The notes below the pieces were generated by a model. It was not told where the DNA came from and searched no databases. It was given only the letters and a program-made list of their open reading frames with translations. This document shows, in pieces, positions 1 to 64,000 of a DNA stretch of 64,000 bases (positions are counted from its first letter, which is position 1; the number at the start of each line of letters is the position of its first letter). The stretch covers positions 1 through 64,000 of the forward strand of contig JAJDBX010000075.1 of NCBI GenBank assembly GCA_029261135.1, in the 5' to 3' direction. The position numbers were made by a program, and so were the translations under genes. Source of the stretch: Nitrospirota bacterium. Its GTDB lineage: Bacteria > Nitrospirota > Nitrospiria > SBBL01 > JAADHI01.

Positions 1-85
1 GCTGAGCGATTGTCTCTTGAGATGTTTGTATTTCTTTTCGGATTCGAGCCGTTGTCTTGGCATTAGCATGGTATATATTGCCCAT
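1..85 (-). CDS. IS481-like transposase, N-terminal fragment cut by window edge
   Basis: The minus strand has a good ribosome site (AGGAGG) seven bases before an ATG at 85, and the frame stays open to the window edge. The 28 visible residues begin MGNIYHANAKTTARIRKEIQ and continue with a helix like the start of the helix-turn-helix of a class of IS481-family transposases (typically MGQVLHG-type starts followed by TTxxxRxxIQxSxE). This would be a DDE transposase that moves an insertion sequence. Only the first tenth is visible, so neither intactness nor the element ends can be judged; no terminal inverted repeat was recognised in the 300 bases upstream of the start. Confidence 0.6.
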   Translation of the reverse strand, partial: MGNIYHANAKTTARIRKEIQTSQETIAQ

Positions 86-418
86 AGATCTACCTCCTGA
101 AGTTTTTTATACAATACTCCAGAAGAATGAGGAACTAAACATTTAGCGTACATTTTCGCCCCGTTGGACTTCAGCCACCGTCTCGTAAAATAGATACCGG
201 AGTGATTCAGAAACCCACCATTTTTTCGTCTCAGAAGCGACAGTTGTGCTATCCACATGCACCGACCGATATGGTGCAAACTGACGTTTTTAAATCAGAG
301 AACGCTTGTTCACTCCATAGGTCCTTAATCAGTGAATTATTGATGAACGTATTAAACAGCCATTGGACAAGCGTATACTACGGGAAGCAAGTAAAATAAG
401 ACGGAGTCAGTGCCAACC
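86..418. other. Intergenic region beside the insertion sequence
   Basis: About 330 bases between the divergent transposase fragment and the next small gene. Short open frames here lack ribosome sites and recognisable sequence. It should contain one end of the insertion sequence, but I could not place it. Confidence 0.3.
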
Positions 419-643
419 ATGAAGGTACTCAAAGACAATTTATCGATTATCGAAGAGACCGATGCGGATCGGCGGCGGGGGATTCTTGCCGACAACGCAC
501 TTTCTCTGGATTTTGTGTCGGCGCTTTCCGGAGATCGGGCGCTTACGGGATCCGAGAAGAACGGCCTCGCCAATTTCAAAAAACGCCGCGGGGGAAGATT
601 CTTCTCCGATCTGCTTTATTCCATCGGTCTCGGTACAAAATAA
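419..643 (+). CDS. Small hypothetical protein (74 aa) upstream of the sigma-54 activator
   Basis: I do not recognise this protein. The ATG at 419 was chosen over a GTG at 410 because of the purine-rich ACGGAG before it. The product is 74 residues, charged and without a signal peptide or membrane segment. It has an acidic N-terminal half and a basic KKRRGGR stretch near residues 57-63, followed by a hydrophobic tail. Codon use resembles the neighbouring regulator, which argues that it is real. It ends 66 bases before the sigma-54 activator on the same strand, so the two may be co-transcribed and this could be a small partner of the regulator, but nothing shows that directly. Confidence 0.5.
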   Translation: MKVLKDNLSIIEETDADRRRGILADNALSLDFVSALSGDRALTGSEKNGLANFKKRRGGRFFSDLLYSIGLGTK

Positions 644-709
644 AACGATTCTTGCGACAACCCTTCTCATTATGATGCTGATTTAATTCAAGATGTGCAT
701 GGGCCTTAG

Positions 710-2062
710 ATGAAGCTTGAAGCGCACGAACTACTCGACGCCATGAATGTGGGCATTTTCGCCATCGACACGCACAAGAAGGTGATCTTCGCGAATCGGG
801 TCTTAAGGCGGATGCTCTTTCATGAGAACCCAGAACAGATTGATCTCGACACCGTTCAAAAAGTCCTCCGTAAAAGCCTCCTTGCTTTCAATCATGAAGT
901 TTTGCTCAATCGGGCGATGTTCCAAGGTGAAGTCGTCTCGGATCATGAAGCGATCTTGTTGGATGCTGAAGATGTTTCGATTCCGGTTCATATGCGTCTC
1001 GATCTCCTCCTAGATACGGATATGAAGGTAGTTGGAGCAATAGAGAGTCTTCGAGAAATCACCCCTGCGTTGCTTGCACGGGTAGTGGGCTATCCGCGCC
1101 CGACGGGTCTTCGATCGCTCATTGGCAAGAGTAAAATATTTTTGGAGACGCTCGATCTGGTCGCATCGGCCGCCGCTTCTCATGCGACGGTGTTGCTGGA
1201 AGGGAGAAGTGGCACAGGAAAAGAACTGATTGCCCGCGCGATTCATCAAAGCGGACTGCGGAGAAATAAGCCCTTTATTGCAGTCAACTGCGCCGCGCTT
1301 TCCGACGACCTCCTTGAGAGCGAGCTCTTCGGTCATATGAAAGGGGCATTTACTAGCGCCATATACGATCGCCCCGGTCGCTTTGAGTTGGCCGACCAAG
1401 GGACGCTCTTCTTGGATGAGATCGGAGATATGAGCCCGTCGGCGCAAGCCAAAGTACTCAGGGTCTTGCAGGAGCACGAGTTTGAACGAGTCGGAGGGAC
1501 AAAAACAGTCCGCGTTGATGTTCGAATTATCGCTGCGACAAACAAGGATCTTTCCCAGGAGGTGTTGGAGGATCGTTTCCGAGAGGATCTTTATTATCGG
1601 ATCCGGGTTTTTCCGATCCGTGTTCCACTACTGCGCGAACGCAAAGATGACATCTTCCCATTAATAAAACACTTCATGGCGAAGTTTAGCCGGGAAACCG
1701 GGAAGCAGATCATTAGCATCTCGCCAAAGGCCCTGGAGTATCTCCTCTCATATGACTTTCCTGGAAATGTGAGAGAGCTGGAGAATATGATTGAGCACGC
1801 GTTTGTCACCTCCCCAGGACCGACCCTTCTGATCGGACACCTTCCCAAATCCGCCCTGTTTTCTTTGCAAAAACCTCCCACGCTTTTACATTCCGAAGTC
1901 GGCCTCTTGGCCGAGCAAGAGCGTAACATCGTGATGAAAGTTCTGAAAGATACCGATTGGAATCAGACCAAAGCGGCTGAGACACTCGGAATCAGCCGAT
2001 CTACCCTTGCACGGCGTCTGAGGAATTTCGGAATAAAACGGAGCAAAAGTGCTTCAAAATGA
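710..2062 (+). CDS. Sigma-54 dependent transcriptional activator (PAS-AAA+-Fis), GAFTSA variant
   Basis: A bacterial enhancer-binding protein that would use ATP to open sigma-54 RNA polymerase complexes. An N-terminal PAS-like sensor (about residues 5-120) is followed by the AAA+ domain: Walker A GRSGTGKE at 165-172, Walker B LFLDEIGD, and a Fis-type helix-turn-helix at the C-terminus (about 410-445). There is no receiver domain, so the signal is sensed by the PAS domain or a partner. The loop that contacts sigma-54 reads GAFTSA (212-217) in place of GAFTGA, a change at the fifth position; PilR in this window has the usual form. Length (450 aa) fits the family. A good -24/-12 promoter lies about 100 bases downstream, before the small membrane protein at 2225, the likely target. 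The ribosome site is weak. Confidence 0.9.
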
Positions 2063-2159
2063 ATCTATTGATGCGTCAGTTTGCTACTATATGTCGGGTC
2101 TAAAAATACGACTCATTCGTAACACATTAAAAAATAAGGTTATTTTTTGATATAAATTA

Positions 2160-2175
2160 TGGCATGACCTTTGCT
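2160..2175 (+). promoter_or_regulatory. Sigma-54 (-24/-12) promoter
   Basis: The sequence TGGCATGACCTTTGCT matches the sigma-54 consensus TGGCACG-N4-TTGCW, with GG at 2161-2162 and GC at 2173-2174 separated by exactly ten bases. Transcription would start near 2187, giving a leader of about 38 bases before the gene at 2225. It lies directly downstream of a sigma-54 activator gene, which supports function. Confidence 0.8.
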
Positions 2176-2224
2176 CTTATTACTGAGTGTACGAACAGGA
2201 AATCAGTCTTAAAGGAGGTCAACT

Positions 2225-2461
2225 ATGAATACAGGATTTTGGGAATTTGGATTGGCGGCGCTACTTGGATATGGCTTCATGATTGTGTATTCGGTTTGGT
2301 ATTTTTCCAGTGCCACGGATTTGCCACCAGGGTTGAGGAAGACCCGTCCGGAGCCTAGAAGAATGAACGAGGGTCTTTCGACAAATGGAGCGATACTCAT
2401 TACTCCGCAGATCAGTGAAGAGAGCTTAGTAGCAAAGAAAGAGAGTTTAGTAGGAGTATAA
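2225..2461 (+). CDS. Small single-span membrane protein behind a sigma-54 promoter
   Basis: A 78-residue protein of unknown function. A strong ribosome site (AAAGGAGGT) lies seven bases before the ATG. One membrane helix covers about residues 7-29 (rich in Leu, Gly, Phe and Tyr), followed by a proline- and arginine-rich segment (PPGLRKTRPEPRR) that probably lies in the cytoplasm, and a short C-terminal tail. A canonical sigma-54 promoter lies 50-65 bases upstream and a long hairpin follows the stop, so it appears to be a single-gene transcript. The adjacent activator is the obvious regulator. I infer a small stress or envelope-response protein; no family was recognised. Confidence 0.7.
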   Translation: MNTGFWEFGLAALLGYGFMIVYSVWYFSSATDLPPGLRKTRPEPRRMNEGLSTNGAILITPQISEESLVAKKESLVGV

Positions 2462-2492
2462 CCCTTATGGTTAAGTAACTGCCTCTTGCTAC

Positions 2493-2541
2493 CCCCAAAA
2501 TCAGGAGATAGAAGTAAACCTTCTGACTCCTGGCTTTGGGG
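2493..2541 (+). terminator. Long hairpin after the sigma-54 controlled gene
   Basis: CCCCAAAATCAGGAG (2493-2507) pairs with CTCCTGGCTTTGGGG (2527-2541) with two mismatches, and an inner AGAAG/CTTCT stem extends it. It begins about 30 bases after the stop at 2461. No T-run follows, so it may be a factor-dependent terminator or an mRNA-stabilising hairpin. Confidence 0.5.
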
Positions 2542-3017
2542 ACTCATTCAAACCCTAAGTTTCAAATTTTGGGAGGCCCCTATTCATAATAAGGTGTGTA
2601 CTCCTTGGCTCTCCTCCACGACATAAAATACAATATACTCGGTCACTTCAGTTAGTGACCCTGAGCCCAGAATACAAAACAATGACCTATACTCTTTTTC
2701 TCATGGAAATCGTCAAATTTCTCACTCACTCGAAAGTGAAAAATTTAAGATGTATATAAGGGATTTAAATAATTTTTTTCAAAAGCTCAGATGTGAAACC
2801 GATAGCTTGTAATCCCATCGACCTATTCCCCTGCTCCATGAGACGCATTACATTTTTTGGCTTGATCCATTCCGAACAATAAAATGATGGTTGCGATCCA
2901 TGTTTTTTTATTGTCCTTTTTTATGTGTCGAAAATTCTAAAAATATCGAGATATATACTTGAGATGTTGATCAGGCAAACATATCGTCATTGAATCACGT
3001 TTTGGAATTTTACCCTC
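2542..3017. other. Intergenic region, no gene seen
   Basis: AT-rich stretch of about 475 bases with no convincing reading frame. The only structure noticed is an imperfect palindrome, AAATTTCTCACT (2715-2726) with AGTGAAAAATTT (2735-2746), which could be an operator or a weak hairpin. Confidence 0.3.
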
Positions 3018-3521
3018 ATGATTGAACAAATTGACCATATCAATATTGTTGTCAGTGATCAGGAACAGATGCTTCACTTTTATGAAAAGAGCCTTGGGTT
3101 TAAAATTTCGAAGCGGGTCGAAATCCACGGGAATTGGATTGAGGATGTTGTGGGTTTAAAAGAAGTGAAGGCAAAAGTGGCTTATCTTGCATTGACGGCA
3201 GGGCTGCGGATTGAGTTAATTCAATACTTATCCCCTGTGAGTGAAAAGCTTGAAGGTATTGGGATCCCGAACACCCTTGGGATACGTCATATCGCGTTTT
3301 GGGTGATTGGGATTGCGGATTGGGTCACGAAGTTAAAAGCGGAAAGCATTTCCTTTTTTTGTAATATTCAGCAGGTACCGGGAAGCCAGGTGAGGTATGC
3401 AGACGGTCTGCGAAGACGTCTGGTCTATTTTTATGATCCCGAAGGGAGCATCCTGGGGTTCTGTGAGTATCACCCTCAAAATGATGAAGATCTTTCCAGT
3501 GTGGAATCTGATGAATGCTGA
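3018..3521 (+). CDS. VOC (glyoxalase/dioxygenase) superfamily protein
   Basis: Single 167-residue protein of the vicinal-oxygen-chelate fold. Two beta-alpha-beta-beta-beta modules are visible: the first starts IDHINIVVSD and continues to IELIQY, the second starts IRHIAFWV and ends ILGFCEY. The four expected metal ligands are present in order: His near residue 7, Glu in IELIQY, His in RHIAF and Glu in the last strand. The family includes glyoxalase I, methylmalonyl-CoA epimerase and extradiol dioxygenases; the sequence does not decide among them. It stands alone with no operon partner and a weak ribosome site. Confidence 0.8.
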   Translation: MIEQIDHINIVVSDQEQMLHFYEKSLGFKISKRVEIHGNWIEDVVGLKEVKAKVAYLALTAGLRIELIQYLSPVSEKLEGIGIPNTLGIRHIAFWVIGIADWVTKLKAESISFFCNIQQVPGSQVRYADGLRRRLVYFYDPEGSILGFCEYHPQNDEDLSSVESDEC

Positions 3522-3773
3522 CTCTCTCTTTGAAAAACGGAATCCCAAGTTCCTAACATCACAATCCCCGCGTTTCTTTTTTCAATGATGTCTTAGATCA
3601 AAGGGAGTCTTTGTTTAAGATTGGTCTCATGGTTGTATGAATCAATTGAGTAGAATACAGGAAAAAACTCATGATAAAATCTTTTGATTTCGTTTCTAGA
3701 ATATTTAAATCCTAACAAATTTTTTTCTAAGCTCCTCGGGAAAGCAAATCGAGGAAAGAAGAGGAGGTCGTGA

Positions 3774-4094
3774 ATGAACTACGTCGTTGCCAATAGAGTG
3801 TTTGTGAAGCAGGAATACAGCCAGGAATTTGAAGTACGGTTTAAAAAACGTTCGGGTCAAATCGACAAACAGGCGGGTTTTGTTCGTATGGAAGTCTTAA
3901 AACCTAGATCAAAAGAGACTCCTTACATCGTTTTAACCCATTGGGAGGATGAGCAGGCATTTCACAACTGGGTGGGGAGTGATGATTTTAAAGTCGCGCA
4001 TCAAAACCCCATGACAAAAGAGGCTTTCTTAGATGGCGGTGGTTTGGAACAGCATGAAGTCATTATTTCTTCGAGCGCGAGTCACGACGAATAA
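3774..4094 (+). CDS. ABM-domain (antibiotic biosynthesis monooxygenase / IsdG-like) protein
   Basis: A 106-residue cytoplasmic protein with one ABM ferredoxin-like domain. The segments VANRVFVKQ, GFVRMEVLKP, YIVLTHWED and FHNWVGSDDFKVAHQ fit the conserved pattern of HmoA/IsdG-type haem-degrading or quinol monooxygenases, with Asn (VANRVF), Trp and His at the usual positions. Such proteins act as dimers in haem iron release or as small monooxygenases. An excellent ribosome site (GAGGAGGT) sets the ATG. Haem degradation would suit a cytochrome-rich organism, but the substrate is not shown. Confidence 0.75.
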   Translation: MNYVVANRVFVKQEYSQEFEVRFKKRSGQIDKQAGFVRMEVLKPRSKETPYIVLTHWEDEQAFHNWVGSDDFKVAHQNPMTKEAFLDGGGLEQHEVIISSSASHDE

Positions 4095-4160
4095 TTGATG
4101 TAAAAAAGAACATTGGTATAAATCCAATACGAGAATGTCACGTTATTCCACCAAACAATC

Positions 4161-4532
4161 CAGGCTGGGAGCCCTGAATCCGTGATCAATATCGTCTATT
4201 TTTTTGCAGCAGCTGTTTTTGAAATCGCTGGGTGTTACGCGTTCTGGTCTTGGTTCCGTTTAGAAAAAAGTGCCCTTTGGATAATTCCAGGGGGCATCAG
4301 CTTATTACTCTTTGCTTTCATCCTCACTCAATCGGATGCCCAGTTTGCAGGTCGAAGCTATGCGGCTTATGGAGGGGTCTATATTGTTTCATCGCTTGCA
4401 TGGCTCACCTTGATCGAAGGCAGTCGCCCTTTAATGTCAGATTATTTAGGGAGTCTTCTCTGTTTAATTGGAGCGGTAATCACCTTGTTCGGGCCTCGAT
4501 TGTTGACGTTCACACCTTGACAGGCTGGGAGC
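4161..4532. repeat. 12-bp direct repeats flanking the ynfA gene
   Basis: CAGGCTGGGAGC occurs at 4161-4172, just before the ynfA start, and again at 4521-4532, directly after its stop, exactly 360 bases apart. The pair brackets a one-gene unit. No integron attC-like structure or inverted repeats accompany them. A third copy within pilB (about 39321) lies in coding sequence and is probably chance. Confidence 0.4.
4182..4520 (+). CDS. ynfA: YnfA / UPF0060 family small membrane protein
   Basis: Integral membrane protein of 112 residues with four predicted helices. The segments [23 protein letters not shown] and [19 protein letters not shown] match the conserved core of the YnfA (UPF0060) family, distant relatives of small multidrug transporters. 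Several homologues are reported to affect tolerance to toxic compounds, but the native role is unclear. The start is GTG at 4182; no closer ATG exists and the protein begins at the family's usual position. Identical 12-bp repeats lie immediately before and after the gene, which hints that the unit was acquired as a block. Confidence 0.88.
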
Positions 4533-4934
4533 GATAATAAAGTCTAGAGCTTGAATATCGCGATCACATTGAAATGAACATTGTGTCATTCGGTTGTCCT
4601 TTTATGCCCCTTGTGCCCTCTTTGATCTCAGATCTCTTTCCCACAACTTCAGTGGATAACCTGGGAATAACCGAGGTCTATTTTTGTGATCCCTTTGATT
4701 TATTATGGGTTTTCCCATTTTGCACAAATAGAGGGCATAAATTAATTCTCAATAATATCAATTAGTTGCAACGACAAGGGCCCGATAAGCCAATAAGTCT
4801 GCCAAGATATTTTGTTCAATTAAAGTCAACATACAAAATGTGGACAAAGCTGGGGATGGACTACAAAATACAGGAAGTCATTCCAGAACAGGTTCGGAAG
4901 AAAGACTTGGGTTTAGAGAGTTGGGAATGTTTTT
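4533..4934. other. Intergenic region, no gene seen
   Basis: About 400 AT-rich bases between ynfA and the convergent archaemetzincin-like gene. Short frames (for example from a TTG at 4766) lack ribosome sites and family resemblance and were not accepted. Confidence 0.3.
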
Positions 4935-5525
4935 TTAAACGGTATTTCTACCCGGATGACACTCTTTACAAAAAATATTTCCCTTCTGATCAATTTCTCC
5001 AATTTGACTCGAAAAATACATCACACAAGCCGAATTCGAGCAATGTCCCAGGTTATAGATATGCCCCAGCCCATGTGCCGCTTCTTTGAGGATACGCTGC
5101 TGAAAAAGGGTCTTATCTGGCGGAAGATTATAAAATTCTTGTTGTAGGCGGATGATTGAAATCACACCCACCCTTTCATGAGTGTCTTCTTCTCCAAAGA
5201 CAAAGTCAAGGTCATCGGTATACAGATCAACCGATACGATCCCGAGAACACGTTCAAGATTGGTGAGTGTATTCTTAAAGGCGGTCAGGTTGACTAACAT
5301 TTGCGAAGAGGAATATTGTTCGCGTTCAGGGTCATAACCGGAAGCCGGTAGGGTTGTTGGTTCATGTTGTAAAATGGGCACTTCAAAAAGTGCTTCTAAA
5401 GAAGACCCAAGATCTTCTATGATTTCTCCAGAGCGGTGATCGAGTGGAATGAGGTGAATCACAATCTTTCTTTCTGAACTAAGGTGAAAGTCCTCACAAG
5501 GTTCGGATGACCTGGCCCATCTCAC
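4935..5525 (-). CDS. Archaemetzincin-like protein lacking the catalytic glutamate
   Basis: Resembles archaemetzincins (peptidase family M54), cytosolic zinc aminopeptidase-like proteins of about 170-200 residues. The N-terminal part (IHLIPLDH, then YDPEREQYSSS) and the C-terminal cysteine pattern (C162, C167, C186, C189) fit the family. The zinc motif should read HExxHxxGxxHC; here it is HGLGHIYNLGHC (151-162). The three histidines remain, but the catalytic Glu is Gly152 (codon GGG, one base from GAG) and the conserved Gly is Asn158. Zinc may still bind while peptidase activity is probably lost. The start is uncertain: GTG at 5525 gives 196 residues, while a GTG at 5462 gives the more usual MIHLIPL start. 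Confidence 0.8.
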   Translation of the reverse strand: MRWARSSEPCEDFHLSSERKIVIHLIPLDHRSGEIIEDLGSSLEALFEVPILQHEPTTLPASGYDPEREQYSSSQMLVNLTAFKNTLTNLERVLGIVSVDLYTDDLDFVFGEEDTHERVGVISIIRLQQEFYNLPPDKTLFQQRILKEAAHGLGHIYNLGHCSNSACVMYFSSQIGEIDQKGNIFCKECHPGRNTV

Positions 5526-5731
5526 CTTTTTCTAAACCGTTCTTAAAGATAGAGTAGACAAAGCAACAGAAGTGAACCCCGAAAATACGACAGGGTCTTC
5601 AGTGCGATCTATCGCGTTTGAATCCTTCTCATCAAAACGCTTTTGGCCGTTTGAACTTGTTGGAATATGCCTCAACTGGTGTCATCCGGTCAAGCCAATT
5701 ATTTGAAAACAGGTCAATTCTTTCGCGATCC

Positions 5732-5759
5732 TTCAGTTTAGGTCGGTGGAGACCGATAA
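5732..5759 (+). promoter_or_regulatory. Possible sigma-28 (FliA-type) promoter
   Basis: TTCAGTTT (5732-5739) and ACCGATAA (5752-5759), separated by 12 bases, resemble the flagellar sigma-28 consensus TAAAGTTT-N11-GCCGATAA in 13 of 16 positions, with spacing one base longer. It lies about 80 bases before the ATG at 5840, in a 314-base region with no other recognised feature except a TCGGT/ACCGA inverted repeat overlapping the -10 element. Confidence 0.4.
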
Positions 5760-5839
5760 GTCAGATAAGATGGAGTTTATACAATTTTAAAGAGAACGTG
5801 TCCCCGTCTATACGGGCTTTCTTGAGAAGGGAGAGGACG

Positions 5840-6400
5840 ATGTCGATAATTAACGGTTCTTACAATAATAGGATTTCTCCTAAACAGAACATGGGCGGAA
5901 CAAACACCCGACCCAAAGAGGGAGAAAAGACCTCTCAAAAAGAGATCGCCGAAAGTCCAAAAGCCCAATCCAATAAAATGATCTTAGAAATGCATCTGAA
6001 AATTCAGCTTGAATCCAAGAAGCGATTTGGGACGCAGGCCGGAATAAAAAGATTGTCCGATTCTGTGGGTGGTTTTGATTTATCTCGGTTGGAATATAAT
6101 GGAAAAGCGATTACAGCGCTTACGCAGGAAGAGGCACAAGGCTTGGTGAGTGAAGACGGTTATTTCGAGGTAGAACAAACGGCCGAAAGAATTTCTAGTT
6201 TTGCCGTAAGCGGGGCGGGTGATGACTTAGAAAAGCTTAAGGCCGGTCGCGATGCTGTTTTAAAGGGTTTTAAAGAAGCTGAAGATCTCATGGGTGGCAA
6301 TCTTCCCGGCATTAGTCACGAGACTATTGAAAAGGCGATTGAGACGATTGATGAAAAAATAAGACTGCTTGGGGGATCTGTCGTGGACGTGGCAGCCTGA
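5840..6400 (+). CDS. DUF5610-like protein (often labelled hydrogenase-4 component G)
   Basis: A 186-residue soluble protein. The ATG at 5840 is chosen because GGGAGAGGA lies just before it, although the frame stays open upstream to 5618. The N-terminal 55 residues are polar and probably disordered. The C-terminal part carries the pattern seen in DUF5610 proteins: a segment resembling FEVEQTAERISSFA, then GDDLEKL, a GFKEAEDLMGG stretch and LPGISHETIEKAIETID. Proteins of this family are commonly misnamed hydrogenase-4 component G; their function is unknown. A FliA-like promoter candidate lies upstream. It appears monocistronic. Confidence 0.6.
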   Translation: MSIINGSYNNRISPKQNMGGTNTRPKEGEKTSQKEIAESPKAQSNKMILEMHLKIQLESKKRFGTQAGIKRLSDSVGGFDLSRLEYNGKAITALTQEEAQGLVSEDGYFEVEQTAERISSFAVSGAGDDLEKLKAGRDAVLKGFKEAEDLMGGNLPGISHETIEKAIETIDEKIRLLGGSVVDVAA

Positions 6401-6674
6401 TGGGACGGGGACAAGATCAATATTTTCATTTCAAATCCATGATAATAAAGAAGGTTTAAAGTTCGAATCTCTTAACACGTATTTCTAATCCCCTTTAATC
6501 TATCGGACTTAAACGCTTATTTCTTGAAGGCTTCATGTGGGCTTGTATTTCTTGTGACTTTTTCTGGAGTCGAATCCAGAAGCGATGAAAGTACCTCAGA
6601 TCTTGACATCCAACTTTTCGTGTGACATATCCAAAAATCTGCCGCCTCATTATAAAAAGATGAAAATGTAGAAA

Positions 6675-7361
6675 TTATTTAAAATCGCGCTGCCAGCGTG
6701 GGCGCTGCCTTCTAAAATATCGCAGTAAAATCATCCCTGCGATAAAACCGCCGATGTGTGCAAACCAGGCCACTCCCCCCTGGCCTGTCACCGAAGAAAA
6801 GGCGTACATTAACTGCCCGACAACCCATAGCCCAATCACAAAGAGCGCGGGAATACGCACAGTGGTGATGAAAAACCCGATGGGAATTAAGGTCAAAATT
6901 TTTGCACGAGGGAAGAGCAGAATATAAGCACCCAGTACGCCGGAGACGGCACCACTCGCCCCGACCATCGGAACTTTGGAGGAGGCGTCAACCAGGGCAT
7001 GGGAATAGGCCGCAACCACACCACAAAGTAAATAAAAGAAGATAAAGCGAATATGCCCCACTTCATCTTCGATATTGTTGCCAAAAATCCAGAGGTAAAG
7101 CATATTCCCGCCCACATGAAAAAAACCCGCATGGAGAAACATTGAGGTAAAAATACTTTGAAACACAGGCGCGGGCAGCCCCCCGGATAGAGTAAATTCA
7201 TGGATCATTTTGTATGGAATCGCGCCATGCGTGAAAAACATCGCGTTGACGCTCGGCCCGATAGAAACAGTAAAAAAGTAGATCAGTACATTGAGGACAA
7301 TCAGGGTAAAGGTGACAAAGGGGACTGTACGTGTTGGAAGATCTGCTTTTAGGGGAATCAA
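6675..7361 (-). CDS. Rhomboid family intramembrane serine protease
   Basis: Integral inner-membrane protease of 228 residues with six to seven hydrophobic helices. The catalytic serine lies in GASGAVSGVLGAY and the partner His in AHIGGFIAG, the two signatures of active rhomboids; the HVGGNMLYLWIFG helix with its conserved His and Asn is also present. The N-terminus IPLKADLPTRT is typical of the bacterial family that starts with IPLRD-like residues. The start codon is TTG at 7361 by this alignment, with only a weak ribosome site. A short basic tail (RRQRPRWQRDFK) would face the cytoplasm. It is divergent from yajQ. Confidence 0.92.
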   Translation of the reverse strand: MIPLKADLPTRTVPFVTFTLIVLNVLIYFFTVSIGPSVNAMFFTHGAIPYKMIHEFTLSGGLPAPVFQSIFTSMFLHAGFFHVGGNMLYLWIFGNNIEDEVGHIRFIFFYLLCGVVAAYSHALVDASSKVPMVGASGAVSGVLGAYILLFPRAKILTLIPIGFFITTVRIPALFVIGLWVVGQLMYAFSSVTGQGGVAWFAHIGGFIAGMILLRYFRRQRPRWQRDFK

Positions 7362-7578
7362 TTTTTGTTCTTTCTTAACAACTTAAGCGATTAACCGAGC
7401 CTCTTCAAAAGAGGCGCATTATAGACACGCCAGGCCATTCAAGACAATAAGGTCGCTAATGGATGAACTCATCGTCATGACGCGTCTAAAGAAAGTCTTG
7501 AAACAACACTGAAAGTATAGGACACTGTTGTTGGATTTAGAAGCAGCCTGTTTTTACCCCTAATTGAAGGAGGTTCCA

Positions 7579-8073
7579 ATGGCCTCATCTGCCTCATTTG
7601 ATGTTGTTTCAAAAGTTGAGATCCAAGAAGTCAAAAATGCTGTTGTAACCGCGTCCAAAGAATTATCACAGCGCTACGACTTAAAAGGCACAAACAGCAG
7701 CATTAAATTTCAAGACGAGAAAGAACTGGTGATCAGTTCTGCTGATGAATACAAATTGAAAGCCGTGCTGGATATCCTGCAATCCAAATTGGTCAAGCGC
7801 AGCATTTCGCTCAAGTCCTTAGTGTATCAAAAAATAGAACAAGCACTGGGGGGTACGGCCCGGCAAAAAATCACAATTCAGCAAGGCATCGACTCAGAAA
7901 AAGCCAAAAAGATCAGTAAAACCATTCGAGATAGCAAGCTCAAAGTACAGGCACAAATACAGGGAGAGCAGCTTCGTGTCACCGGGAAAAGCAGAGATGC
8001 TCTCCAAGATGTGATTCAATTGTTGAAATCAAAAGATTTTGAGCTCGACCTTCAGTTTGTGAACTATCGGTAA
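7579..8073 (+). CDS. yajQ: YajQ family nucleotide-binding protein (UPF0234)
   Basis: Cytoplasmic protein of 164 residues with two ferredoxin-like halves. The start [13 protein letters not shown], the middle [12 protein letters not shown] and the C-terminal [13 protein letters not shown], with a final DLQFVNYR, are hallmarks of the YajQ/UPF0234 family. Members bind RNA or nucleotides, and a Xanthomonas homologue binds cyclic di-GMP. The ATG at 7579 follows GAAGGAGGT and is preferred to the in-frame TTG at 7564. It ends 12 bases before tsaD, so the two are probably co-transcribed. Confidence 0.93.
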
Positions 8074-8085
8074 AGACATTTCGTC

Positions 8086-9096
8086 TTGATTATTTTATCG
8101 ATAGAAACATCCTGTGATGAAACAGCCCTTGCCTTGCTGAAAGATGGCGATGTCATATTGGCCGATTTGCTCTCCTCTCAAATTGATCTTCATAAAACCT
8201 ACGGCGGAGTTGTGCCAGAGCTGGCCTGCCGTAGACACATCGAAGTCATCGGCCCGCTGCTCAACGAAACACTCCAAGAAGCACAGATTACACTGGGTGA
8301 AATCGACGCCATCGCGGTTACTGTCGGCCCCGGCCTCATTGGTGCCTTGCTGGTGGGCGTCTCTTTCGCAAAATCACTGGCCTATGCCCTGGGTAAACCG
8401 CTTTTGCCCGTGCATCACCTCGCCGGTCATATCAGCGCCGTGTTCATCGAACATCGAATAATCTGCTTTCCTGCTGTGGCATTGGTCGTTTCAGGTGGAC
8501 ACACCAACCTGTATTACATGGCTGAACGGGCAAACTACAAATTGATTGGACAAACGGTGGATGACGCCGCAGGAGAAGCATTAGATAAAGGCGCAAGAAT
8601 GCTCGGCCTGGGTTATCCGGGTGGTCCGGTCATCGACCGGCTGGCAAAAACAGGGGATGTTGAAAAGTTCCCCTTCAAAGTTCCCTACCGTTCTTCTGAA
8701 CACAACAATTTCAGCTTCAGTGGATTAAAAACCGCCCTTAAACAAGCGCTTTTAAAAGTGTCGCCTGATCAACAAGAAGACCCCCGTTTTCAAAATGATA
8801 TCGCTGCGGGATTTCAGGAAGCCATTGTGCGCAGCCTCATCGAGAAAACCATTCAGGCCGCAAAAAAAGCTTATGTCCAGAGCATCATCGTCTGCGGCGG
8901 GGTGGCCTCCAATAGTTTGTTGAGAAGCAGAATTGCAAAAGAAGCCATACAACTCGGGATGGACACCCATATCCCCTCTCCCCAATATTGCACCGACAAC
9001 GGTGCCATGATTGCCATGGCGGGTGCTATTGCTTTTGAAAAGGGACACCACGCACCCTTAAATTTAAACCCCAATCCAAACCTGAAAATCAGCTAA
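8086..9096 (+). CDS. tsaD: tRNA N6-adenosine threonylcarbamoyltransferase TsaD
   Basis: Catalytic subunit that transfers the threonylcarbamoyl group to A37 of tRNAs reading ANN codons, acting with TsaB and TsaE. The start ILSIETSCDETA, the metal-binding VHHLAGHISA, the phosphate-binding VVSGGHTNLYY and the late CTDNGAMIAMAG segment are all intact; 336 residues is the normal length. The start is a TTG at 8086, forced by the family N-terminus, with a poor ribosome site; translation may be coupled to yajQ, which ends 12 bases upstream. Confidence 0.96.
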   Translation: MIILSIETSCDETALALLKDGDVILADLLSSQIDLHKTYGGVVPELACRRHIEVIGPLLNETLQEAQITLGEIDAIAVTVGPGLIGALLVGVSFAKSLAYALGKPLLPVHHLAGHISAVFIEHRIICFPAVALVVSGGHTNLYYMAERANYKLIGQTVDDAAGEALDKGARMLGLGYPGGPVIDRLAKTGDVEKFPFKVPYRSSEHNNFSFSGLKTALKQALLKVSPDQQEDPRFQNDIAAGFQEAIVRSLIEKTIQAAKKAYVQSIIVCGGVASNSLLRSRIAKEAIQLGMDTHIPSPQYCTDNGAMIAMAGAIAFEKGHHAPLNLNPNPNLKIS

Positions 9097-9128
9097 TACG
9101 ATACACTTTTTATAGATTCCTCTGGCAT

Positions 9129-9157
9129 TTGACAGGTCATTTTGTGTGGCGTATTCT
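9129..9157 (+). promoter_or_regulatory. Sigma-70 type promoter ahead of the cus genes
   Basis: TTGACA (9129-9134) and TATTCT (9152-9157) separated by 17 bases. It lies between tsaD and the small exported protein that heads the copper efflux cluster. A CCTCTC/GAGAGG inverted repeat at 9189-9203 lies between it and the first ribosome site and could be an operator or an mRNA hairpin. Confidence 0.6.
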
Positions 9158-9227
9158 GAACTTGATTCACTAGAACAATACTAAATTGCCTCTCTGAGAG
9201 AGGTTGCTTCTAGCAAGGAGTTCCCTG

Positions 9228-9572
9228 ATGAAGCATTTCAGATCAAATCGGTTCGTCCGAGTGCTTGCCGTTTTGCTTCCCGTACTCCTCTTTGCAAGTC
9301 AGAATAGACTGTTCTGTTCAGAAAGTACGGTCACGACCCTATCGGCAGACATTTTTAACCCCACGATGATTCAAGCCGAAAAAGGCACTTGCGAATTTGA
9401 AGCCCATACGATGGGGATCGATTGTTCTCATCTATGCCACTTTAATCCCATAAGTGCACCATCGCCTCAGCATATGACATCTCTCGTGCCGAGGGATTAC
9501 CCGATGTCTTCAAGCCAATCTTCTTCAAGGGGAATGGTTGATTATATATTTCATCCTCCGGCCCTCTTCTGA
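9228..9572 (+). CDS. Small exported protein at the head of the cus cluster
   Basis: A 114-residue protein starting at an ATG preceded by AAGGAG. A signal peptide or membrane anchor is clear (basic start KHFRSNR, then a hydrophobic stretch to about residue 27). The mature part is rich in Cys, His and Met, including CEFEAH, CSHLCHFNP and several Met-Ser runs, and ends in FHPPALF. Small proteins with a C-terminal PP motif often head RND metal-efflux operons; their role is unclear, possibly metal binding in the periplasm. It precedes the TolC-type gene by 148 bases, with a T-rich hairpin in between. Confidence 0.65.
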   Translation: MKHFRSNRFVRVLAVLLPVLLFASQNRLFCSESTVTTLSADIFNPTMIQAEKGTCEFEAHTMGIDCSHLCHFNPISAPSPQHMTSLVPRDYPMSSSQSSSRGMVDYIFHPPALF

Positions 9573-9593
9573 TCTCACATAAAGCACCTTTAC

Positions 9594-9626
9594 GTCTTTT
9601 TTCAGACGAATAAGAAGAAAAAAGAC
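9594..9626 (+). terminator. Hairpin between the small exported protein and cusC
   Basis: GTCTTTTTTC (9594-9603) pairs perfectly with GAAAAAAGAC (9617-9626). The T-run lies inside the stem, so termination is possible but weak; it may instead reduce read-through into cusC or stabilise the upstream message. Confidence 0.35.
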
Positions 9627-9720
9627 TTGAGCTGTGTCCAAGACCCACGCCGTAAGATCGATTTAGCTCTTTTAGGGATAGACAACAAGTTACATCAGAG
9701 CAAAATCAGGAGGTTCTGAA

Positions 9721-11031
9721 ATGTTTCATCATCGCTTTTATTTAATTTTATTCTCTCTTGTTTGCGTCTTTTTTCCTTGGGAAGGATGGGGAGAACAGGC
9801 CAGGGATGGCTCGAAAGAAAAACCTCTGCTTTTGCAGGAAGCGCTCTCCGAAGCACTGGCTCAAAATCCGGGTCTTAAGAAAATGGACTCAAAAGCAAAG
9901 GCCTTGGCCCAAAAACCCTCGCAAGCGAAGGCCTTGCCAGATCCATATTTAAGCCTCAATGCGCGTAATCTTCCGACCGACAGCTTTGATACCGAACAGG
10001 AGCCGATGACACAATTCCAAGTAGGCATCATGCAGGCCTTTCCTTTTCCCGGAAAACGGGCCTTAAAAAAAGAAACGGCGCAATTTCAGGCACAGGCCGC
10101 AGACAAATCAGTGAGTGAAATGCGCTTGATGCTCATCCGGCAGGTCAAAACGCGCTGGTGGTCAATTTTTAAAAATGACCGGGCTTTAGAGATTATCCAG
10201 CAAAATAAAGCACTGCTCACACAATTTGTTGAAATTGCTCAGACCAAGTACAGAGTGGGGCAGGGTTTACAACAGGATGTGTTACTGGCCCAATTAGAGT
10301 TGTCCAAATTACTTGATCTTGAAATCACCCTTGGTGCGAAGCGACGCAAGGCAGAATCGGCTTTAAATGGCCTTTTGAACCGTCGGACCGAGCAGCCCAT
10401 TTTGATTCCGAAGTCTGTTTCAGAACAGTTGCTCCCGGCCCCGAATGAAAAAGCCTTGCTACAAGCTTATAAAAAAGACCGCCCCCTACTGGCTGCCGTG
10501 AAAGACCAGATCTCTGCCGCTCGCACACGCCTTGATTTAGCCAAAAAAGGCTATGAACCGGATTTCAGACTCGGTGCCGTCTACGGCTACAGGGAGGGAC
10601 AAAACCCGGGTCGCGGAGATCGCTCCGACTTTGTCAGCCTGCTTTTTTCGATGAACCTGCCGATCTACGGGAAAAACAAACAAAGCAAGGCTATTGATCA
10701 GCGCCTGGATGAACTCAGTACGGCACGCTGGTCACTTGCAGACCATCAAAAACAAATTGAAGTAGAAATCTCCGCAACTTTGGCCGGATATCGTCAACTG
10801 AGTGCACAAGTCTCTTTATTTAAAACGGGTATTATTCCACAGGCAAAACAGACCGTCGCTTCGATGTTGTCCGGCTATCAAGTGAACAAAGTCGATTTTC
10901 TTAACCTGGTGCAGGCACAACTCACGCTGTACAACTTTGAAATTCAGTATTGGAAGACATTCAGCGAGGCAAATATCTCATTGGCGCGGCTCGCCCATGT
11001 TATTGGAAAGGAGCAAATCAATGCGAAATAA
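9721..11031 (+). CDS. cusC: TolC-type outer membrane channel of the CusCBA system
   Basis: Outer-membrane efflux channel of 436 residues, with a signal peptide in the first 24 residues and two repeated helical-barrel modules typical of the OEP/TolC family. The segment GIMQAFPFPGKRALKKETA, followed by long amphipathic helices and a second SLLFSMNLPIYGKNKQSKA module, is characteristic. It would form the exit duct for copper or silver passed on by the adaptor and RND pump encoded next. AGGAGGT lies before the ATG, and the end overlaps the adaptor start by 11 bases, a sign of translational coupling. Confidence 0.92.
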   Translation: MFHHRFYLILFSLVCVFFPWEGWGEQARDGSKEKPLLLQEALSEALAQNPGLKKMDSKAKALAQKPSQAKALPDPYLSLNARNLPTDSFDTEQEPMTQFQVGIMQAFPFPGKRALKKETAQFQAQAADKSVSEMRLMLIRQVKTRWWSIFKNDRALEIIQQNKALLTQFVEIAQTKYRVGQGLQQDVLLAQLELSKLLDLEITLGAKRRKAESALNGLLNRRTEQPILIPKSVSEQLLPAPNEKALLQAYKKDRPLLAAVKDQISAARTRLDLAKKGYEPDFRLGAVYGYREGQNPGRGDRSDFVSLLFSMNLPIYGKNKQSKAIDQRLDELSTARWSLADHQKQIEVEISATLAGYRQLSAQVSLFKTGIIPQAKQTVASMLSGYQVNKVDFLNLVQAQLTLYNFEIQYWKTFSEANISLARLAHVIGKEQINAK

Positions 11032-12358
11032 TCTACTGTTTGCGATTGTCGCACTTGTACTCGGATTGTCCGGGGGCTATTGGTTTGCGAATCAGAATCC
11101 AAAGCATGGGGCGAGCCCTGTTTCAGAAACAATCGGCCCCAAGCCTCTCTTTTACCGTCACCCGATGAATCCCGGCATGACCTCGGTCACGCCCACAAAA
11201 GATGACATGGGCATGGCCTATATTCCTGTTTACGCCGATGATGCAAAAAATGAGAATGCCGTCGTCGGTACAGTTAAAATTGATCCCGTCACCACTCAAA
11301 ATATCGGGGTAAGAACAGCGATGGCGGCGTTAAAAACCCTTTCACGCACGATCAAGACCATTGGACGTGTGGACTACGATGAAGAACGCCTTTCCCGTCT
11401 GCACCCGAAAACCCAAGGGTGGATCGAAAAACTCTATATTGATAAAACGGGACAGCCGGTTTCGAAAGACATGTTGTTGCTCAGCATTTATTCGCCGCAG
11501 TTGGTGAGCAGCCAGCAAGAATATTTATTGGCTTTGGACAATCAGAAAGTGCTGGCCGACAGCCCCATTGAAAGCATCCAACAAGGTGCTCAGGCCCTTG
11601 TCGATTCGTCCAGAGAACGCTTGAAACTTTTGGACGTACCGGAGCACCAAATTGAAGAGTTGGAAAAAAAACGGCAGGTTAAACAATATCTGCACATCCA
11701 CTCCCCTTTTGATGGTTTTGTACTACACATTGGCGCACGGCAGGGTCAATTCGTCACGCCTAAAACGGAGATCTACCGCATTGCCGGCCTCAATAAAGTA
11801 TGGGTGTATGTCGATATTTACGAATACGAATTACCCTGGATTACCGTGGGCGATACAGGAGAAATGACACTCACTGCCCTGCCCAGTCAAAGTTTTACCG
11901 GTAAAATCACCTACATTTATCCCTATGTTGAAGCCAAGACACGCACCATCAAAGTCCGTCTCGAATTTGATAATTCAAAAGGCCTGCTGAAACCCGATAT
12001 GTATGCCGAAGTCAGTATTCGGGCTACCCGGCAGATTGATGCTGTTGTAATTCCTTCTGAAGCCATTCTGCGTGCCGATGGAAAAGAACGGGTCTTTGTG
12101 GTGCGCAGTCCCGGAAAATTTGAACCCAGGGCAGTCAAGGTGGGCATCGAATCCGGCAATGAAAGCCAAATTATTGAAGGGCTACGATCGGGCGAAAAGG
12201 TTGTGACCTCGGCACAGTTTCTCATTGATTCGGAAAGCCGTCTGAATGAAGCCGTCGGCAAAATGATGGAGCTAAAAAAAGAAGAGACTTCAGAAGCACC
12301 TGCCTCTGGGGAAAAAGACAGAAATAAAATGGAAGGGATGGAAATGGAGAATAAATAA
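11021..12358 (+). CDS. cusB: RND periplasmic adaptor, CusB-like, with heavy-metal binding domain
   Basis: Membrane-fusion protein of 445 residues linking the RND pump to the outer-membrane channel. The ATG at 11021 follows GGAG and overlaps the cusC stop. One N-terminal helix anchors it, then comes a heavy-metal binding domain with the pattern YRHPMNPGMTS...DMGMAYIPVY (about residues 46-75), rich in His and Met and known from copper/silver systems. Lipoyl, hairpin and beta-barrel domains follow (HSPFDGFVLHIGARQGQFV; KVWVYVDIYEYELPWI). The Met-rich tail (MEGMEMENK) is a further possible Cu(I) site. Together these support monovalent copper or silver export. Confidence 0.93.
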   Translation: MRNNLLFAIVALVLGLSGGYWFANQNPKHGASPVSETIGPKPLFYRHPMNPGMTSVTPTKDDMGMAYIPVYADDAKNENAVVGTVKIDPVTTQNIGVRTAMAALKTLSRTIKTIGRVDYDEERLSRLHPKTQGWIEKLYIDKTGQPVSKDMLLLSIYSPQLVSSQQEYLLALDNQKVLADSPIESIQQGAQALVDSSRERLKLLDVPEHQIEELEKKRQVKQYLHIHSPFDGFVLHIGARQGQFVTPKTEIYRIAGLNKVWVYVDIYEYELPWITVGDTGEMTLTALPSQSFTGKITYIYPYVEAKTRTIKVRLEFDNSKGLLKPDMYAEVSIRATRQIDAVVIPSEAILRADGKERVFVVRSPGKFEPRAVKVGIESGNESQIIEGLRSGEKVVTSAQFLIDSESRLNEAVGKMMELKKEETSEAPASGEKDRNKMEGMEMENK

Positions 12359-12362
12359 AAAC

Positions 12363-12393
12363 GTCATTCCGGCATGATGTAAGCCGGAATGAC
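12363..12393. repeat. REP-like palindrome between cusB and cusA
   Basis: GTCATTCCGGC (12363-12373) and GCCGGAATGAC (12383-12393) form a perfect 11-bp stem with a 9-base loop in the 78-base gap between cusB and cusA. This palindrome type, with GTCATTCC arms, is a common short extragenic repeat in many bacteria. It probably stabilises or tunes the message. No second copy was seen in this window. Confidence 0.75.
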
Positions 12394-12436
12394 AAGAATT
12401 TTCAGTTTTTGAATTTGTAAAAATAAGGATCTCGCC

Positions 12437-15400
12437 GTGATTCGTAAAATCATTGAACTTTCCATCAACAATCGTTTTCTGGTCATCCTTTTCACCCTCA
12501 TGGTTTTGGGTGGCGGCTTGCTTGCCCTGAAAAATACCCCGCTCGACGCCATCCCAGATCTCTCCGATGTCCAGGTCATTGTCATGACAAAATATCCGGG
12601 ACAAGATCCTCAGGTCGTCGAAGATCAAGTCACCTATAGCCTCACCACGGCGATGCTTTCTGTGCCGGCGGCCAAACTGGTTCGTGGCTATTCCTTTTTT
12701 GGTGTGTCTTTTGTGTATATTATTTTTGAAGACGGCACGGACATGTATTGGGCGCGAAGTCGCGTGCTGGAATATCTCAACTTTGTCTCCGACCGGCTGC
12801 CTCCCAATGTCACCCCGAAACTGGGTCCCGATGCTACCGGGGTCGGCTGGGTTTTCCAATATGCCATCGTGGATAAAACCGGCAAATATGATCTGGCCGA
12901 ACTCAGAAGTATTCAAGACTGGTTCCTGCGTTATGAATTGCAAACTGTGCCGGGTGTCGCCGAAGTTGCCAGCATTGGGGGTTTTGTCAAACAGTACCAA
13001 GTCGCGGTCGATCCCAACAAACTGCTCGCCTATAAAATTCCGATTAAGAAAGTCATGATGGCGGTACGACGCAGCAACAACGATGTCGGCGGCCGCTTGC
13101 TCGAAATGGCCGAAACGGAATACATGGTGCGCGGCATCGGTTATCTCAAAGGCATTGATGACCTCAAAAGTATTCCCATTGGTCTTGACCACCAAGGCAC
13201 CCCTATTTTGTTGAAAGATGTGGCACACATCCACATCGGCCCGGAAATTCGCCGGGGACTACTGGATTTCAACGGTGAAGGGGAAGTCGTGGGTGGCATT
13301 GTCATTATGCGCTACGGCGAAAATGCCCTAGAAGTCATCAACGCTGTGAAAGATCGCCTGGAATCGCTTAAAGACAGTCTGCCGGAGGGGGTCGACGTGC
13401 TGGCGATCTATGATCGTTCCAGCCTCATTGAACGTGCCATAGAAACCCTTAAAACATCACTCCTGGAAGAAATGATCGTGGTTGCAGTGGTCTGTGCTGT
13501 TTTCCTGCTTCACTTCCGCTCGGCGCTCGTTGCCATTTTAGTGCTGCCAATCGCTATTTTGATCTCATTTTCCCTGATGTATCTTCAGGGGCTTAATGCA
13601 AATATTATGTCATTAAGTGGCATCGCCATTGCCATCGGCGCGATGATTGATGGGGCCATTGTCATGGTCGAAAATGCCCATAAACATCTGGAACGGGGGA
13701 AGATTACCGACCACTGGAAGATTGTTGCAGAGTCCTCAAAAGAAGTGGGCCCGGCACTGTTCTTTTCGCTCTTAATTATTACCATCTCCTTCATGCCTGT
13801 TTTTACGCTACAGGCGCAAGAAGGACGACTTTTTGCCCCACTGGCCTTCACCAAAACCTATGCCATGGCGGCAGCGGCCCTTCTTTCTATTACGCTCGTA
13901 CCGGTTTTGATGGGTTATCTCATTCGAGGCCGAATTGTTTCAGAAGCAAAAAACCCCATCGTGCGTGCGCTTTTATTTTTCTACCAACCCTTGTTGAAAA
14001 CCGCACTGCGCTTCAAAGAAGGTGTCATCGTTCTTGCCATCCTGGTGGTCGCTGTGACGATGATTCCGCTCAACCGTTTGGGCTCGGAGTTTATGCCGCC
14101 TTTAAACGAAGGCGATATTCTTTACATGCCTTCGACGCTTCCGGGCATTTCGATCACAAAAGTCAAAGAATTACTTCAGCAGACGGACCGCATTATTAAG
14201 ACTTTTCCCGAAGTGCATCATGTATTGGGCAAGGCAGGTCGTGCTGAAACGGCCACCGACCCCGCGCCTTTGAGCATGATGGAAACCGTCATTACCTTAA
14301 AGCCCGAATCGGAGTGGCGAGAGGGTTTGACAATGGAGAAGCTGGTGGAGGAGATGGACACCGCCTTAAATATCCCCGGTGTGTCCAACGCCTGGACGAT
14401 GCCGATTAAAACGCGCATCGACATGCTTTCCACCGGCATCAAAACCCCCGTCGGCATTAAAGTCGCCGGAGAAAATTTGAAAATTTTAGAAACCATCGGG
14501 AAACGGCTGGAGACCGTCCTGAAAAAAGTGCCCGGCACACTCAGCGTTTACAGTGAACGGGTCGCCGGTGGCAATTTCTTGGATATCAATATCCGCCGTG
14601 ATGATGCAGCGCGCTACGGCCTCACGGTGGGTGATATTCAGGAGGTCATCAAATCGGCCTTGGGCGGGATGAATATTACCTACACGGTTGAAGGGCTCGA
14701 ACGCTATCCCGTGAATCTGCGTTATGGTCGCGGCAACCGAGAAAACCTGGGTGAGCTCAAACGCATCTTGATTCCCACACCGATGGGTCGACAGATTCCG
14801 CTGGCTCAGCTTGCAGATATCCAGATCAAACGCGGTGCGCCTGTGCTCAAGAGTGAAAATGCCCGTTTAAATGCCTGGACTTACATCGATATTCGCGACA
14901 TCGATGTCGGTACTTATGTCGCCCAAGCACAAAAAGTGGTGGCGGAAGAGATTCAATTACCCCAGGGCTATACACTAAAGTGGAGCGGTCAGTACGAATA
15001 CATGGAACGTGCCAAGGCGCGTCTCACCCTGGTCGTCCCGCTCACCCTCCTAATCATTTTTTTGCTGCTCTATTTTAATTTTAAAAGTGTCGCGGAAAGC
15101 CTCATCGTCCTCGTGTCTCTCCCTTTTTCCTTTGTGGGTGGTATTTGGCTGATGGATGTTTTGGGCTACAACATGAGCGTCGCCGTCGGTATCGGATTTA
15201 TCGCACTCGCTGGCCTTTCTGTTGAAATTGCCGTTGTCATGCTGGTTTACCTCGACCTCTATTATGAGGAACACCTGCGTAATGGCACACTGCAAACACG
15301 TGAGGACCTGTTTGAAATTATTTTGGAAGGGGCCGGAAAACGCATTCGACCCGTTGTCATGGCCCTCGCCACCACCGTGGGCGGCCTGCTCCCCATTATG

Positions 15401-15550
15401 TGGGGTACGGGCACTGGCTCTCAAGTGATGAAACGTATTGCGGCCCCGATGGTGGGCGGCATGCTCTCCTCTACCGTCCTCACACTCCTGGTCATTCCGG
15501 CGATCTACGCTCTTTGGAAGGGTTGGAGTCTGAAAGAAAAAACCGAATAA
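12437..15550 (+). CDS. cusA: CusA-type Cu(I)/Ag(I) RND efflux pump
   Basis: Inner-membrane proton-driven RND pump of 1037 residues with twelve helices and two large periplasmic loops. The TM4 motif GIAIAIGAMIDGAIVMVENAHK in the CusA/SilA form, rather than the divalent CzcA form, points to monovalent metals. The three methionines that bind Cu(I) in E. coli CusA (M573, M623, M672) are all present at M564 (ILYMPSTLPG), M614 (PLSMMETV) and M663 (RIDMLSTG), with a constant offset of nine. The start is GTG after AAGGA. It follows cusC and cusB in one operon; a decayed P-II gene comes next. Confidence 0.96.
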   Translation: MIRKIIELSINNRFLVILFTLMVLGGGLLALKNTPLDAIPDLSDVQVIVMTKYPGQDPQVVEDQVTYSLTTAMLSVPAAKLVRGYSFFGVSFVYIIFEDGTDMYWARSRVLEYLNFVSDRLPPNVTPKLGPDATGVGWVFQYAIVDKTGKYDLAELRSIQDWFLRYELQTVPGVAEVASIGGFVKQYQVAVDPNKLLAYKIPIKKVMMAVRRSNNDVGGRLLEMAETEYMVRGIGYLKGIDDLKSIPIGLDHQGTPILLKDVAHIHIGPEIRRGLLDFNGEGEVVGGIVIMRYGENALEVINAVKDRLESLKDSLPEGVDVLAIYDRSSLIERAIETLKTSLLEEMIVVAVVCAVFLLHFRSALVAILVLPIAILISFSLMYLQGLNANIMSLSGIAIAIGAMIDGAIVMVENAHKHLERGKITDHWKIVAESSKEVGPALFFSLLIITISFMPVFTLQAQEGRLFAPLAFTKTYAMAAAALLSITLVPVLMGYLIRGRIVSEAKNPIVRALLFFYQPLLKTALRFKEGVIVLAILVVAVTMIPLNRLGSEFMPPLNEGDILYMPSTLPGISITKVKELLQQTDRIIKTFPEVHHVLGKAGRAETATDPAPLSMMETVITLKPESEWREGLTMEKLVEEMDTALNIPGVSNAWTMPIKTRIDMLSTGIKTPVGIKVAGENLKILETIGKRLETVLKKVPGTLSVYSERVAGGNFLDINIRRDDAARYGLTVGDIQEVIKSALGGMNITYTVEGLERYPVNLRYGRGNRENLGELKRILIPTPMGRQIPLAQLADIQIKRGAPVLKSENARLNAWTYIDIRDIDVGTYVAQAQKVVAEEIQLPQGYTLKWSGQYEYMERAKARLTLVVPLTLLIIFLLLYFNFKSVAESLIVLVSLPFSFVGGIWLMDVLGYNMSVAVGIGFIALAGLSVEIAVVMLVYLDLYYEEHLRNGTLQTREDLFEIILEGAGKRIRPVVMALATTVGGLLPIMWGTGTGSQVMKRIAAPMVGGMLSSTVLTLLVIPAIYALWKGWSLKEKTE

Positions 15551-15618
15551 AGGAAGACTCCTCTTCGAAAAAGGAGGGCGAGGAGGGTAGAGCTTCAAAA
15601 ACGAGATAAGGAGAAACC

Positions 15619-15978
15619 CTGAAAGAAATCAAAGCTTATGTGAGAACCCTCAAGGTTGAAGAAGTCATCCGAGCGCTCTAAGCGGCGGGCATGCCTGGTA
15701 TCTGCGTCATCAATGTGAATACCTTCTGTTTTCCATCAGAGGTCGAGCTTTAACGCAAAAAGATGTCGCTTGAATACGTGGAAAATGACCGCCATATTTC
15801 AAAACTGGAGATTGTCTGCCAAGATGCGGACACCTCCGGCTTTGTGGATATCATCCAAAGAAAGGCCTTTACCAGACACAAAGGAGGCGGTTATATCTTT
15901 GTCTCCGAAATCAAAGAAGCCGCCAAAATCTGAATCGGCGAGAGGGATAATGCGGCCTTGCGTAATCCACATCAATAA
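15619..15978 (+). pseudogene. P-II family protein gene with three in-frame stops
   Basis: One uninterrupted frame of 120 codons encodes a recognisable P-II-like signal protein: a KEIKAYVRTLKVEEVIRAL start, a GMPGICVINV strand, KLEIVCQD, HKGGGYIFVSEIKEAAKI and a final IGERD segment. It is broken by TAA at 15679-15681, TAA at 15751-15753 and TGA at 15931-15933 (probably from CGA), and the start codon is CTG. A ribosome site (AAGGAG) survives. P-II-like genes linked to RND metal pumps are a known subgroup (PII-NG). Loss by substitution without frame changes suggests fairly recent decay. A second broken P-II gene follows the other RND pump at 31054. Confidence 0.85.
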
Positions 15979-16049
15979 AACTGACTTCAAACCCAGGTTC
16001 ACGCTCGGAACTTGACATCGGCGAGGTTTTTAGTCTAAAAGAGGAATTG

Positions 16050-16406
16050 GTGAAAACGACACACACACAAACCCAAAAGCTATTGCTCTGGGTCGTGATC
16101 CTTGTGGCGGCCACTTCTCTCTGCGGTATTGGCAGCTTTCAGAAGGATATGCCCCATTCCAGTGAATCGTCGCATGCGGCTTTCAGTTGTATGCTCGGTT
16201 CCTGCGATACTCTGACTTCCAAAAGCCTCTCCATACCCGATACCGTCAAGGGGTTTCTCTGTTTGCTCAGCCTGGCGCTGCTCCCTCTCTTGTTCCATCT
16301 TTTCTACCTTGAGGCACCCGCCCAAATCGCATTTCTCAGAGATCCACACTTACACAAGAGAAATGCGCCCCGACTTTACCAGCTTCACGCCACATACCTG
16401 ATTTGA
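16050..16406 (+). CDS. Hypothetical membrane protein of the copper island (118 aa)
   Basis: Unrecognised protein with two hydrophobic helices, about residues 10-28 and 68-90, the first possibly a signal anchor. Between them lies a short periplasmic segment with two Cys (CMLGSC) and several His and Ser, which could bind metal. The GTG start at 16050 follows GAGG. The C-terminal tail is basic and His-rich (DPHLHKRNAPRLYQLH). It sits between the decayed P-II gene and the cytochrome-porin gene on the same strand and resembles the small accessory proteins often found in metal-efflux clusters. Confidence 0.55.
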   Translation: MKTTHTQTQKLLLWVVILVAATSLCGIGSFQKDMPHSSESSHAAFSCMLGSCDTLTSKSLSIPDTVKGFLCLLSLALLPLLFHLFYLEAPAQIAFLRDPHLHKRNAPRLYQLHATYLI

Positions 16407-16494
16407 TCCGAACCATTTTTTAATATTTTTTACTCCAATTCATTTGGAGCAATGGATCAGAACAGACTTGTTTTCCTGTTGAGAGGAGTACGTG

Positions 16495-17886
16495 ATGCTA
16501 AAGTTGAGCCAAGTTACGGTCTTTTTTTTGATTTTGGGAGTCCTGATTCCCTTATTTTTTCCAGCTTCCGCCAAGGCTATTCCGGCCTTTGCGAGAAAAT
16601 ATGATATGTCCTGTACCTCCTGCCACACGAAGCCGCCGAGGCTTAACGCCTTCGGGGAGGCCTTTCACATGGCGGGTTACCAAATTCCACAAACCAAAGA
16701 AGGCGAGCTTCGGAAAAAGCGGCAGATTGGGCGTATTTACTCCGAAAAAGAACTGCTGAATATTTTTGCGCTCCGAGCGACGGGTAACTTCGCCGAGTCG
16801 GTATCCGGTGGCAATCCGGTCGAAACGAACCTGGCTCTACCTCGCGAAATCGAACTGTATTTTGGCGGAACGTTTACCGATGACATCAGTTATTTCTTCA
16901 ACTTTAGTAATGAAATTGATACGATTGAAGGGATTGAAAACAATCTGTTTGAAGAAAAGACCGCCTTTGGTCTTGGAAAAGAATTTTTCCTCATGTTTGA
17001 TCTTGGGCCCGCAATCTTAAGAAAGCCCTCAGGCAATATGAGCAGCATGAGTGGCCCCATGATGATGGGGCCAATGATCATGGTCGGCAAGGTCGACCCT
17101 TCAACCAATTTTTCTTATTCGACCAACCGCCAATTTGTGATCAATAGTCCGGGCCGCGTCGATAAAAACGGGAACATACAACGGTTTACGCTTGCCCCCT
17201 ATGCTTTCGCCGCAAAATTCTTCGGACTTCAAACGGGGGAGGGCAAGTCACTCGAAGTCACGCGATCCGTGCTCTACAACTCTGCGGGGGATTTCGGTTT
17301 GGATGTGCATGCCATGATGGGCCGATTTATGTTTCAGGCGGGTCTCATGCAAGGCATTGAAGCAGGGACGACTGACATCAACGAAAAAAAAGATCCCTAC
17401 CTCATGGCCCGCATGAATTTCGGGGGCACAAACTATTTTTCCGGCAGTGTTTCAGGGCTCGTGAATTGGGGAAACGATACCGCCATGGTGGGCAATCAAC
17501 TCATCGATTGGTTCCGATATGGATTTGCCGGCAATGTGAAATACGAATTACTCGATATTTACGGCGCAATTATTTGGGATGAACTGAGCGGTTTGCCTTC
17601 AAGTATCGCCGAAAATTTTGACGACAGCGCGATGGGTTTAACGATTGAAGGGGATCTGATCATCACAGATCAACATTTACTTTCTCTTCGTTACGATCAG
17701 ATGGAGGCCGGTGGTTTTTTGAGCCAAAAGGCGGACGGAAAAACCTTGACCCTGCAAGTCCGAAAATACTATCGAGATAACTTTGCCCTTTACTTTCGGG
17801 ACACCGTCAATGTTGGGACAGTCAGTGATAACCCGCTTCAAAATTTCCGACATTTGATCGCAATGGGTATCGATTTTGATTTTTAG
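16495..17886 (+). CDS. Outer-membrane cytochrome-porin fusion (Cyc2-like)
   Basis: Exported protein of 463 residues. After a signal peptide (about 1-28) the mature start AIPAFARKYDMSCTSCHTKPPRL carries a single haem site CTSCH (40-44), followed by the PPRLNAFGEAFHMAGY motif. The rest is a run of alternating amphipathic strands (for example REIELYFGGTFTDDISYFFNFS) ending in an aromatic strand with a terminal Phe, the signature of a beta-barrel. The layout of one haem at the mouth of a porin matches cytochrome-porin fusions such as Cyc2 and related proteins. A Met-rich loop (NMSSMSGPMMMGPMIMVG, about 182-199) is unusual and could bind copper. The substrate is unknown: electron uptake, iron or copper oxidation are all possible. 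GAGAGGAG precedes the ATG. Confidence 0.75.
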   Translation: MLKLSQVTVFFLILGVLIPLFFPASAKAIPAFARKYDMSCTSCHTKPPRLNAFGEAFHMAGYQIPQTKEGELRKKRQIGRIYSEKELLNIFALRATGNFAESVSGGNPVETNLALPREIELYFGGTFTDDISYFFNFSNEIDTIEGIENNLFEEKTAFGLGKEFFLMFDLGPAILRKPSGNMSSMSGPMMMGPMIMVGKVDPSTNFSYSTNRQFVINSPGRVDKNGNIQRFTLAPYAFAAKFFGLQTGEGKSLEVTRSVLYNSAGDFGLDVHAMMGRFMFQAGLMQGIEAGTTDINEKKDPYLMARMNFGGTNYFSGSVSGLVNWGNDTAMVGNQLIDWFRYGFAGNVKYELLDIYGAIIWDELSGLPSSIAENFDDSAMGLTIEGDLIITDQHLLSLRYDQMEAGGFLSQKADGKTLTLQVRKYYRDNFALYFRDTVNVGTVSDNPLQNFRHLIAMGIDFDF

Positions 17887-17942
17887 GGAAGAAATCACTC
17901 TCAATCCCCCTTTTTCAAGGGAGGAAGATAAAAGGAGGCCGT

Positions 17943-18848
17943 ATGCATTTCAGCAATAAAAAAATTGGACAAACAGGACTTTTCATTTTTGTCATCACGC
18001 TCTCCATCGCGACACAAGTCCGATCACAAGAGATGGATCACTCCACAATGAATATGGAAAAAAGTGAAGTGAAAGAAGACAAATCCGTGGATCATTCTTC
18101 CATGGATATGGGGACGGACATGACAAAAGAGAAGGGCGATATGAAAAACATGCCCGGTATGGGCAAGATGAACGATCCCGATGCCATGGCAGTCATGCGC
18201 GGCAAAATGATTTTTCAGATGAGCTGCTTTTTATGTCACGGAGCAAAGGGAGAAGGCGATGGGCCCGCAGCAAGGTTTATCGGGCCATACTCGCACCCGA
18301 GACCCAATAATTTCACAATGGGTATTTTTAAATTCCGCTCGACGGAGTCAGGGGATCTGCCTATGCTCAAAGACCTGATGCGGACAATTCGTGAAGGTAT
18401 TCCCGGTTACATGCCTTCCTTCCGGAATGTGGGTGAAGAGGGCATCAAGTCCGTGGCGATGTATATCGCAAAAGAATTCATTCAGGAAGAACTGCCGACC
18501 ACGACAACCATCAAGTATGCCAAACACGTCGGCCCCTATACTTATTCGGCTAAGAGTGCTTGGCGCGGTGGTCTGCTTTTTAAAATCATGAAATGCAGTG
18601 AATGTCACGGCGATGATGGCAAGGCAGGGAGAATGGATCTCAAAGATGAAAGAAAGCTGATGATCCACCCGATTGATCTCACACGGCAGGAAACCTTCGG
18701 CAACGGCACATCCCATGAAGATATCTATCGCACCATCATGACCGGACTCGACGGCACCCCCATGCCCGGCTACAACGATTCTTTTCTAGGAGAAGAGGGA
18801 AGTGCCTGGGATCTGGTTCACTATATTCTGTCTCTACAGGGGCGGTGA
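17943..18848 (+). CDS. Periplasmic diheme cytochrome c with Met/His-rich N-terminus
   Basis: 301-residue exported protein: a signal peptide (about 1-29), then a Met/His/Asp-rich linker (MDHSTMNMEK, VDHSSMDMGTDM, MKNMPGMGKM) like copper-binding stretches of periplasmic copper proteins, then two cytochrome c domains with haem sites CFLCH (95-99) and CSECH (218-222). Likely axial Met residues lie in GYMPSF and GTPMPGYND. It follows the cytochrome-porin gene by 56 bases with AAAGGAGG before the ATG, so the two are probably made together. A natural role would be electron transfer between the outer-membrane haem and the inner membrane, with copper sensing or buffering. Confidence 0.9.
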   Translation: MHFSNKKIGQTGLFIFVITLSIATQVRSQEMDHSTMNMEKSEVKEDKSVDHSSMDMGTDMTKEKGDMKNMPGMGKMNDPDAMAVMRGKMIFQMSCFLCHGAKGEGDGPAARFIGPYSHPRPNNFTMGIFKFRSTESGDLPMLKDLMRTIREGIPGYMPSFRNVGEEGIKSVAMYIAKEFIQEELPTTTTIKYAKHVGPYTYSAKSAWRGGLLFKIMKCSECHGDDGKAGRMDLKDERKLMIHPIDLTRQETFGNGTSHEDIYRTIMTGLDGTPMPGYNDSFLGEEGSAWDLVHYILSLQGR

Positions 18849-18903
18849 ATGAACAGAAGGAAAAAGACAATCGAGATCAACAACAAACAGTGAGGGATAA
18901 AAA

Positions 18904-19141
18904 ATGAAAACGCAGGTTCTATTGATTGCTATTCTATCCACATTTTTTACTTTTTCGATGGTCGATGCCGTTCCTTATTGGTTTACCTGACTTTTTTATT
19001 ACTTCCCATGAAACCATGGACAAGGGCGCAAAAACAGTCGTGACCTTCGTCCCTTTTAAAAATGGTGGTTTTAGCTATCACTGTATTTTGGAGAACCACC
19101 GCGAGATGGGCATGGAGGGAGAACTCATTGTCATTCATTGA
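18904..19141 (+). pseudogene. Cupredoxin (plastocyanin-like) gene, internally deleted and frameshifted
   Basis: The ATG at 18904 opens a clear signal peptide (MKTQVLLIAILSTFF...MVDA) that ends at a TGA near 18990. A second frame then carries the end of a cupredoxin: KGAKTVVTFVPFKNGGFSYHC, followed by ILENHREMGMEGELIVIH, with the Cys, His and Met copper ligands of a type 1 site. The part expected between them (the first His ligand and several strands) is missing, so there is a deletion as well as a frame change. It lies between the diheme cytochrome and the FMN protein. Originally it was probably a small periplasmic blue-copper electron carrier. Confidence 0.75.
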
Positions 19142-19167
19142 GAACGCCCTCAGGGAGAGGCATTGAA

Positions 19168-20688
19168 ATGAATAACATCGAAGAAGGGGTTCGACACCTC
19201 TTTGGCGAGAGAATGGGCGGACTCATGTTTCCGGACTGGGTGGCACACGGGCTGGAGCTTCTGGCTCTTGCTCTCATTCTGCTTGTCAGCACGATCCTGC
19301 TTATCCTTGTCACCCTCTTCATTATTGATATCACGCAACACCGAAACGCTGTCCGGCGCAACTACCCCGTGCTGGGCCGTTTTCGCTATCTCTTCATCCG
19401 GGCCGGGGAATTTTTTCGGCAATATTTCTTTGCCATGGACCGAGAAGAGATGCCCTTCAACCGGGCCGAACGGGATTGGGTCAATCGTGCGGCAAACAAT
19501 ACGGACAACACCATCCCTTTTGGTTCCACAAATAATCTGAACATCGTCGGCACGCCGATTTTCCTAAGCTGTGCTTTTCCGGAACTGGGAAGCGATGCTG
19601 TGAAATCGCTGCCGATGGAAATCGGCCCCTACTGCCAGAAGCCCTACCTTGTGCCTTCCATCTTCAACATCTCGGGCATGAGTTATGGTGCCCTTTCTAT
19701 CCCTGCGGTTCGGGCACTCTCCCTTGGCGCAAAATTGGCAGGGTGTTGGTTGAACACCGGAGAAGGGGGCTTGTCCCCCTATCATCTGGAAGGGGGCTGT
19801 GATCTCGTTTTTCAGATCGGCACGGCCAAATATGGTATCCGTCAGGCGGACGGACGCCTTGACGAAGAGAAGTTGCGCTCAGTCGCAAAGCAGGCGCAAG
19901 TCAAAATGTTTGAGGTCAAACTGAGCCAGGGCGCCAAGCCGGGTAAGGGCGGCATTTTGCCCGGTGCAAAGGTCACCCCTGAAATCGCGGCCATACGGGG
20001 GATTAAGCAGGGGGAGGATTCCATCTCACCGAACCGGCATCCGGAAATAAATTCCGTCAGCGCCTTACTCGATTTTATCCAGCAGATCAGAGAGATGACG
20101 GGAAAACCGGTGGGCTTCAAAACTGTTCTCGGAGAACGGGAATGGTTGGATGAATTGTGTCGCGAGATTGAGAGACGGGGCATTGAGAGCGCGCCTGATT
20201 TTATAACAATCGATGGTGGCGACGGCGGTTCCGGGGCTGCGCCGATGGCTTTAATGGACAATGTGGGACTTCCACTGAGTGAGGCCTTGCCCATGGTCGA
20301 TGGCATTCTTGTCCAGAATCGGCTCAAAAAACGTATTCGTCTGATTGCTTCAGGCAAACTGATCACGCCCGCCAACGTTGCCTGGGCCTTGTGTGCCGGT
20401 GCGGATTTTATCAACGCCGCACGTGGATTCATGTTTGCCCTAGGTTGCATCCAGGCGCTCAAATGCAACAAGAATATTTGTCCAACGGGTGTGACATCGC
20501 ACAATCCACGATATCAATCAGGCCTCAATCCAAAATATAAGTCCGTCCGTGTCGCAAACTACTGTCGGAATATTGTGCATGAGGTGGAAATCATTGCACA
20601 CGCCTGCGGCGTGAAAGAGCCGCGTGCCTTGCAGCGCAGCCATGTCAGAATTGTAGGGGGAGATGTTTTTTCTAACCCCATGCTGTGA
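19168..20688 (+). CDS. FMN-binding glutamate synthase-like protein, membrane-anchored
   Basis: 506-residue protein with an N-terminal membrane helix (about 29-55) and a C-terminal glutamate synthase FMN/Fe-S domain. Seen are VPSIFNISGMSYGALSIPA, the GAKPGKGGILPG loop, SPNRHPEINS, the ITIDGGDGGSGAAP flavin-binding segment and three cysteines spaced C-x5-C-x4-C (near 427-440), the spacing of the 3Fe-4S cluster of GltB. The amidotransferase domain is absent. Stand-alone proteins of this kind are known but their reaction is mostly uncharacterised. Its position among cytochromes and copper genes suggests a redox role rather than nitrogen assimilation; this is inference. The ATG at 19168 follows AGGGAGAGG. 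Confidence 0.88.
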   Translation: MNNIEEGVRHLFGERMGGLMFPDWVAHGLELLALALILLVSTILLILVTLFIIDITQHRNAVRRNYPVLGRFRYLFIRAGEFFRQYFFAMDREEMPFNRAERDWVNRAANNTDNTIPFGSTNNLNIVGTPIFLSCAFPELGSDAVKSLPMEIGPYCQKPYLVPSIFNISGMSYGALSIPAVRALSLGAKLAGCWLNTGEGGLSPYHLEGGCDLVFQIGTAKYGIRQADGRLDEEKLRSVAKQAQVKMFEVKLSQGAKPGKGGILPGAKVTPEIAAIRGIKQGEDSISPNRHPEINSVSALLDFIQQIREMTGKPVGFKTVLGEREWLDELCREIERRGIESAPDFITIDGGDGGSGAAPMALMDNVGLPLSEALPMVDGILVQNRLKKRIRLIASGKLITPANVAWALCAGADFINAARGFMFALGCIQALKCNKNICPTGVTSHNPRYQSGLNPKYKSVRVANYCRNIVHEVEIIAHACGVKEPRALQRSHVRIVGGDVFSNPML

Positions 20689-20769
20689 GCCGTCATTTTC
20701 TGAAAGTTTGAAATGAGATCAATGCTGAAGGCCTCATTTTAATGGGGAGCAACAATTGGAGGCAAGGAA

Positions 20770-21177
20770 ATGACTGTTACTCAACTGGCGAAACAAGTCG
20801 GTATTTCTTCTGAGATTGTCCGGCATTACACACGAATCGGACTTTTGAAGCCCACCCGGAACGCCCAAAACGGCTACCGGATTTTTTCTGCCGAGGATAT
20901 GAAACGACTCAAATTCATCCTCAGGGCCAAGGGTCTTGGCTTCACCCTTTCCGAAATTGGACAAATCTTAGAGCATACGAAAATCCACGACTCTCCCTGC
21001 CCCCTCGTGCGTGATCTTATCGCTCGACGGATTAAAGAAAACCGTGAAAAGCTTGATGCGATGGCTTGTTTGCAGATTCGCATGGAAAAGGCCCTCGCCC
21101 AATGGAAAGAAATGCCCGATGGGATACCGGACGGGCACTCCGTTTGTCATCTGATTGAAGCGATGGATGATCTGTAA
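20770..21177 (+). CDS. MerR-family metal-responsive regulator
   Basis: 135 residues: a MerR winged helix at the N-terminus (VTQLAKQVGISSEIVRHYTR, then IGLLKP and NGYRIFSAEDMKRLKFI), a dimerisation helix, and metal-type cysteines at SPCPLVRDL (about 77) and HSVCHLIE (about 127), plus Cys100. The arrangement resembles the CadR/ZntR/PbrR branch with a CPLVR-type motif rather than classical CueR, so the metal is uncertain. GGAGG precedes the ATG. A promoter of MerR type begins nine bases after its stop and reads into the cytochrome and copper ATPase genes, which are the likely targets. An AAATGAG/CTCATTT repeat upstream (20711-20739) may be autoregulatory. Confidence 0.93.
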   Translation: MTVTQLAKQVGISSEIVRHYTRIGLLKPTRNAQNGYRIFSAEDMKRLKFILRAKGLGFTLSEIGQILEHTKIHDSPCPLVRDLIARRIKENREKLDAMACLQIRMEKALAQWKEMPDGIPDGHSVCHLIEAMDDL

Positions 21178-21185
21178 AAAAATGT

Positions 21186-21217
21186 TTGACCTGTGAGTAG
21201 GACACAGGTTGTAGAAT
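21186..21217 (+). promoter_or_regulatory. MerR-type promoter with 20-bp spacer and operator dyad
   Basis: TTGACC (21186-21191) and TAGAAT (21212-21217) are separated by 20 bases, the long spacing typical of MerR-controlled promoters. Between them lies a perfect dyad, ACCTGTG (21189-21195) and CACAGGT (21203-21209), seven bases apart. The merR gene lies directly upstream. It should control the cytochrome c and CopA genes. Confidence 0.85.
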
Positions 21218-21300
21218 GAAACCAAGAAGAGAAATGCATATGCTCGAAAGCGCTGTAAAACAGACAGGCATCTCATTTTTTCTCAAGCAAAGGAGTTCAT

Positions 21301-21933
21301 ATGAAAACTGTCTTAATGACTTTAAGCACAATTATTATTCTTAGTCTTTTAGGCGGCTTGACTGTAATGTACGCCGGATTATTTAACGTGGCAACAGCGT
21401 GGGAAGATCCGGCCTTGGTCCGCTGGGTTTTGAACACCACACGGGAGAAGGCGGTCGCACGCCGCGCGGCATCAATTGAAGTGCCTTCATTAGGTGATGA
21501 GAAACAAGTGGAAGAGGGCTTTCGGAGTTATCGCGAGATGTGTGCGATTTGCCATACCCCACCCGGGGCCGATGCCTCCCCGACCGCCCAGGGCTTGAAC
21601 CCTGAGCCGCCTGATCTGTCAAAACACGTCGAGCACATGTCTGAAGCCGAGTTATTTTGGGTGATTAAAAACGGCGTTCGTATGACGGGCATGCCCGCAT
21701 GGGGGCCGACACATGACGATACCGAGCTTTGGAATGTTGTTGCTTTTGTTAAGGCTTTGCCCACGATGGGTGGCGCGGGCTATCGCGCCTTGGATCAGCA
21801 AGCGGAAAAAGGACATAGTCACAGCGGCGGCGGGCATGGAGACGAAACTCAGATGGGTGCAGAAAGGGAAGCCGGCCACGACAATGAACCCCATGAAGAA
21901 GCGGAACATCAAGATGACGGGCACGCACATTAA
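21301..21933 (+). CDS. Membrane-anchored monoheme cytochrome c with His-rich tail
   Basis: 210 residues: an N-terminal hydrophobic anchor (about 4-28), then a cytochrome c domain with haem site CAICH (81-85) and axial Met in GVRMTGMPAWGP. The last 45 residues are a His/Glu/Gly-rich tail (HSHSGGGHGDE...HDNEPHEEAEHQDDGHAH) that would bind metal ions. GCAAAGGAG precedes the ATG. It lies behind the MerR-type promoter and 26 bases before the copper ATPase gene, so its expression should be metal-induced. The tail could buffer periplasmic copper or zinc while the haem accepts electrons; this is inferred from composition. Confidence 0.9.
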   Translation: MKTVLMTLSTIIILSLLGGLTVMYAGLFNVATAWEDPALVRWVLNTTREKAVARRAASIEVPSLGDEKQVEEGFRSYREMCAICHTPPGADASPTAQGLNPEPPDLSKHVEHMSEAELFWVIKNGVRMTGMPAWGPTHDDTELWNVVAFVKALPTMGGAGYRALDQQAEKGHSHSGGGHGDETQMGAEREAGHDNEPHEEAEHQDDGHAH

Positions 21934-21959
21934 GTTAGGCGCGTAACAAGGAGGTTGAA

Positions 21960-24260
21960 ATGGTCAAAGATGTTGTTTGTGGGATGGAAATCGAAGCCGA
22001 ATCGGCGGCGGGCACACATGAGTACGCCAGGAAAACCTATTATTTTTGCAGTGCCTATTGTCTCTCCACGTTTCAAAAAGAACCTGAAAAATATCTCGTA
22101 TCTTCTAAGGAAGAAATAAAAGAAGAAAAGACCAAAACTGAATCGGAGGCGATCTACACTTGCCCTATGCACCCGGAAATCGAGCAAGTCGGACCGGGAG
22201 ACTGCCCCAAGTGCGGGATGGACTTGGAAGCGCGTAGCATCGAGAAAGAAGAGGACACGCGCGAACTCGATGATATGAATCGGCGTTTTTGGGTGAGTGC
22301 CGTCTTAGCCATTCCCATTTTTTTCAGTGCGATGGCGGCGGAAATGTGGCCGGAGGCCATGGCCGAGCTCTTCGAGCCGAAACTGAGGCAGTGGATCGAA
22401 CTGGCACTTTCCGCCCCCGTCGTGTGGTGGGCTGGGTGGATTTTTTATGTGCGGGGCTGGAAGTCTATCGTCACCCGAAATCTGAACATGTTTACCCTCA
22501 TTTCGATCGGTGTGAGCGTCGCCTGGTTTTACTCCCTGGTCGGTGTTTTAATGCCGGGCCTTTTCCCCGCCACCGTCTTCAATGAATTTGGCGTCATCCC
22601 AGTCTATTTTGAGGCAGCTGCTGTGATCACCGCCCTGGTGCTTCTTGGCCAAGTACTGGAATTACGTGCACGCAGCCAAACCAATGCCGCTATCAAACTT
22701 TTGCTCGGACTTGCGCCCAAAACAGCCCGCATTGTCCGAGAAGACGGCAGCGAAGAGGACATCCCCTTGGAACATGTGCAGCGCGGAAACATTTTGCGTA
22801 TCCGTCCCGGCGAAAAAGTGCCGGTGGATGGTCGGGTTGTCGAAGGGGAAAGCAATGTGGATGAATCGATGGTGACGGGAGAACCCATTCCCGTTGAAAA
22901 ATCCACGGGAGAAAAACTTATCGGCGCGACCATCAACGGCACCGGCGGACTGCTGATGACGGCGGAAAAAGTGGGTGCCGATACCCTGCTCTCCCAAATC
23001 GTCAAAATGGTGGCCGACGCCCAGCGCACGCGCGCTCCCATCCAAAAGTTGGTCGATGTCGTGGCGAGTTATTTTGTTCCCATTGTCGTCTTCATTGCGG
23101 TCTTGACCTTCGTTATTTGGGCTCTCGTTGGCCCAGAACCGGCGATTGCTTATGCCGTGATTAACGCCGTGGCGGTTTTGATTATGGCCTGCCCCTGCGC
23201 TCTCGGCCTGGCGACACCGATGTCCATCATGGTCGGAACCGGCAAAGGGGCGATGATGGGCGTCTTAATTAAAAATGCTGAAGCTCTGGAAATTTTGAGA
23301 AAGGTCGATACCTTGGTGGTCGATAAAACTGGCACCCTCACAGAAGGGAAGCCAAAATTGGTGGCGGTTACGACCTTCAATGGTTTTGAAGAGGCGCAGG
23401 CCTTAAGTTTAGCCGCCAGCTTAGAACGGTCGAGTGAACACCCTTTGGCTGAGGCAATTGTCCGGGGGGCCGAAGCGCGTGGTGTTGTGCTGAGCAAGGC
23501 AAACAACTTCCAGTCTCTGACCGGCTTAGGGGTCACAGGGGAGGTGGATGGCCACACCGTGGTCCTTGGTAACATCAAGCTCTTAGAAAATTTGGACATT
23601 AAGGCAGGTGAACTCCCGGAACAGGCTGATCTTCAACGAGCTGATGGCCAAACGGTAATGTTTTTGGGCATTGATGGCAAAGCCGCCGCACTTGTTGGTG
23701 TTGCCGATCCGATTAAAGCATCCACTCCAGAGGCCATCCGAAACCTGCACAATGAAGGCATTAAAGTGGTGATGTTGACCGGAGACAGCTTAAAAACCGC
23801 GGAAGCCGTCGCGGCAAAACTGGATATCGATCAAGTCCAGGCCGAAGTGCTGCCTGATCAAAAGGCTTCTGTTGTTAAACAATTGCAAGCGGAAGGACGG
23901 ATTGTGGCAATGGCCGGCGACGGCATCAACGACGCCCCGGCTTTGGCGCAAGCCCAAGTCGGCATCGCCATGGGCACAGGAACAGACGTTGCGATGGAAA
24001 GTGCGGGTGTAACATTGGTCAAAGGAGATTTGCGCGGCATCGTACGGGCGCGGCGGTTGAGCCGGGCAACGATGGCAAACATCCGCCAAAACCTTTTCTT
24101 TGCTTTTGTCTACAACGCGCTCGGGGTGCCGGTGGCCGCTGGAATCTTATATCCGGTTTTCGGTCTACTGCTTTCTCCGATGATCGCAGCGGCTGCGATG
24201 AGCTTCAGCTCGGTATCGGTTATCATGAATGCCCTGCGTTTGAAAGGGGCGAAATTGTAA
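21960..24260 (+). CDS. copA: Copper/silver-exporting P1B-type ATPase (CopA/SilP-like)
   Basis: 766-residue metal-pumping ATPase. The N-terminus lacks the usual CxxC ferredoxin-like domain and instead has a YHS domain ([18 protein letters not shown]) and a heavy-metal binding motif ([11 protein letters not shown]...CPKCGMDLE, about residues 63-88), as in SilP-type pumps. Then come the membrane CPC site ([12 protein letters not shown], about 411), the phosphorylation loop DKTGTLTEG (D455), and the hinge [10 protein letters not shown] (about 653). It exports Cu(I) or Ag(I) from the cytoplasm to the periplasm, where CusCBA can carry it out. CAAGGAGGT precedes the ATG. Metal-induced control through the upstream MerR-type promoter is likely. 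Confidence 0.96.
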
Positions 24261-24270
24261 GGAGGAAATG

Positions 24271-24360
24271 ATGGAAGGTTTAGCTTCATTTCTAGTCTTC
24301 ACCGCTTATGAAGTGGCGATTGTAGGTGTCAACCGGGCGATTGAATTGAGAGGTTTTTGA
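24271..24360 (+). CDS. Tiny ORF (29 aa) behind copA, possible truncated DUF2933-like protein
   Basis: A 29-codon frame with a strong ribosome site (AAGGAGGAAATG, then ATG) ten bases after the copA stop. Its first residues, MEGLASFLVF, look like the start of the small DUF2933-type membrane peptides often found after CopA/SilP genes, which continue with a membrane helix and a His-rich tail. Here the rest (TAYEVAIVGVNRAIELRGF) does not fit, so the gene may be a truncated or recombined remnant. Even so, the start signals are good enough for translation. Confidence 0.4.
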   Translation: MEGLASFLVFTAYEVAIVGVNRAIELRGF

Positions 24361-24435
24361 AAAGGGGTGATTGAGGTCTTGAAGAACTTGCGCTTCGGTT
24401 TGCCATTCATTCCATATAGTGTTAAGATTTCAGAG

Positions 24436-24912
24436 ATGAAGAAGAACCGGATCCATATTGCCGTCTTGACCCTGCTTACTTTTCTCTTTTCAGGGATTGG
24501 TGCCACAAGTGTTCTTCCGATATTGATCACGACGCTGGCTCCCGCCCATCCGGTCTTTATCACAGAAAATAATCACAAGTTTCGTCTGGTTTTGCATCAC
24601 CCCGGTAATCATGATGAACATGAAGCACGTGAGGATAAAGATCATCACCATGACCTCCTAGACATCATTATTGATGTTTCAAAAAACAATGAAGTTTCCC
24701 ACACTGATCATGAAATTGAACTCCCTTCCTTTGAAGAGGAAATTTCACCAACAACAAAAAGTTTCGTTGACATCAATCAAATTTTTCCCTTGTCCGGCAC
24801 GCACATATTGCCCCTTTCTGTTGCGCTAGAATCGGGATATTCTCTGCCCCATTCACCGTCGATCTCAATTTTTCACCAAAAATTTTTCCGTACGACCATC
24901 CTGATTATCTGA
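24436..24912 (+). CDS. Exported His/Asp-rich protein ahead of the czc cluster
   Basis: 158 residues from an ATG at 24436; the frame is open upstream to 24367 but the signal peptide (KKNRIHIAVLTLLTFLFSGIG) begins here. The mature protein has a dense metal-binding stretch (HHPGNHDEHEAREDKDHHHD, about residues 55-74), then acidic segments. No family was recognised. It lies just before the TolC-type gene of the second efflux system, and a periplasmic zinc/cobalt/nickel buffer role is plausible from composition alone. The ribosome site is weak. Confidence 0.6.
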   Translation: MKKNRIHIAVLTLLTFLFSGIGATSVLPILITTLAPAHPVFITENNHKFRLVLHHPGNHDEHEAREDKDHHHDLLDIIIDVSKNNEVSHTDHEIELPSFEEEISPTTKSFVDINQIFPLSGTHILPLSVALESGYSLPHSPSISIFHQKFFRTTILII

Positions 24913-24941
24913 TTCCTCCCTGAATTGTTGTTCTCTTTCCC

Positions 24942-24955
24942 ACCCTTTAAAGGGT
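24942..24955. repeat. Perfect palindrome before czcC
   Basis: ACCCTTTAAAGGGT is a perfect 14-base palindrome in the 78-base gap between the His-rich exported protein and the czcC-like gene. It could be an operator or the core of a small hairpin (flanking CCC and GGG extend it loosely). Confidence 0.35.
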
Positions 24956-24990
24956 CAGGGGATTGATCACCCTATTTTACGGAGTAATCG

Positions 24991-26343
24991 ATGGTTTTTG
25001 TTGTTACTGTTTTATCACTTATCATATTTGTTGGTGGTGCACTTGGAGATATTGCGCTCACTTTTGCCGCATCTCCACTTTCTGAAGCCCGTTCCCTGGG
25101 CAGCGAATTCCACTCAGTTCAACCGGATGACCTGGGCACCTCTTCCGCATTTCCAGACTTAAAAGTTCCCTCTGCCGCGCTTATCCTGGAACAGGCTCTT
25201 GCATTGGCTTTGATGAAAAATCCTGAGCTGACCGCGATTTCGTGGGAGCTACGTGCGCGCGACGCGGCGAAGCTTCAGGCCGGCTTGTTGCCAAACCCCG
25301 TATTCAGTTTTGAGATCGAAAATTTTATTGGCACCGGCGCACTCAGTGGAACCGATGCCGCAGAAGCAACGCTTTCGCTTGAGCAACGTTTTGAAACGGC
25401 GGGCAAACGTGGAAAACGAAAAAAAGTGGCCGCGCTCGACAGGGTGCTGGCTGGATGGGACTATGAAAGCTTACGGCTTGATCTGTTTACCGAGGTTTCG
25501 CAAATTTTTGTCGAGGTTTTGGGCGATCAGGAAAAAGTGAAGCTAGCGGAAGATTTATTAAAGCTTGCGTCTCAGGTGGCCGAGGCCGTCGAAAGGCGGG
25601 TGGATGCAGGAAAGGTGTCTCCTGTTGAAGCCGTGAAAGCAAAGGTCGCACTTTCATCGGCGAAGATCGATTTAAACCGCTCGGAACGCGAACTGATTGC
25701 TTCCCGCCTTACCTTGGCCGCGATGTGGGGCAGCACCGATCCGAAATTTAAATCCGTTGAAGGTCAGTTAAGTCCCCCCGCAACCCTCCCCTCTTTTGAA
25801 ATAGTTTCCGAGCGTCTTTCACAAAACCCGGAACTGGCGCGATGGGACGCGGAATTGGCCCAGAGAGCCGCGGTGGTCGATTTGGAAAAAGCGAATGCGG
25901 TGCCGGACATCTCCCTTGGCGGCGGTTTCCGGCAATTTAACGAAACGGACGATAGCACCTTGGTCGCAGGGATTTCCATGGACCTGCCGCTTTTTGATCG
26001 AAACCAGGGCAATATTCAAGAGGCGAGGGCGACGCATTCCCGAGCGATGGCGAAACGGGAAGCCGTAGTTCTGCGTATAAGAACCGCCTTGGCGCAGGCG
26101 TACAGGTTTTTATCCACGACACATGCCGAGGCGGAGGGTCTCAAGAACGAGCTTTTGCCAGGGGCGGAAAAAGCCTTCTCCGCGGTGAGTGAAGGTTACC
26201 GTCTCGGAAAGTTTGATTTGCTTGATGTCCTGGATGCGCAACGGACGCTCTCTCAAGCCCGTGCGCAACATCTACAGACACAAATCGACTACCAGAAAGC
26301 GCTCGCCGACGTAGAGCGCCTGATTGCAGAAAAATTAAGGTAG
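24991..26343 (+). CDS. czcC: TolC-family outer membrane channel, CzcC-like
   Basis: 450-residue outer-membrane factor. After a signal sequence (about 1-28) two OEP repeats follow: the first includes LEQALALALMKNPELTAISWE and LNPNPV-like LLPNPVFSFEIENF, with SLEQRFETAGKRGKR; the second contains GISMDLPLFDRNQGNIQEA. GKRGKR-type motifs are typical of CzcC. The protein forms the exit channel for the RND system encoded next. GGAG precedes the ATG at a spacing of seven. It is about 30% longer in its N-terminal periplasmic linker than the cusC product and clearly a separate paralogue. Confidence 0.92.
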   Translation: MVFVVTVLSLIIFVGGALGDIALTFAASPLSEARSLGSEFHSVQPDDLGTSSAFPDLKVPSAALILEQALALALMKNPELTAISWELRARDAAKLQAGLLPNPVFSFEIENFIGTGALSGTDAAEATLSLEQRFETAGKRGKRKKVAALDRVLAGWDYESLRLDLFTEVSQIFVEVLGDQEKVKLAEDLLKLASQVAEAVERRVDAGKVSPVEAVKAKVALSSAKIDLNRSERELIASRLTLAAMWGSTDPKFKSVEGQLSPPATLPSFEIVSERLSQNPELARWDAELAQRAAVVDLEKANAVPDISLGGGFRQFNETDDSTLVAGISMDLPLFDRNQGNIQEARATHSRAMAKREAVVLRIRTALAQAYRFLSTTHAEAEGLKNELLPGAEKAFSAVSEGYRLGKFDLLDVLDAQRTLSQARAQHLQTQIDYQKALADVERLIAEKLR

Positions 26344-26374
26344 GGGCGCGTGCCCAGACAGAAGGGGATTCACA

Positions 26375-27724
26375 ATGGAAAGCAATGAAGAAAACGCGAC
26401 AAGCAAAAAAAAGTCTAAACCGCGGATTCCGATATTAATTGTTCTGGTCATCTTAGCTGGTGTGCTCTGGTTTTGGTCGACAAATCGTGGGGTGAGCGAA
26501 GAAGTCACGCCCGTCGCGGATCGTGAAGACAAAGATGCGGCAGAAGAGGAACACGGTCATGATGAAGGCGCGGTGCACGATGAGGAAGGGCATTCGGAAG
26601 CAGGCCACGACGATCATGAGGAAGGTGAAGATGCCCATGGTGGTCACGATGAACATGGAGAAAAACAGGCGATTAAACTCAGCGAAGCAGAAATGAAAGA
26701 GTTTGGGATCAAAGTCCTCAAAGCGGATGCGGGTACACTCAGGCGCTATGTGGATTTACCCGGAGAAGTCCGTGCGAATGGCGATCGCTTGGCGCATATC
26801 GTGCCGCGCGTGCCCGGCGTCGTCCGTAAAGTATTCAAAGGGTTGGGCGATCATGTGAAAAAAGGCGAAGTAATGGCGATATTGGACAGCCGTGAACTTT
26901 CGGATACGAAGGCGGACTTCCTGGCTGCGAGCGAACGGGTGATACTGGCAGAAGTCAACTTTACGCGAGAAGAATCGCTTTGGAAGAAAAAAATCTCTTC
27001 CGAACAAGAATACCTTGAGGCGAAGCAGGCCTTGGCCGAAGCGCAAATCGAACGCCGCTCTGCGGAGCAAAAACTACATGCTCTGGGTTTCTCAAATCGC
27101 TATCTCAAAGACCTCTCCAAGCATCCCGAAGAGTCTTTTACCCAATACAAGATCACAGCACCATTTTCCGGTACCGTCATAAAAAAACACATTACGCTGG
27201 GTGAAGTTTTAAAGGATGACACGAGTGCTTTTATTGTTGCCGATTTAAGCTCCGTTTGGGTGGATTTAAGTGTCTATCAAAAAGACCTGGGCGCGCTTTC
27301 AGAAGGTCAGTCCGTTGTGATCGAAGCGGCACAGGGCAATATAAAAACGGAGGGAAAGATTTCCTACTTGGGTCCGGTGGTCGGAGAGGCTACCCGCACG
27401 GCGCTTGCCCGGATTGTGCTTCCGAACAAGGATGGCAAGTGGCGTCCTGGTCTTTTTGTGAATGCAAAAATTGCAGTGAGTGAAACCGAGGCAGGTCTGG
27501 TTGTTCCAAAGTCGGCCATTCAAAAAATAAAAGACGAGGATATTTTGTTTGTGATGGAAGCGGGTGCTTTTGAAGCAAAACAAGTAAGACTGGGTCGGAG
27601 CGATGAAGACTTTGTTGAGATAACAGAAGGCATCTATTGGGGGGATTCCTACGTTGCAGAAGGCGGGTTTACTTTGCGTGCCCAACTTGGCGTCGGCGAC
27701 TTAGGTGATGGTCACAATCATTAG
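26375..27724 (+). CDS. czcB: RND periplasmic adaptor with His-rich domain, CzcB-like
   Basis: 449-residue membrane-fusion protein: one N-terminal membrane helix (about 18-35), a long His/Asp/Glu-rich segment (about 55-97, with repeated GHDE, HDDHEEGED and GGHDEHGEK), then the adaptor core (VPGVVRKVFKGLGDHVKKG lipoyl half, coiled hairpin, ITAPFSGTVIKKH, VWVDLSVYQKDLGAL). The C-terminus ends in His-rich DGHNH. Such His-rich entries fit divalent metals (zinc, cobalt, nickel, cadmium), in contrast to the Met-rich CusB upstream. AGAAGGGG precedes the ATG. It lies between the channel and pump genes in one operon. Confidence 0.93.
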   Translation: MESNEENATSKKKSKPRIPILIVLVILAGVLWFWSTNRGVSEEVTPVADREDKDAAEEEHGHDEGAVHDEEGHSEAGHDDHEEGEDAHGGHDEHGEKQAIKLSEAEMKEFGIKVLKADAGTLRRYVDLPGEVRANGDRLAHIVPRVPGVVRKVFKGLGDHVKKGEVMAILDSRELSDTKADFLAASERVILAEVNFTREESLWKKKISSEQEYLEAKQALAEAQIERRSAEQKLHALGFSNRYLKDLSKHPEESFTQYKITAPFSGTVIKKHITLGEVLKDDTSAFIVADLSSVWVDLSVYQKDLGALSEGQSVVIEAAQGNIKTEGKISYLGPVVGEATRTALARIVLPNKDGKWRPGLFVNAKIAVSETEAGLVVPKSAIQKIKDEDILFVMEAGAFEAKQVRLGRSDEDFVEITEGIYWGDSYVAEGGFTLRAQLGVGDLGDGHNH

Positions 27725-27746
27725 AGACTGGAGCCGAGGGTGCGAT

Positions 27747-27851
27747 ATGACAGACGAACTTGTTTATCATTCCCGTATGATCCTAGCCGGAGTGACGGTG
27801 ATCTTGCTTTAAGCGTTCATCCCGATATTAAACAAGTTATTCCCTAAATAA
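27747..27851 (+). pseudogene. Small membrane-peptide ORF with one internal stop
   Basis: From ATG at 27747 a frame encodes a short hydrophobic peptide (MTDELVYHSRMILAGVTVILL), stops at TAA 27810-27812, and continues in the same frame with AFIPILNKLFPK to a second TAA. Together they would make one 33-residue single-helix protein. It sits between czcB and czcA. The internal stop suggests decay, but the piece is too short for certainty and could be meaningless. Confidence 0.3.
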
Positions 27852-27863
27852 AGGAAGATTAAA

Positions 27864-30800
27864 ATGCAGAAACTGATTGATTTTACCCTCAAAAATCGCC
27901 TCATGGTCATTATTTTGGGCTGCCTGGTTTTGGCCGGGGGGTATGCCAGTTATTTGAAGCTCCCTGTCGACGCCTTTCCCGATGTCACGCCCGCCCTCGT
28001 TCAGGTTTTTACAGAGACGGAAGGACTGGCGCCAGAGGAGGTCGAACGCTATGTGACCTATCCGGTTGAAGTGGCCATGAATGGCCTGCCCGACCTCAAG
28101 AAAATTCGTTCCGTTTCAAACTTTGGACTGTCAGTGGTGAATATTTATTTCGAAGACGGCACGGATATCTATTTTGCACGGCAGCTCGTGAACGAGCGTT
28201 TGCAACTCGCAAGAGAATCCATTCCCGAAGGATTTGGCGAACCGGAGATGGGTCCGATCTCCACCGGCCTCGGACAGATTTTGTTCTTTTTTGTTGAAGA
28301 TGAAACCAAGACCCGCGGCCCGGAAGAAATGCGGAAAATTATGGATTGGTTGATTAAATTTAATCTTCAGACCGTGCCCGGTATTACGGAAGTGCTCTCA
28401 TTGGGCGGTGAAGTGAAACAGTTTCATGTCTTGGTTCGACCGAGCGATTTACTGCGTTACAAACTCTCTTTAAAGGAGGTCGTCGAAGCGGTCAAAGCGA
28501 ATAACGCCAATGTCGGCGCGCAATACATCGTAAAAGACGCCGAACAATTTCTCATCCGCTCCGTCGGTCTCGCGAAGTCGATCCCCGATCTCGCACGGAT
28601 TATTGTGAAGTCTGTCGATGGCACACCGATTTTTTTAGACCAAATCGCAGACATCGAAATCGGAGGGGAGATCCGTCAGGGTTTGGCGACGAAGGATGGC
28701 GAAGGGGAAACGGTTGTCGGCATGGTGCTCAAATTGATTGGCACCAACACCTCAAGCGTCATTCGCGACGCCAAGGTTCGCATGGCGGAGATTAACAAGA
28801 TCCTTCCGCCGGGGATCAAAATGGTGCCTTATTACGATCAGGCCACGCTCGTCGCAAAATGCGTGAAAACCGTGACCGAAGCCCTCTTTCAAGGCATCGT
28901 GCTTGTGACCCTGGTTTTACTTGTTTTCATGGGGGGTATCCGACCGAGTATCGTCGTAGCGCTCTCGATTCCCTTTTCGATCTTTTTTGCTTTCATTCTG
29001 ATGAATCTCTATGACATTTCGGCCAACTTGATGTCCTTGGGGGGATTGGCCATTGCCATTGGCATGATGGTGGATGGCACGATTGTGATGGTGGAAAATG
29101 TTGATCAGCGTCTGCGGGAATCACGCGAATCGGAATCGCGTATCCACGTCATCTCCCGGGCCTGCTCAGAGGTCGCGCGTCCGATTTTGTTTGCCATTGC
29201 CATCATCATTATTGTTTTTCTCCCGCTTTTTACCCTGGAAGGTGTTGAGGGAAAAACGTTCAAACCCTTGGCCTATACCGTGGCGCTTGCCATGGGTGGA
29301 TCGCTGATCTTTGCGATTTTGCTTTCGCCGGTGATTGCCAGTTTTCTGATGCGGCGACCCAAGGGCGAGGGTGAGGCCAAAGAAAGTTTTGTGGTGAGAA
29401 TGCTGCTCGCCCCTTATCGTCCATTGGTGATGCTTTTTGTAAAATACCGGGCTTTGGCTGTGGGCCTGGCGATTCTCATGCTGGTTTTTGGGGTCGCGAT
29501 TTTTGGACGGCTGGGCTCGGAATTTGTTCCGCGTTTGAACGAAGGGGATTTGCTGGTGCGTGCGACCATGGCGCCTTCGATTTCCCTCGATGAAGCGGCC
29601 AAGACGGTTACACGATTTGAACGTCGGCTAAAACAACAATTTCCAGAGGTCATTCGTGTGGTCTCACGTGTGGGACGGGGAGAGGTCGGCGCCCACGCCG
29701 ATCCGGTCAACAACGCCGAAGCCTTTGTGGGTTTGAAACCGCAAGCGGAATGGACCACGGCAAAAACGCCGGACGAACTTTATGCCAAGATGAGCGAAGC
29801 CTTTGAAAACTTCCCCGGGGTGCGGTTTAATTTCACCCAACCCATTGCAGCAGCGGTTGATGAACTTTTGACCGGAACAAAGGCCGAATTGGCTATCAAA
29901 ATCTTCGGGGAAGATATGGAGGTTTTGAAAGACAAGGCCGCTGAGATTGAAGCCGTTATTCGCGCCGTACCGGGCTCAGCGGACGTGCAAAAAGATCAAG
30001 TCACGGGCACACCGCAACTGCGCATCATCGTAAACCGTGAAGCCATCGCCCGTTATGGCATCAATGTTGACGACGTGCAGACCGTCATCCGAACGGCGAT
30101 CGGTGGGGAAAAAGCGGGGCAGATTTTTGAAGGCATCCCGCGTTTTGACATCCTTGTGCGTTATGAAGCGAAAAGCCGGGATAAGGCTTCCGCCATCCGG
30201 CAAATCTTAATCCCCTCGCCTGAAGGCATCATGGTGCCCCTGTCCGATCTCGCGACCATTGATGAAATTGTCGGCCCGCGGCAGATCACGCGGGAAGACA
30301 ATCAGCGTTTCATCACCGTGCAAACCAACGTGCGTGGCCGCGACATGGGTTCTTTTGTCGCCGAAGCCCAAGCCGACATTGATGAAAAGGTGAAACTTCC
30401 GCCAGGCTACTTGGTGACCTGGGGTGGCCAATTCGAGTTACAGCAAGAGGCCAACAAACGCCTCGCCATCGTCGTCCCCGTCACATTGGGCATTGTATTC
30501 TTACTGCTCTTCATGAGTTTCAATTCCCTTAAAAATTCGGTGCTGATTATCCTGAATATCCCGCTCGCCTTAGTCGGCGGTGTGGTGGGATTGTGGCTGA
30601 CTAGGCAGAATTTGTCGGTTCCGGCCTCTGTCGGTTTTATCGCCCTCTTCGGCATCGCCCTGGAAAATGGGATGGTATTGGTGACTTATTTGAACGAGTT
30701 GTTGCAAGAAGGGATCGACATCGATAAAGCTTCTGTTCAAGGGGCCTGCCGAAGACTGAGACCTGTTTTGATGACAGCGATTACGACCGCTTTAGGATTG

Positions 30801-30983
30801 ATTCCCTTACTGTTTTCATCCGGCACGGGCAGTGAAGTCCAGCGGCCACTCGCGACTGTGGTGATTGGTGGTTTAGTGACTTCAACGATTTTGACCTTGC
30901 TTGTCGTGCCTGCGCTTTACAAGTGGTTTGCGGTGAAACCAATGCGAGCCGTGCAGCCGGAAACGGCGTTGCCACTTCACTGA
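27864..30983 (+). CDS. czcA: CzcA-type divalent metal RND efflux pump
   Basis: 1039-residue inner-membrane RND pump. The TM4 motif reads GLAIAIGMMVDGTIVMVENVDQRL, with the Asp and Glu used in proton relay. The positions of the three Cu(I) methionines of CusA are not Met here (LLVRATMAPS, NNAEAFVGLKP, VDELLTGTK), which argues against monovalent copper and for a divalent metal such as zinc, cobalt, nickel or cadmium. The His-rich partner adaptor agrees. AAGGAAG precedes the ATG. A frameshifted P-II gene follows, mirroring the layout after cusA. Confidence 0.94.
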   Translation: MQKLIDFTLKNRLMVIILGCLVLAGGYASYLKLPVDAFPDVTPALVQVFTETEGLAPEEVERYVTYPVEVAMNGLPDLKKIRSVSNFGLSVVNIYFEDGTDIYFARQLVNERLQLARESIPEGFGEPEMGPISTGLGQILFFFVEDETKTRGPEEMRKIMDWLIKFNLQTVPGITEVLSLGGEVKQFHVLVRPSDLLRYKLSLKEVVEAVKANNANVGAQYIVKDAEQFLIRSVGLAKSIPDLARIIVKSVDGTPIFLDQIADIEIGGEIRQGLATKDGEGETVVGMVLKLIGTNTSSVIRDAKVRMAEINKILPPGIKMVPYYDQATLVAKCVKTVTEALFQGIVLVTLVLLVFMGGIRPSIVVALSIPFSIFFAFILMNLYDISANLMSLGGLAIAIGMMVDGTIVMVENVDQRLRESRESESRIHVISRACSEVARPILFAIAIIIIVFLPLFTLEGVEGKTFKPLAYTVALAMGGSLIFAILLSPVIASFLMRRPKGEGEAKESFVVRMLLAPYRPLVMLFVKYRALAVGLAILMLVFGVAIFGRLGSEFVPRLNEGDLLVRATMAPSISLDEAAKTVTRFERRLKQQFPEVIRVVSRVGRGEVGAHADPVNNAEAFVGLKPQAEWTTAKTPDELYAKMSEAFENFPGVRFNFTQPIAAAVDELLTGTKAELAIKIFGEDMEVLKDKAAEIEAVIRAVPGSADVQKDQVTGTPQLRIIVNREAIARYGINVDDVQTVIRTAIGGEKAGQIFEGIPRFDILVRYEAKSRDKASAIRQILIPSPEGIMVPLSDLATIDEIVGPRQITREDNQRFITVQTNVRGRDMGSFVAEAQADIDEKVKLPPGYLVTWGGQFELQQEANKRLAIVVPVTLGIVFLLLFMSFNSLKNSVLIILNIPLALVGGVVGLWLTRQNLSVPASVGFIALFGIALENGMVLVTYLNELLQEGIDIDKASVQGACRRLRPVLMTAITTALGLIPLLFSSGTGSEVQRPLATVVIGGLVTSTILTLLVVPALYKWFAVKPMRAVQPETALPLH

Positions 30984-31053
30984 AAGGAGTCGGCGGTTAA
31001 AATCTGTTTGTAGGGGCGGGTTTTAACCCTGCTCTGATTGAAAAGGAGAGCAC

Positions 31054-31391
31054 ATGAAAGAAGTGAAATCCTATAACAAACCCCACACTTTCGCCCGTGA
31101 CTTGGCTTTATACGAGCTTGGAGGTCTCACCGGCATGAGTGTTATTGACGCACAAGGTTATGGCCGCAACCGGGAAAAATTACCACCAAAAAAAGCAGGA
31201 GTAGGCTGAGGGATTTTGTGCCACATGTTACAATAGAAGTCGTTTGCATGGACGACTTACTTGATCCCGGGATCACAACGATCGAAAAAGAAGCCTACGC
31301 TGGCTTACGTGGAGACGGGAAAATCTATGTCAGCTCGGTTGTAAATGCTGTTCGCATCGAAACGGGAGACCATGTCGATGGTGCAGTGTAA
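31054..31391 (+). pseudogene. P-II family protein gene with one frameshift
   Basis: The ATG at 31054 with GGAGAG upstream opens a P-II-like start (MKEVKSYNKPHTFARDLALYEL...GLTGMSVIDAQGYGR). It stops at TGA 31207-31209; restoring one G near 31205 (GVG-LRDF) joins it to the second frame, which gives LRDFVPHVTIEVVC, IEKEAYAGLRGDGKIYVSS and VRIETGD to a stop at 31389-31391. One single-base deletion therefore accounts for the break. The corrected product has about 112 residues, normal for P-II. As after cusA, it lies just downstream of an RND pump gene. Confidence 0.85.
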
Positions 31392-31446
31392 AATCGAAAT
31401 GAGGCGGCGGCAAAAAATAGGAATGACAACATAGGAGGTGATTCGC

Positions 31447-31671
31447 ATGGAAGAGGGGAAAAAAGAGCGATTGAAGGTTCGCACTGAGCATGCCGTTTAT
31501 TCCGGTGATTTGTTTATCCCGGAAAGACGGAAGCGATTTTCAGATGTGATTAATGATCCAGAGACGATTTTTATTAATTTGACAGATGTTTATGAAAGTG
31601 GAAGCAATGAAAAGACTGAACATCTGTCGATTAATAAACGTTTTATCGAGTCTGTCAGAAAAGCAGAATAA
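31447..31671 (+). CDS. Small conserved protein after the czc cluster (74 aa)
   Basis: A strong ribosome site (AGGAGGT) precedes the ATG at 31447. The product has a beta-rich pattern: KVRTEHAVYSGDLFIPERRKR, FSDVINDPETIFINLTDV and EHLSINKRFIESVRK. The layout (a small barrel with SD.IN....FI.LTD and a final IN..FI..V) resembles a family of short conserved proteins of unknown function, DUF6812-like. No membrane segment. It could be the last gene of the czc operon, or independent. Confidence 0.65.
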   Translation: MEEGKKERLKVRTEHAVYSGDLFIPERRKRFSDVINDPETIFINLTDVYESGSNEKTEHLSINKRFIESVRKAE

Positions 31672-31688
31672 GCCATAAATACGACTCG

Positions 31689-31719
31689 GGGGCGTTCTCA
31701 ATTAACGTGAACGGTTCCT
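31689..31719. mobile_element. Solo transposon end identical to the MITE at 47965
   Basis: 31 bases starting GGGGCGTTCTCAATTAAC are identical to the left end of the complete small element at 47965-48124, including 13 bases beyond the terminal repeat. No inverted partner was found downstream, so this is a solo or decayed copy. Confidence 0.7.
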
Positions 31720-32189
31720 AGAGATCTGGATGGAAAAAGAAACAGGTTTTGACTGAAAAATGGTGGCAGTTTCCTTCCATGCCGAACAGATAGATTGCAG
31801 GGTCGCTGGCGGGGTCGAGTTTTCTCATGGCCCACTTTACATGTATTCCCGCAAATATAAGATCCTTTTTATCTTTTGGCGATTCCAATAGGTGGCGACC
31901 ACTGGACTCAGGATGGATTGAATAGAATGCAATAGGGAGAAATTTTATAAAAAATGAAGGTCTAAAAAACTGAAACAATGTTTATGCTGTAATACCCCAA
32001 ACAAAATATTGCTCGTAATAAAAAAGAAACCTCCTGTCATGGCAAACTACTAGAAATAGGAAGGCGCAAAGCTATGGATCTTTACCCGATCGCCGGGCCA
32101 CCAAGGTGACATTGATTTATTGTCAATTGGGTGACCTTTTTTTATCATGGTTTTAAAAATAGGCCGTGAATTAGAGGTAATTTCGTAAT
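31720..32189. other. AT-rich intergenic region next to the solo transposon end
   Basis: About 470 bases with no accepted gene. A minus-strand frame (31718-31978, 86 residues) ends at the transposon end and lacks a ribosome site and any recognised motif; it may be a fragment of a decayed gene. The rest shows nothing clear. Confidence 0.3.
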
Positions 32190-32942
32190 ATGAACAATAA
32201 GAATAACAAACTTTTTTTGTCGTTTTTTCATTTTTTGCCCTTATTTTACTGAGCGCGTGTGGCGGCAGTGGGGGGCGCAGAGAGTGACAATAGAGATACA
32301 TCGACCACGACCAGGACACGTGAAACAGACACGAGCACACCCAGTACCGATAAAAATCTCACCGGTCGATTCGAGAACAGCCCCGTTTCGGGAATGTAAT
32401 ATCGGAGGCTTCTCTTTTTTGCCTGACAAACGTCAATGGCGAGTTTAGCTATTTAGAAGGTGAGGGCATTCCTTTTTCGATACTTACAAGCAGAGATCAA
32501 AGTCGTTTCGGTTGAAGAATCGGATGACGATGGTGATGAGAATGGAGAGGGGGATGTCGATAGCCGGAGAACGCTTGCCTTTGATGATGAAGGGAATCAG
32601 GCACTTGTTGAGACAGATACCAAGGGTGAAAAGGTGATCAATCTCCGACAAATATCGACATACGATCCAAACGGAAAATAAATTCTTTTCAAGGAAGACA
32701 GCAGTGGAGACGGAATGGTGAATTGGCGTCAGACGAGTGCTTATGACCTCAAGGGCAATTTAAACTTGTTTAAAGAAGACTCTAATGGGAACGGCAGTAT
32801 TGATATTCATAAAAACAATTTTTACGATGACGATAGTAATCTCGTTCTTTTTGAGGAATACACTAAGGGCGATGGTGTCGTCGATCACCGCCACAATACC
32901 TCACATACCCCAATCAAGCCTTGGGTCGCATTGAGTTATTAA
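32190..32942 (+). pseudogene. Decayed lipoprotein with SPVSG module and Asp/Gly-rich repeats
   Basis: The pieces of one protein lie in changing frames. ATG at 32190 starts a basic then hydrophobic leader; a frame change gives the lipobox LLSACGG, another returns to a Ser/Thr-rich linker and then FENSPVSG, as in exported proteins with the pattern FxDSPVxGxxY...GxTxxxGxFxYxxGE (here VNGEFSYLEGEGIPFS). After a further break the C-terminal part (32460-32942, with one TAA at 32679) carries three repeats of the form YDxxGNxxLxxxDxxGDGxxDxR, like calcium-binding Asp/Asn-Gly loops. No transport or enzyme motif is visible. At least three frameshifts and one stop make it a clear pseudogene. Confidence 0.65.
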
Positions 32943-33213
32943 CTCGCCCATATAAAAAGGCTTCCTGTGGGCCACGCGCTTGTCAGGTATTCTGAATGTT
33001 TTCTCCCCTTTACCCTGAACTAAATATTGTTGATTCTATCGCCATTGATGCTTACAATCTCTAATAAGTAACTAGACAGTGCATGTCACATAGACTGCGC
33101 GTTTGAAATTTCTCGATGGGTCAAGCCAATCCGTAAAACTTGCGACTGATCATTCAGGGCCACAATATCAGCAATTTATTTCATAAAACATTCAGATCAA
33201 TACAGAAAGTCGT

Positions 33214-34014
33214 ATGATGCGCTTGTTTTTCTTCCTGCTTGTGATTCTTAGTCAAGGGCTTGCTTCTGCCTATGCCAATCCCGATCTTCTTAAAAAGGAA
33301 TTTCAAGGATTCACACTTTGGTTGGACTGCCAAACACATCATGGGGCGGTCGCATTTTATTACCCCATTGGAAAAGACAAAGGCAATTTTGATCTGAAAA
33401 ATAAAGGGTTTCGATTTGCGCCTCGAATGGCTTCATCTTGCCAACCGGAAACATGGCGATCATATAAAACAACCACAGTGAATCCCGCAGAAGGCACATG
33501 GGTTCGCGGCTTATTGGTACCAAGAAACCACATGGACGGGAATCGACAGGCACTTAAAGAGACACATTACCTGACGAATACCCTGCCACGGGACAGTGCC
33601 TTTAGCGGATCAAAAGGCGCTTGGCGTAGAACGGAGCTTATTACAGAATGTTATCGTGACATTACCCCTTTAAAAATCTGGGGTGGGGTGATTTGGGGAA
33701 AAAACACCGACAACGACTTTTTCATGGCCACACATGGGATAAAAACTCCCGATTTCTGGTGGAAATTGATCTATCGGGAAGACAAAGCAGAATACATCGC
33801 TTGGATTTTCCCAAATCATTGGTCCGCCAAGGCATCAAAAATTGATCACTTCCTGGTTTCGATCAAAGAACTCAGTGCCGTACTGGAATTTATGCCTGAG
33901 ATTGATACGATCAAAACATTGGGACAGGCCGATATTGTTCCTAAAAAAAGTTGGCCGCTTGAAATCTCAGATAAAACCCTGAGTTGCGAAGAACACACGA
34001 CATCCAGAGACTGA
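33214..34014 (+). CDS. DNA/RNA non-specific endonuclease-like exported protein, catalytic motif altered
   Basis: 266 residues with a signal peptide (about 1-21). The middle resembles the beta-beta-alpha-metal nuclease family: RGLLVPRNHMDGN, then ALKETHYLTNTLPR, KGAWRRTE and a KIWGGVIWG strand. In active members the motif is DRGHLxP, with His as general base; here it is V97-R-G-L100, so both Asp and His are gone, and the metal-binding Asn before the GAW segment is not evident either. The fold may be kept for binding, or the enzyme is dead. It could alternatively belong to a neighbouring family that uses another His. It lies 32 bases before the aminopeptidase-like gene. Confidence 0.75.
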   Translation: MMRLFFFLLVILSQGLASAYANPDLLKKEFQGFTLWLDCQTHHGAVAFYYPIGKDKGNFDLKNKGFRFAPRMASSCQPETWRSYKTTTVNPAEGTWVRGLLVPRNHMDGNRQALKETHYLTNTLPRDSAFSGSKGAWRRTELITECYRDITPLKIWGGVIWGKNTDNDFFMATHGIKTPDFWWKLIYREDKAEYIAWIFPNHWSAKASKIDHFLVSIKELSAVLEFMPEIDTIKTLGQADIVPKKSWPLEISDKTLSCEEHTTSRD

Positions 34015-34046
34015 TAGAACCCCTCATACCCGCTTCAATAAAGCCT

Positions 34047-35069
34047 ATGAATCTTATTTTACACCAGAAAACTGCAGAGCGACATCTTCAGGATATTGTT
34101 GATATCGTCTTTTGTCACACACCGGAGCAGCAGGCACTGATCATATACGATGAACGATCCGAGCTCTCAAAGTGTTTGACTTCCGCCTATCAATCGATTC
34201 TCCCGGATGCGAATGCATTTCACTTTGACCACTCCGATCCGGACACGATTTTGGATGCATTTGAAACTTTAGAAGCGGGAGATTTGGTTGTTTTGATTCA
34301 ATCCACCAGTTTTCGTTTGAGTAAGTTCCGCATCCGGCTTGAATTATTTAACCGGAAGATAAAAGTGATTGAACACCCGCATCTCGCACGGATGCGGGAA
34401 GAGGAATTAGAGACCTATATTCACGCCCTGGCCTATGATCCGAGCTATTACCGGACATTGGGTCCTCAACTCAAAAATCAGATCGACCAGGCCAATGAGA
34501 TCAAAATCACCAGCGAAGGGAGAGTGCTTATTTACGACTCCTCATTTTTAGGGGCCAAGCTGAATATCGGAGACTATACCGGGATGAAGAATATCGGCGG
34601 TCAGTTTCCGATTGGAGAAGTCTTTACCGAACCGGCTGACCTGGATCGACTCAATGGGGAAGTTAAGATATTTGCTTTTGGAGATGCCAGCTTTAGTGTT
34701 AATACACCAGATACCCCCTTCACCGTACAAATTGAGAAAGGGATTTTGGTTTATAGCGATGAGGCTCCAGAAAGGTTTCAAATCGTACTCAATGATATTC
34801 GAGAGAAAGAAGAAGTGGTTTGGGTTCGAGAACTCGGTTTTGGTCTCAACCGCGCGTTTACGCGTGAGCAGCGCGTCACGGATATTGGTACTTATGAGCG
34901 GATGTGCGGTATTCACCTGTCCTTAGGCAGTAAACACCTGCAATACAAAAAAACGGCCTTCCCGAATAAAGGGGGTTTTCATGTCGATGTCTTTGTTGAG
35001 GCAAAGCGGGTTGAGATTGATGGCCTTACTGTTTATCAGGATGGGCGCTACCTAGATGGACTTTCTTAA
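34047..35069 (+). CDS. M29-like (thermophilic) aminopeptidase family protein
   Basis: 340 residues from an ATG at 34047; an in-frame TTG at 33984 overlaps the preceding gene and is less likely. The C-terminal half has the pattern of M29-type metallo-aminopeptidases: GGQFPIGEVFTEP, ELGFGLNRAF, VTDIGTYERMCGIHLSLG and GGFHVDVFVEA, containing the Glu, His and Asp residues expected to hold two metal ions. The N-terminal half is a Rossmann-like domain. A cytoplasmic peptidase is likely, though some relatives in this branch are not characterised. It converges on the M48 gene, overlapping its end by four bases. Confidence 0.75.
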   Translation: MNLILHQKTAERHLQDIVDIVFCHTPEQQALIIYDERSELSKCLTSAYQSILPDANAFHFDHSDPDTILDAFETLEAGDLVVLIQSTSFRLSKFRIRLELFNRKIKVIEHPHLARMREEELETYIHALAYDPSYYRTLGPQLKNQIDQANEIKITSEGRVLIYDSSFLGAKLNIGDYTGMKNIGGQFPIGEVFTEPADLDRLNGEVKIFAFGDASFSVNTPDTPFTVQIEKGILVYSDEAPERFQIVLNDIREKEEVVWVRELGFGLNRAFTREQRVTDIGTYERMCGIHLSLGSKHLQYKKTAFPNKGGFHVDVFVEAKRVEIDGLTVYQDGRYLDGLS

Positions 35070-36493
35070 ATCCCGTCCCGTGTAATCTCTTCGATTTCTC
35101 TTTGTGCGCTTAAGGCAAGCGGACTCCCTTCCTGAAGCAAAGTCAGCGCCTGTTGGTAGAGCGTGAGCGATTTAATAGGTTCGAAATTGAGCCGGTGATA
35201 CTGGCCCAAGTGAAACTTTTCTAAGCCCGGCATTGAGAGGGCGTGATACGAACGGGCCAGCTGTAGATGGACAAATCCATAGTCAGGCGCTCGATTTTTT
35301 GCATCCCTCAAATGGTTTACGGCGGTCTGATGATCCTCTTCGGATTGAGCGATCATCCCCAGTACAAGATAGGGGGTCGGACTATTTTTGGAAAGACGAA
35401 TGCTCTCATAGGCTGTGGACTTGGCAAGCTTGGCCTTTTGTAACTGCATCCAAATATAGGAAAGATCTGCATAATAGATGGCTTGATCTGGTTCAAGGCG
35501 GATGGCCTCTTGATAATTTTTTGCCGCCTTTTGTAATTCCCCCGCGCGAAATTGAGAAAGACCTGCGAGATAGAGTTGACGACTGGTCTGGGTTTCAGCT
35601 TCCTTCGTCCCGGATTCAGACAACGGAAGGGGCTTTCCCATATTCTCGGCATTTAAAATAGCAATGCTTCGTGCCCAATCATGACGCCAATCCTCAGTTG
35701 ACGAAGGCAGTGGGCGTTGTTGTTTTTGGAAATCTTTCATGAGGGTTTCGACCATGAATTTTCGTTCACTCAACCCCGGATGGGTTGAAAAATAGGGCGG
35801 CGCTGCACCCCGCGTAAACCCCGCATAAAAGGAAAGTGTTTTAAAAAAGTCAGCAAGTCCTAAAGGATCATAAGGGCTCTGCTTTAGATACTCGATGGCA
35901 TGGATATCCGCTTCTTCTTCATTTGCCCGGCTAAATTTGAGCTGTGCGGAAATATTCAACGCGGATCCAATGACACCGGTAGCTCCGATGTTTTCTCCCG
36001 TGAGTCCGGCCAAGATAATTGAAGCCATGGTCGCCAGGTTGATTGCATTCATTTTATCGGCGTCTTTAAAAAAATGGTTATTTTGGACATGGGCCACTTC
36101 ATGCGCCAGGACACCGGCTAAGGCATCCACGGTCTTTAATTCTTTTAACAGGCCGTCAAAAAAGAAAATATAACCCCCTGGAACCGCAAAAGCATTCAAT
36201 TGATTCTGTCGAATCACAAAAAAATGAAAATCTTCAGGGTCTTCCCCTATTCCTGATAAAATAGACCGCCCGACACGATTGACCTGAGCGAGTACTTCAT
36301 AATCTTTTACAAAAATGTAGTCTTTTAGGGCGGCTTGTATAAATTGTCGCCCTAGGGCTTTATTCTTATTTAGTGGTGACGAGGGCTCGGGTAAGTGCTT
36401 CGGTTTCTCAGATCGCGGAGGTGTTTTTGATGCAGACGGAAAACCCGCGCAAGCGGTAAATAAAATAAGACAAATCAAAATAAGCTTTTTCAT
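35066..36493 (-). CDS. M48 metalloprotease lipoprotein with TPR repeats (BepA/YfgC-like)
   Basis: 475-residue periplasmic lipoprotein with lipobox LFTAC (Cys15). The M48 domain has the zinc motif HEVAH (131-135), a third ligand in NEEEADIHAIEY, and the loop LNAFAVPGGYIFFFDGLL typical of BepA. A C-terminal array of tetratricopeptide repeats (about 305-450, for example GLSQFRAGELQKAAKNYQEAI) follows. BepA-type proteins assist or degrade outer-membrane proteins at the BAM machinery. The length and order match the family. It is tail to tail with the aminopeptidase-like gene and divergent from the DUF512 gene. Confidence 0.92.
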   Translation of the reverse strand: MKKLILICLILFTACAGFPSASKTPPRSEKPKHLPEPSSPLNKNKALGRQFIQAALKDYIFVKDYEVLAQVNRVGRSILSGIGEDPEDFHFFVIRQNQLNAFAVPGGYIFFFDGLLKELKTVDALAGVLAHEVAHVQNNHFFKDADKMNAINLATMASIILAGLTGENIGATGVIGSALNISAQLKFSRANEEEADIHAIEYLKQSPYDPLGLADFFKTLSFYAGFTRGAAPPYFSTHPGLSERKFMVETLMKDFQKQQRPLPSSTEDWRHDWARSIAILNAENMGKPLPLSESGTKEAETQTSRQLYLAGLSQFRAGELQKAAKNYQEAIRLEPDQAIYYADLSYIWMQLQKAKLAKSTAYESIRLSKNSPTPYLVLGMIAQSEEDHQTAVNHLRDAKNRAPDYGFVHLQLARSYHALSMPGLEKFHLGQYHRLNFEPIKSLTLYQQALTLLQEGSPLALSAQREIEEITRDGI

Positions 36494-36831
36494 GGATTAA
36501 ACCAAAGGGTTGTCGGTTTTGCAGGGGTGAGCTGAGAAACGATTAGGTATAAGCGATACCCCAGATATGCTATCACCCAGCTTAAAAAAATGTCAACTGA
36601 GGCAAATGCGTCTTATCCTTATCTTTCAGCCTGCCTTTATTGGGGGAGATGTGCTTTTTTCCTCATAAAATCAGGAGTGTTTCGCCTCTAAATGCAGACT
36701 TGTCCATCGCTTTTCACTTTTTTTGTCGAAAACATGTTCGAGGCAAGTGCGTTGACTTCAACAAAATGGACTCACTATAATTGAAAGAAATATTCGCTCA
36801 TCTTTTTTTTCAAAACAATAAGGGATAAGAT
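36494..36831. other. Divergent promoter region
   Basis: 338 bases between the divergent M48 and DUF512 genes. It holds a strong sigma-70 promoter for the rightward gene (separate entry) and a small GGTAT/ATACC hairpin at about 36546-36560. No gene is seen. Confidence 0.5.
36752..36781 (+). promoter_or_regulatory. Strong sigma-70 promoter
   Basis: TTGACT (36752-36757) and a perfect TATAAT (36776-36781) with an 18-base spacer, 50 bases before the ATG of the DUF512 gene. It probably drives the DUF512 protein gene and aroE. Confidence 0.8.
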
Positions 36832-38232
36832 ATGGCTCAAAGCGGTTTGAAAATTGAATCTATTCAGACGAACAGCATTGCAGATGAACTTGGAATTCGG
36901 GTCGGCGATCGCCTGCTGAGTCTCAACGGCACTGTAATTAAGGATCTGCTGGATTATAAATTTCTCGTGGGAGAAGAAAAACTCCTCCTCGAAGTCGAAA
37001 AACCAAATGGTGAGGTCTGGGAAGTCGACATCGAAAAAGGACTCGATGAGGATCTGGGCATTGAGCCGGCAGAAATGAAAATCCGCCAATGTCCGAATAA
37101 ATGCTTCTTCTGCTTTGTAGATCAAATGCCGGAAGGTCAACGAAAAGCACTCTATATCCGTGATGAAGACTATCGATTTTCTTTTTTATTTGGAAATTAC
37201 ATCACGCTCACCAACCTATCGAGAAGAGATAAAGCCCGTATCTTTGAGCAAAAAATGAGTCCGCTCTACATCTCTGTACACACGACCGATCCGGCACTTC
37301 GTCGGGAGTTGCTGGATAATCCGAAAGCCCGACCGATTTTAGACGAAATTTCCGAAATGCTCGAACACAACATCGTCTTACATACGCAAATCGTGCTGTG
37401 TCCCGATTTAAATGATGGGGACTATCTCACAAAAAGCATTGAAGAATTAAGCCGGTGTTATCCTGGCGTTGAAACCTTGGCCATCGTCCCCGTGGGCCTG
37501 ACGGGTCACCGTGAAGGATTGCCTCCTGTAAAAACCGTGGATGCCCCCTGCGCCCGTCATCTGATTACCCTTGTAGATGCATGGCAGGAACGGTTCAAAA
37601 AATCTTTCGGCGATCCCTTTGTTTTTGCCGCTGATGAGTGGTACGTCATCGGAGATGTCCCTTTTCCGTCTCTTGAAGCTTATGGCGCATTGCAACAATT
37701 AGAGAACGGGGTCGGCTTGGTCCCTCTTTTTTTAAATACATTTTCAACCACCGATTTCTCCACCCCACTCAAAGCAACAGAACCCGTGCGATTTACTCTT
37801 ATTACAGGCAGCTCTTTTTCGACTTACTTAAAAGAATGTGTCAATCAGCTTCAATGTGAAAACATCACAATTGATATTTTGACTATAGAAAATGATTTTT
37901 TTGGGGATTCGATCACAGTCGCCGGGCTGATCACGGGTGGGGACATTATCCGTGCAATGAAAGCGAGAGGCCTTCAGTCTTTGACTTCAATGCCAGAGAT
38001 TCTACTCATCCCGGATGTCACGTTGGCAGAGACAAAAAAAGACTTCTTAGATGGCACGACACCGAAGGATATAGAAGAAGCCTTGGAAATGCCAATATAT
38101 ATTGTCCCTTCAGATGCAAAAAGCTTTATAGAAACCTTGAGCATCCTCTCGAACAACCCTTTTGAAAGTGATCTTGCTTACCCTGTCACAGAAGAGACCT
38201 TGATTGACAGCGGCCTTGGCATGCTCACATGA
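36832..38232 (+). CDS. DUF512 protein: PDZ plus radical-SAM-like domain
   Basis: 466 residues: an N-terminal PDZ domain (about 3-65, IESIQTNSIADELGIRVGDRLLSLNG), then a radical-SAM-like barrel with a CPNKCFFCF cluster motif (C87, C91, C94) and a C-terminal DUF512 domain (VPVGLTGHREGLPPV and the region after). Proteins of this build are widespread in anaerobes, Cyanobacteria and Nitrospirota; their reaction is unknown. AAGGGA lies before the ATG, under the strong sigma-70 promoter. It overlaps aroE by four bases (ATGA), so the two are translationally coupled. Confidence 0.92.
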   Translation: MAQSGLKIESIQTNSIADELGIRVGDRLLSLNGTVIKDLLDYKFLVGEEKLLLEVEKPNGEVWEVDIEKGLDEDLGIEPAEMKIRQCPNKCFFCFVDQMPEGQRKALYIRDEDYRFSFLFGNYITLTNLSRRDKARIFEQKMSPLYISVHTTDPALRRELLDNPKARPILDEISEMLEHNIVLHTQIVLCPDLNDGDYLTKSIEELSRCYPGVETLAIVPVGLTGHREGLPPVKTVDAPCARHLITLVDAWQERFKKSFGDPFVFAADEWYVIGDVPFPSLEAYGALQQLENGVGLVPLFLNTFSTTDFSTPLKATEPVRFTLITGSSFSTYLKECVNQLQCENITIDILTIENDFFGDSITVAGLITGGDIIRAMKARGLQSLTSMPEILLIPDVTLAETKKDFLDGTTPKDIEEALEMPIYIVPSDAKSFIETLSILSNNPFESDLAYPVTEETLIDSGLGMLT

Positions 38233-39104
38233 CCCCATTTCAACCCTCTGGATATAGCAAAGTTTTTGGTATTTTTGGTTGCCCCATTCAGCATACCCTT
38301 TCGCCGCAAATGCAGCACGCGGCATTTGAAGCCCTGGGTTTACCGAATACCTACCTTCCATTTGAGGTTCACCCGGATCAACTCAAAAAAGCAGTGGAAT
38401 CCATTGTGGCCTTAAGGATTCAAGGGATCAACGTCACCATCCCGCATAAAGAAAAAGTGATCCCTTTTCTCGATGAACTTGATCCAGAGGCTAGAAAAAT
38501 AGGGGCGGTCAATACCATTAAAAACGATGCAGGCCGTCTCATCGGTTTTAATACCGATGGGAAAGGCTACCTGAGGTCGCTCCAGGAAGCAGGGGTTGAT
38601 CCGACAGGGATGACCGTGATCCTCATCGGTTCCGGAGGGGCGGCCAAAGGCCTTGCGATTGCACTTTTAACCGCCGGGGTCGAAGAGATGATCCTTCGGG
38701 TCAGAAGAAAAAGTGCCGGAGAAGCCCTGGCAGCTCAGCTGAAAACCACCCTGCCACAATCAAAGGTTTCGGTTGTTGGCTTTAATGACATTCCCAATGC
38801 TTCCATCAAAAACCATCCCCCCACTCTCCTGATAAACACGACCCCATTAGGGATGAAAAAAGACGATCCACTTCCATTTCCCACCTCCCAGATCAAACCC
38901 GAATGGCTTGTTTCAGACCTGATTTATTATCCTAATGAAACCAGGTTCCTGTTTGAAGCAAAGCAAAACGGGGCAAAAACCGTTTCGGGTCTTGGCATGT
39001 TGCTTCACCAAGGTGCGCTTTCGTTTGAAATCTGGACGGAAACAAAGCCCCCGATTGAAGCCATGCGTCAAGCACTCTCAGTTGCCATTTCACAGTTAAA
39101 ATAA
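38229..39104 (+). CDS. aroE: Shikimate dehydrogenase
   Basis: NADPH-dependent enzyme that reduces 3-dehydroshikimate to shikimate in aromatic amino acid synthesis. The substrate site is clear (GCPIQHTLSPQMQHAAF; NVTIPHKE with the catalytic Lys; GAVNTIKND), followed by a Rossmann motif (LIGSGGAAKGLA) and the C-terminal LGMLLHQGALSFEIWT helix. 291 residues is standard. The ATG overlaps the stop of the DUF512 gene. About 200 bases separate it from pilB. Confidence 0.96.
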   Translation: MTPFQPSGYSKVFGIFGCPIQHTLSPQMQHAAFEALGLPNTYLPFEVHPDQLKKAVESIVALRIQGINVTIPHKEKVIPFLDELDPEARKIGAVNTIKNDAGRLIGFNTDGKGYLRSLQEAGVDPTGMTVILIGSGGAAKGLAIALLTAGVEEMILRVRRKSAGEALAAQLKTTLPQSKVSVVGFNDIPNASIKNHPPTLLINTTPLGMKKDDPLPFPTSQIKPEWLVSDLIYYPNETRFLFEAKQNGAKTVSGLGMLLHQGALSFEIWTETKPPIEAMRQALSVAISQLK

Positions 39105-39163
39105 CACCATTTCAACCTGAATTTTCTTCATCTAAAATGTGCTCTTCCTCTTCTTCCATCTGG

Positions 39164-39192
39164 TTGACAGCTTATTGATCATCGGATAAGCT
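39164..39192 (+). promoter_or_regulatory. Possible sigma-70 promoter for the pil cluster
   Basis: TTGACA (39164-39169) and a weak TAAGCT (39187-39192) with 17 bases between them, about 120 bases before the pilB start. The perfect -35 and the gap after aroE support it; the -10 is poor. Confidence 0.4.
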
Positions 39193-39309
39193 TTTTAAGC
39201 GACGAATTGTCTTAACCTCATCTCCAGCCAGCCAAGTAATGCCATCTTGAGCTGCATTAAGGGAGGGAGATGTCCTTCTGTTCAATCAGTTTTGTATGGG
39301 GTCTTATCT

Positions 39310-41118
39310 TTGAGTACAGACAGGCTGGGAGCAATGCTTGTCAAGGCGGATCTTGTCTCCGAAGAAGAGACCCAAAAAGCCTTGGCCGTACAAACAAAAA
39401 AAGGAGGACGGCTTGGAAGTATTCTTGTCCGACTGGGTTTTATCGATGAAGTCAAGCTCCTTGATTTTTTAAGCCGCCAGTACGGGCTGCCCGCCGTTGA
39501 TCTGGGCACAACAACAATCGATCCAGATGTGATTAAACTCGTTCCGCTCGACTTGGTCAAAAAATACCGAATCGTCCCCATCAAACGTCGAGGCGCAACC
39601 CTCTGTATTGCGATGATCGATCCCAGCGATGTTTTTGCCATTGACGACATTAAATTTATGACTGGATATAATATTGATCCTGTCATCGCAACCGAATCCA
39701 GTGTCGTTAAAACCATTCGAGAATTTTATGGACAAGATGTTGCACCTCAACAGCAAGACAATTTTTCTCTTGAAGCAAAAGACTACACATTAAACGACAA
39801 CGTGGACGACGATGATTTTCTTGGGGAACAACAAGATGGTGGTCCGATGGTTTCAGTTGAGGATTTTGACACTGTCGTGGGGGACGCCCTTGACAATGTT
39901 GATATCGTCGAAGAAGAAAAAGACGAAGGCGGAGTGGAAGATGTTGCCGCCCCCATCGTAAAATTGGTAAATGGGATTTTGGTGAATGCCATCAAGGTCG
40001 GCGCAAGTGATATTCATATCGAACCGTTCGAAACAGTTTTTCGAATCCGGCTTCGCATTGACGGGGTCATGCGTACCATTATGAACTTGCCGACAAAAAT
40101 TAAAAATGCGGTGGTTTCCCGCTTAAAAATTATGTCCAAACTTGATATTGCAGAACGGCGTTTACCGCAAGATGGACGTATCAAACTTAAACTAGGCAAA
40201 AAGAAAGAAGTTGATTTTCGTGTTTCTACCCTCCCCTGTCTCTTTGGGGAAAAAGTTGTGATGCGTATTTTAGACAAAGGAAATCTCACCTTTGACTTAA
40301 CAAAGTTGGGTTTTGAACCGAAAGCCCTAGACAACTTTAATGCTGCTGTTCATTCTCCCTATGGGATGGTATTGGTCACGGGGCCGACAGGGAGTGGAAA
40401 AACGACGACGCTTTACTCTGCTTTAAGCACTATTAATACCGAAGCAATCAATATTATGACGGCAGAAGATCCGGTGGAGTATAACCTGCTCGGAATTAAC
40501 CAAGTTCAGATGAAAGATGACATCGGGCTTAATTTTTCCGCAGCACTTCGTTCCTTTTTGAGACAGGATCCTGATGTGGTCATGGTCGGAGAAATTCGAG
40601 ATTTTGAAACGGCAGAAATCGGGGTGAAAGCGGCCTTGACGGGGCATTTGGTCTTATCGACTCTCCACACAAATGATGCTCCCGGAACAATCAACCGTCT
40701 GTTAAATATGGGTATCGAACCCTTCTTAGTAGCGTCTTCAGTTGTCTTGATTTTAGCGCAGCGTTTGGCACGTCGTATTTGCACTGAATGTAAAGAGGCT
40801 GATCCCGTTGCCCCAGAAGCCCTTCGCGAGGCTGGTTTTCGTCAAGATAATCTTGAAGAATTGATCGTCTATAAAGGAAAGGGATGTCGAAAATGTAGCG
40901 ATACCGGGTATAAAGGCCGGGTCGCCCTTTATGAAGTCATGCCAATAAAGAGTAAAATACGGGATATCGTTCTACAAGGAGGGACAACCGAAGAAATCAA
41001 GGTGCAAGCCATTTCCGAGGGGATGACAACCCTTCGCATGAGCGGACTTGAAAAAGTCCTAGAAGGGGTCACCACGATTGAGGAAGTTCTGGATAATACA
41101 ATGGCAGATTTTAATTAA
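39310..41118 (+). CDS. pilB: Type IV pilus assembly ATPase PilB
   Basis: Hexameric ATPase that drives pilus extension. Two N-terminal MshEN-type half-motifs (LGAMLVKADLVSEEETQKAL, then RLGSILVRLGFIDEVKLLDFL), known to bind cyclic di-GMP in relatives, precede the PilB/GspE core: Walker A GPTGSGKTTTLY, the Asp box, Walker B VVMVGEIRD, and a zinc-binding tetracysteine (CTEC...CRKC). The start is uncertain: TTG at 39310 leaves the MshEN motif complete (602 aa), an ATG at 39334 would cut it, and the frame is open to 39247. It is the first gene of pilB-pilT-pilC-pilS-pilR. Confidence 0.94.
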   Translation: MSTDRLGAMLVKADLVSEEETQKALAVQTKKGGRLGSILVRLGFIDEVKLLDFLSRQYGLPAVDLGTTTIDPDVIKLVPLDLVKKYRIVPIKRRGATLCIAMIDPSDVFAIDDIKFMTGYNIDPVIATESSVVKTIREFYGQDVAPQQQDNFSLEAKDYTLNDNVDDDDFLGEQQDGGPMVSVEDFDTVVGDALDNVDIVEEEKDEGGVEDVAAPIVKLVNGILVNAIKVGASDIHIEPFETVFRIRLRIDGVMRTIMNLPTKIKNAVVSRLKIMSKLDIAERRLPQDGRIKLKLGKKKEVDFRVSTLPCLFGEKVVMRILDKGNLTFDLTKLGFEPKALDNFNAAVHSPYGMVLVTGPTGSGKTTTLYSALSTINTEAINIMTAEDPVEYNLLGINQVQMKDDIGLNFSAALRSFLRQDPDVVMVGEIRDFETAEIGVKAALTGHLVLSTLHTNDAPGTINRLLNMGIEPFLVASSVVLILAQRLARRICTECKEADPVAPEALREAGFRQDNLEELIVYKGKGCRKCSDTGYKGRVALYEVMPIKSKIRDIVLQGGTTEEIKVQAISEGMTTLRMSGLEKVLEGVTTIEEVLDNTMADFN

Positions 41119-41151
41119 AAGTGCCAACACCCGGTTAGGAGAAAGCTATAC

Positions 41152-42300
41152 ATGGCAAACTTACATCAACTACTTCAGACAATGATCGAAAAGGGGGCCT
41201 CTGATCTTCATATTACAACAGGGGCCCCTCCTAAAATTCGTGTCAATGGCAGTCTTGTCGCACTTGAAGGGGAGCCACTCACGCCAACTGAAACAAAGCA
41301 ATTATTGTATAGTGTTCTCACTGACGCCCAAAAACACCGTTTTGAAGAAGAAAATGATCTTGATTTTTCGTTTGGCTTAAAAGGACTCAGCCGATTTAGG
41401 GGAAATGTTTTTGTTCAACGTGGTGCCGTTGCGGGTGCTATTCGAACCATTCCTTTTAAAATATTATCATTTGACGAAATTGGATTGCCTTCAGTTGCCC
41501 ATGAACTGGTCAAAAAACCGCGTGGACTCATCTTGGTAACAGGACCCACCGGAAGTGGAAAATCGACGACGCTTGCCTCGATGATTGACCGAATTAACCA
41601 GGAACGTAAAGGCCATATTATTACCGTGGAAGATCCGATTGAATTCCTTCATCCACACAAAAATTGTATCGTCAATCAGCGTGAGGTCACCTCTGATACC
41701 AAATCATTTAAATCTGCGCTCAAATATATTTTGAGACAAGATCCCGACATCGTTTTAATCGGTGAATTGCGAGATCTAGAAACCATTGAAGCCGCACTAA
41801 CGCTTGCAGAAACGGGACATCTCACCTTCGGAACACTACATACCAATTCTGCCTCTCAGACGGTTAACCGGATCGTAGATGTATTTCCGGCATATCAACA
41901 ACCCCAAATTCGCGCTCAGCTTGCCCTTGTACTTGAAGGGGTACTTTCTCAACAACTTATCCCAAATAAGAGTGGACAAGGAAGATCGATGGCCTTAGAA
42001 ATCATGATCCCGACATCAGCCATTCGGAACCTGATCCGGGAAGATAAAGTCCATCAAATTTATTCTTCGATGCAGACTGGACAGGGGAAAAATGGGATGC
42101 AAACGATGAACCAATCCCTTTCTGGATTGATCAATAAAGGACAAATCTCACTCGAAGAAGCGATGGGGCGTTGCGATCAACCGGAAGAGCTGTCTTCTCT
42201 TGTCCAAAAAGGCGGTGGGGCGATGGGGGGAGGCATGGTTGGCAGACCCAGATCAGGACAACAAATACCAAATCGGTCTAGCAATATCAAATACCAGTAG
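41152..42300 (+). CDS. pilT: Type IV pilus retraction ATPase PilT
   Basis: 382-residue ATPase that powers pilus retraction and twitching. Walker A GPTGSGKSTTLA, Asp box, Walker B DIVLIGELRD, the His box TGHLTFGTLHT and the PilT-specific C-terminal AIRNLIREDKVHQIYSSMQTG helix are all present. The C-terminal tail is Gly-rich and slightly longer than usual. AGGAG lies before the ATG. It follows pilB by 33 bases. Confidence 0.97.
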   Translation: MANLHQLLQTMIEKGASDLHITTGAPPKIRVNGSLVALEGEPLTPTETKQLLYSVLTDAQKHRFEEENDLDFSFGLKGLSRFRGNVFVQRGAVAGAIRTIPFKILSFDEIGLPSVAHELVKKPRGLILVTGPTGSGKSTTLASMIDRINQERKGHIITVEDPIEFLHPHKNCIVNQREVTSDTKSFKSALKYILRQDPDIVLIGELRDLETIEAALTLAETGHLTFGTLHTNSASQTVNRIVDVFPAYQQPQIRAQLALVLEGVLSQQLIPNKSGQGRSMALEIMIPTSAIRNLIREDKVHQIYSSMQTGQGKNGMQTMNQSLSGLINKGQISLEEAMGRCDQPEELSSLVQKGGGAMGGGMVGRPRSGQQIPNRSSNIKYQ

Positions 42301-42332
42301 ATAAGATGTGCTTCAAGAAGGAGGCTCCATAA

Positions 42333-43535
42333 ATGGCTACATTTGTATGGACAGGGAAAACGCGGCAAGGCGCCATAAAAAAAGGAGAAGTCGCCGCAGA
42401 AAACCGAGACGAGGCAATGAACCTGCTCCAGAAAGACCAGATCCTTGTCACTTCCATCAAAAAGAAAGCAGCAAATTGGAATGTATCCTTCGGCGAGAAA
42501 AAAGTAACCGATAAGGATATCGTGATCTTTACACGTCAATTTGCAACCATGATTGATGCGGGGTTGCCACTGGTTCAATGTCTAGAAATTTTAGGCAGCC
42601 AATCAGAACATCCGACATTGCGCAAAGCAATTACGACCGTTCGCAACGACGTTGAAAGCGGATCAACTTATGCAGATGCTCTTCGAAAACATCCTAAAGT
42701 ATTTGATGATCTCTACGTTAACATGGTTGCGGCAGGTGAGGTCGGTGGGATCTTAGATACCATTTTAACGCGGCTGTCTGCGCATATCGAAAAAGCCATG
42801 AAACTCAAAAAACAGATTAAGTCCGCCATGGTCTACCCTCTCACCATTATGACCGTCGCGGTTGCCGTCATCATTGTTTTAATGGTCTTTGTTATTCCAA
42901 TTTTTGCAAATATGTTTACAGATTTTGGCGGAACACTTCCAGGGCTCACACAAATGGTGATCGATATCAGCGAATTTTTCCAGAGGAATATCCTATACAT
43001 GATCGGTGTTGCTTGGGCCGCGAGCTGGAGCATTAAGCGTTATTACAAAACACCCAAAGGAAATTTTAATATCGATAATCTCGCATTGAAAATGCCGGTC
43101 ATTGGGGATCTTATCCAAAAAGCAAGTATTGCCAAGTTCACCCGAACCTTGGGAACACTCATTACAAGCGGTGTCCCCATTCTTGAAGGGCTCGAAATCG
43201 TCGCAAGAACTTCAGGGAATAAAGTGGTTGAAAGAGCCGTTAATCGAGCACGGGTAAGCATCAGCGAAGGAAAAACGATTGCGGATCCTCTGTCAAAAGA
43301 AAAAGTTTTTCCTCCGATGGTGGTACAAATGATCGCTGTGGGAGAAACAACCGGCGCGATAGACAATATGCTCGGGAAAATTGCTGATTTCTACGACGAT
43401 GAGGTAGATTCAGCGGTGGCCACACTAACTTCAATGCTTGAGCCGATGATGATGGTCTTTTTAGGCATCACGATTGGCACCATTGTCATCGCAATGTATC
43501 TCCCTATCTTTGAAATGGCTTCGATTGTCGGATAA
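42333..43535 (+). CDS. pilC: Type IV pilus inner membrane platform protein PilC
   Basis: 400-residue integral membrane protein with two GspF domains (about 63-185 and 265-390), each beginning with a FTRQFATMIDAGLPLVQ or FTRTLGTLITSGVPILEGL helix and ending in membrane helices. PilC connects the cytoplasmic ATPases with the pilin fibre. AAGGAGG precedes the ATG. A 90-base gap with a folded structure separates it from pilS. Confidence 0.96.
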   Translation: MATFVWTGKTRQGAIKKGEVAAENRDEAMNLLQKDQILVTSIKKKAANWNVSFGEKKVTDKDIVIFTRQFATMIDAGLPLVQCLEILGSQSEHPTLRKAITTVRNDVESGSTYADALRKHPKVFDDLYVNMVAAGEVGGILDTILTRLSAHIEKAMKLKKQIKSAMVYPLTIMTVAVAVIIVLMVFVIPIFANMFTDFGGTLPGLTQMVIDISEFFQRNILYMIGVAWAASWSIKRYYKTPKGNFNIDNLALKMPVIGDLIQKASIAKFTRTLGTLITSGVPILEGLEIVARTSGNKVVERAVNRARVSISEGKTIADPLSKEKVFPPMVVQMIAVGETTGAIDNMLGKIADFYDDEVDSAVATLTSMLEPMMMVFLGITIGTIVIAMYLPIFEMASIVG

Positions 43536-43548
43536 TACCGTGGAGAAG

Positions 43549-43617
43549 GCGAAGTCATTTCTTTTCGAGAATCGAAAGAACATCTTGTATGACAATGTCT
43601 GGGTGCGGAGACTTCGC
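43549..43617 (+). other. Structured RNA segment between pilC and pilS
   Basis: Outer arms GCGAAGTC (43549-43556) and GACTTCGC (43610-43617) pair perfectly and enclose two further hairpins: TTCTTTTCGA with TCGAAAGAA (43559-43580, one bulge) and TTGT/ACAA (about 43585-43595). This three-stem layout ends nine bases before the pilS start and could hide its weak ribosome site. It could be a processing or attenuation structure, or a small repeat remnant. Confidence 0.45.
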
Positions 43618-43625
43618 TTCTGAAT

Positions 43626-45374
43626 ATGGAACCTGCAATCCATAAAACCGAAACACTCTTTTTAAAACGAATCAAATACATGATGGCACTTCGTGTTATC
43701 TTGGTGACCCTTTTTTTGGGTCTCCCCCTCCTACTTGAGCTCAAAACCACCCACAATCCATGGTCGATCACCACATTCTACTTTCTCATCGGGACCACCT
43801 ATGCTTTAAGTATTCTCTACGCCATTGCCCTGAGGTTGAACGTCCCATTGAACCCATTCACCGCTTTTCAATTGGGCATGGATCTCATACTAGAAACTGT
43901 GCTTATTTCTGTTACGGGAGGGCTTGGCAGTCCGTTTCCATTTCTCTTCATTATTACCATTGTTTCAGCTGCGATTTTATTTCAACACAGAGGCGGAGTG
44001 CTTTTGGCCGGACTCTCGACGATTCTCTTTGGTCTTTTAGCCTTGCTTCAACGATCACAATTTCCCCCTTTTGATGCTGGAACGCCCTTAGGGGATAAAG
44101 AAGTTTTGTATGGGGTCTTTCTCTACATGATCGCCTTTTTTACCGTCGGTACACTAAGCGGAAGACTCGCGAAGCGCTTGCGTGAAGAAGAAATCGGGTT
44201 TTTAGATCTGCGAGTTTTTCATGAAGATATTGTGCATAGTATGCCAAGTGGTCTTATTACGACGGACCTGGAAGGAAAAATCACTTCTTTTAATCGATCG
44301 GCTACTGAAATTACCGGCTATCAAGCGGAAGAGGTGATGGGCCAAACATGGTGGGAACAATTTTCATGGCATGATATTGAAGATCGCTTAAATACTCTGA
44401 GCCAAACAGGAACCCCGGAGCGTTTTGAAGGTGAGATTCATTATGAATCGGGTCATACACGGCTTTTAGGTGTGACGATCTCTGCGCTACGTAATGAACA
44501 GGGCATCCATACGGGGTTTATCGGCACTTTTCAAGATCTGACAGAGATCAGGAATTTGGAAGAAGCTGTTCAACGAAAAGAACGACTCGCCACGATTGGA
44601 GAAATGGCGGCCGGGATGGCCCATGAGATCCGCAATCCACTCGCTTCCCTCAGTGGTTCAATTCAAGTCTTACAGAATGAACTCGACTTGAGCGGCGAAA
44701 ACATCAAATTGATGGAGATTGCCATCAAAGAATCTGAGCGGCTGAGTTCCTTCGTCACACAGTTCCTCCGTTTTGCCCGACCGCTCCCGCCGCAACGTGA
44801 ATGGGTGAACTTTCAATCTCTTTTATCTGAAACCGTACAACTTATTCAAAATCATCCCACAGGTACGCATCGCGTCGAAACCGTTCTTGAAGCATCAAAC
44901 AAACCCATTTTAGCCTTTGTCGACCCGGATCAAATGAAACAAGTCTTTTGGAATCTAGGGAACAATGCCTATCAAGCTATGCAGACAGGCGGAATCCTTA
45001 CACTTTCGGTACAGCATATTTCGCAACACATGAAAGAGGACTACATTGAGATTCTCTTTAAAGATACTGGGAAAGGTATTTCAAAAGAAGATCTTCCCAA
45101 TATCTTTGAACCCTTTTTTACGACAAAAAGCGCGGGTTCAGGATTAGGCCTTGCCATCGTTCAACGGGTGATTGAAGAACATTTTGGGAAGATTTTAGTG
45201 AAAAGCCAAGCTGGAGACACACGCTTTCAGATTCGACTGCCCATTGCGTCGGCGATGGCTCCACCAACAATAGATCCTCTTATTGGAAATGATGAAATTC
45301 TTATAAAAAACAATGGAATAGGAAATGGAGTTCGTGAGAACATCAGCCCTCAATTCATTTCCACAGATAAATAA
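43626..45374 (+). CDS. pilS: Sensor histidine kinase PilS
   Basis: 582-residue membrane kinase. Six hydrophobic helices (to about residue 185) form the PilS-type sensor that in relatives contacts pilin in the membrane. A PAS domain (GLITTDLEGKITSFNRSATEITGY), a dimerisation helix with the phosphorylated His in HEIRNPLASL, and the catalytic domain (NLGNNAYQAM, DTGKGI, GSGLGLAIV) follow. The partner response regulator is encoded 12 bases downstream. The start at 43626 has a poor ribosome site and may be controlled by the upstream RNA structure. Confidence 0.94.
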   Translation: MEPAIHKTETLFLKRIKYMMALRVILVTLFLGLPLLLELKTTHNPWSITTFYFLIGTTYALSILYAIALRLNVPLNPFTAFQLGMDLILETVLISVTGGLGSPFPFLFIITIVSAAILFQHRGGVLLAGLSTILFGLLALLQRSQFPPFDAGTPLGDKEVLYGVFLYMIAFFTVGTLSGRLAKRLREEEIGFLDLRVFHEDIVHSMPSGLITTDLEGKITSFNRSATEITGYQAEEVMGQTWWEQFSWHDIEDRLNTLSQTGTPERFEGEIHYESGHTRLLGVTISALRNEQGIHTGFIGTFQDLTEIRNLEEAVQRKERLATIGEMAAGMAHEIRNPLASLSGSIQVLQNELDLSGENIKLMEIAIKESERLSSFVTQFLRFARPLPPQREWVNFQSLLSETVQLIQNHPTGTHRVETVLEASNKPILAFVDPDQMKQVFWNLGNNAYQAMQTGGILTLSVQHISQHMKEDYIEILFKDTGKGISKEDLPNIFEPFFTTKSAGSGLGLAIVQRVIEEHFGKILVKSQAGDTRFQIRLPIASAMAPPTIDPLIGNDEILIKNNGIGNGVRENISPQFISTDK

Positions 45375-45386
45375 TAGGTTAAGAAA

Positions 45387-46799
45387 ATGAGCCAAATACT
45401 TATCGTTGATAACGAAAAAAGCATGCGAGATTTTCTTTCCATTGTCCTCAAAAAAGAAGGCTATGATTGTAGGACCGCGGAAGACGGTGAGGAAGCTTTA
45501 AGCCAGGTTGAAAAAGATGGGGCTGATCTTGTGATCACCGACATCAAAATGCCCAAAATGGACGGTCTTACGCTTTTGAAAGAAATAAAAACGGTTTCTC
45601 CCGAAACCGCAACGGTCATGATGACCGCCTTTGCTTCCACCGGGACGGCGGTTGAAGCCATGAAAGAAGGCGCCTACGACTATCTCACCAAGCCTTTTCA
45701 AATTGATGAAGTTAAACTCATTATCAAAAATGTATTAGAACGGAAAACCCTCAAACAGGAAAACCGCCAGCTTCGGCGTGAATTAAAAACAAAGTCCCAC
45801 TTCACTCAAATCATCGGGAACAGCAAAAAAATGCAGAAGGTGCTCGCATTGGTTGAGAAAGTGGCAGATAACAAAAGCAACATCCTGATCACCGGGGAAT
45901 CGGGGACAGGGAAAGAAATGATCGCCCGTGCGATCCATTATAATAGTGACAGGAAAGACCACCCTTTTGTGACCGTGAATTGTAGTGCCTTGCCTGAAAC
46001 ACTGCTCGAAAGTGAACTTTTTGGTCACATGAAAGGTTCTTTTACTGGGGCCATCGGGAATAAAGCGGGCCTTTTTGAAACCGCTGATAAAGGCAGCATC
46101 TTGCTTGACGAGATTGGAGATACTTCCCTGGCCATTCAAGTGAAGCTGCTCCGCGTTCTGCAAGAGCGAGAATTACGCCGAGTTGGGGGGACAAAAGATA
46201 TCAAGGTCGATATTCGGATCATCGCGGCAACCAATCGGAATCTTGAAGATCTCATCGCTGAAGGAAAATTCAGGGAGGACCTTTATTATCGACTCGACGT
46301 GATCCCTATCCATCTGCCGCCTCTTCGTGAACGGCCTGAAGACATCCCGCTTCTTGCAGACTATTTTCTCCAAAAATACAACGAAACACTCGGAAAACAG
46401 ATTGAAGGTATCGCACCGGATATGATTCGACTTTTAAGCCGACATGAATGGAAAGGCAATGTCCGTGAATTAGAAAATGTGCTGGAACGTGCTGTCGCAC
46501 TCACCTCGAACCGTGTTCTTGATATTGATGATTTCAGCGGAAGCTTCATGAAAGTAACACAAAACGTGCCGATCCCCACCGATATCCCAGAAGACGGGCT
46601 CGATCTGGAGGCATTGATCGGTAAAATAGAAAAAGACCTTTTAATCAAAGCGCTGCAAGAAACGCATTGGGTCAAAAAAGAGGCGGCCAAACGGCTCCAC
46701 CTCAATTTCCGTTCATTTCGTTATCGGCTCGCAAAATATGGCATCAACCGCCACCGTGAAAATGGCAACGCTGAAGATTCCCAGAGAAGCTCTGACTGA
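45387..46799 (+). CDS. pilR: Sigma-54 response regulator PilR
   Basis: 470 residues: a receiver domain with the phosphorylated Asp52 (VITDIKMPKMDG), the AAA+ domain (Walker A GESGTGKE, a normal GSFTGA loop, Walker B ILLDEIGD) and a Fis-type helix-turn-helix at the C-terminus (ETHWVKKEAAKRLHLNFRSFRYRL). Phosphorylated by PilS, it would switch on sigma-54 promoters of pilin genes, which are not in this window. It directly follows pilS. Confidence 0.96.
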   Translation: MSQILIVDNEKSMRDFLSIVLKKEGYDCRTAEDGEEALSQVEKDGADLVITDIKMPKMDGLTLLKEIKTVSPETATVMMTAFASTGTAVEAMKEGAYDYLTKPFQIDEVKLIIKNVLERKTLKQENRQLRRELKTKSHFTQIIGNSKKMQKVLALVEKVADNKSNILITGESGTGKEMIARAIHYNSDRKDHPFVTVNCSALPETLLESELFGHMKGSFTGAIGNKAGLFETADKGSILLDEIGDTSLAIQVKLLRVLQERELRRVGGTKDIKVDIRIIAATNRNLEDLIAEGKFREDLYYRLDVIPIHLPPLRERPEDIPLLADYFLQKYNETLGKQIEGIAPDMIRLLSRHEWKGNVRELENVLERAVALTSNRVLDIDDFSGSFMKVTQNVPIPTDIPEDGLDLEALIGKIEKDLLIKALQETHWVKKEAAKRLHLNFRSFRYRLAKYGINRHRENGNAEDSQRSSD

Positions 46800-46842
46800 G
46801 GCCCTTCTCTTTTTGATCCTTCCAGTGCTATCATTCATCTTC

Positions 46843-47742
46843 ATGATGCAGCAAAAATTCACTCTTCAAGCACCCGCTAAAATTAACCTTTATCTCAAAG
46901 TCCTGAACCAAAGAGAAGATGGTTTTCACAATCTCACCTCCCTCATGCAGATGGTCGGGCTTTATGACACACTCACCTTTGAGGCAAAACCGGATGCCAT
47001 CACTCTGCAGGTTGAAAAGAGTTCACTGCCTGCCGACCATTCTAATTTGGTGATGAAAGCCGCAATATTGCTTCAAAAAGCTTTGGTCTCAGCGGGTTAT
47101 CCGCGAAAAGGCGTCTTCATGACCCTTCAAAAAGAAATTCCGCTTGCGGCTGGATTGGCCGGTGGCAGTAGCGATGCCGTCTCGACGCTGATCGGACTCA
47201 ATCAGCTATGGGGTCTTCATTGGCCAAAGAAACGTTTGGCAGAGTTAAGCGAATCGCTTGGAAGTGATCTCCCCTTTTTTTTTGATGGCCCGACCGCCTG
47301 GGTTTCGGGACGGGGAGAAATGGTCGAATCCGCGCCCAGCCCTTTCAGTGGGTGGGTTGTGTTGGTCAATCCCGAAATATCCGTTTCCACTGCTTCCGTT
47401 TTTAGGGATTATTCAGCGCAAAGCGGGTTGACAAAAATAGACGCACCGCTTAATATCAAGCCAGATAAAGGGTGGCCTTCCACAGCGGAGATTCTCCGAC
47501 ATACGGCTAACGATCTTGAAAAAGTCACTTTGAATCGCTTTCCGAAATTGAAAGCGATTAAGTCGCAGCTTCAGGAACGAGGAGCTCGGTTGGTGCTCAT
47601 GTCTGGAAGTGGTCCCACACTCTTTGGTCTTTTTAAAGATGAGCAACAAGCAAAGCATGTGGCGGAAGAAATCCGAGCATTACGACAGCATCACTCGATT
47701 AAGGTGTGGTCTGTTCCGCTCTTGCAGAAATCGCCGTATTAA
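46843..47742 (+). CDS. ispE: 4-diphosphocytidyl-2-C-methyl-D-erythritol kinase
   Basis: GHMP-family kinase of the MEP isoprenoid pathway, 299 residues. The start FTLQAPAKINLYLKVL, the ATP loop PLAAGLAGGSSDAVSTL and the late GARLVLMSGSGPTLFGLF are diagnostic. The ATG at 46843 (or 46846) is chosen because the family begins just before APAKINL; a frame open upstream to 46738 overlaps the pilR end. No clear ribosome site, so coupling to pilR translation is possible. The tRNA-Gln gene follows. Confidence 0.95.
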   Translation: MMQQKFTLQAPAKINLYLKVLNQREDGFHNLTSLMQMVGLYDTLTFEAKPDAITLQVEKSSLPADHSNLVMKAAILLQKALVSAGYPRKGVFMTLQKEIPLAAGLAGGSSDAVSTLIGLNQLWGLHWPKKRLAELSESLGSDLPFFFDGPTAWVSGRGEMVESAPSPFSGWVVLVNPEISVSTASVFRDYSAQSGLTKIDAPLNIKPDKGWPSTAEILRHTANDLEKVTLNRFPKLKAIKSQLQERGARLVLMSGSGPTLFGLFKDEQQAKHVAEEIRALRQHHSIKVWSVPLLQKSPY

Positions 47743-47764
47743 TAAAAATTGATAAAAAATTGAC

Positions 47765-47839
47765 TGGGGCGTCGACAAGTGGCAAGTCACGAGATTTTGG
47801 CTCTCGCATTCCCAGGTTCGAACCCTGGCGCCCCAGCCA
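47765..47839 (+). tRNA. tRNA-Gln (TTG anticodon), CCA encoded
   Basis: Acceptor TGGGGCG (47765-47771) pairs with CGCCCCA, followed by discriminator G and encoded CCA. The D stem is GAC/GTC, the anticodon stem CGAGA/TCTCG with loop TTTTGGC giving anticodon TTG, and the T arm CCAGG-TTCGAAC-CCTGG. It reads CAA/CAG. A T-rich stretch follows at once and may end transcription. Confidence 0.97.
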
Positions 47840-47964
47840 GTTTTTTCTTCTCTGAGTGCTTCCAAGCATTGAATCAACCCCATAGACCGAGACATCTACT
47901 CTTCACCGATGCTTGTCCCTTTTTTCGCATTTAAAAATAGTTTGTATTTTGTCGATAGTGCTTA

Positions 47965-48124
47965 GGGGCGTTCTCAATTAACGTGAACGGTTCCTTTTCT
48001 GTTATTTTCATCCCTGACTGCGTTAGTTTCTCTTTGCAATGGCTGGCATTGTGTCCAAAAACTGACCTTGTCAGAACATAAAATCCCTAAAAAATGCACT
48101 CTCCCAGTTAATTGAGAACGCCCC
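47965..48124. mobile_element. 160-bp MITE-like element with 18-bp terminal inverted repeats
   Basis: GGGGCGTTCTCAATTAAC at 47965-47982 and its exact reverse complement GTTAATTGAGAACGCCCC at 48107-48124 bound a 160-base segment with no coding capacity. The first 31 bases are identical to a solo end at 31689. It must be moved by a transposase encoded elsewhere; the family was not assigned. TAGTG occurs on both sides (47956-47960 and 48126-48130), offset by a few bases, so a target duplication is only possible. The rest of 47840-48408 shows no gene. Confidence 0.85.
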
Positions 48125-48408
48125 CTAGTGAACTGAATTGAAATAAACCTGGGCTTGAGTCTGGATAACACTGCTCCCGCCTAAATGACCGATCCATGTT
48201 TCCCGTCCAATAAAATTCTTTAAAAAGGGCAATTCTCCTTGGTGAGGCCCCCTCATCGGCGGTTTTTGGGTATATTAAAAGATAAGAATTGCTCCAAAAT
48301 ATTCTTCCGCACTAACTCATCCAGGTTCCATTGTCTCATTAAAGATTTTGGAATAAAATGCCGATAAATAGAGATAGGTGGAGTTGTTGTGTCAAGGACG
48401 CAATCATT

Positions 48409-48609
48409 ATGAAAAAAAAGATAACGTCACAAAATATTAAAGAGGTGTGGGAGGAGGCCATCCAATACCATGAGCTCCATGAATTGGAGCATGCCATTAT
48501 TTTGCTCACACATTGGGTGGATCAGAGTCCGAAAGACAAAGAATTAGCGAATGATGTCAGGATTGTTTTGGCTGCCGCGAACCATGTTCTGCATGAGCAC
48601 ATTAATTAA
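48409..48609 (+). CDS. Small helical hypothetical protein (66 aa)
   Basis: Unrecognised. The ATG at 48409 is preceded by AAGGA at about ten bases; an in-frame ATG at 48358 is possible but has a Cys-rich start with no ribosome site. The product is predicted all-helical, with a His-rich amphipathic centre (YHELHELEHAIILLTHW) and a DNDVRIVLAAANHVLHEH-like second helix. It resembles a single TPR-like hairpin. It stands alone between the MITE and a decayed SCO1 gene, in a region of gene loss, so it could also be a remnant. Confidence 0.45.
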   Translation: MKKKITSQNIKEVWEEAIQYHELHELEHAIILLTHWVDQSPKDKELANDVRIVLAAANHVLHEHIN

Positions 48610-48738
48610 GCCATTTCCATGTCTACATCCTCTGCTTGCCTTGATCCCCCTGACTTGATGATGAATTTGAAATCTGAAACGAAGAACCAATTGACAAAAG
48701 ACTCGCTAACGAAAACAGATTTTTGAAAGGGTCTTCCA

Positions 48739-49382
48739 ATGAAAAAAAATGGGCGGGTCTTTCTTTATTTCTTATTGCTTATCTCGGTCAGTGATTATTT
48801 ATGGGTACACTCAAATTCTAAAGCCCGACAAGCTCACATTAATTTAGCACCATTAGAACAAGTTTGCTTGAAAGAGCCCAGACCACTCCCATTGTCAGAT
48901 TTTCAACTCACAAGCCATAATAATCAAGCCTATCGCCTCAAAGATCTTCAAGGAAAATGGCGTATTGTCCTCTTCGTTTACACCGCTTGTCCCGTTTTTG
49001 TCCGCTCACCCTTCGCTTACTCACACAAGCACTGGATGAGCTAAAGGGAGAAGGAGAAGCCCCAATCCCAGAGGCGATCTTTATCTCTATCGATCCCGAA
49101 AGAGACGTGCCCTCGAAGATTACCGCTTTTCTTGCTCCCATACATCAAGATTTAATTGGACTGACGGGTACACATACGGAATTGAAGAAGCTCATCCAAT
49201 CTGTTTGATCCGATTATCAAATCGACAAGCTAAAAGATGAGATCTCAGTGAATCATCCGACAACTCTTTATTTCATTAATCCATCAGGTCAGCTCACAAG
49301 TATGTTTAGTAACATTTCACAAAGCACACAATTAAAGCATGATATTAAAATGGCCATGAGTGAAACGCACAATAATATCTAG
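48739..49382 (+). pseudogene. SCO1/SenC copper chaperone gene, frameshift plus stop
   Basis: The ATG at 48739 (GAAAGGG upstream) starts an exported SCO1-type protein: an N-terminal anchor, LSDFQLTSHNNQAYRLKDLQGKW and IVLFVYTACPVF. Adding one T to the T-run at 48995-48999 restores CPVFCPLTLRLLTQAL, with the CxxxC copper site, followed by IFISIDPERDVPSKI and LIGLTGTHTELKKLI. A TGA at 49206-49208 interrupts, then the same frame runs on (HPTTLYFINPSGQL) to a stop at 49380-49382. The original protein would deliver copper to cytochrome oxidase. Two lesions make it a pseudogene unless the T-run is an assembly error. Confidence 0.85.
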
Positions 49383-49396
49383 AGTTGGGTGTCCAA

Positions 49397-49985
49397 ATGA
49401 AATTCCTCAATAAAGATCACCTTGGTAAATTGTTCCTCATTTTTGGGATCTCTCTGATCAGTATCGTGATTAGTTTTCAAATGGTGAATCATTTTGCTTC
49501 AATGCCTTTACCTGAAGATTATCAAAAGATTTCTGAAGGCCTTGCCCCGCTTGCGACAAAATGCGGGCTGGCTCATTGTCCACGTCATCTACGAAAATTG
49601 TAGCTGCACAAATTCTCTGACGAAGAGTCTTCTAGAAGGTGGTGCCCAAGCGGAGGTTGAAGAATGAATTTTATATGCCGGAGAGGGTGTAGACTTAAAA
49701 GAAAAATTTGAAAATAAAGGATTTGCCTTTGATTCCGAAACAAAAACGTCCATTGGGGGACGGTATGGTATCGAAGCGGCACCCTTGCTCTTGATTTTTT
49801 CACCCAATGATCAGCTCAAGTACGGTGGGGGATATTTTGAGCGGCCATCGGTTTTTCGTTCGATGGATCAAAAACTGTTCACACAAATTAAAAATAATGA
49901 AACTGTAGAAGCACTTCCACTATATGGCTGCGCAGTCAGTACCCGATTGGAAAAAGTTTTCGATCCCTTCGGCGTGAAACTGTAG
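49397..49985 (+). pseudogene. Membrane-anchored thioredoxin-like protein gene (DUF6436-like), frameshift plus stop
   Basis: The ATG at 49397 opens a signal anchor (LGKLFLIFGISLISIVISF) and continues to TAG 49601-49603. A +1 change near 49563 joins GWLIVHVIYENCSCTNSLTKSL (a C-x-C thioredoxin-like site), a TGA at about 49663-49665, then GGRYGIEAAPLLLIFSPND and QLKYGGGY...LYGCAVSTRLEKVFDPFGVKL to the final TAG. Layout and the Pro of AAPLLL agree with thioredoxin-like DUF6436 proteins. It lies 14 bases after the broken SCO1 gene, so a two-gene redox or oxidase-assembly operon seems to have decayed. Confidence 0.75.
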
Positions 49986-50070
49986 ATATGAGAAATTTAC
50001 AGCTCACTCTTTTTCCCTCTGCTCTTTTTTTCAAAATAAAGATCGAACGAGTCGTATCAAGCCCATCAAC

Positions 50071-50901
50071 CTATAATATCCATTTGGACGCAGCGAGCGT
50101 TTGTTTTAAATGGGCTAAAAAGGTCTTTGCAGTTTGATCGGATGAATATTTTATTTGAGAAGAAAATGACTTCCCATAAATCACCGACCCGCGTTGTAAT
50201 AGGGTATTGAGTTGTCTTTTTTGCGTTTCGGTGAAATGCCAGCGTTGCGTAATTTCATGATATTCCTGGTTTGAGCGATCAAGTTTTCGGAACTCTTCGA
50301 CTTCACTGACGAGTATCTTTAGGATGTTGGCTATTTCATTGAGGCGGTTATTGATAAGAGCGATAATGGTTTCTTTTGTCATTTTTTTTACAGGATGTTG
50401 CCGATTGTCTGAAATAATCTTGTAGCAATGGATCAATTCAAGTGTGCTGCTGCGAAGGGCGATTTTATAATATGCGCTCGCTTCCATATCGTATCCTCCG
50501 TCATTTTCATAGCGATGCTCCACTTGGTCCACGGTGGTTAAATCACTCGAAGGAAAGGGGAAAGGGTAGATATGTGGGGAGTAATAGCTTTTCCCAGTCG
50601 CATCATCACGCACACGATGTGCCATAAAACCTTGGCCGATCTCTAAGGTACGATGTCCAGCGATCCCCAGATTGAGCCAGGCCATCATGCCTTTATCCAA
50701 GGAAAGCGCTTGTAAGTAGCCTGTAGCTGCGGCAGCGTTGATTTTTCCGAGTCCAGAAATAATAAGAGTCAATTGCGCACGGGTATAAATGATAAAGGGG
50801 TGCGCCCCTTGTAACTTGGCCATGGCGTAATGATCAATTAAGGGCCTGGCTTCATGGATGCTTGCGACAACAATGTTTAGCATATCTTGATGATGGTGCA
50901 T
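50071..50901 (-). CDS. Nucleoside phosphorylase/nucleosidase family protein (MTA/SAH nucleosidase-like)
   Basis: 276 residues. The N-terminal part matches the PNP/UDP family: VVASIHEARPLIDHY, then LTLIISGLGKINAAAATGYL and LNLGIAGH; later YDMEASAYYKIAL has the purine-ribose site motif with Glu (MEA). The last 90 residues (after HPVKKMTK) are a helical extension unlike standard MTA/SAH nucleosidase. The reaction is likely N-glycosidic cleavage or phosphorolysis of a nucleoside, or of futalosine-like compounds. The start is ATG at 50901 or 50883; neither has a good ribosome site. It is divergent from the cytochrome genes. Confidence 0.7.
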   Translation of the reverse strand: MHHHQDMLNIVVASIHEARPLIDHYAMAKLQGAHPFIIYTRAQLTLIISGLGKINAAAATGYLQALSLDKGMMAWLNLGIAGHRTLEIGQGFMAHRVRDDATGKSYYSPHIYPFPFPSSDLTTVDQVEHRYENDGGYDMEASAYYKIALRSSTLELIHCYKIISDNRQHPVKKMTKETIIALINNRLNEIANILKILVSEVEEFRKLDRSNQEYHEITQRWHFTETQKRQLNTLLQRGSVIYGKSFSSQIKYSSDQTAKTFLAHLKQTLAASKWIL

Positions 50902-51034
50902 TTTTTTTTCACAGGCTGCAAGTCATTTATTTGAGAGTCTAGCGATGTTCTCTTTTTTGCTTGTCATTCGATCCAGTGGAGCGGTTAATAATCAACACTT
51001 TACCATCTCGACCCAGAAAGGTAGAATAGCATCA

Positions 51035-51400
51035 ATGTGGTTTGGAAAATCCCATTTACTGATTAAAGCACTTTTATGTTCACTTGTAATTTTCACCATT
51101 GTAGGCTGCAAACAAAAAAAGAGCCCTTTGCCTGATCATCTTGGTGGACAAATTTATCAGGGAAAGATGCGCTTAGATATCAAGTGTCATGGTTGCCACG
51201 GATGGGTGGGGGAAGGCAGCGCCCAGGCCCCGGCCTTGGTGAAATTAGGCAAAACCATTCCTTACAACCGGTTTTATGCGGCGGTGGTCTTCGGGCGTTT
51301 TGGAGGCATGCCCGCCTATGAAAGAATATTGAAAGAAAAGGAAATTCGACAAATCATCGATTGGCTCGAAAAAATCTCACTCATTGGGGTCGCCCCATAA
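51035..51400 (+). CDS. Lipoprotein cytochrome c (first of a tandem pair)
   Basis: 121 residues from an ATG at 51035. The signal peptide ends in a lipobox (FTIVGC, Cys at about 25). The mature protein has one haem site, CHGCHG, after the motif LPDHLGGQIYQGKMRLDIK, and a Met in GGMPAYERILKE that is the likely axial ligand. The fold is a small class I cytochrome c anchored by lipid to a membrane. The next gene is a paralogue with the same layout. The frame is open upstream to 50945, but the lipoprotein signal fixes the start. Electron transfer in the periplasm is the expected role. Confidence 0.85.
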   Translation: MWFGKSHLLIKALLCSLVIFTIVGCKQKKSPLPDHLGGQIYQGKMRLDIKCHGCHGWVGEGSAQAPALVKLGKTIPYNRFYAAVVFGRFGGMPAYERILKEKEIRQIIDWLEKISLIGVAP

Positions 51401-51446
51401 AGAAGTGCTTATTCTATGTTATTCAAAAAATAGAGAGGAAAAACCA

Positions 51447-51794
51447 TTGAAATACAAAAACCCTAATTTAACCATGAAAACAACGATGCTGATTCTCGTT
51501 TTATTCATCTTTACGGCATGTGAGAAAAAGGTAAACCCCTTTCCAGATCACATGGGGTCAAAAATATTCCAAGGACAGCAGAATGCCAAAGTGAACTGTG
51601 CCAATTGCCACGGGGATCTCGGAGGCGGCGGGATGAAGGCCCCCAACGTGGCGAAAGCGGTAAAAAACCTCACAGCGGAGCAATTTTCCGGTATCGTCAT
51701 GAACGGGAAGGGAAGCATGCCGCCATTTGCTGACACTTTAAAAGAGGAAGAGATTCTCGAAATTTTGGATTGGCTCAACAAGCTCCCCAGTTAG
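51447..51794 (+). CDS. Lipoprotein cytochrome c (second of a tandem pair)
   Basis: About 115 residues. A TTG at 51447 with GAGAGG eight to ten bases upstream is preferred; an ATG at 51474 would also keep the signal peptide. The lipobox is FTAC, the haem site CANCH after FPDHMGSKIFQGQQNAKVN, and the axial Met lies in GSMPPFADTLKEEE. The sequence mirrors its upstream neighbour, so the pair arose by duplication and diverged, probably giving carriers of different potential. The 3' end overlaps the convergent gene at 51791 by four bases. Confidence 0.85.
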   Translation: MKYKNPNLTMKTTMLILVLFIFTACEKKVNPFPDHMGSKIFQGQQNAKVNCANCHGDLGGGGMKAPNVAKAVKNLTAEQFSGIVMNGKGSMPPFADTLKEEEILEILDWLNKLPS

Positions 51795-52360
51795 TCTATG
51801 TAGCTAATGACTCCTTGGTCTTCGCCAGTGAGTGATCGAAAAAGGACATGGAATTCTTCGTCGGAAAGGGACTCGTCTCTAAGTTTGTCCAGGTCTTCAG
51901 GCGTAATGGGGATTTGCGCCTGGATATCAAACGAAGAATTCCCAAATGCCGCATAGTGATCGTAAAAACGGAACTCGGGGACCAAGTGGGTCACGCCGTT
52001 ATTGTAATGAATGGCGAGCTCAATCATCATACGGCCGACATCCGCTGGGATGCGTTTTCCGAGCACAATATTTTTAGGGGGGTTGCCTGCGCGGAAATAT
52101 TGAATCATCACGCGTTTGATTTTTTGCTCCGCAAAGAACCCCTTGAGAAACTTGTCATCTTTTTTCCGTTCTTTCATTAAAAATAATTCGATTTTGATCT
52201 CTTCACGAGGCATCGGGACAAAGGGGCCTTCATCCTCTTTAAAATGTCGCTGTCCTTTTTCTTCCGGGGTTTCTGCAAAACTGGGGTTCGGGATGAAATT
52301 GATGAGCGAAATGCTTACAAGTGTGACAATGATCCCGATAATTTTTGTTCCTTTATTCAC
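51791..52360 (-). CDS. Exported hypothetical protein (189 aa)
   Basis: GTG start at 52360 with AAGGAG at seven bases. A signal peptide of about 29 residues ends at FAE. The mature protein is charged, with a Lys/Glu-rich first half (RHFKEDEGPFVPMPREEIK) and a second half with aromatic strands (VTHLVPEFRFYDHYAAFGNSSF). No Cys, no haem or metal motif, no family recognised. It probably acts in the periplasm. It is convergent with the tandem cytochromes. Confidence 0.7.
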   Translation of the reverse strand: MNKGTKIIGIIVTLVSISLINFIPNPSFAETPEEKGQRHFKEDEGPFVPMPREEIKIELFLMKERKKDDKFLKGFFAEQKIKRVMIQYFRAGNPPKNIVLGKRIPADVGRMMIELAIHYNNGVTHLVPEFRFYDHYAAFGNSSFDIQAQIPITPEDLDKLRDESLSDEEFHVLFRSLTGEDQGVISYID

Positions 52361-52451
52361 GCGTTTCTCCTTAACTTTCAGTATTGTACTCTAAAATAAA
52401 TTGTTGTATGTTCTTCAAATAGATTCACTTCACTATAAAATATGGGTGTGA

Positions 52452-52928
52452 ATGCGAGCGAATGATAACAAAAATCCTTTGAAATTTAAAGGAGACCCCC
52501 TTACCTGCTTTCAAAACTTCTTCCCCAGCTTGTTGTTATTTGTGTTTGTTTTAGTTTTTTTCTTCAAGTTGCCTTCTCCTCTTTTCGCCAAAGAATTGCC
52601 AACTCCTGTTTCCATCAAGGCCTTGGCCGAAGATGAAACACGCTTTGATGGACACCGGATTATTGTCAGCGGTCGTGTCCAATCAATTTTTATGCAGCGA
52701 GGACGCTTGGGGAGTCCTTATCTAAAAATCATTCTTGAGGAAAACCGCCCTAACAATAAGACTGAGATTTTGCTTGTAGAGGTGATCAGCACTGACTTCC
52801 CCAAAATAAAATCAGGAGATGATATTCTGGTTCAAGGGAACTATCGTATCTCAGGGGAAAGAGTCGGTCGGATTTTTCCCCATTATATTGATGCTGAAAT
52901 CATTGTTTATGATATTCCAGAGGTTTAA
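52452..52928 (+). CDS. Exported small OB-fold-like protein
   Basis: 158 residues with a long, hydrophobic signal or anchor (about 22-46, including LLLFVFVLVFFF). The mature part is strand-rich: IKALAEDETRFDGHRIIVSGRV, YLKIILEE, EILLVEVIS and SGDDILVQGNYR, a layout of an OB-like barrel. Periplasmic OB-fold proteins with this look are common and uncharacterised. The ATG at 52452 has no clear ribosome site, so a later start inside the leader is possible. Confidence 0.55.
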   Translation: MRANDNKNPLKFKGDPLTCFQNFFPSLLLFVFVLVFFFKLPSPLFAKELPTPVSIKALAEDETRFDGHRIIVSGRVQSIFMQRGRLGSPYLKIILEENRPNNKTEILLVEVISTDFPKIKSGDDILVQGNYRISGERVGRIFPHYIDAEIIVYDIPEV

Positions 52929-53039
52929 CCTCCCCCATAAAGTGCCTCTCATTTCTGGATTTATCTTAATGTTTTAGACTGAAAATGGTCATTTCCCTCT
53001 TGATTGACACCTCAGGAACCCTTTGTTATTCTGGCGGGT

Positions 53040-53345
53040 ATGAAGCTTTCTAAAGCACGCATCGAAGCACTTGCCTCCCGTGTCTCCGCACATCTGTCCG
53101 GTGCCAATTTGATTGGAACCCTGCAAAAAATAGAGAGGGTTACGGCAACGATTTCTGCAGTGATCACAAAAGAGTTAAAAGGCGAAGATCGTTTAGACCG
53201 AGAAGTGAATCAGGTCATGAAAAAATATGAACGAGAGATGCAGGACGAATCCATTGATTCTCGTGCTATGGTCGTGATGATCAAGAAACAAGGGGTAAAA
53301 GAGAGAGATTATTCTTTCAAAAAACTCGATAGCGATACTCAGTGA
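53040..53345 (+). CDS. DUF507 family protein
   Basis: 101 residues from an ATG at 53040, chosen because DUF507 proteins begin MKLSKxRIxxLA; upstream codons are in frame to 53004. Seen: RIEALASRVSAHL, then ITKELKGEDRLDREVNQVMKKYEREM, and a charged C-terminus. DUF507 proteins come as adjacent pairs in Nitrospirota and Deltaproteobacteria; their function is unknown. The second member is present here but frameshifted. The last dozen residues (FKKLDSDTQ) look atypical, so a small frame change near the end is possible too. Confidence 0.8.
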   Translation: MKLSKARIEALASRVSAHLSGANLIGTLQKIERVTATISAVITKELKGEDRLDREVNQVMKKYEREMQDESIDSRAMVVMIKKQGVKERDYSFKKLDSDTQ

Positions 53346-53627
53346 AGAGAAAAACATACACCTTTCAGATCTTGTTCAAGACGTCTTAGAAAAAGATCGC
53401 AGTATCGAGGGGGAGAGAACCGAAATGAGATCCTAAAATTGATTAAACAGGCCTTTACAGAAGCCGTGTTATCAGAAGAAGTTGGTTACGATATCATGAG
53501 AAACAAAGTAACCTCAAGCGCGCGAAAAATCGTGGATGGGTGTTCAAATTTTGAAATCCTTTACAATAAATCTATCGCTAAGAAATACAGGAAAGAGGAC
53601 TTTAAAACAATATCCGCTCTGTCTTGA
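53335..53627 (+). pseudogene. Second DUF507 gene, frameshifted
   Basis: A frame beginning near 53335 gives LSEEKNIHLSDLVQDVLEKD and RSIEGERTE, then breaks near 53425; deletion of one base there explains the change to the next frame, which gives EILKLIKQAFTEAV and a long helical tail ending at 53627. This is the expected second half of a DUF507 pair. It also lacks a normal start codon (ATA at the aligned position). Two defects mark it as a pseudogene. Confidence 0.65.
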
Positions 53628-53759
53628 GCATTTTTCCCATACCTCATTTATAATTGGTAAGGAATCTCTGATTCAGTCAGGGTTGAATTTTTCGGTCAGT
53701 ATTTTTCCCGAGAGGTGACACACACTTTTTCAGAGATTTTTTAAGAAAGGGATGACCGA

Positions 53760-53963
53760 ATGGCAAAACGATTAAAAAAAAAAGGTGGGGAAAAAGGTTT
53801 TCGTGATTTACTCATCGGGCAATTTTTATTGGCCGTACTCCTTTATGTTGCAGTCGCCTTTTACGAAACATCGAAAACCCTGACTCTGGTTCTGAGCTTT
53901 TTGCTTTTATTGGGGATCATCTACTTCTCATGGAAAGGCTTTAAGTCGCTCTGGGCGAATTAA
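53760..53963 (+). CDS. Small membrane protein (67 aa) upstream of the CDF exporter
   Basis: A basic start (MAKRLKKKGGEKGFRD) and two hydrophobic helices (about 20-37 and 42-59) with a short C-terminal tail, like a small two-helix membrane protein. AAAGGGA lies before the ATG. It ends 13 bases before the CDF transporter gene and may be co-translated with it. No family was recognised. Confidence 0.6.
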   Translation: MAKRLKKKGGEKGFRDLLIGQFLLAVLLYVAVAFYETSKTLTLVLSFLLLLGIIYFSWKGFKSLWAN

Positions 53964-53976
53964 ATTAGGTTGTCCA

Positions 53977-54948
53977 ATGGTACATACTCATCACGAAAAT
54001 GGAGAAACACTGCATCTGCATGCCCCAAGCTGTGAGTTGGATCTTTGTCATGACGGAGAAAGCAGCCAGGCGATCACAGGGCCGCTTGATCGTCGAAAAT
54101 TCTATTGGGCGATAGGACTCACAGGCATTGTGATGCTTTTCGAAATTGTGGGAGGCTTCATCACAAACAGCCTTGCGCTGCTTTCTGATGCCGGTCACAT
54201 GCTCACGCATCTTTTGGCTCTTGTGATTAGCTTTCTGGCCATTATTCTTTCAAGTCGTCCTGCCACTTCAGAAAAATCATTTGGGTTTTACCGTCTTGAA
54301 ATTTTAGCCGCCTTACTGAATGGCTTTGTCCTATTTGTGGTCACACTGTGGATCCTCTACGAAGCCTACCATCGCTTTTATGCCCCGGAACCTGTTGCAA
54401 CCACTGAGATGATGATTATTGCGGTCATTGGACTCGTGACCAATTTAGTGACCGCCTTTTTTTTAAGCGGCTCAGAACGAAAAGATATCAACACACAATC
54501 TGCCATCCTCCATCTTGCCGGAGACACCATTGCCTCGGTCGGTGTGGTCATCGGGGCAGGACTGATGGCCTATACACATTGGTTGTGGGTCGATCCGCTT
54601 TTAAGTGTGTTAATCTCTGTCCTCATTCTGTGGTGGGCTCTCCAGCTGATTCGAAATGCGATTGATATCTTGTTGGAAGCCACCCCGAAAGAGATTGATC
54701 CCAGTCGTGTGATTGATGCAGTGAAGGTGATTGAAGAAGTGCATGACATGCATGACGTCCACGTTTGGACACTGACCTCCGGGATGTATGCCTTGTCTGC
54801 ACACGTTGCGATTCAGAATATGCCCCTCAAAGAAACCGCTCCGCTTTTGAGAAAAATTAACACCCTGCTTTGTGAGCAATTTAAAATTGGACATGCCGCA
54901 ATTCAGCTCGAAGCAGAACAGGGTCGTTCTTCCAAGGATAGCGATTGA
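53977..54948 (+). CDS. Cation diffusion facilitator (ZitB/CzcD-like divalent metal exporter)
   Basis: 323 residues: a His-rich N-terminus (VHTHHENGETLHLHAP), six membrane helices, and a C-terminal cytoplasmic domain (VHDMHDVHVWTLTSGMYALSAHV). It exports zinc or a related ion in exchange for protons. The TM5 metal site HLAGD fits the HxxxD rule. The TM2 site reads DAGHMLTH, with His where most CzcD/ZitB proteins have Asp; this HxxxH form is shared with some relatives. It complements the czc system at 25-31 kb, but is not in the same cluster. A 13-base gap follows the small membrane protein. Confidence 0.92.
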   Translation: MVHTHHENGETLHLHAPSCELDLCHDGESSQAITGPLDRRKFYWAIGLTGIVMLFEIVGGFITNSLALLSDAGHMLTHLLALVISFLAIILSSRPATSEKSFGFYRLEILAALLNGFVLFVVTLWILYEAYHRFYAPEPVATTEMMIIAVIGLVTNLVTAFFLSGSERKDINTQSAILHLAGDTIASVGVVIGAGLMAYTHWLWVDPLLSVLISVLILWWALQLIRNAIDILLEATPKEIDPSRVIDAVKVIEEVHDMHDVHVWTLTSGMYALSAHVAIQNMPLKETAPLLRKINTLLCEQFKIGHAAIQLEAEQGRSSKDSD

Positions 54949-55008
54949 TCTGGGGCGCAACCGCCATTGAGGGATTTGGGGTGCTTCATCAAATATCGAT
55001 TTATCGGT

Positions 55009-55014
55009 TATAAT
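55009..55014 (+). promoter_or_regulatory. Possible -10 element before the gdh gene
   Basis: A perfect TATAAT 34 bases before the ATG at 55048. The -35 region (TTCATC near 54985) is weak, so the promoter may need an activator. Confidence 0.35.
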
Positions 55015-55047
55015 AATACAATTGATATTTGGCGTTGAGACCTTTGG

Positions 55048-56358
55048 ATGACTGGATTCCGTTCTAAAATTCCGATCCCTAAAAAAGAAACCTGGGCCGA
55101 TTTCTCAGGAGAGTTTAATCAACCCCAATATGCTTTGGCCATTGCCCAATTTGAAAGGGCAGCGGAGAAGTTAGGGATTGACACAGATCTTTCAGATTGG
55201 TTTAAAATTCCTGAACGCTCGCTTATTGTCAATGTGCCGGTTCGATGTGATGATGGGCGTGTGCGACATTTTCGCGGATATCGTGTTCAACATGATAGCG
55301 CACTGGGTCCCTTTAAAGGTGGGGTGCGATATCATCCAGATGTGACGCTTGGAGAGACCAGTGCTTTAGCCATATGGAATACATGGAAGTGCGCCCTCAT
55401 TGGGGTTCCCTTCGGAGGCGCAAACGGAGGGATCCGATGCGACCCGAAGAATTTTTCTCGCAGAGAGCTGCAAACCCTCACGCGAAGATATACCTCAGAA
55501 CTCTTTCCAATCATCGGCCCAGAAAAAGACATTCTTGCCCCGGATGCTGGGACAAATTCCCAAATCATGGCTTGGATGATGGATGCCTACAGTCAACAGG
55601 TCGGCTTTGCAGTTCCAGGAGTTGTGACCGGAAAACCGGAGGGTATCGGTGGCTTAGTGGGTCGAGGAGAAGCGGTGGGTTTGGGTCTTTTTTTTGCAAT
55701 TATGGAAGCGATGAATTATTTAGAAATCCCCGTGTCCCGGAGCCGTGTCATTATTTATGGATTTGGAAATATTGGGCGATATCTCGCCGAAAAATTGATA
55801 AAATATAGTATGATCATCGTCGGTGCGGCGGATTCCACAGGCGGTGTTTATAATGAACAGGGTCTTGATATTGATGCACTCATCCGGCACAAAGCAAAAA
55901 AAAATACTGTTGTGGGTTTTCCGGAAGCAGAGAGTTCTCCGGCTGAGGTTTTACTTGAGCGACCCTGTACCATTTTGATCCCATCGGGTCTATCCGGGGC
56001 AATCAACATTGATAATGCGGGAGCCTTACAATGTCGCATGCTGGTTGAGGCCGCAAATGGGGCAACAGACTTGGAAGCGGATTCTATTTTGGAAGACCGG
56101 GGTGTTTTTGTGGTTCCAGACTTGCTGTCGAATTCGGGAGAAGTGATTGTCTCTTACTTCGAATGGGTACAAGGGGTTCAAAATTTCCTTTGGTCAAAAC
56201 AAGATATGGAAGAGCGCCTGCGTGATATGATGGTCAATGCATTTGGACGACTTTTGATCAAATCAAAATCAAAACAGGTCGGCATGCGGATGGCAGCTTT
56301 GATGACCGGGATTGAGCGGATTTCAGAAGCACATGTTTCGAGAGATCTCTTTCCTTAA
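55048..56358 (+). CDS. Glu/Leu/Phe/Val dehydrogenase family protein with the catalytic Lys replaced
   Basis: 436 residues, closely resembling hexameric glutamate dehydrogenase (2-oxoglutarate + NH3 to glutamate). Substrate residues are present in GPFKGGVRYHP and NTWKCALIGVPFGG, and the Asp in LAPDAGTNSQIMAWMMD; the Rossmann motif is VIIYGFGNIGRYLAE. The signature GGxKGG, whose Lys is essential, reads GGANGG here, with Asn126 (codon AAC). This would cripple normal catalysis. The protein may be a regulatory subunit or a dying enzyme. A second, intact family member (leucine-dehydrogenase-like) follows 42 bases downstream. Confidence 0.9.
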   Translation: MTGFRSKIPIPKKETWADFSGEFNQPQYALAIAQFERAAEKLGIDTDLSDWFKIPERSLIVNVPVRCDDGRVRHFRGYRVQHDSALGPFKGGVRYHPDVTLGETSALAIWNTWKCALIGVPFGGANGGIRCDPKNFSRRELQTLTRRYTSELFPIIGPEKDILAPDAGTNSQIMAWMMDAYSQQVGFAVPGVVTGKPEGIGGLVGRGEAVGLGLFFAIMEAMNYLEIPVSRSRVIIYGFGNIGRYLAEKLIKYSMIIVGAADSTGGVYNEQGLDIDALIRHKAKKNTVVGFPEAESSPAEVLLERPCTILIPSGLSGAINIDNAGALQCRMLVEAANGATDLEADSILEDRGVFVVPDLLSNSGEVIVSYFEWVQGVQNFLWSKQDMEERLRDMMVNAFGRLLIKSKSKQVGMRMAALMTGIERISEAHVSRDLFP

Positions 56359-56400
56359 GAAATTAGGCCCACCTTCTAAAAAGGGGTATTTTCTAAGATC

Positions 56401-57456
56401 ATGATGGATTTATTCGAACGGATCAAGCAGGAGGGGGGCCATGAACAGCTCCTTGTGTGTTCAGATGCGTCTTCTGGCCTTAAGGCACTTATAGCGGTTC
56501 ATGATACCACTTTGGGCCCCGCGCTTGGCGGTTGCCGTATGTGGCCTTATGCGTCTTTTGAAGCGGCCTTGTCAGATGTACTGCGATTATCAAGGGCAAT
56601 GACCTACAAAGCAGCCGTGAGTGATCTTCCCTTGGGAGGCGGAAAAAGTGTGATTTGGGGAGATGCAGCGAAGGATAAATCAAAAGACTTGCTTGAAGCT
56701 TTTGCCTCTTATGTGGACAGCCTCGGCGGTCGATATATTGTTGCCGAAGATGTTGGAATTTCACTTGAGGATATTGAGTGGGTTCGGGAAAAAACATCGT
56801 ATGTGGCTGGGTTTTCAGTCAAGGATGGGGGAAGTGGCGACCCTTCTCCTGCCACGGCGCATGGCGTTTTTTGTGGGATGAAGGCCTGCCTGGAAGAAGT
56901 GTATGGCAAGAGCTCCTTTGAGGGAAAACGCGTTGCCATTCAGGGTATGGGGAAAGTGGGGAGTGCCTTGGCAAAACTGCTGCATGAAGCTGGTGCATCT
57001 CTTTACGTGTCTGATATAGATCCGGAGCTTGTGGCGAATGCAATTCGTGATTACGGTGCAGACCCTATTCATGGTCATGAAGTTTACCGTGTGGACTGTG
57101 ATATTTTTGCCCCCTGCGCCTTAGGAGGCATTATCAACGAACGTAGCATTGAGAGTCTCTCGTGCCGCATCATTGCCGGTTCGGCAAATAACCAACTAAA
57201 AGATCTTGAAATCGCATCAGTACTTGATGAGCGAAATATTCTATATGCACCCGACTATGTGCTCAATGCCGGGGGCCTGATCAATATAGCCGAAGCACTT
57301 GAAGGTTATGATCAGGAACGCGCATATCAAAAAATTTCAAAAATTTATGATCGCATGAAAACTATTTTTGCATTGTCAAAAACCGAGTCAATCTCAACTG
57401 GAAGAGCGGCAGATTTGTTGGCAGAAAAACGATTAAAGGCAGGAAAACGTGTTTGA
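56401..57456 (+). CDS. Leucine dehydrogenase-type amino acid dehydrogenase
   Basis: 351 residues of the same superfamily, in the shorter leucine/valine dehydrogenase form. Key parts: ALGGCRMWPYAS, MTYKAAVSDLPLGGGKSVI with the catalytic Lys intact, AEDVGISLEDIEWV with the catalytic Asp, and the Rossmann motif VAIQGMGKVGSALA. It oxidises branched-chain amino acids to keto acids with NAD. It overlaps the next membrane-protein gene by eight bases. Gene order suggests an amino-acid degradation operon. Confidence 0.92.
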   Translation: MMDLFERIKQEGGHEQLLVCSDASSGLKALIAVHDTTLGPALGGCRMWPYASFEAALSDVLRLSRAMTYKAAVSDLPLGGGKSVIWGDAAKDKSKDLLEAFASYVDSLGGRYIVAEDVGISLEDIEWVREKTSYVAGFSVKDGGSGDPSPATAHGVFCGMKACLEEVYGKSSFEGKRVAIQGMGKVGSALAKLLHEAGASLYVSDIDPELVANAIRDYGADPIHGHEVYRVDCDIFAPCALGGIINERSIESLSCRIIAGSANNQLKDLEIASVLDERNILYAPDYVLNAGGLINIAEALEGYDQERAYQKISKIYDRMKTIFALSKTESISTGRAADLLAEKRLKAGKRV

Positions 57457-57835
57457 ACAATTTCGAAAACAATCCATTGGGCGGGTGGTAATCACGGTTA
57501 TGTTTTCCCTCTTTATTTTGAGACTGCCGGAGTTTCTGCCCGTCGTCTGGAAATGGCTTATTGTTATTGCGATTTTAATTTTCTTTCTGGGCTTGCCTGA
57601 TCTGAAAGGCATTAAGGGCGGACTGATTGCCGGCATTTTTTCACTGGTTTTCGCGGGACTCGGGCAATTGTATGTCCGGCAATACACCAGAGGTTTTGTC
57701 TTCGTCCTCACCGGAGTTTTTGCGTATATGACCTCAGGATATTCCTCAAAATCCGTCATTTTTAACGACATCTTGTTTGTTTTTGCGGCGGTCGATGCCT
57801 TCTCATATGGCAAACGAGGCATCGGGATTCTTTAG
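57449..57835 (+). CDS. Hypothetical membrane protein (128 aa), TM2-like
   Basis: GTG start at 57449 within the end of the dehydrogenase gene (eight-base overlap). Four to five hydrophobic segments; the middle GGLIAGIFSLVFAGLGQLYV, then RQYTRGFVFVLTGVFAYM resembles the GxGQxYxGxxxxG core of TM2-domain or DUF6677 small membrane proteins. Function unknown. Translational coupling with the dehydrogenase is likely. Confidence 0.65.
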   Translation: MFEQFRKQSIGRVVITVMFSLFILRLPEFLPVVWKWLIVIAILIFFLGLPDLKGIKGGLIAGIFSLVFAGLGQLYVRQYTRGFVFVLTGVFAYMTSGYSSKSVIFNDILFVFAAVDAFSYGKRGIGIL

Positions 57836-57918
57836 CAATCATCCCTTCTTTCAAATATTTTCCTCACCAATCGGGATTTTTTTTATTGTAAGTCGCTTTC
57901 TTTCTCTTTAATTTTAGG

Positions 57919-57927
57919 TGGTATAAT
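57919..57927 (+). promoter_or_regulatory. Extended -10 promoter element before the ureohydrolase gene
   Basis: TGGTATAAT fits an extended -10 (TGnTATAAT), 22 bases before the ATG at 57949. No good -35 is seen, as often with extended -10 promoters. Confidence 0.55.
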
Positions 57928-57948
57928 GAAAAAGACGGGGAGCGAAGA

Positions 57949-58896
57949 ATGCAGCCAGTAAAACAGAAAGAAAAGACCACGACCCTTGTTGAGAAAACAG
58001 AGATCTGGGCGGGTCTGAACCAGCCTGATACTGATACGCCTGATATTTCAATCTTAGGGCTCCCTTACGATGGCGCGGCCTGTTTTCGCCCAGGGGCTGC
58101 TGAAGGGCCTGATCGCATTCGCAGTCTTTCTTCTGAAATTCCTGCTGTTCTTGAGACGGGAGAAGTGTTAAGCGGACTCTCTATTCGTGATGAAGGCGAC
58201 TTCGTTTTTGGCGATGATTTTGTTTCGGCCCACCCCAGAATTGAAACCCAAATCACTCAACAATTGGCAGGGTCTTTTCCCCTGACCCTGGGAGGAGATC
58301 ACTCTGTTGTGATTCCGGTGCATCGTGCCTTCAGCCAGCGTGCCACAGAAGAAATCGGTATGATTTTTATTGATGCGCATGCGGATCTTTCCGATCAATT
58401 TCAGGGTTCCCCTTATTCCAATGCATGCCCGCTTCGGCGGGCGATGGAAACAGAACACTTTTCTCCTGAAAATACAATATTAGTCGGGACGCGCTGTTTG
58501 GAGCCCGCCGGGCTTCGTTATATTAAAGAAAATCAAATGAAGATGTTTCCGGCCTATGAAGTCTCAGAACGCGGTATTCAGGTCATTGCAGATGAAATGA
58601 TCACCGCATTTTCCGGTCTTTCTAATGTGTATCTTTCAATTGATATCGATGTGCTTGATCCTGCTTTTGCCCCTGGAACGGGGATCCCGGATGCCGGTGG
58701 TTTGTGTACACGGGATGTTATTACATTGATCCGGGCACTGGATGCATTACCGGTGATCGGATCCGATTTAGTGGAGGTCGCCCCTCCCTTGGATATTTCG
58801 GATATCACCAGTTTTGCCGCATTGCGTATTATCACAGAACTCTTTGGGCTTGTCGCCCGAAGAAAGCAGCGAAAAGAACGAACGACACTTTTATGA
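57949..58896 (+). CDS. Agmatinase/arginase family ureohydrolase with one altered active-site residue
   Basis: 315 residues, ureohydrolase fold. Manganese motifs are intact: TLGGDHSVVIP, FIDAHADLSDQF and SIDIDVLDPAFAPGTGIP. Agmatinases carry an active-site His in a (Y/F)SHGxxxRRA-type segment after DAHxD; here it is PYSNACPLRRA, with Asn158 in place of His (AAT, one base from CAT). Activity may be reduced or the substrate different. Agmatinase would make putrescine and urea; the neighbouring aminotransferase could then act on the amine or a derived amino acid. GGGGAG precedes the ATG. Confidence 0.85.
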   Translation: MQPVKQKEKTTTLVEKTEIWAGLNQPDTDTPDISILGLPYDGAACFRPGAAEGPDRIRSLSSEIPAVLETGEVLSGLSIRDEGDFVFGDDFVSAHPRIETQITQQLAGSFPLTLGGDHSVVIPVHRAFSQRATEEIGMIFIDAHADLSDQFQGSPYSNACPLRRAMETEHFSPENTILVGTRCLEPAGLRYIKENQMKMFPAYEVSERGIQVIADEMITAFSGLSNVYLSIDIDVLDPAFAPGTGIPDAGGLCTRDVITLIRALDALPVIGSDLVEVAPPLDISDITSFAALRIITELFGLVARRKQRKERTTLL

Positions 58897-58936
58897 CAAA
58901 CTTTTTACCTTCTTTTGAAAAGAGGGGGAGGATGAT

Positions 58937-60271
58937 ATGAAATCAAAAAAATCGGGAAAACCTCCAGGGCCTAAGGCCAAAGCTTGGATCAAGCGGGATC
59001 ATCTCGTGATCTCAAAATCTGTTACGCGCGCTTATCCATTGGTCGTCGCCTCTGCGAAAGGATGCCGGATTACCGATGTGGATGGCTTCGATTATCTTGA
59101 TTTTACTTCCGGGATTGCGGTGACATCGACAGGCCATTGTCATCCTAAAGTTGTAAAGGCCATTTGTGACCAAGCCAAAAAACTCATCCACATGTCAGGC
59201 ACCGATTTTTATTATTCCTCAGAGGTGGCCCTGGCTGAGGTGCTTTCAAGCCTTGCTCCGGGAGGCATGAAAAAAAAGGTTTTTTTTACAAACTCCGGGA
59301 CAGAATCGGTCGAAGCGGCCATGAAACTCACCCGTTATGCAACAGGTCGTCCATACTATTTAGCCTTTTCCGGGGCATTTCACGGCAGGACGATGGGAGC
59401 GCTTTCCCTCACGGCGAGTAAAGCGCTTCAAAAAAAGGGGTTTGCCCCCTTGATCCCAGGTGTTGTGCACGCCCCTTACCCCAATCCTTACCGTCCTCCC
59501 GAAGGCGTGTCGGCAGAACAATGTGTTGATTTTACTTTAGACTGGATTGAAAATCAGGCCTTTAAAAATTATCTGCCGGGAGAGGAAGTGGCGGCCATTT
59601 TTGTTGAAGCCATTCAAGGCGAGGGGGGCTACATTGTCCCACCAAAAGATTTTTTAAAACGCCTGACCCAATTGGCCAAATCCTATGGTATTTTATTGGT
59701 TATTGATGAAGTACAAAGTGGTATGGGACGGACCGGAAAGATGTTTGCCTCTGAGCATGTGAATGCGGTTCCCGATGTGATGACACTCGCCAAAGGGATT
59801 GCCTCGGGTCTTCCTCTGGGGGCCATCGTGGCTAAAAATAATATTATGGATTCCTGGGAGTCGGGTTCGCATGCGAATACCTTTGGGGGCAATCCGATTG
59901 CCTGCGAAGCGGCGCTCGCGACAATTGAGCTCTTACAGGGAGGGCTGATTCAAAACGCAGAAAAGATGGGGAATTTATTTTTTAAACGCCTGGGTGAAAT
60001 GCAAAAAACCCATCGTTTGATTGGGGATGTTCGCGGCATGGGTTTAATGGTGGGCGTCGAGCTTGTCAAAGATCGAGAGACCAAAGAAAAGGCCATTAAA
60101 GAGCGAGATCAGATCATTCAAAACTGTTTTGAAAAAGGCGTATTGCTTCTCGGTTGCGGAGAAAATTCCGTTCGATTTATGCCGCCGCTTACCGTGACGC
60201 AAAAAGAAGTCGAAGAAGGTTTGGAAGTTTTTGAAGCGGTCTTGACTCAGGTCGAGAAAAAAGGGCGCTGA
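58937..60271 (+). CDS. Class III aminotransferase (acetylornithine / 4-aminobutyrate type)
   Basis: 444-residue PLP enzyme. Seen: YLDFTSGIAVTSTGHCHPKV, NSGTESVEAAMKLTRYATGR, FHGRTMGALSLTAS, VIDEVQSGMGRTGKMFA with the cofactor-binding Asp, and TLAKGIASGLPLGAIV with the PLP Lys. The length and GabT-like N-terminus favour 4-aminobutyrate or a related omega-amino acid as donor, but the ArgD branch cannot be excluded. GAGGGGGAGG precedes the ATG, 40 bases after the ureohydrolase, so they form a pair. Confidence 0.9.
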   Translation: MKSKKSGKPPGPKAKAWIKRDHLVISKSVTRAYPLVVASAKGCRITDVDGFDYLDFTSGIAVTSTGHCHPKVVKAICDQAKKLIHMSGTDFYYSSEVALAEVLSSLAPGGMKKKVFFTNSGTESVEAAMKLTRYATGRPYYLAFSGAFHGRTMGALSLTASKALQKKGFAPLIPGVVHAPYPNPYRPPEGVSAEQCVDFTLDWIENQAFKNYLPGEEVAAIFVEAIQGEGGYIVPPKDFLKRLTQLAKSYGILLVIDEVQSGMGRTGKMFASEHVNAVPDVMTLAKGIASGLPLGAIVAKNNIMDSWESGSHANTFGGNPIACEAALATIELLQGGLIQNAEKMGNLFFKRLGEMQKTHRLIGDVRGMGLMVGVELVKDRETKEKAIKERDQIIQNCFEKGVLLLGCGENSVRFMPPLTVTQKEVEEGLEVFEAVLTQVEKKGR

Positions 60272-60275
60272 ACTT

Positions 60276-60383
60276 TTATTTTTTCTTTAAAAAAGAAATA
60301 ATCAGAAAAAACAAAATAAAAACAAAGATGGGCGCAAGTGAACTTGCAATGTGAACTAGATTGGGAATTTGCGAGATGATCAT
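60276..60383 (-). CDS. Tiny single-helix membrane peptide (35 aa)
   Basis: A minus-strand frame from ATG 60383 encodes MIISQIPNLVHIASSLAPIF and a long hydrophobic run ending in a triple Lys, a good single-span topology. AAGG lies eight bases upstream. Its end abuts the aminotransferase stop tail to tail. No family is recognised and the AT-rich sequence makes chance likely. Confidence 0.3.
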   Translation of the reverse strand: MIISQIPNLVHIASSLAPIFVFILFFLIISFLKKK

Positions 60384-60782
60384 AACATGGCCTTAAGCCA
60401 TTATACGAAAGTGAACTTGGGAAAGAAAGACGTCTTTAATCTATTTAAGAATAAGTTCGTCTCTAAACTCATCTAAATTTGACCGTCATTCAGTTCTCCT
60501 TATCACGCGGAGGGCCTTACTTTTTCCTATTGTTGTCTAGAATTTTTTACAAAAGACGTTTGTCGATCTTGATTGTTTTCTCAGTGGGGGTTTTTTTTGT
60601 CTTAATCGTGAATGTTAAGAAAAAAGCAAAAAATGCCACTAGAGACGACATTTCAAAAATATTGAATTCCATTTTAAACTCCCGATGGCCTACCCGATTT
60701 GAAGTGTGTGCGTTCACTGTCTCTCTATTGAGTCTAACCGACAAAGGGGAAGCTGTCCACGCAGATTGGCCATATTTTTGTT
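60384..60782. other. Region upstream of a strong terminator; no certain gene
   Basis: About 400 bases with an uncertain plus-strand frame (60479-60784, 101 residues, TTG start, no ribosome site) that ends exactly at the terminator stem. A small RNA or a remnant gene transcribed rightward would explain the terminator, but no firm promoter was found. Confidence 0.3.
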
Positions 60783-60814
60783 AAGCCCGGCATTTAAATA
60801 CCGGGCTTATTTTT
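60783..60814 (+). terminator. Rho-independent terminator
   Basis: AAGCCCGG (60783-60790) pairs with CCGGGCTT (60801-60808), loop of ten bases, followed by ATTTTT. The T-run lies on the plus strand, so it stops rightward transcription just before the convergent holB gene end at 60807. Confidence 0.85.
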
Positions 60815-61814
60815 GAGTGTGAATCGGTTTGTATTTTCTAAAGCGAATTAGAAATGTTTCAAGGGAAAGTTGGCGGTTCACATTTCGAGTCCGGGCGTGA
60901 TAAATGGTCTGAAGATCAGAGAAGAGATCATGGATTTCTGATCCACTTCGCTGGGCTGTCCACGATTTTAATTCCTCAACTCGCCAGGCATATCGGAGCA
61001 TCGCAGGATCAGACTGTTTTTTATATTCAGACGACTTGAGTACCAAGGCATCACGAATCCAAGTCATCAGATAAGATAGGGCTGCTTCAAGATCTGGGTT
61101 GTTTCCAGAAAAAATTCCTACGGTCTCAAAGAGGTCATTTGGGGCCACGAGCTTGTGGTATTTATCATCCATTTCCCTTGCGGACTCAATATCAAATCCA
61201 CGAGATTCTTGAAGACGACCATGTGTCGTTGCGGTGACAAGCTGGGCGTCTGAATTCGTCCATCCCTTTTCTCTCTTCAGGATGTGAACGATTTGAGAAA
61301 AAGAGTGAGGATGGAATGAAATCTTCTGACAACGAGAACGAAGCGTGGGGAGTAAAGAAAGGGCTTTGGCACTAACCAGAATGATCATGGCGTAAGACGG
61401 GGGTTCTTCAAGGGTTTTCAGCAATCCATTCGCCGCGGCTTTATTCATTTTATCGGCGGGGTCAATAATGACAATTTTCCTTTGCCCATCGATTGGTTTG
61501 TAAATCATCTTCTCCTGCATTTCCCGAATTTGATCAATCTTGATCGCATTGCCATCGGGTGAAATCACTGAAAAATCGGGGTGGTTTTGATTGCGCATCT
61601 TCTGACAAGAAAGACAAGTGCCGCAAGCCTCCATCGTATCCGCTGCATCGGAATGACAAAGAATTTTTTGTGAAAAGACTTCAGCTGCGAGCCGTTTCCC
61701 AAGCCCGGACTCCCCTTCAAAAAGAAGTGATTGTGGGTAGGTCTTCTTTTTGAGAAAAGATTGTAGTATATGGATACTTCGGCGCTGACCAACAATGTCA
61801 TGAAAGGAGGGCAT
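60807..61814 (-). CDS. holB: DNA polymerase III subunit delta prime
   Basis: 335-residue clamp-loader subunit. Seen: DIVGQRRSIHILQSFL, Walker A region LLFEGESGLGKRLAA, a zinc site CGTCLSCQKM with an earlier Cys, IKIDQIREMQEKM, and the sensor segment NGLLKTLEEPPSYAMIILVS, as in DnaX/HolB. The delta prime subunit joins tau and delta in loading the sliding clamp. The start overlaps the tmk end by 17 bases, the classical tmk-holB pairing. Confidence 0.93.
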   Translation of the reverse strand: MPSFHDIVGQRRSIHILQSFLKKKTYPQSLLFEGESGLGKRLAAEVFSQKILCHSDAADTMEACGTCLSCQKMRNQNHPDFSVISPDGNAIKIDQIREMQEKMIYKPIDGQRKIVIIDPADKMNKAAANGLLKTLEEPPSYAMIILVSAKALSLLPTLRSRCQKISFHPHSFSQIVHILKREKGWTNSDAQLVTATTHGRLQESRGFDIESAREMDDKYHKLVAPNDLFETVGIFSGNNPDLEAALSYLMTWIRDALVLKSSEYKKQSDPAMLRYAWRVEELKSWTAQRSGSEIHDLFSDLQTIYHARTRNVNRQLSLETFLIRFRKYKPIHTQK

Positions 61815-62427
61815 CGATTTTTTCCCGTATGATTAAAGCGATCGTCTCAATAGAATCAGTGGCGTCGATGACATTAATCCGTGTTGGATTTTCTGCGATG
61901 ATGCCCTTGTAGCCCTGGTATACACTTTCATGAAACTGAAGCGCTTCCTGATCCATCCTGTTGATTTCTTCACGTCCGCCCAAACGCGCCAAGCCCGCTT
62001 CCGGTTTAATATCGAGGAAGAAGGTCAGGTCGGGTTCAAGATTGGATGAAGCGATCTGAGTCATCTGCACAAGCTCAGTTTTGGGCAGTCCGCGTCCTGC
62101 CCCCTGATAAGCGAGGGTCGCATCGGTAAATCGATCACAAAGGATAATTTTCCCGTCATTGAGGGCCGGTTGAATGACTTCTGAAATGTGTTGTGCGCGG
62201 CTCGCAAGGTATAAAAATAATTCCGTCTTGGGGGCGATTTCAGGATCTGCCTCAGGGGCATTAAGAATCAGCTTCCGGATGACCTCTCCGAGTTGCGTTC
62301 CTCCCGGCTCTCGCGTACAGACAACTGAAAAACCTAAAGCCTTGAGATAGTCCGAAAGCAAGGCGAGTTGCGTACTCTTGCCACTCCCTTCACCGCCTTC
62401 AAATGTAATGAAAAAACTTCGCTTCAC
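61798..62427 (-). CDS. tmk: Thymidylate kinase
   Basis: 209-residue dTMP kinase, needed for dTTP synthesis. P-loop FITFEGGEGSGKSTQ, the DR motif in LCDRFTDATLAYQGAGRGL, and TREPGGTQLGEVIR are intact. The start is GTG at 62427. It is cotranscribed with holB downstream (17-base overlap). Confidence 0.96.
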   Translation of the reverse strand: MKRSFFITFEGGEGSGKSTQLALLSDYLKALGFSVVCTREPGGTQLGEVIRKLILNAPEADPEIAPKTELFLYLASRAQHISEVIQPALNDGKIILCDRFTDATLAYQGAGRGLPKTELVQMTQIASSNLEPDLTFFLDIKPEAGLARLGGREEINRMDQEALQFHESVYQGYKGIIAENPTRINVIDATDSIETIALIIREKIDALLS

Positions 62428-62687
62428 AGTGCGCCCATTTTAGAGAAGATCAGGAGAGATTTCAATCAAACGATAACAAATAATCAGTCGTGTTTTTCAG
62501 CCAATATTTTAAGACATCCCAGAATTGGTATTGATTTTTGGATGAATCGTCAGGGGAATCGGCGATTTTAAGTCCCGCTATTGCGGGATTGGGAAGCATC
62601 TTGGCCTTGCCATCCCCCCGTCCTTATAGTACTATCCTCGAAAATTTGTGTAAGACCATTGCTGTTCTATTTGAAGGAGAAAGAACC

Positions 62688-63290
62688 ATGACCTATTTTA
62701 ATTTATTTCTTGCCGTGACTGTTATCATGATGACGCTAATCCCGGATGCCTCTGCTGAAGAAAAAAAACTGGAGCCGGGCCTTTATGCCATCTTTAATAC
62801 GACACAGGGCAAAATCACGATACAACTTTTTGAAAAAGAATCGCCTAAAACGGTTGCGAACTTTGTCGGGCTCGCAGAGGGAACAAAGGAATGGACCGAC
62901 CCCGATTCAAGGGCCAAAATGAAAAAGCCCCTTTATAACGGACTCATCTTTCATCGTGTGATTCCAAACTTTATGATTCAGGGCGGCGACCCGATGGGAT
63001 CAGGTATGGGCGGTCCAGGATATCAGTTTGAAGACGAATTTGATTCAGGACTCAAGTTTGATCGTCCGGGGCGTCTGGCCATGGCCAACTCAGGGCCGAA
63101 CACGAACGGCAGCCAGTTTTTTATTACAGAAGGTGCGACAGATCACCTCAATAACCGGCACACCATCTTTGGCCAGGTTTATGAAGGTCAGGATATTGTC
63201 CGGAAAATTGCCCGCGTCCCGCGTGATAGAAGGGATAGCCCCAATACCCCTGTCGTTTTGGAAACAGTTGAAATTGTTCGGGTAAAATAA
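62688..63290 (+). CDS. Periplasmic cyclophilin-type peptidyl-prolyl isomerase
   Basis: 200 residues from an ATG at 62688 with GAAGGAGA upstream; in-frame codons upstream to 62538 have no ribosome site. A signal peptide (about 1-23, ending DASA) directs it to the periplasm. The cyclophilin core is complete: FHRVIPNFMIQGGDP, GRLAMANSGPNTNGSQFFIT with catalytic residues (Arg in FHR, Phe and Gln), and HTIFGQVYEG. It speeds proline isomerisation of exported proteins. A small hairpin (TCCCGC/GCGGGA, 62573-62588) lies upstream and a terminator hairpin follows. Confidence 0.95.
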   Translation: MTYFNLFLAVTVIMMTLIPDASAEEKKLEPGLYAIFNTTQGKITIQLFEKESPKTVANFVGLAEGTKEWTDPDSRAKMKKPLYNGLIFHRVIPNFMIQGGDPMGSGMGGPGYQFEDEFDSGLKFDRPGRLAMANSGPNTNGSQFFITEGATDHLNNRHTIFGQVYEGQDIVRKIARVPRDRRDSPNTPVVLETVEIVRVK

Positions 63291-63319
63291 AACGTCTGTA
63301 TTTCCATTTTAGACGTTTT
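63289..63319 (+). terminator. Terminator hairpin after the cyclophilin gene
   Basis: AAAACGTCT (63289-63297) pairs with AGACGTTTT (63311-63319), with a 13-base T-rich loop. The end of the stem supplies the T-run. Confidence 0.6.
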
Positions 63320-63326
63320 CACCCGA

Positions 63327-63381
63327 GAAAAAACCATCAGGGGGCTAGCCTAGATAAAGCAAAAATAGGAGAGCCCCCTGA
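63327..63381 (-). terminator. Terminator for the minus-strand periplasmic protein gene
   Basis: TCAGGGGGCT (63337-63346) pairs perfectly with AGCCCCCTGA (63372-63381). Read on the minus strand the stem is followed by TGGTTTTTT, a normal rho-independent layout, just after the stop at 63385. Confidence 0.8.
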
Positions 63382-63384
63382 AAA

Positions 63385-63885
63385 TTATTTGCAGGAAGGC
63401 GCCGGTGTTGCCTTAAAGTTATGCGCTACACCCGGTGTGAAATTAATTTTCATCATTTCAAATTCCCCTAAGGCGATATGGCGTAACCAGTAACCCTGCT
63501 GTCCCTTTTCTCCGCCATGCCCGTGTTTATGTCCTTCTGCTTTTTCAGAGCTGTGAAAATGGACATATCCTGTTTTACCGCCCTCAGGTTGGTCTTCTGC
63601 ACAGAACCGCCCTTTAATGGCGTCTCCCATAAAAAGGAGTTTGTTGTCTCCTTCGGAAGCCGCTTTGGCAAAATGGAAGAATGCCATCTTATCTGAATCT
63701 GTCTTCATCCACAGGTGATTTTTGAGCGGGGGATCAAAGGGTTCGAAGTTAAAGGTACTCCCGACTTTAACGCCAATGGCGTGTAAGGCTTTGTCTGAGG
63801 CTTTATGGGAGCCGCTCGCAAGTCCAATGCCTTGGCTGAGTAATGATGCTCCAATAAACGTAATTGCAACAATTAATATTTTCAT
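63385..63885 (-). CDS. Exported hypothetical protein with His-rich stretch
   Basis: 166 residues. A signal peptide (about 1-24) ends at LASG. The mature protein has conserved-looking strands (FNFEPFDPPLKNHLWMKTDSDKMAFFHF), two Cys (Cys94 and Cys165) and a His-rich stretch EGHKHGHGGEKG (about 117-128) that could bind metal. No family recognised. AAGGAGA lies before the ATG. Its start codon overlaps the stop of an upstream minus-strand gene (ATGA), so it is the last gene of an operon that continues beyond the window. Confidence 0.75.
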   Translation of the reverse strand: MKILIVAITFIGASLLSQGIGLASGSHKASDKALHAIGVKVGSTFNFEPFDPPLKNHLWMKTDSDKMAFFHFAKAASEGDNKLLFMGDAIKGRFCAEDQPEGGKTGYVHFHSSEKAEGHKHGHGGEKGQQGYWLRHIALGEFEMMKINFTPGVAHNFKATPAPSCK

Positions 63886-64000
63886 TTTTTTTCTCCTTTT
63901 TGTTGGTTTTGAACATATTTTTTAGAGGCAAGGACTTTCTCTCTCAACAGAAATACAAGCTGTTCCAATGAGGGAGTCCCAATGGTCAAAATATCTGTGT
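63882..64000 (-). CDS. C-terminal end of an unidentified gene, cut by window edge
   Basis: The last 38 codons of a minus-strand frame: TDILTIGTPSLEQLVFLLRE, then KVLASKKYVQNQQKGEKK and TGA at 63884-63882, overlapping the next ATG by four bases. The helical, charged tail looks like real protein, and the ATGA overlap supports it, but too little is visible to name the product. Confidence 0.5.
   Translation of the reverse strand, partial: TDILTIGTPSLEQLVFLLREKVLASKKYVQNQQKGEKK

Follow-up and report, generated by a model that had tools for sequence, protein, structure and literature searches.

The closest described systems are the Cyc2 proteins of Mariprofundus ferrooxydans PV-1 and Acidithiobacillus ferrooxidans and the Cyt572 of Leptospirillum, compared with the protein reported here by published description. 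These proteins have in common a signal peptide, the motif AXPXFAR[KQ][TY], a single CXXCH, PXL and a 16-strand porin in a chain of more than 365 residues. According to the published definition, AXPXFAR[Q/K][T/Y] stands just before the haem site, one CXXCH is present with PXL about four residues further on, and the protein, of at least 365 residues, has a C-terminal β-barrel porin, predicted to have 16 strands in PV-1 (Keffer et al., 2021; PMC8406198). Its further criteria are a match to a FeGenie Cyc2 HMM, a place in cluster 1, 2 or 3, and Fe(II) oxidation. In the iron pathway of A. ferrooxidans, Cyc2 passes electrons to rusticyanin and to the dihaem cytochrome Cyc1 (PMC10654088). MtrAB, MtoAB and PCC systems are likewise outer-membrane electron conduits; unlike Cyc2, they use a multihaem cytochrome that is a chain of its own and sits in a barrel of larger size.

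A cytochrome-porin of 463 residues is encoded at 16495..17886 (+) of the window, i.e., the whole 64,000-nt stretch of Nitrospirota DNA analysed here, which belongs to a genome of 3.22 Mb in 77 contigs. The reading frame starts at ATG 16495 or GTG 16492, its stop codon ends at 17886, and it comprises a signal peptide, a mono-haem N-terminal domain and a predicted 16-strand barrel. The signal peptide is followed by AIPAFARKYDMSCTSCHTKPPRLNAFGEAF and then by a long remainder. The sequence AIPAFARKY (residues 28–36; 16576..16602, +) is an instance of the Cyc2-defining motif (PMC8406198) and ends three residues ahead of the CTSCH haem c site (residues 40–44; 16612..16626, +). This site is the only CXXCH of the protein (C40–H44), lies about 13 residues past the signal peptide and is followed by PRL (48–50). 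Since the motif, the CXXCH with PXL, and the length with a barrel are all present, the protein is, by the published motif definition, a fused cytochrome-porin of Cyc2 type, broadly understood, a sequence-based assignment that carries no claim of iron oxidation. The fusion architecture read from the DNA in an earlier note thus holds, with the Cyc2 motif, a single CTSCH and a predicted barrel (PMC8406198). With one haem site and 16 strands in a single polypeptide, the protein is not of the MtrAB type.

Family searches returned little. Neither Pfam nor NCBIfam gave a family match, a sequence search of the PDB found no relative, and none was found among the PLSDB plasmids. In Pfam, the protein does not match the CopB/PcoB barrel family (PF05275), nor does it match Porin_O_P (PF07396), which matches two of 65 relatives (best E 3e-4). 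It contains no domain of the cupredoxin multidomain oxidases (CueO, PcoA type). The host genome encodes a 53% identical cytochrome-porin on contig C40 and a more distant one on C59; stop-broken fragments of a further copy lie on contig C41 (281934–282218; genome G000).

AlphaFold2, run with a 65-sequence alignment, produced a model with a mean pLDDT of 82.7 and a pTM of 0.82, superseding a first run with 11 close orthologs (pLDDT 51). The model, which contains no haem, has 16 strands within residues 91–462: strands 1–8 at 91–104, 110–126, 131–147, 151–169, 190–200, 266–275, 278–286 and 299–312, and strands 9–16 at 315–332, 335–350, 353–365, 378–389, 394–408, 415–427, 430–439 and 453–462. Foldseek against the PDB retrieved the 16-strand porins OmpU, OmpF and Omp32 (best E 4e-11, probability 1.00), and the family profile also matches porins weakly at the sequence level. 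The C-terminal residue is Phe, the usual outer-membrane signature. A barrel of 14–18 strands had been named as the structural check on the earlier note, and the 16 predicted strands, with porins as the nearest PDB folds, bear it out. From porin architecture, both termini would be periplasmic and the connections that follow even-numbered strands would be periplasmic turns. In the model, these turns are 2–4 residues long, with the sole exception of a 20-residue connection between strands 4 and 5, which bears a run of Met residues. Because this connection follows an even strand, strand count would turn the Met loop towards the periplasm, where the partner cytochrome and the protein's own haem domain lie, and away from the cell surface. 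The structural check named in the earlier note, which had the loop face the pore or the surface, is corrected in one respect: by strand parity, the connection of strands 4 and 5 would be periplasmic rather than exposed at the surface.

The Met-rich stretch covers residues 182–196 (17038..17082, +), i.e., the strand 4–5 connection and the start of strand 5. It holds seven Met; when the mature protein is shuffled 20,000 times, 19 of the resulting sequences have as many within 20 residues. In orthologs, it is conserved as GPMxMGPMxMxGK, with 5–8 Met in the homologous segment of all 14 Nitrospirota orthologs vs. 0–3 in 93 further cytochrome-porins (Nitrospirota, Acidobacteriota, Myxococcota, Bacteroidota and other groups); the paralog on C40 has one. 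The run is not a product of chance, as it is kept in the orthologs and missing from all 93 other cytochrome-porins aligned; it is a genuine mark of the clade. With the Met columns left out, tree building recovered the 14 orthologs as one group (SH-aLRT 95), with the C40 paralog next (100) and Nitrospira-type proteins as sister (96).

The loop is not the only place where this clade departs from its relatives. Among diagnostic columns, those in which the clade has a fixed residue that is rare elsewhere, 10 of 57 are Met or His (8 Met, 2 His) vs. 1 of 42 in the Nitrospira-type sister group (p = 0.02, or 0.07 when the loop is left out), and Met is the commonest clade-diagnostic residue. The ten columns are H58, M59, M167, M189, M194, M196, H272, M274, M285 and M304. 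At pore and haem-domain positions, the clade has Met/His where Arg, Leu or Phe is found elsewhere. In other cytochrome-porins, position 196 is mostly Arg or Lys, and positions 274 and 304 are often Arg. The pore lining thus looks to have been switched from Arg to Met/His in the clade, an impression drawn from charged residues at strand positions that we take to point into the pore. In the haem domain, the pair H58–M59 (16666..16671, +), R/L/E elsewhere, is invariant in the clade and may supply the sixth ligand of the haem or a ligand to copper. Cyc2 and Cyt572, as described, differ from the clade in the Met-rich strand 4–5 connection, the pore Met/His and the copper-efflux neighbours.

As in the cyc2–cyc1 arrangement, the cytochrome-porin gene is followed by a gene for a dihaem cytochrome c (301 aa; 17943..18848, +), which begins 56 bases past it in the window and adjoins it in every clade locus whose contig extends that far. 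The Nitrospira-type sister group (L015–L034, L127–L135) has the same gene pair, with about 36% identity for the cytochrome-porin and about 43% for the pair. In the window, Met and His abound at the N-terminus of the mature dihaem protein (MDHSTMNM...MPGMGKM; 18033..18182, +); the clade's motifs here (MDHSTMNM, MDHSKMNM, HDMSSMNH) are strongest in the window's near relatives and are missing from the partners of the Nitrospira sister group and of the Met-poor paralog. Unlike the clade, the sister group also has no Met loop, carries Arg at 196 and 274, and has a Cu ATPase within 10 kb in 0/9 loci. The Met-poor paralog (L044:9833–12580; G000 contig C40) has its own dihaem cytochrome upstream, with a long insert between the haems and an N-terminus that is not Met-rich.

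The gene pair lies amid metal-efflux genes. Upstream is a heavy-metal RND efflux system of the TolC-CusB-CusA type (9721..15550, +); a P-II family-like remnant with in-frame stops is found just 3' of its CusA gene (15619–15934). A 119-aa protein with a CxxxxCxT motif and an LHATYLI end follows (16047..16406, +), and about nine clade loci have a comparable ORF ahead of the cytochrome-porin. Downstream of the dihaem cytochrome, a cupredoxin remnant with an internal deletion and a broken frame (18903..19142, +) precedes a glutamate-synthase-like FMN protein with a membrane anchor (19138..20688, +). In the related locus L049, where the counterpart of the FMN protein is 85% identical, an intact cupredoxin relative occupies the same place (PF13473, E 2e-4, below the curated cut-off), so that cytochrome-porin, dihaem cytochrome and cupredoxin parallel Cyc2, Cyc1 and rusticyanin (PMC10654088). 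Further genes encode a MerR-family regulator (20770..21177, +), a mono-haem cytochrome c with a His-rich tail (21301..21933, +), a P1B-1 type Cu(I)-exporting ATPase with CPC, YNxxxxP and MSFSS (21960..24260, +) and a second RND efflux system of the TolC-CzcB-CzcA type (24991..30983, +). The regulator was rejected as CueR, as it is without the Cys loop (CX7C) and its best scores, to MerR/ZntR models, fall short of the cut-offs of these models. An inverted repeat, CTCCAA-N5-TTGGAG (16433–16449), was set aside as a MerR operator because it is not found upstream of orthologs, and comparison of the upstream regions revealed no operator common to them.

When cytochrome-porin loci are compared, 7 of 14 in the clade have a P1B-type Cu ATPase no more than 10 kb away vs. 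0 of 85 others (p = 2e-7), or 7/12 vs. 0/61 when only loci with at least 10 kb of total flank are counted. Five of the seven are 72–100% identical to the window's ATPase and two are distant (41–42%); because the five are mutual close relatives, the seven cases are not independent events and perhaps represent three origins. Only two good matches to the window's ATPase occur in the host genome. No copper gene occurs within the stretch examined around three distant clade members (L042, L043, L054). Very Met-rich secreted proteins (24–29% Met) are encoded within 10 kb in three clade loci, and no strongly Met-rich secreted protein was found in 1.29 Mb of control DNA. They are small, lie on the minus strand within the same 20 kb as the cytochrome-porin in L039, L040 and L041, and are exemplified by QMGGGGMMKG...MMGEMMGMMHEMM. 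CopB/PcoB occurs in 0 of 13 clade genomes vs. 6 of 16 sister genomes (p = 0.02, not corrected for kinship). Multicopper-oxidase matches in clade genomes are to very large (870–1700 aa) or small (297–342 aa) frames, and none is of CueO/PcoA size. The copper linkage of the clade is well supported, and the earlier note's step from the Met run to copper gains backing from the clade's Met/His residues, the Met-rich partner cytochrome and the Cu-ATPase neighbours.

The named MAGs nearest to the host are Nitrospirota OFTM211, 244 and 308, from an Oslofjord subsea tunnel to judge from the OFTM names, and 'Ca. Troglogloeales'. A study of this tunnel reported Cyc2 in MAGs of the order SBBL01 and proposed Mn oxidation (PMC11442690). 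Within the order, the family designated f2, probably the Manganitrophus group, has genomes mostly of 4–5 Mb that carry other cytochrome-porins, and the Met-clade gene is present in 0/6 of them. The gene is therefore disfavoured as a core Mn oxidase of Manganitrophus. In ten clade genomes checked for terminal oxidases (G000, G159, G139, G255, G175, G329, G299, G157, G185 and G241), the search for COX1-type haem-copper oxidases (PF00115) gave no match, and bd-like oxidase matches are present in all, mostly as frames of 500–830 aa. Outside the clade, an acidobacterial locus (L093:1024–8885) has a TolC-CusB-CusA RND run, a small protein and, as the last gene of the run, a cytochrome-porin with a Met-rich linker (MKPMPGM). 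Because this protein is far from the Met clade in the tree, it is apparently an independent parallel, suggesting that cytochrome-porins have joined metal efflux more than once. In a kapabacterial locus (L082:1100–7161), a cytochrome-porin with a DPMMRKMFMAGHSHGG loop stands beside two cupredoxin-like genes, with a NapH/NosR-like gene and a CoxII-cytochrome fusion nearby.

The reading that we tentatively favour, with a chance a little short of even, is that of a copper-adapted Cyc2-type variant which, with its dihaem partner, takes electrons from Cu(I) and hands them to the respiratory chain. Met and His in the periplasmic loop, the pore, the haem domain and the partner would be consistent with Cu(I), a soft metal. 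On this reading, Cu(I) would be held by the Met loop at the periplasmic face and, beside the haem domain (H58, M59), by pore Met/His (M194, M196, H272, M274 and M304). The single haem would oxidise Cu(I), yielding Cu(II), which is less toxic, and the electron would pass to the Met/His-rich dihaem cytochrome, or to the cupredoxin where present, and on to the respiratory chain. The haem module would stand in for the multicopper oxidase role of PcoA/PcoB or CueO. That the protein is a haem-based cuprous oxidase in the full sense, an outer-membrane cytochrome-porin oxidising Cu(I) with entry of the electron into respiration, is a more doubtful proposition. The locus resembles PcoA/PcoB (CopA/CopB) and CueO in its context of envelope copper detoxification and its Met-rich parts, and PcoA/PcoB also in pairing an outer-membrane barrel with a periplasmic redox protein; it differs in that haem electron transfer would replace the multicopper oxidase, and no sequence relation was found. 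Met content alone is no proof of Cu(I) binding, nor binding of oxidation; we infer Cu(I) binding, the direction of electron flow, turnover and cuprous-oxidase activity from sequence. The MerR regulator, which is not a canonical CueR, the kinship of five of the seven Cu ATPases, the distant clade members without a copper gene in the stretch examined, the lack of an operator common to orthologs and the very large multicopper oxidases of clade genomes speak against this reading.

Several other readings draw on the same observations. The gene may encode an ordinary Cyc2 for Fe(II)/Mn(II) lithotrophy, beside which the copper genes are incidental and the Met residues tune the haem or partner docking. 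Relatives come from Oslofjord tunnel biofilms, where SBBL01 MAGs with Cyc2 are proposed Mn oxidisers (PMC11442690), one candidate Mn(II) oxidase in Manganitrophaceae is Cyc2 (PMC9040806), and the pairing with a dihaem cytochrome is that of the A. ferrooxidans iron pathway (PMC10654088). Absence of the Met-clade gene from all six f2 genomes, which have other cytochrome-porins, and the association with Cu ATPases (7/14 vs. 0/85) nevertheless make this reading unlikely. Fe(II) and Mn(II) are harder metal ions, and a change of pore Arg to Met/His would not be expected for either.

A role in copper binding, storage or outer-membrane transit, as an export pore or uptake gate with a structural or sensing haem, would fit the two RND systems and the Cu ATPase that flank the gene, the clade genomes without CopB/PcoB barrels and the several barrel positions fixed as Met/His. 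However, the gene is tightly paired with that of a dihaem cytochrome c in clade and sister group alike, which favours electron transfer, and copper export is already performed by the RND systems; we regard such a role as quite improbable. Cytochrome-porins are electron conduits and their sequence is not expected to tell direction, so electrons could also flow outward and reduce extracellular Cu(II) or metal oxides. This would be very surprising, as turning Cu(II) into the more toxic Cu(I) would work against the copper efflux genes nearby, and the pair of genes looks like the oxidative cyc2–cyc1 pair.

Cyc2 homologues are taken as markers of iron oxidation by microbes. In surveys that rely on them, a copper-adapted clade whose members pass the Cyc2 motif test would systematically give false positives. 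If Cu(I) is indeed oxidised, the cytochrome-porin family serves metals beyond Fe and Mn, mutating the Arg-to-Met/His pore positions would directly test what governs metal choice, and these bacteria would possess a route of copper detoxification independent of a multicopper oxidase or of O2 at the site.

Follow-up and report, generated by a model that had tools for sequence, protein, structure and literature searches.

It is by their ends that MITEs are usually defined, whatever lies between being regarded as filler in decay. Among the described systems, MITEPsy1 of Pseudomonas syringae is a 100 bp element with 18-bp terminal inverted repeats (TIRs) that has been observed to transpose; according to the passages that describe it, it produces a 4-nt duplication of CTAG or YTAA and its ends are like those of the IS5-family ISPsy2 (PMC3189936). 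QMITE1 of Coxiella burnetii is presented in its description as a long palindromic MITE that is transcribed and has variable ends with a conserved core (PMC5896051). The intergenic repeats of Pseudomonas fluorescens are characterized as hairpin-forming and MITE-like, and the inverted repeats of R0 and R2 match insertion sequence (IS) ends (PMC2718517).

We have analyzed a window of 64,000 nucleotides, the whole stretch of DNA presented here, which lies on contig C73 of a Nitrospirota genome. The element found in it (Table 1) resembles MITEPsy1 in the 18-bp TIRs, the adjoining CTAG and the IS5-family ends, and differs in that the TIRs of MITEPsy1 read GGAAGGTCTGAAAAAGCC and that the passages on that element describe no hairpin core or interior common to several end types (PMC3189936). 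By eye, the MITEPsy1 ends resemble the GGAACCTCTGATTAAGTC type that we have found in the genomes G002, G004 and G005. QMITE1 may be a parallel case, likened by description only, although it is about 400 bp long, contains an IHF site and is reported as unique to C. burnetii (PMC5896051). The P. fluorescens repeats, as there described, can be likened, again by description and not by sequence, to the 264-bp Pseudomonas elements with two hairpins mentioned below (PMC2718517). We consider it very probable that the window contains an IS5-linked MITE inserted at CTAG, carrying a structure-conserved hairpin core that is common to MITEs with other ends.

Table 1. Positions of the MITE, its parts, its neighbours and its relatives in the genome (positions are those of the window unless a contig is given)
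Feature	Position	Strand	Remark
MITE, complete copy, 160 bp	47965-48124	.	exact TIRs; two further full copies in the genome
Left TIR, 18 bp	47965-47982	+	GGGGCGTTCTCAATTAAC, exact
Right TIR, 18 bp	48107-48124	-	GGGGCGTTCTCAATTAAC, exact, 18/18
Left flank CTTA	47961-47964	.	would be the place of the CTAG target copy; differs from the right flank
Right flank CTAG	48125-48128	.	read from the sequence
Conserved core hairpin, 76 nt	48006-48081	-	models R1 and R2; common to MITEs with other ends
Left loop motif AAGG	48066-48069	-	AAGGT in the window, AAGGC in the C35 and C40 copies
Right loop motif AACGC	48020-48024	-	conserved unpaired motif
tRNA-Gln(TTG)	47765-47839	+	125 bp upstream of the MITE; neighbour, outside the element
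37-bp remnant, CTCG + 29 bp + CTAG	31685-31721	+	earlier taken for a solo end
Full MITE copy, 159 bp	C35:47185-47343
Full MITE copy, 158 bp	C40:95237-95394
Truncated MITE copy	C40:25600-25715
IS5-family insertion sequence, 830 bp	C31:4845-5674		CTAG on both sides; same 16-bp ends as the MITE

The MITE, its copies and its remnants

The element at 47965-48124 is a MITE. Its length falls within the 50-500 bp expected of such elements, it has no transposase gene, and the only ORF of at least 60 aa that overlaps it (65 aa, minus strand) starts outside. The window contains four matches to the TIR sequence GGGGCGTTCTCAATTAAC with up to 3 mismatches against 0.07 expected (100 shuffles, none of which reached 4). 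Over the whole genome (3.22 Mb in 77 contigs) this 18-mer has 7 exact copies and 15 places with up to 3 mismatches, compared with 3 for the control pattern read backwards. Twelve of the 15 are accounted for by three full MITEs, one truncated MITE, three 37-bp remnants and one 830-bp IS; the others (on C4, on C77 and the fourth match in the window, at 19133) have 3 mismatches each and look like chance.

An earlier note on this DNA had described a 160-bp MITE with perfect 18-bp ends, one of a family of small non-autonomous elements, and had proposed a search of the genome for further copies and for an IS with the same ends. Both were found, in the form of the dispersed copies just listed and of the transposase-bearing element described below, and the description stands. 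The suggestion that the family was active recently enough to stay identical is not supported, since identity is true of the TIRs only. Because the full-length copies are 91-92% identical to each other overall, the 8-9% of divergence does not support a recent amplification of the family. The neighbourhood is the one that had been announced, with a tRNA gene and broken genes: besides the tRNA-Gln, a SCO1/SenC gene at 48739-49208 is split between two frames (profile positions 2-34 in one ORF and 36-101 in the next), which makes it either a pseudogene or an assembly error. The full copy on C40 (95237-95394) starts four bases (CGAG) after AAAGGAGGATTTTATG, as if just past a start codon.

The piece at 31689 contains the exact 18-mer (31689-31706, plus strand) and shares the 31 bases of 31689-31719 with the left end of the MITE, as had been reported, although it is not a plain solo end. 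In it the first 29-31 bases of the left MITE end adjoin the right flank, with 2 bp of microhomology at the join and mismatches confined to the left flank; the best reading is a whole MITE copy that has lost its middle. A similar piece on C41 (318922-318958) fits a deletion junction at a 5-bp GAACG repeat, and the joins of both are what slippage across a palindrome would leave. Two more pieces, C71:12014-12050 and, in G004, a genome classed in the same genus as that of the window, C21:32026-32062, fit the deletion of copies from their own genomes with 3 mismatches at best. This poor fit, together with the fact that all four pieces measure 37 bp including flanks even with different joins, could mean that they are tiny transposons in their own right, with 29 bp between CTAG-like targets. 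We find this improbable in view of the junctions of the window and C41 pieces, and in DDE transposition two ends need more than 29 bp between them to be synapsed in cis. An internal deletion is the reading that we keep for the window piece. Very short end-paired palindromes with CTAG on at least one side, further shrunken forms, were seen in Pseudomonas and Parendozoicomonas (L069 3477-3527, 51 bp; L075 1002-1055, 54 bp; L100 6808-6886, 79 bp; L116 21-50, about 30 bp). About 310 bp downstream of the window remnant there is a c-di-GMP-I riboswitch aptamer (32031-32105, Rfam RF01051, 43.6 bits).

A probable IS5-family partner and its presumed target site

The transposase had been noted as absent from the window, and the IS with the same ends is located on another contig of the same genome, C31. 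It is read in two overlapping frames that meet at a run of eight A. The two halves match the NCBIfam model NF033580 (IS5 family, transpos_IS5_3) with 129.3 and 160.7 bits, the cut-off being 110, and contain the domains DUF4096 and DDE_Tnp_1 of an IS5-type DDE transposase. No other relative of this transposase was detected in the same genome at E 0.001. Two relatives found on plasmids (Marinobacter and P. veronii) are 73% and 71% identical. The elements to which they belong measure 827 and 831 bp, have similar ends and are also accompanied by CTAG. Because their transposases are likewise read in two pieces, the frame break in C31 is probably a programmed ribosomal frameshift. Since the MITE and the C31 IS share their ends, the IS most likely moves the MITE in trans: the transposase, made from the two overlapping frames by the probable frameshift, would recognise both ends of the MITE and insert it at CTAG. 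What the MITE has in common with IS5-family ISs of the NF033580 kind is the 16-bp ends and the CTAG flanks; unlike them it lacks a transposase. An origin of the MITE by internal deletion of the C31 IS was rejected because, by eye, only the ends are common.

CTAG is present on both sides in 36 of the 64 distinct end-paired elements, and the window copy is flanked by CTTA and CTAG. As CTAG is its own reverse complement, the flanks alone cannot separate a target duplication from a longer TIR. We infer that CTAG is duplicated as the target, leaning on the trapped insertions of MITEPsy1, which in the passages that report them duplicate CTAG or YTAA (PMC3189936). The comparison of fetched loci gave no empty site for 87 elements, and four genomes of the same genus gave none that was usable: the intergenic DNA is too diverged there, the tRNA-Gln is retained, and alignment of the flanks is confined to the surroundings of the tRNA, joined in G003 by a stretch of the preceding gene. 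REP and REPIN elements have as hallmarks a GTAG foot and a RAYT (Y1) transposase, and the architecture of TIRs and CTAG with a DDE partner points elsewhere.

The same ends were found in other genomes. At least 116 stretches of GTDB genomes contain the 20-mer CTAGGGGGCGTTCTCAATTA, with hosts that include Pseudomonas, Thiodiazotropha, Thiosymbion, Endozoicomonas, Porticoccus and one Candidatus Manganitrophaceae genome. The window MITE gave no blastn match to plasmids and phages, nor did the exact end pattern appear in viral contigs.

Fold and conservation of the core hairpin

We have compared the hairpin inside the MITE, its most unusual feature and one that the earlier note does not mention, with those of two sets of elements. 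The first (A1) contains 19 cores, that of the window included, all from MITEs with the GGGGCGTTCTCAATTA end, chosen by a motif and inner-stem rule (inner five or six pairs) and aligned without use of the fold. Actually, 18 of its 20 consensus-fold pairs have changed on both sides, and the outer six pairs, which were not used in picking, were paired in 108 of 114 cells. A covariance model built from A1 only (R1) has its sole hit in the 64 kb, up to E 1, at the window core (46.6 bits, E 2.8e-11), a member of its training set. The second set (A4) was gathered with R1 and is thus a cross-check, not a blind one; it contains 29 cores of MITEs with other ends, for which RNAalifold gives the same consensus fold with 20 of 22 pairs compensated. 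Pairing reached 92.1% of the cells in A1 (62.8% shuffled, 37-45% with partners slid) and 92.9% in A4 (58.5% shuffled, 35-44% slid, and 45% in a further slid-register control), figures that are inflated in both sets by the way the cores were picked. Two weaker measures were only modestly above their shuffles in A4, the pairs changed on both sides being reached by 13 of 500 shuffles and the pair types by 26 of 500. A model from A4 (R2), built without any element of the window's end type, recovers the window core at 30.5 bits (E 3.8e-5); its score for the C40 copy is 51.7 bits.

The loop bases are nearly invariant, while nearly all the stem pairs around them vary. In elements from several hosts, CAAGG and AACGC are separated by 44-45 nt in 50 of 52 cases (the search accepted anything from 38 to about 65), and CAAGG was located 53-55 bp from the element end in 51 of 52, with surrounding stems that differ widely in sequence. 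The core is conserved as structure more than as sequence. A single hairpin is found in the core-bearing elements that measure roughly 157-168 bp, and a back-to-back pair in the Pseudomonas elements of 264 bp. Integron attC sites carry GTTRRRY-type boxes, and an attC-like site was rejected here as no such boxes were seen by eye. With Rfam 15 no curated family matched over the MITE in the window, eight loci with such elements gave tRNAs only, and one Pseudomonas element gave only sub-threshold miRNA hairpins. We found no description of the hairpin family in the open-access literature, as far as the accessible parts of the sources go, the review PMC10969869 included; the end string GGGGCGTTCTCAATTA had no occurrence in the open-access papers searched, and for shorter end strings none of the matches listed was on MITEs by title.

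We have also counted the wobble pairs, over 154 hairpins, having set aside any whose length fell outside 72-83 or that lay too close to the end of a locus. In the lower stem the ratio of G·T to A·C was 111 : 8, compared with 21 : 17 in the arms just outside the model (94 clusters); clustering at 60% identity gave 36 : 4 and 12 : 5. With strong hits only (90, hand-chosen, some near-duplicates and hits near locus ends left out) the values were 47 : 1 and 13 : 9 (Fisher p 6e-5), then 23 : 1 and 8 : 4 after clustering at 70% (p 0.03), and 14 : 1 and 4 : 2 at 60% (14 clusters, Fisher p 0.18, not significant). Where a single strand folds, G·T pairs in it can be tolerated but not A·C, which is the same change read on the other strand; the counts support the CAAGG strand as the one that folds, as RNA or single-stranded DNA, and a bias driven by the model may contribute to them.

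An ordinary MITE lineage might leave a comparable picture if the hairpin were an inherited palindrome, with template switching keeping the arms complementary and the loop motifs preserved by descent without function. The folded elements do form long palindromes, the arm mismatches outside the core show no strand bias, as a DNA-level process gives, and arm correction may be weak close to the centre, which is where the loop motifs are found. We nevertheless regard this origin as rather unlikely, in view of the invariance of the loops amid changing stem pairs, of their spacing and of a wobble bias confined to the core; besides, arm correction would tend to erase mismatched loops. In the explanation that we prefer, the MITE interior is not random filler but contains a hairpin of 76 nt whose stems change in compensation while the bases of the internal loops stay fixed. 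This hairpin would itself be selected for, probably in the form of a folded single strand (a transcript or single-stranded DNA, on the CAAGG...AACGC strand).

The movement of the elements is another matter. We have examined 58 elements of 100-300 bp with the ends of the window MITE, 35 of them core-positive by the motif rule and four more (L001, which is the same copy as L217, L077, L161 and L167) by R1. Another 19 are Thiosymbion MITEs that have the same ends without the core by the motif rule, and R1 gave 0 hits at E 0.1 on the 15 loci that hold them. Eight Thiosymbion loci (L092, L094, L110, L119, L134, L139, L144 and L174) contain elements of 143-172 bp with the same ends and other interiors (e.g., CGCAGGCGTCCCGCCTGC), again with no R1 hit. 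Because these MITEs carry no core, the core is, judging from their sequences, not needed for mobility.

Distribution of the core and change of its ends

At E 1e-4 or better, R1 gave hits in 99 of the 274 genomes of Gammaproteobacteria and in 11 of the 198 of Nitrospirota. These genome-scale counts scored only 17-24 candidates per genome, making the copy numbers lower bounds, and the model is not indiscriminate, since 187 Nitrospirota genomes gave no hit. To the ends of the elements we devoted 167 of the 175 R1 hits (six in the overlapping loci L188, L189, L218 and L240 and two at a contig end were left out), which collapsed into 110 groups and 104 distinct places; TIRs were sought without a preset sequence. 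A separate delimitation of elements went as far as L282, whose end match is poor (9 of 16), and left out L283-L289, L294 and L295. Ends were well matched (score of at least 14 of 16.5) at 81 of the 104 places and below that at 23. The core is located 41-47 bp from both ends at 65 of the 81 well-ended places, and among the 16 that remain there are some in which the end search halted within the TIR.

By single linkage the ends GGGGCGTTCTCAATTA, GGGGTGTTAACAATTA, GGCCTGTTAACACT and GGCGTGTCGACATT join in one cluster, mostly of G-rich ends adjoining CTAG, with 59 of the 81 places (63 of 85 before the removal of duplicates); the loci are best-scoring hits, so that these proportions do not amount to a census of end kinds. 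Outside of it are GGAACCTCTGATTAAGTC (8 of 81), TATACCCGTTGCACGTG (4), AGAGCCTGTC (2), CTAG followed by TACTCC (2) and six single cases, CAGCAACCACCC among them. Two of the single cases are by eye of known kinds, L202 of the main type and L115 of the TATACCC type. L115 comes from a gammaproteobacterial genome bin with an accession similar to that of the Candidatus Manganitrophaceae genome; a MITE there, the closest relative of the window MITE, agrees with the C40 copy at 109 of 126 interior positions, which reflects either horizontal transfer or an error in binning. A core hairpin from the same bin (L115, 1762-1835) is found in an element with ends ACCCGTGG and CGTTTGAGATTTAGG, probably of the TATACCC kind.

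The ends may differ only because TIRs have drifted together with their transposases inside one IS5 lineage, with no exchange at all. We see almost as much reason to accept this as to doubt it. The main cluster fits it, most ends of the CTAG type being alignable to each other, and so do the partners. The likely partner of the GGGGCGTTC ends is the C31 element; that of GGCCTGTTAACACT is an 806-bp element in the genome G231 whose end, GGCGTGTTAACACT, has one mismatch, and the two halves of its transposase give 101 and 104 bits with NF033580, just under the whole-protein cut-off of 110. The N-terminal parts of the C31 and G231 transposases are 32% identical over 104 residues. The changed ends also stay in register: in six elements of G002, a genome of the same genus, 84-91 of 120-126 interior bases (69-73%) agree with the C40 copy and each end agrees at 8-9 of 16 positions, and in a seventh (L236) the values are 87 of 125 for the interior and 3 and 7 of 16 for the ends. 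Ends that are half alike within a genus (50-56%) make gradual change or coevolution possible in place of exchange. Against drift as the only process, the end types listed above remain outside the cluster, and different ends coexist within single genomes (G002, G004, G101 and G103). For the end types outside the main cluster no partner was found. Both likely partners known so far are IS5-family elements.

Our preferred explanation, which is less certain in these parts than in the linkage of the MITE to the IS, is that the hairpin is under selection and that the lineage keeps going because the transposase-recognised ends around it are changed or exchanged. As its most likely role, the hairpin would fold compactly, either in transcripts that read through the element or at the replication fork, and so would protect the element or make its insertions tolerable. 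A further-reaching proposal takes the hairpin of 76 nt itself for the true selfish unit. It would be a module of structured RNA or single-stranded DNA, with a biochemical activity or host partner of its own, and would have reached two phyla by taking up, time and again, the transposase-recognised ends of different ISs; we put this forward as a tentative and rather doubtful idea.

The MITE of the window is ordinary in its likely mode of movement and unusual in its core, common to MITEs with other ends across two phyla. The usual pattern of MITEs is reversed here, the interior being stable and structure-conserved and the ends variable. Should this be confirmed, a structured mobile module that has gone unrecognised would be present in about a third of the Gammaproteobacteria sampled, in many copies in some of them, and the question would be raised of what job the hairpin does and how a non-autonomous element changes the enzyme that moves it.
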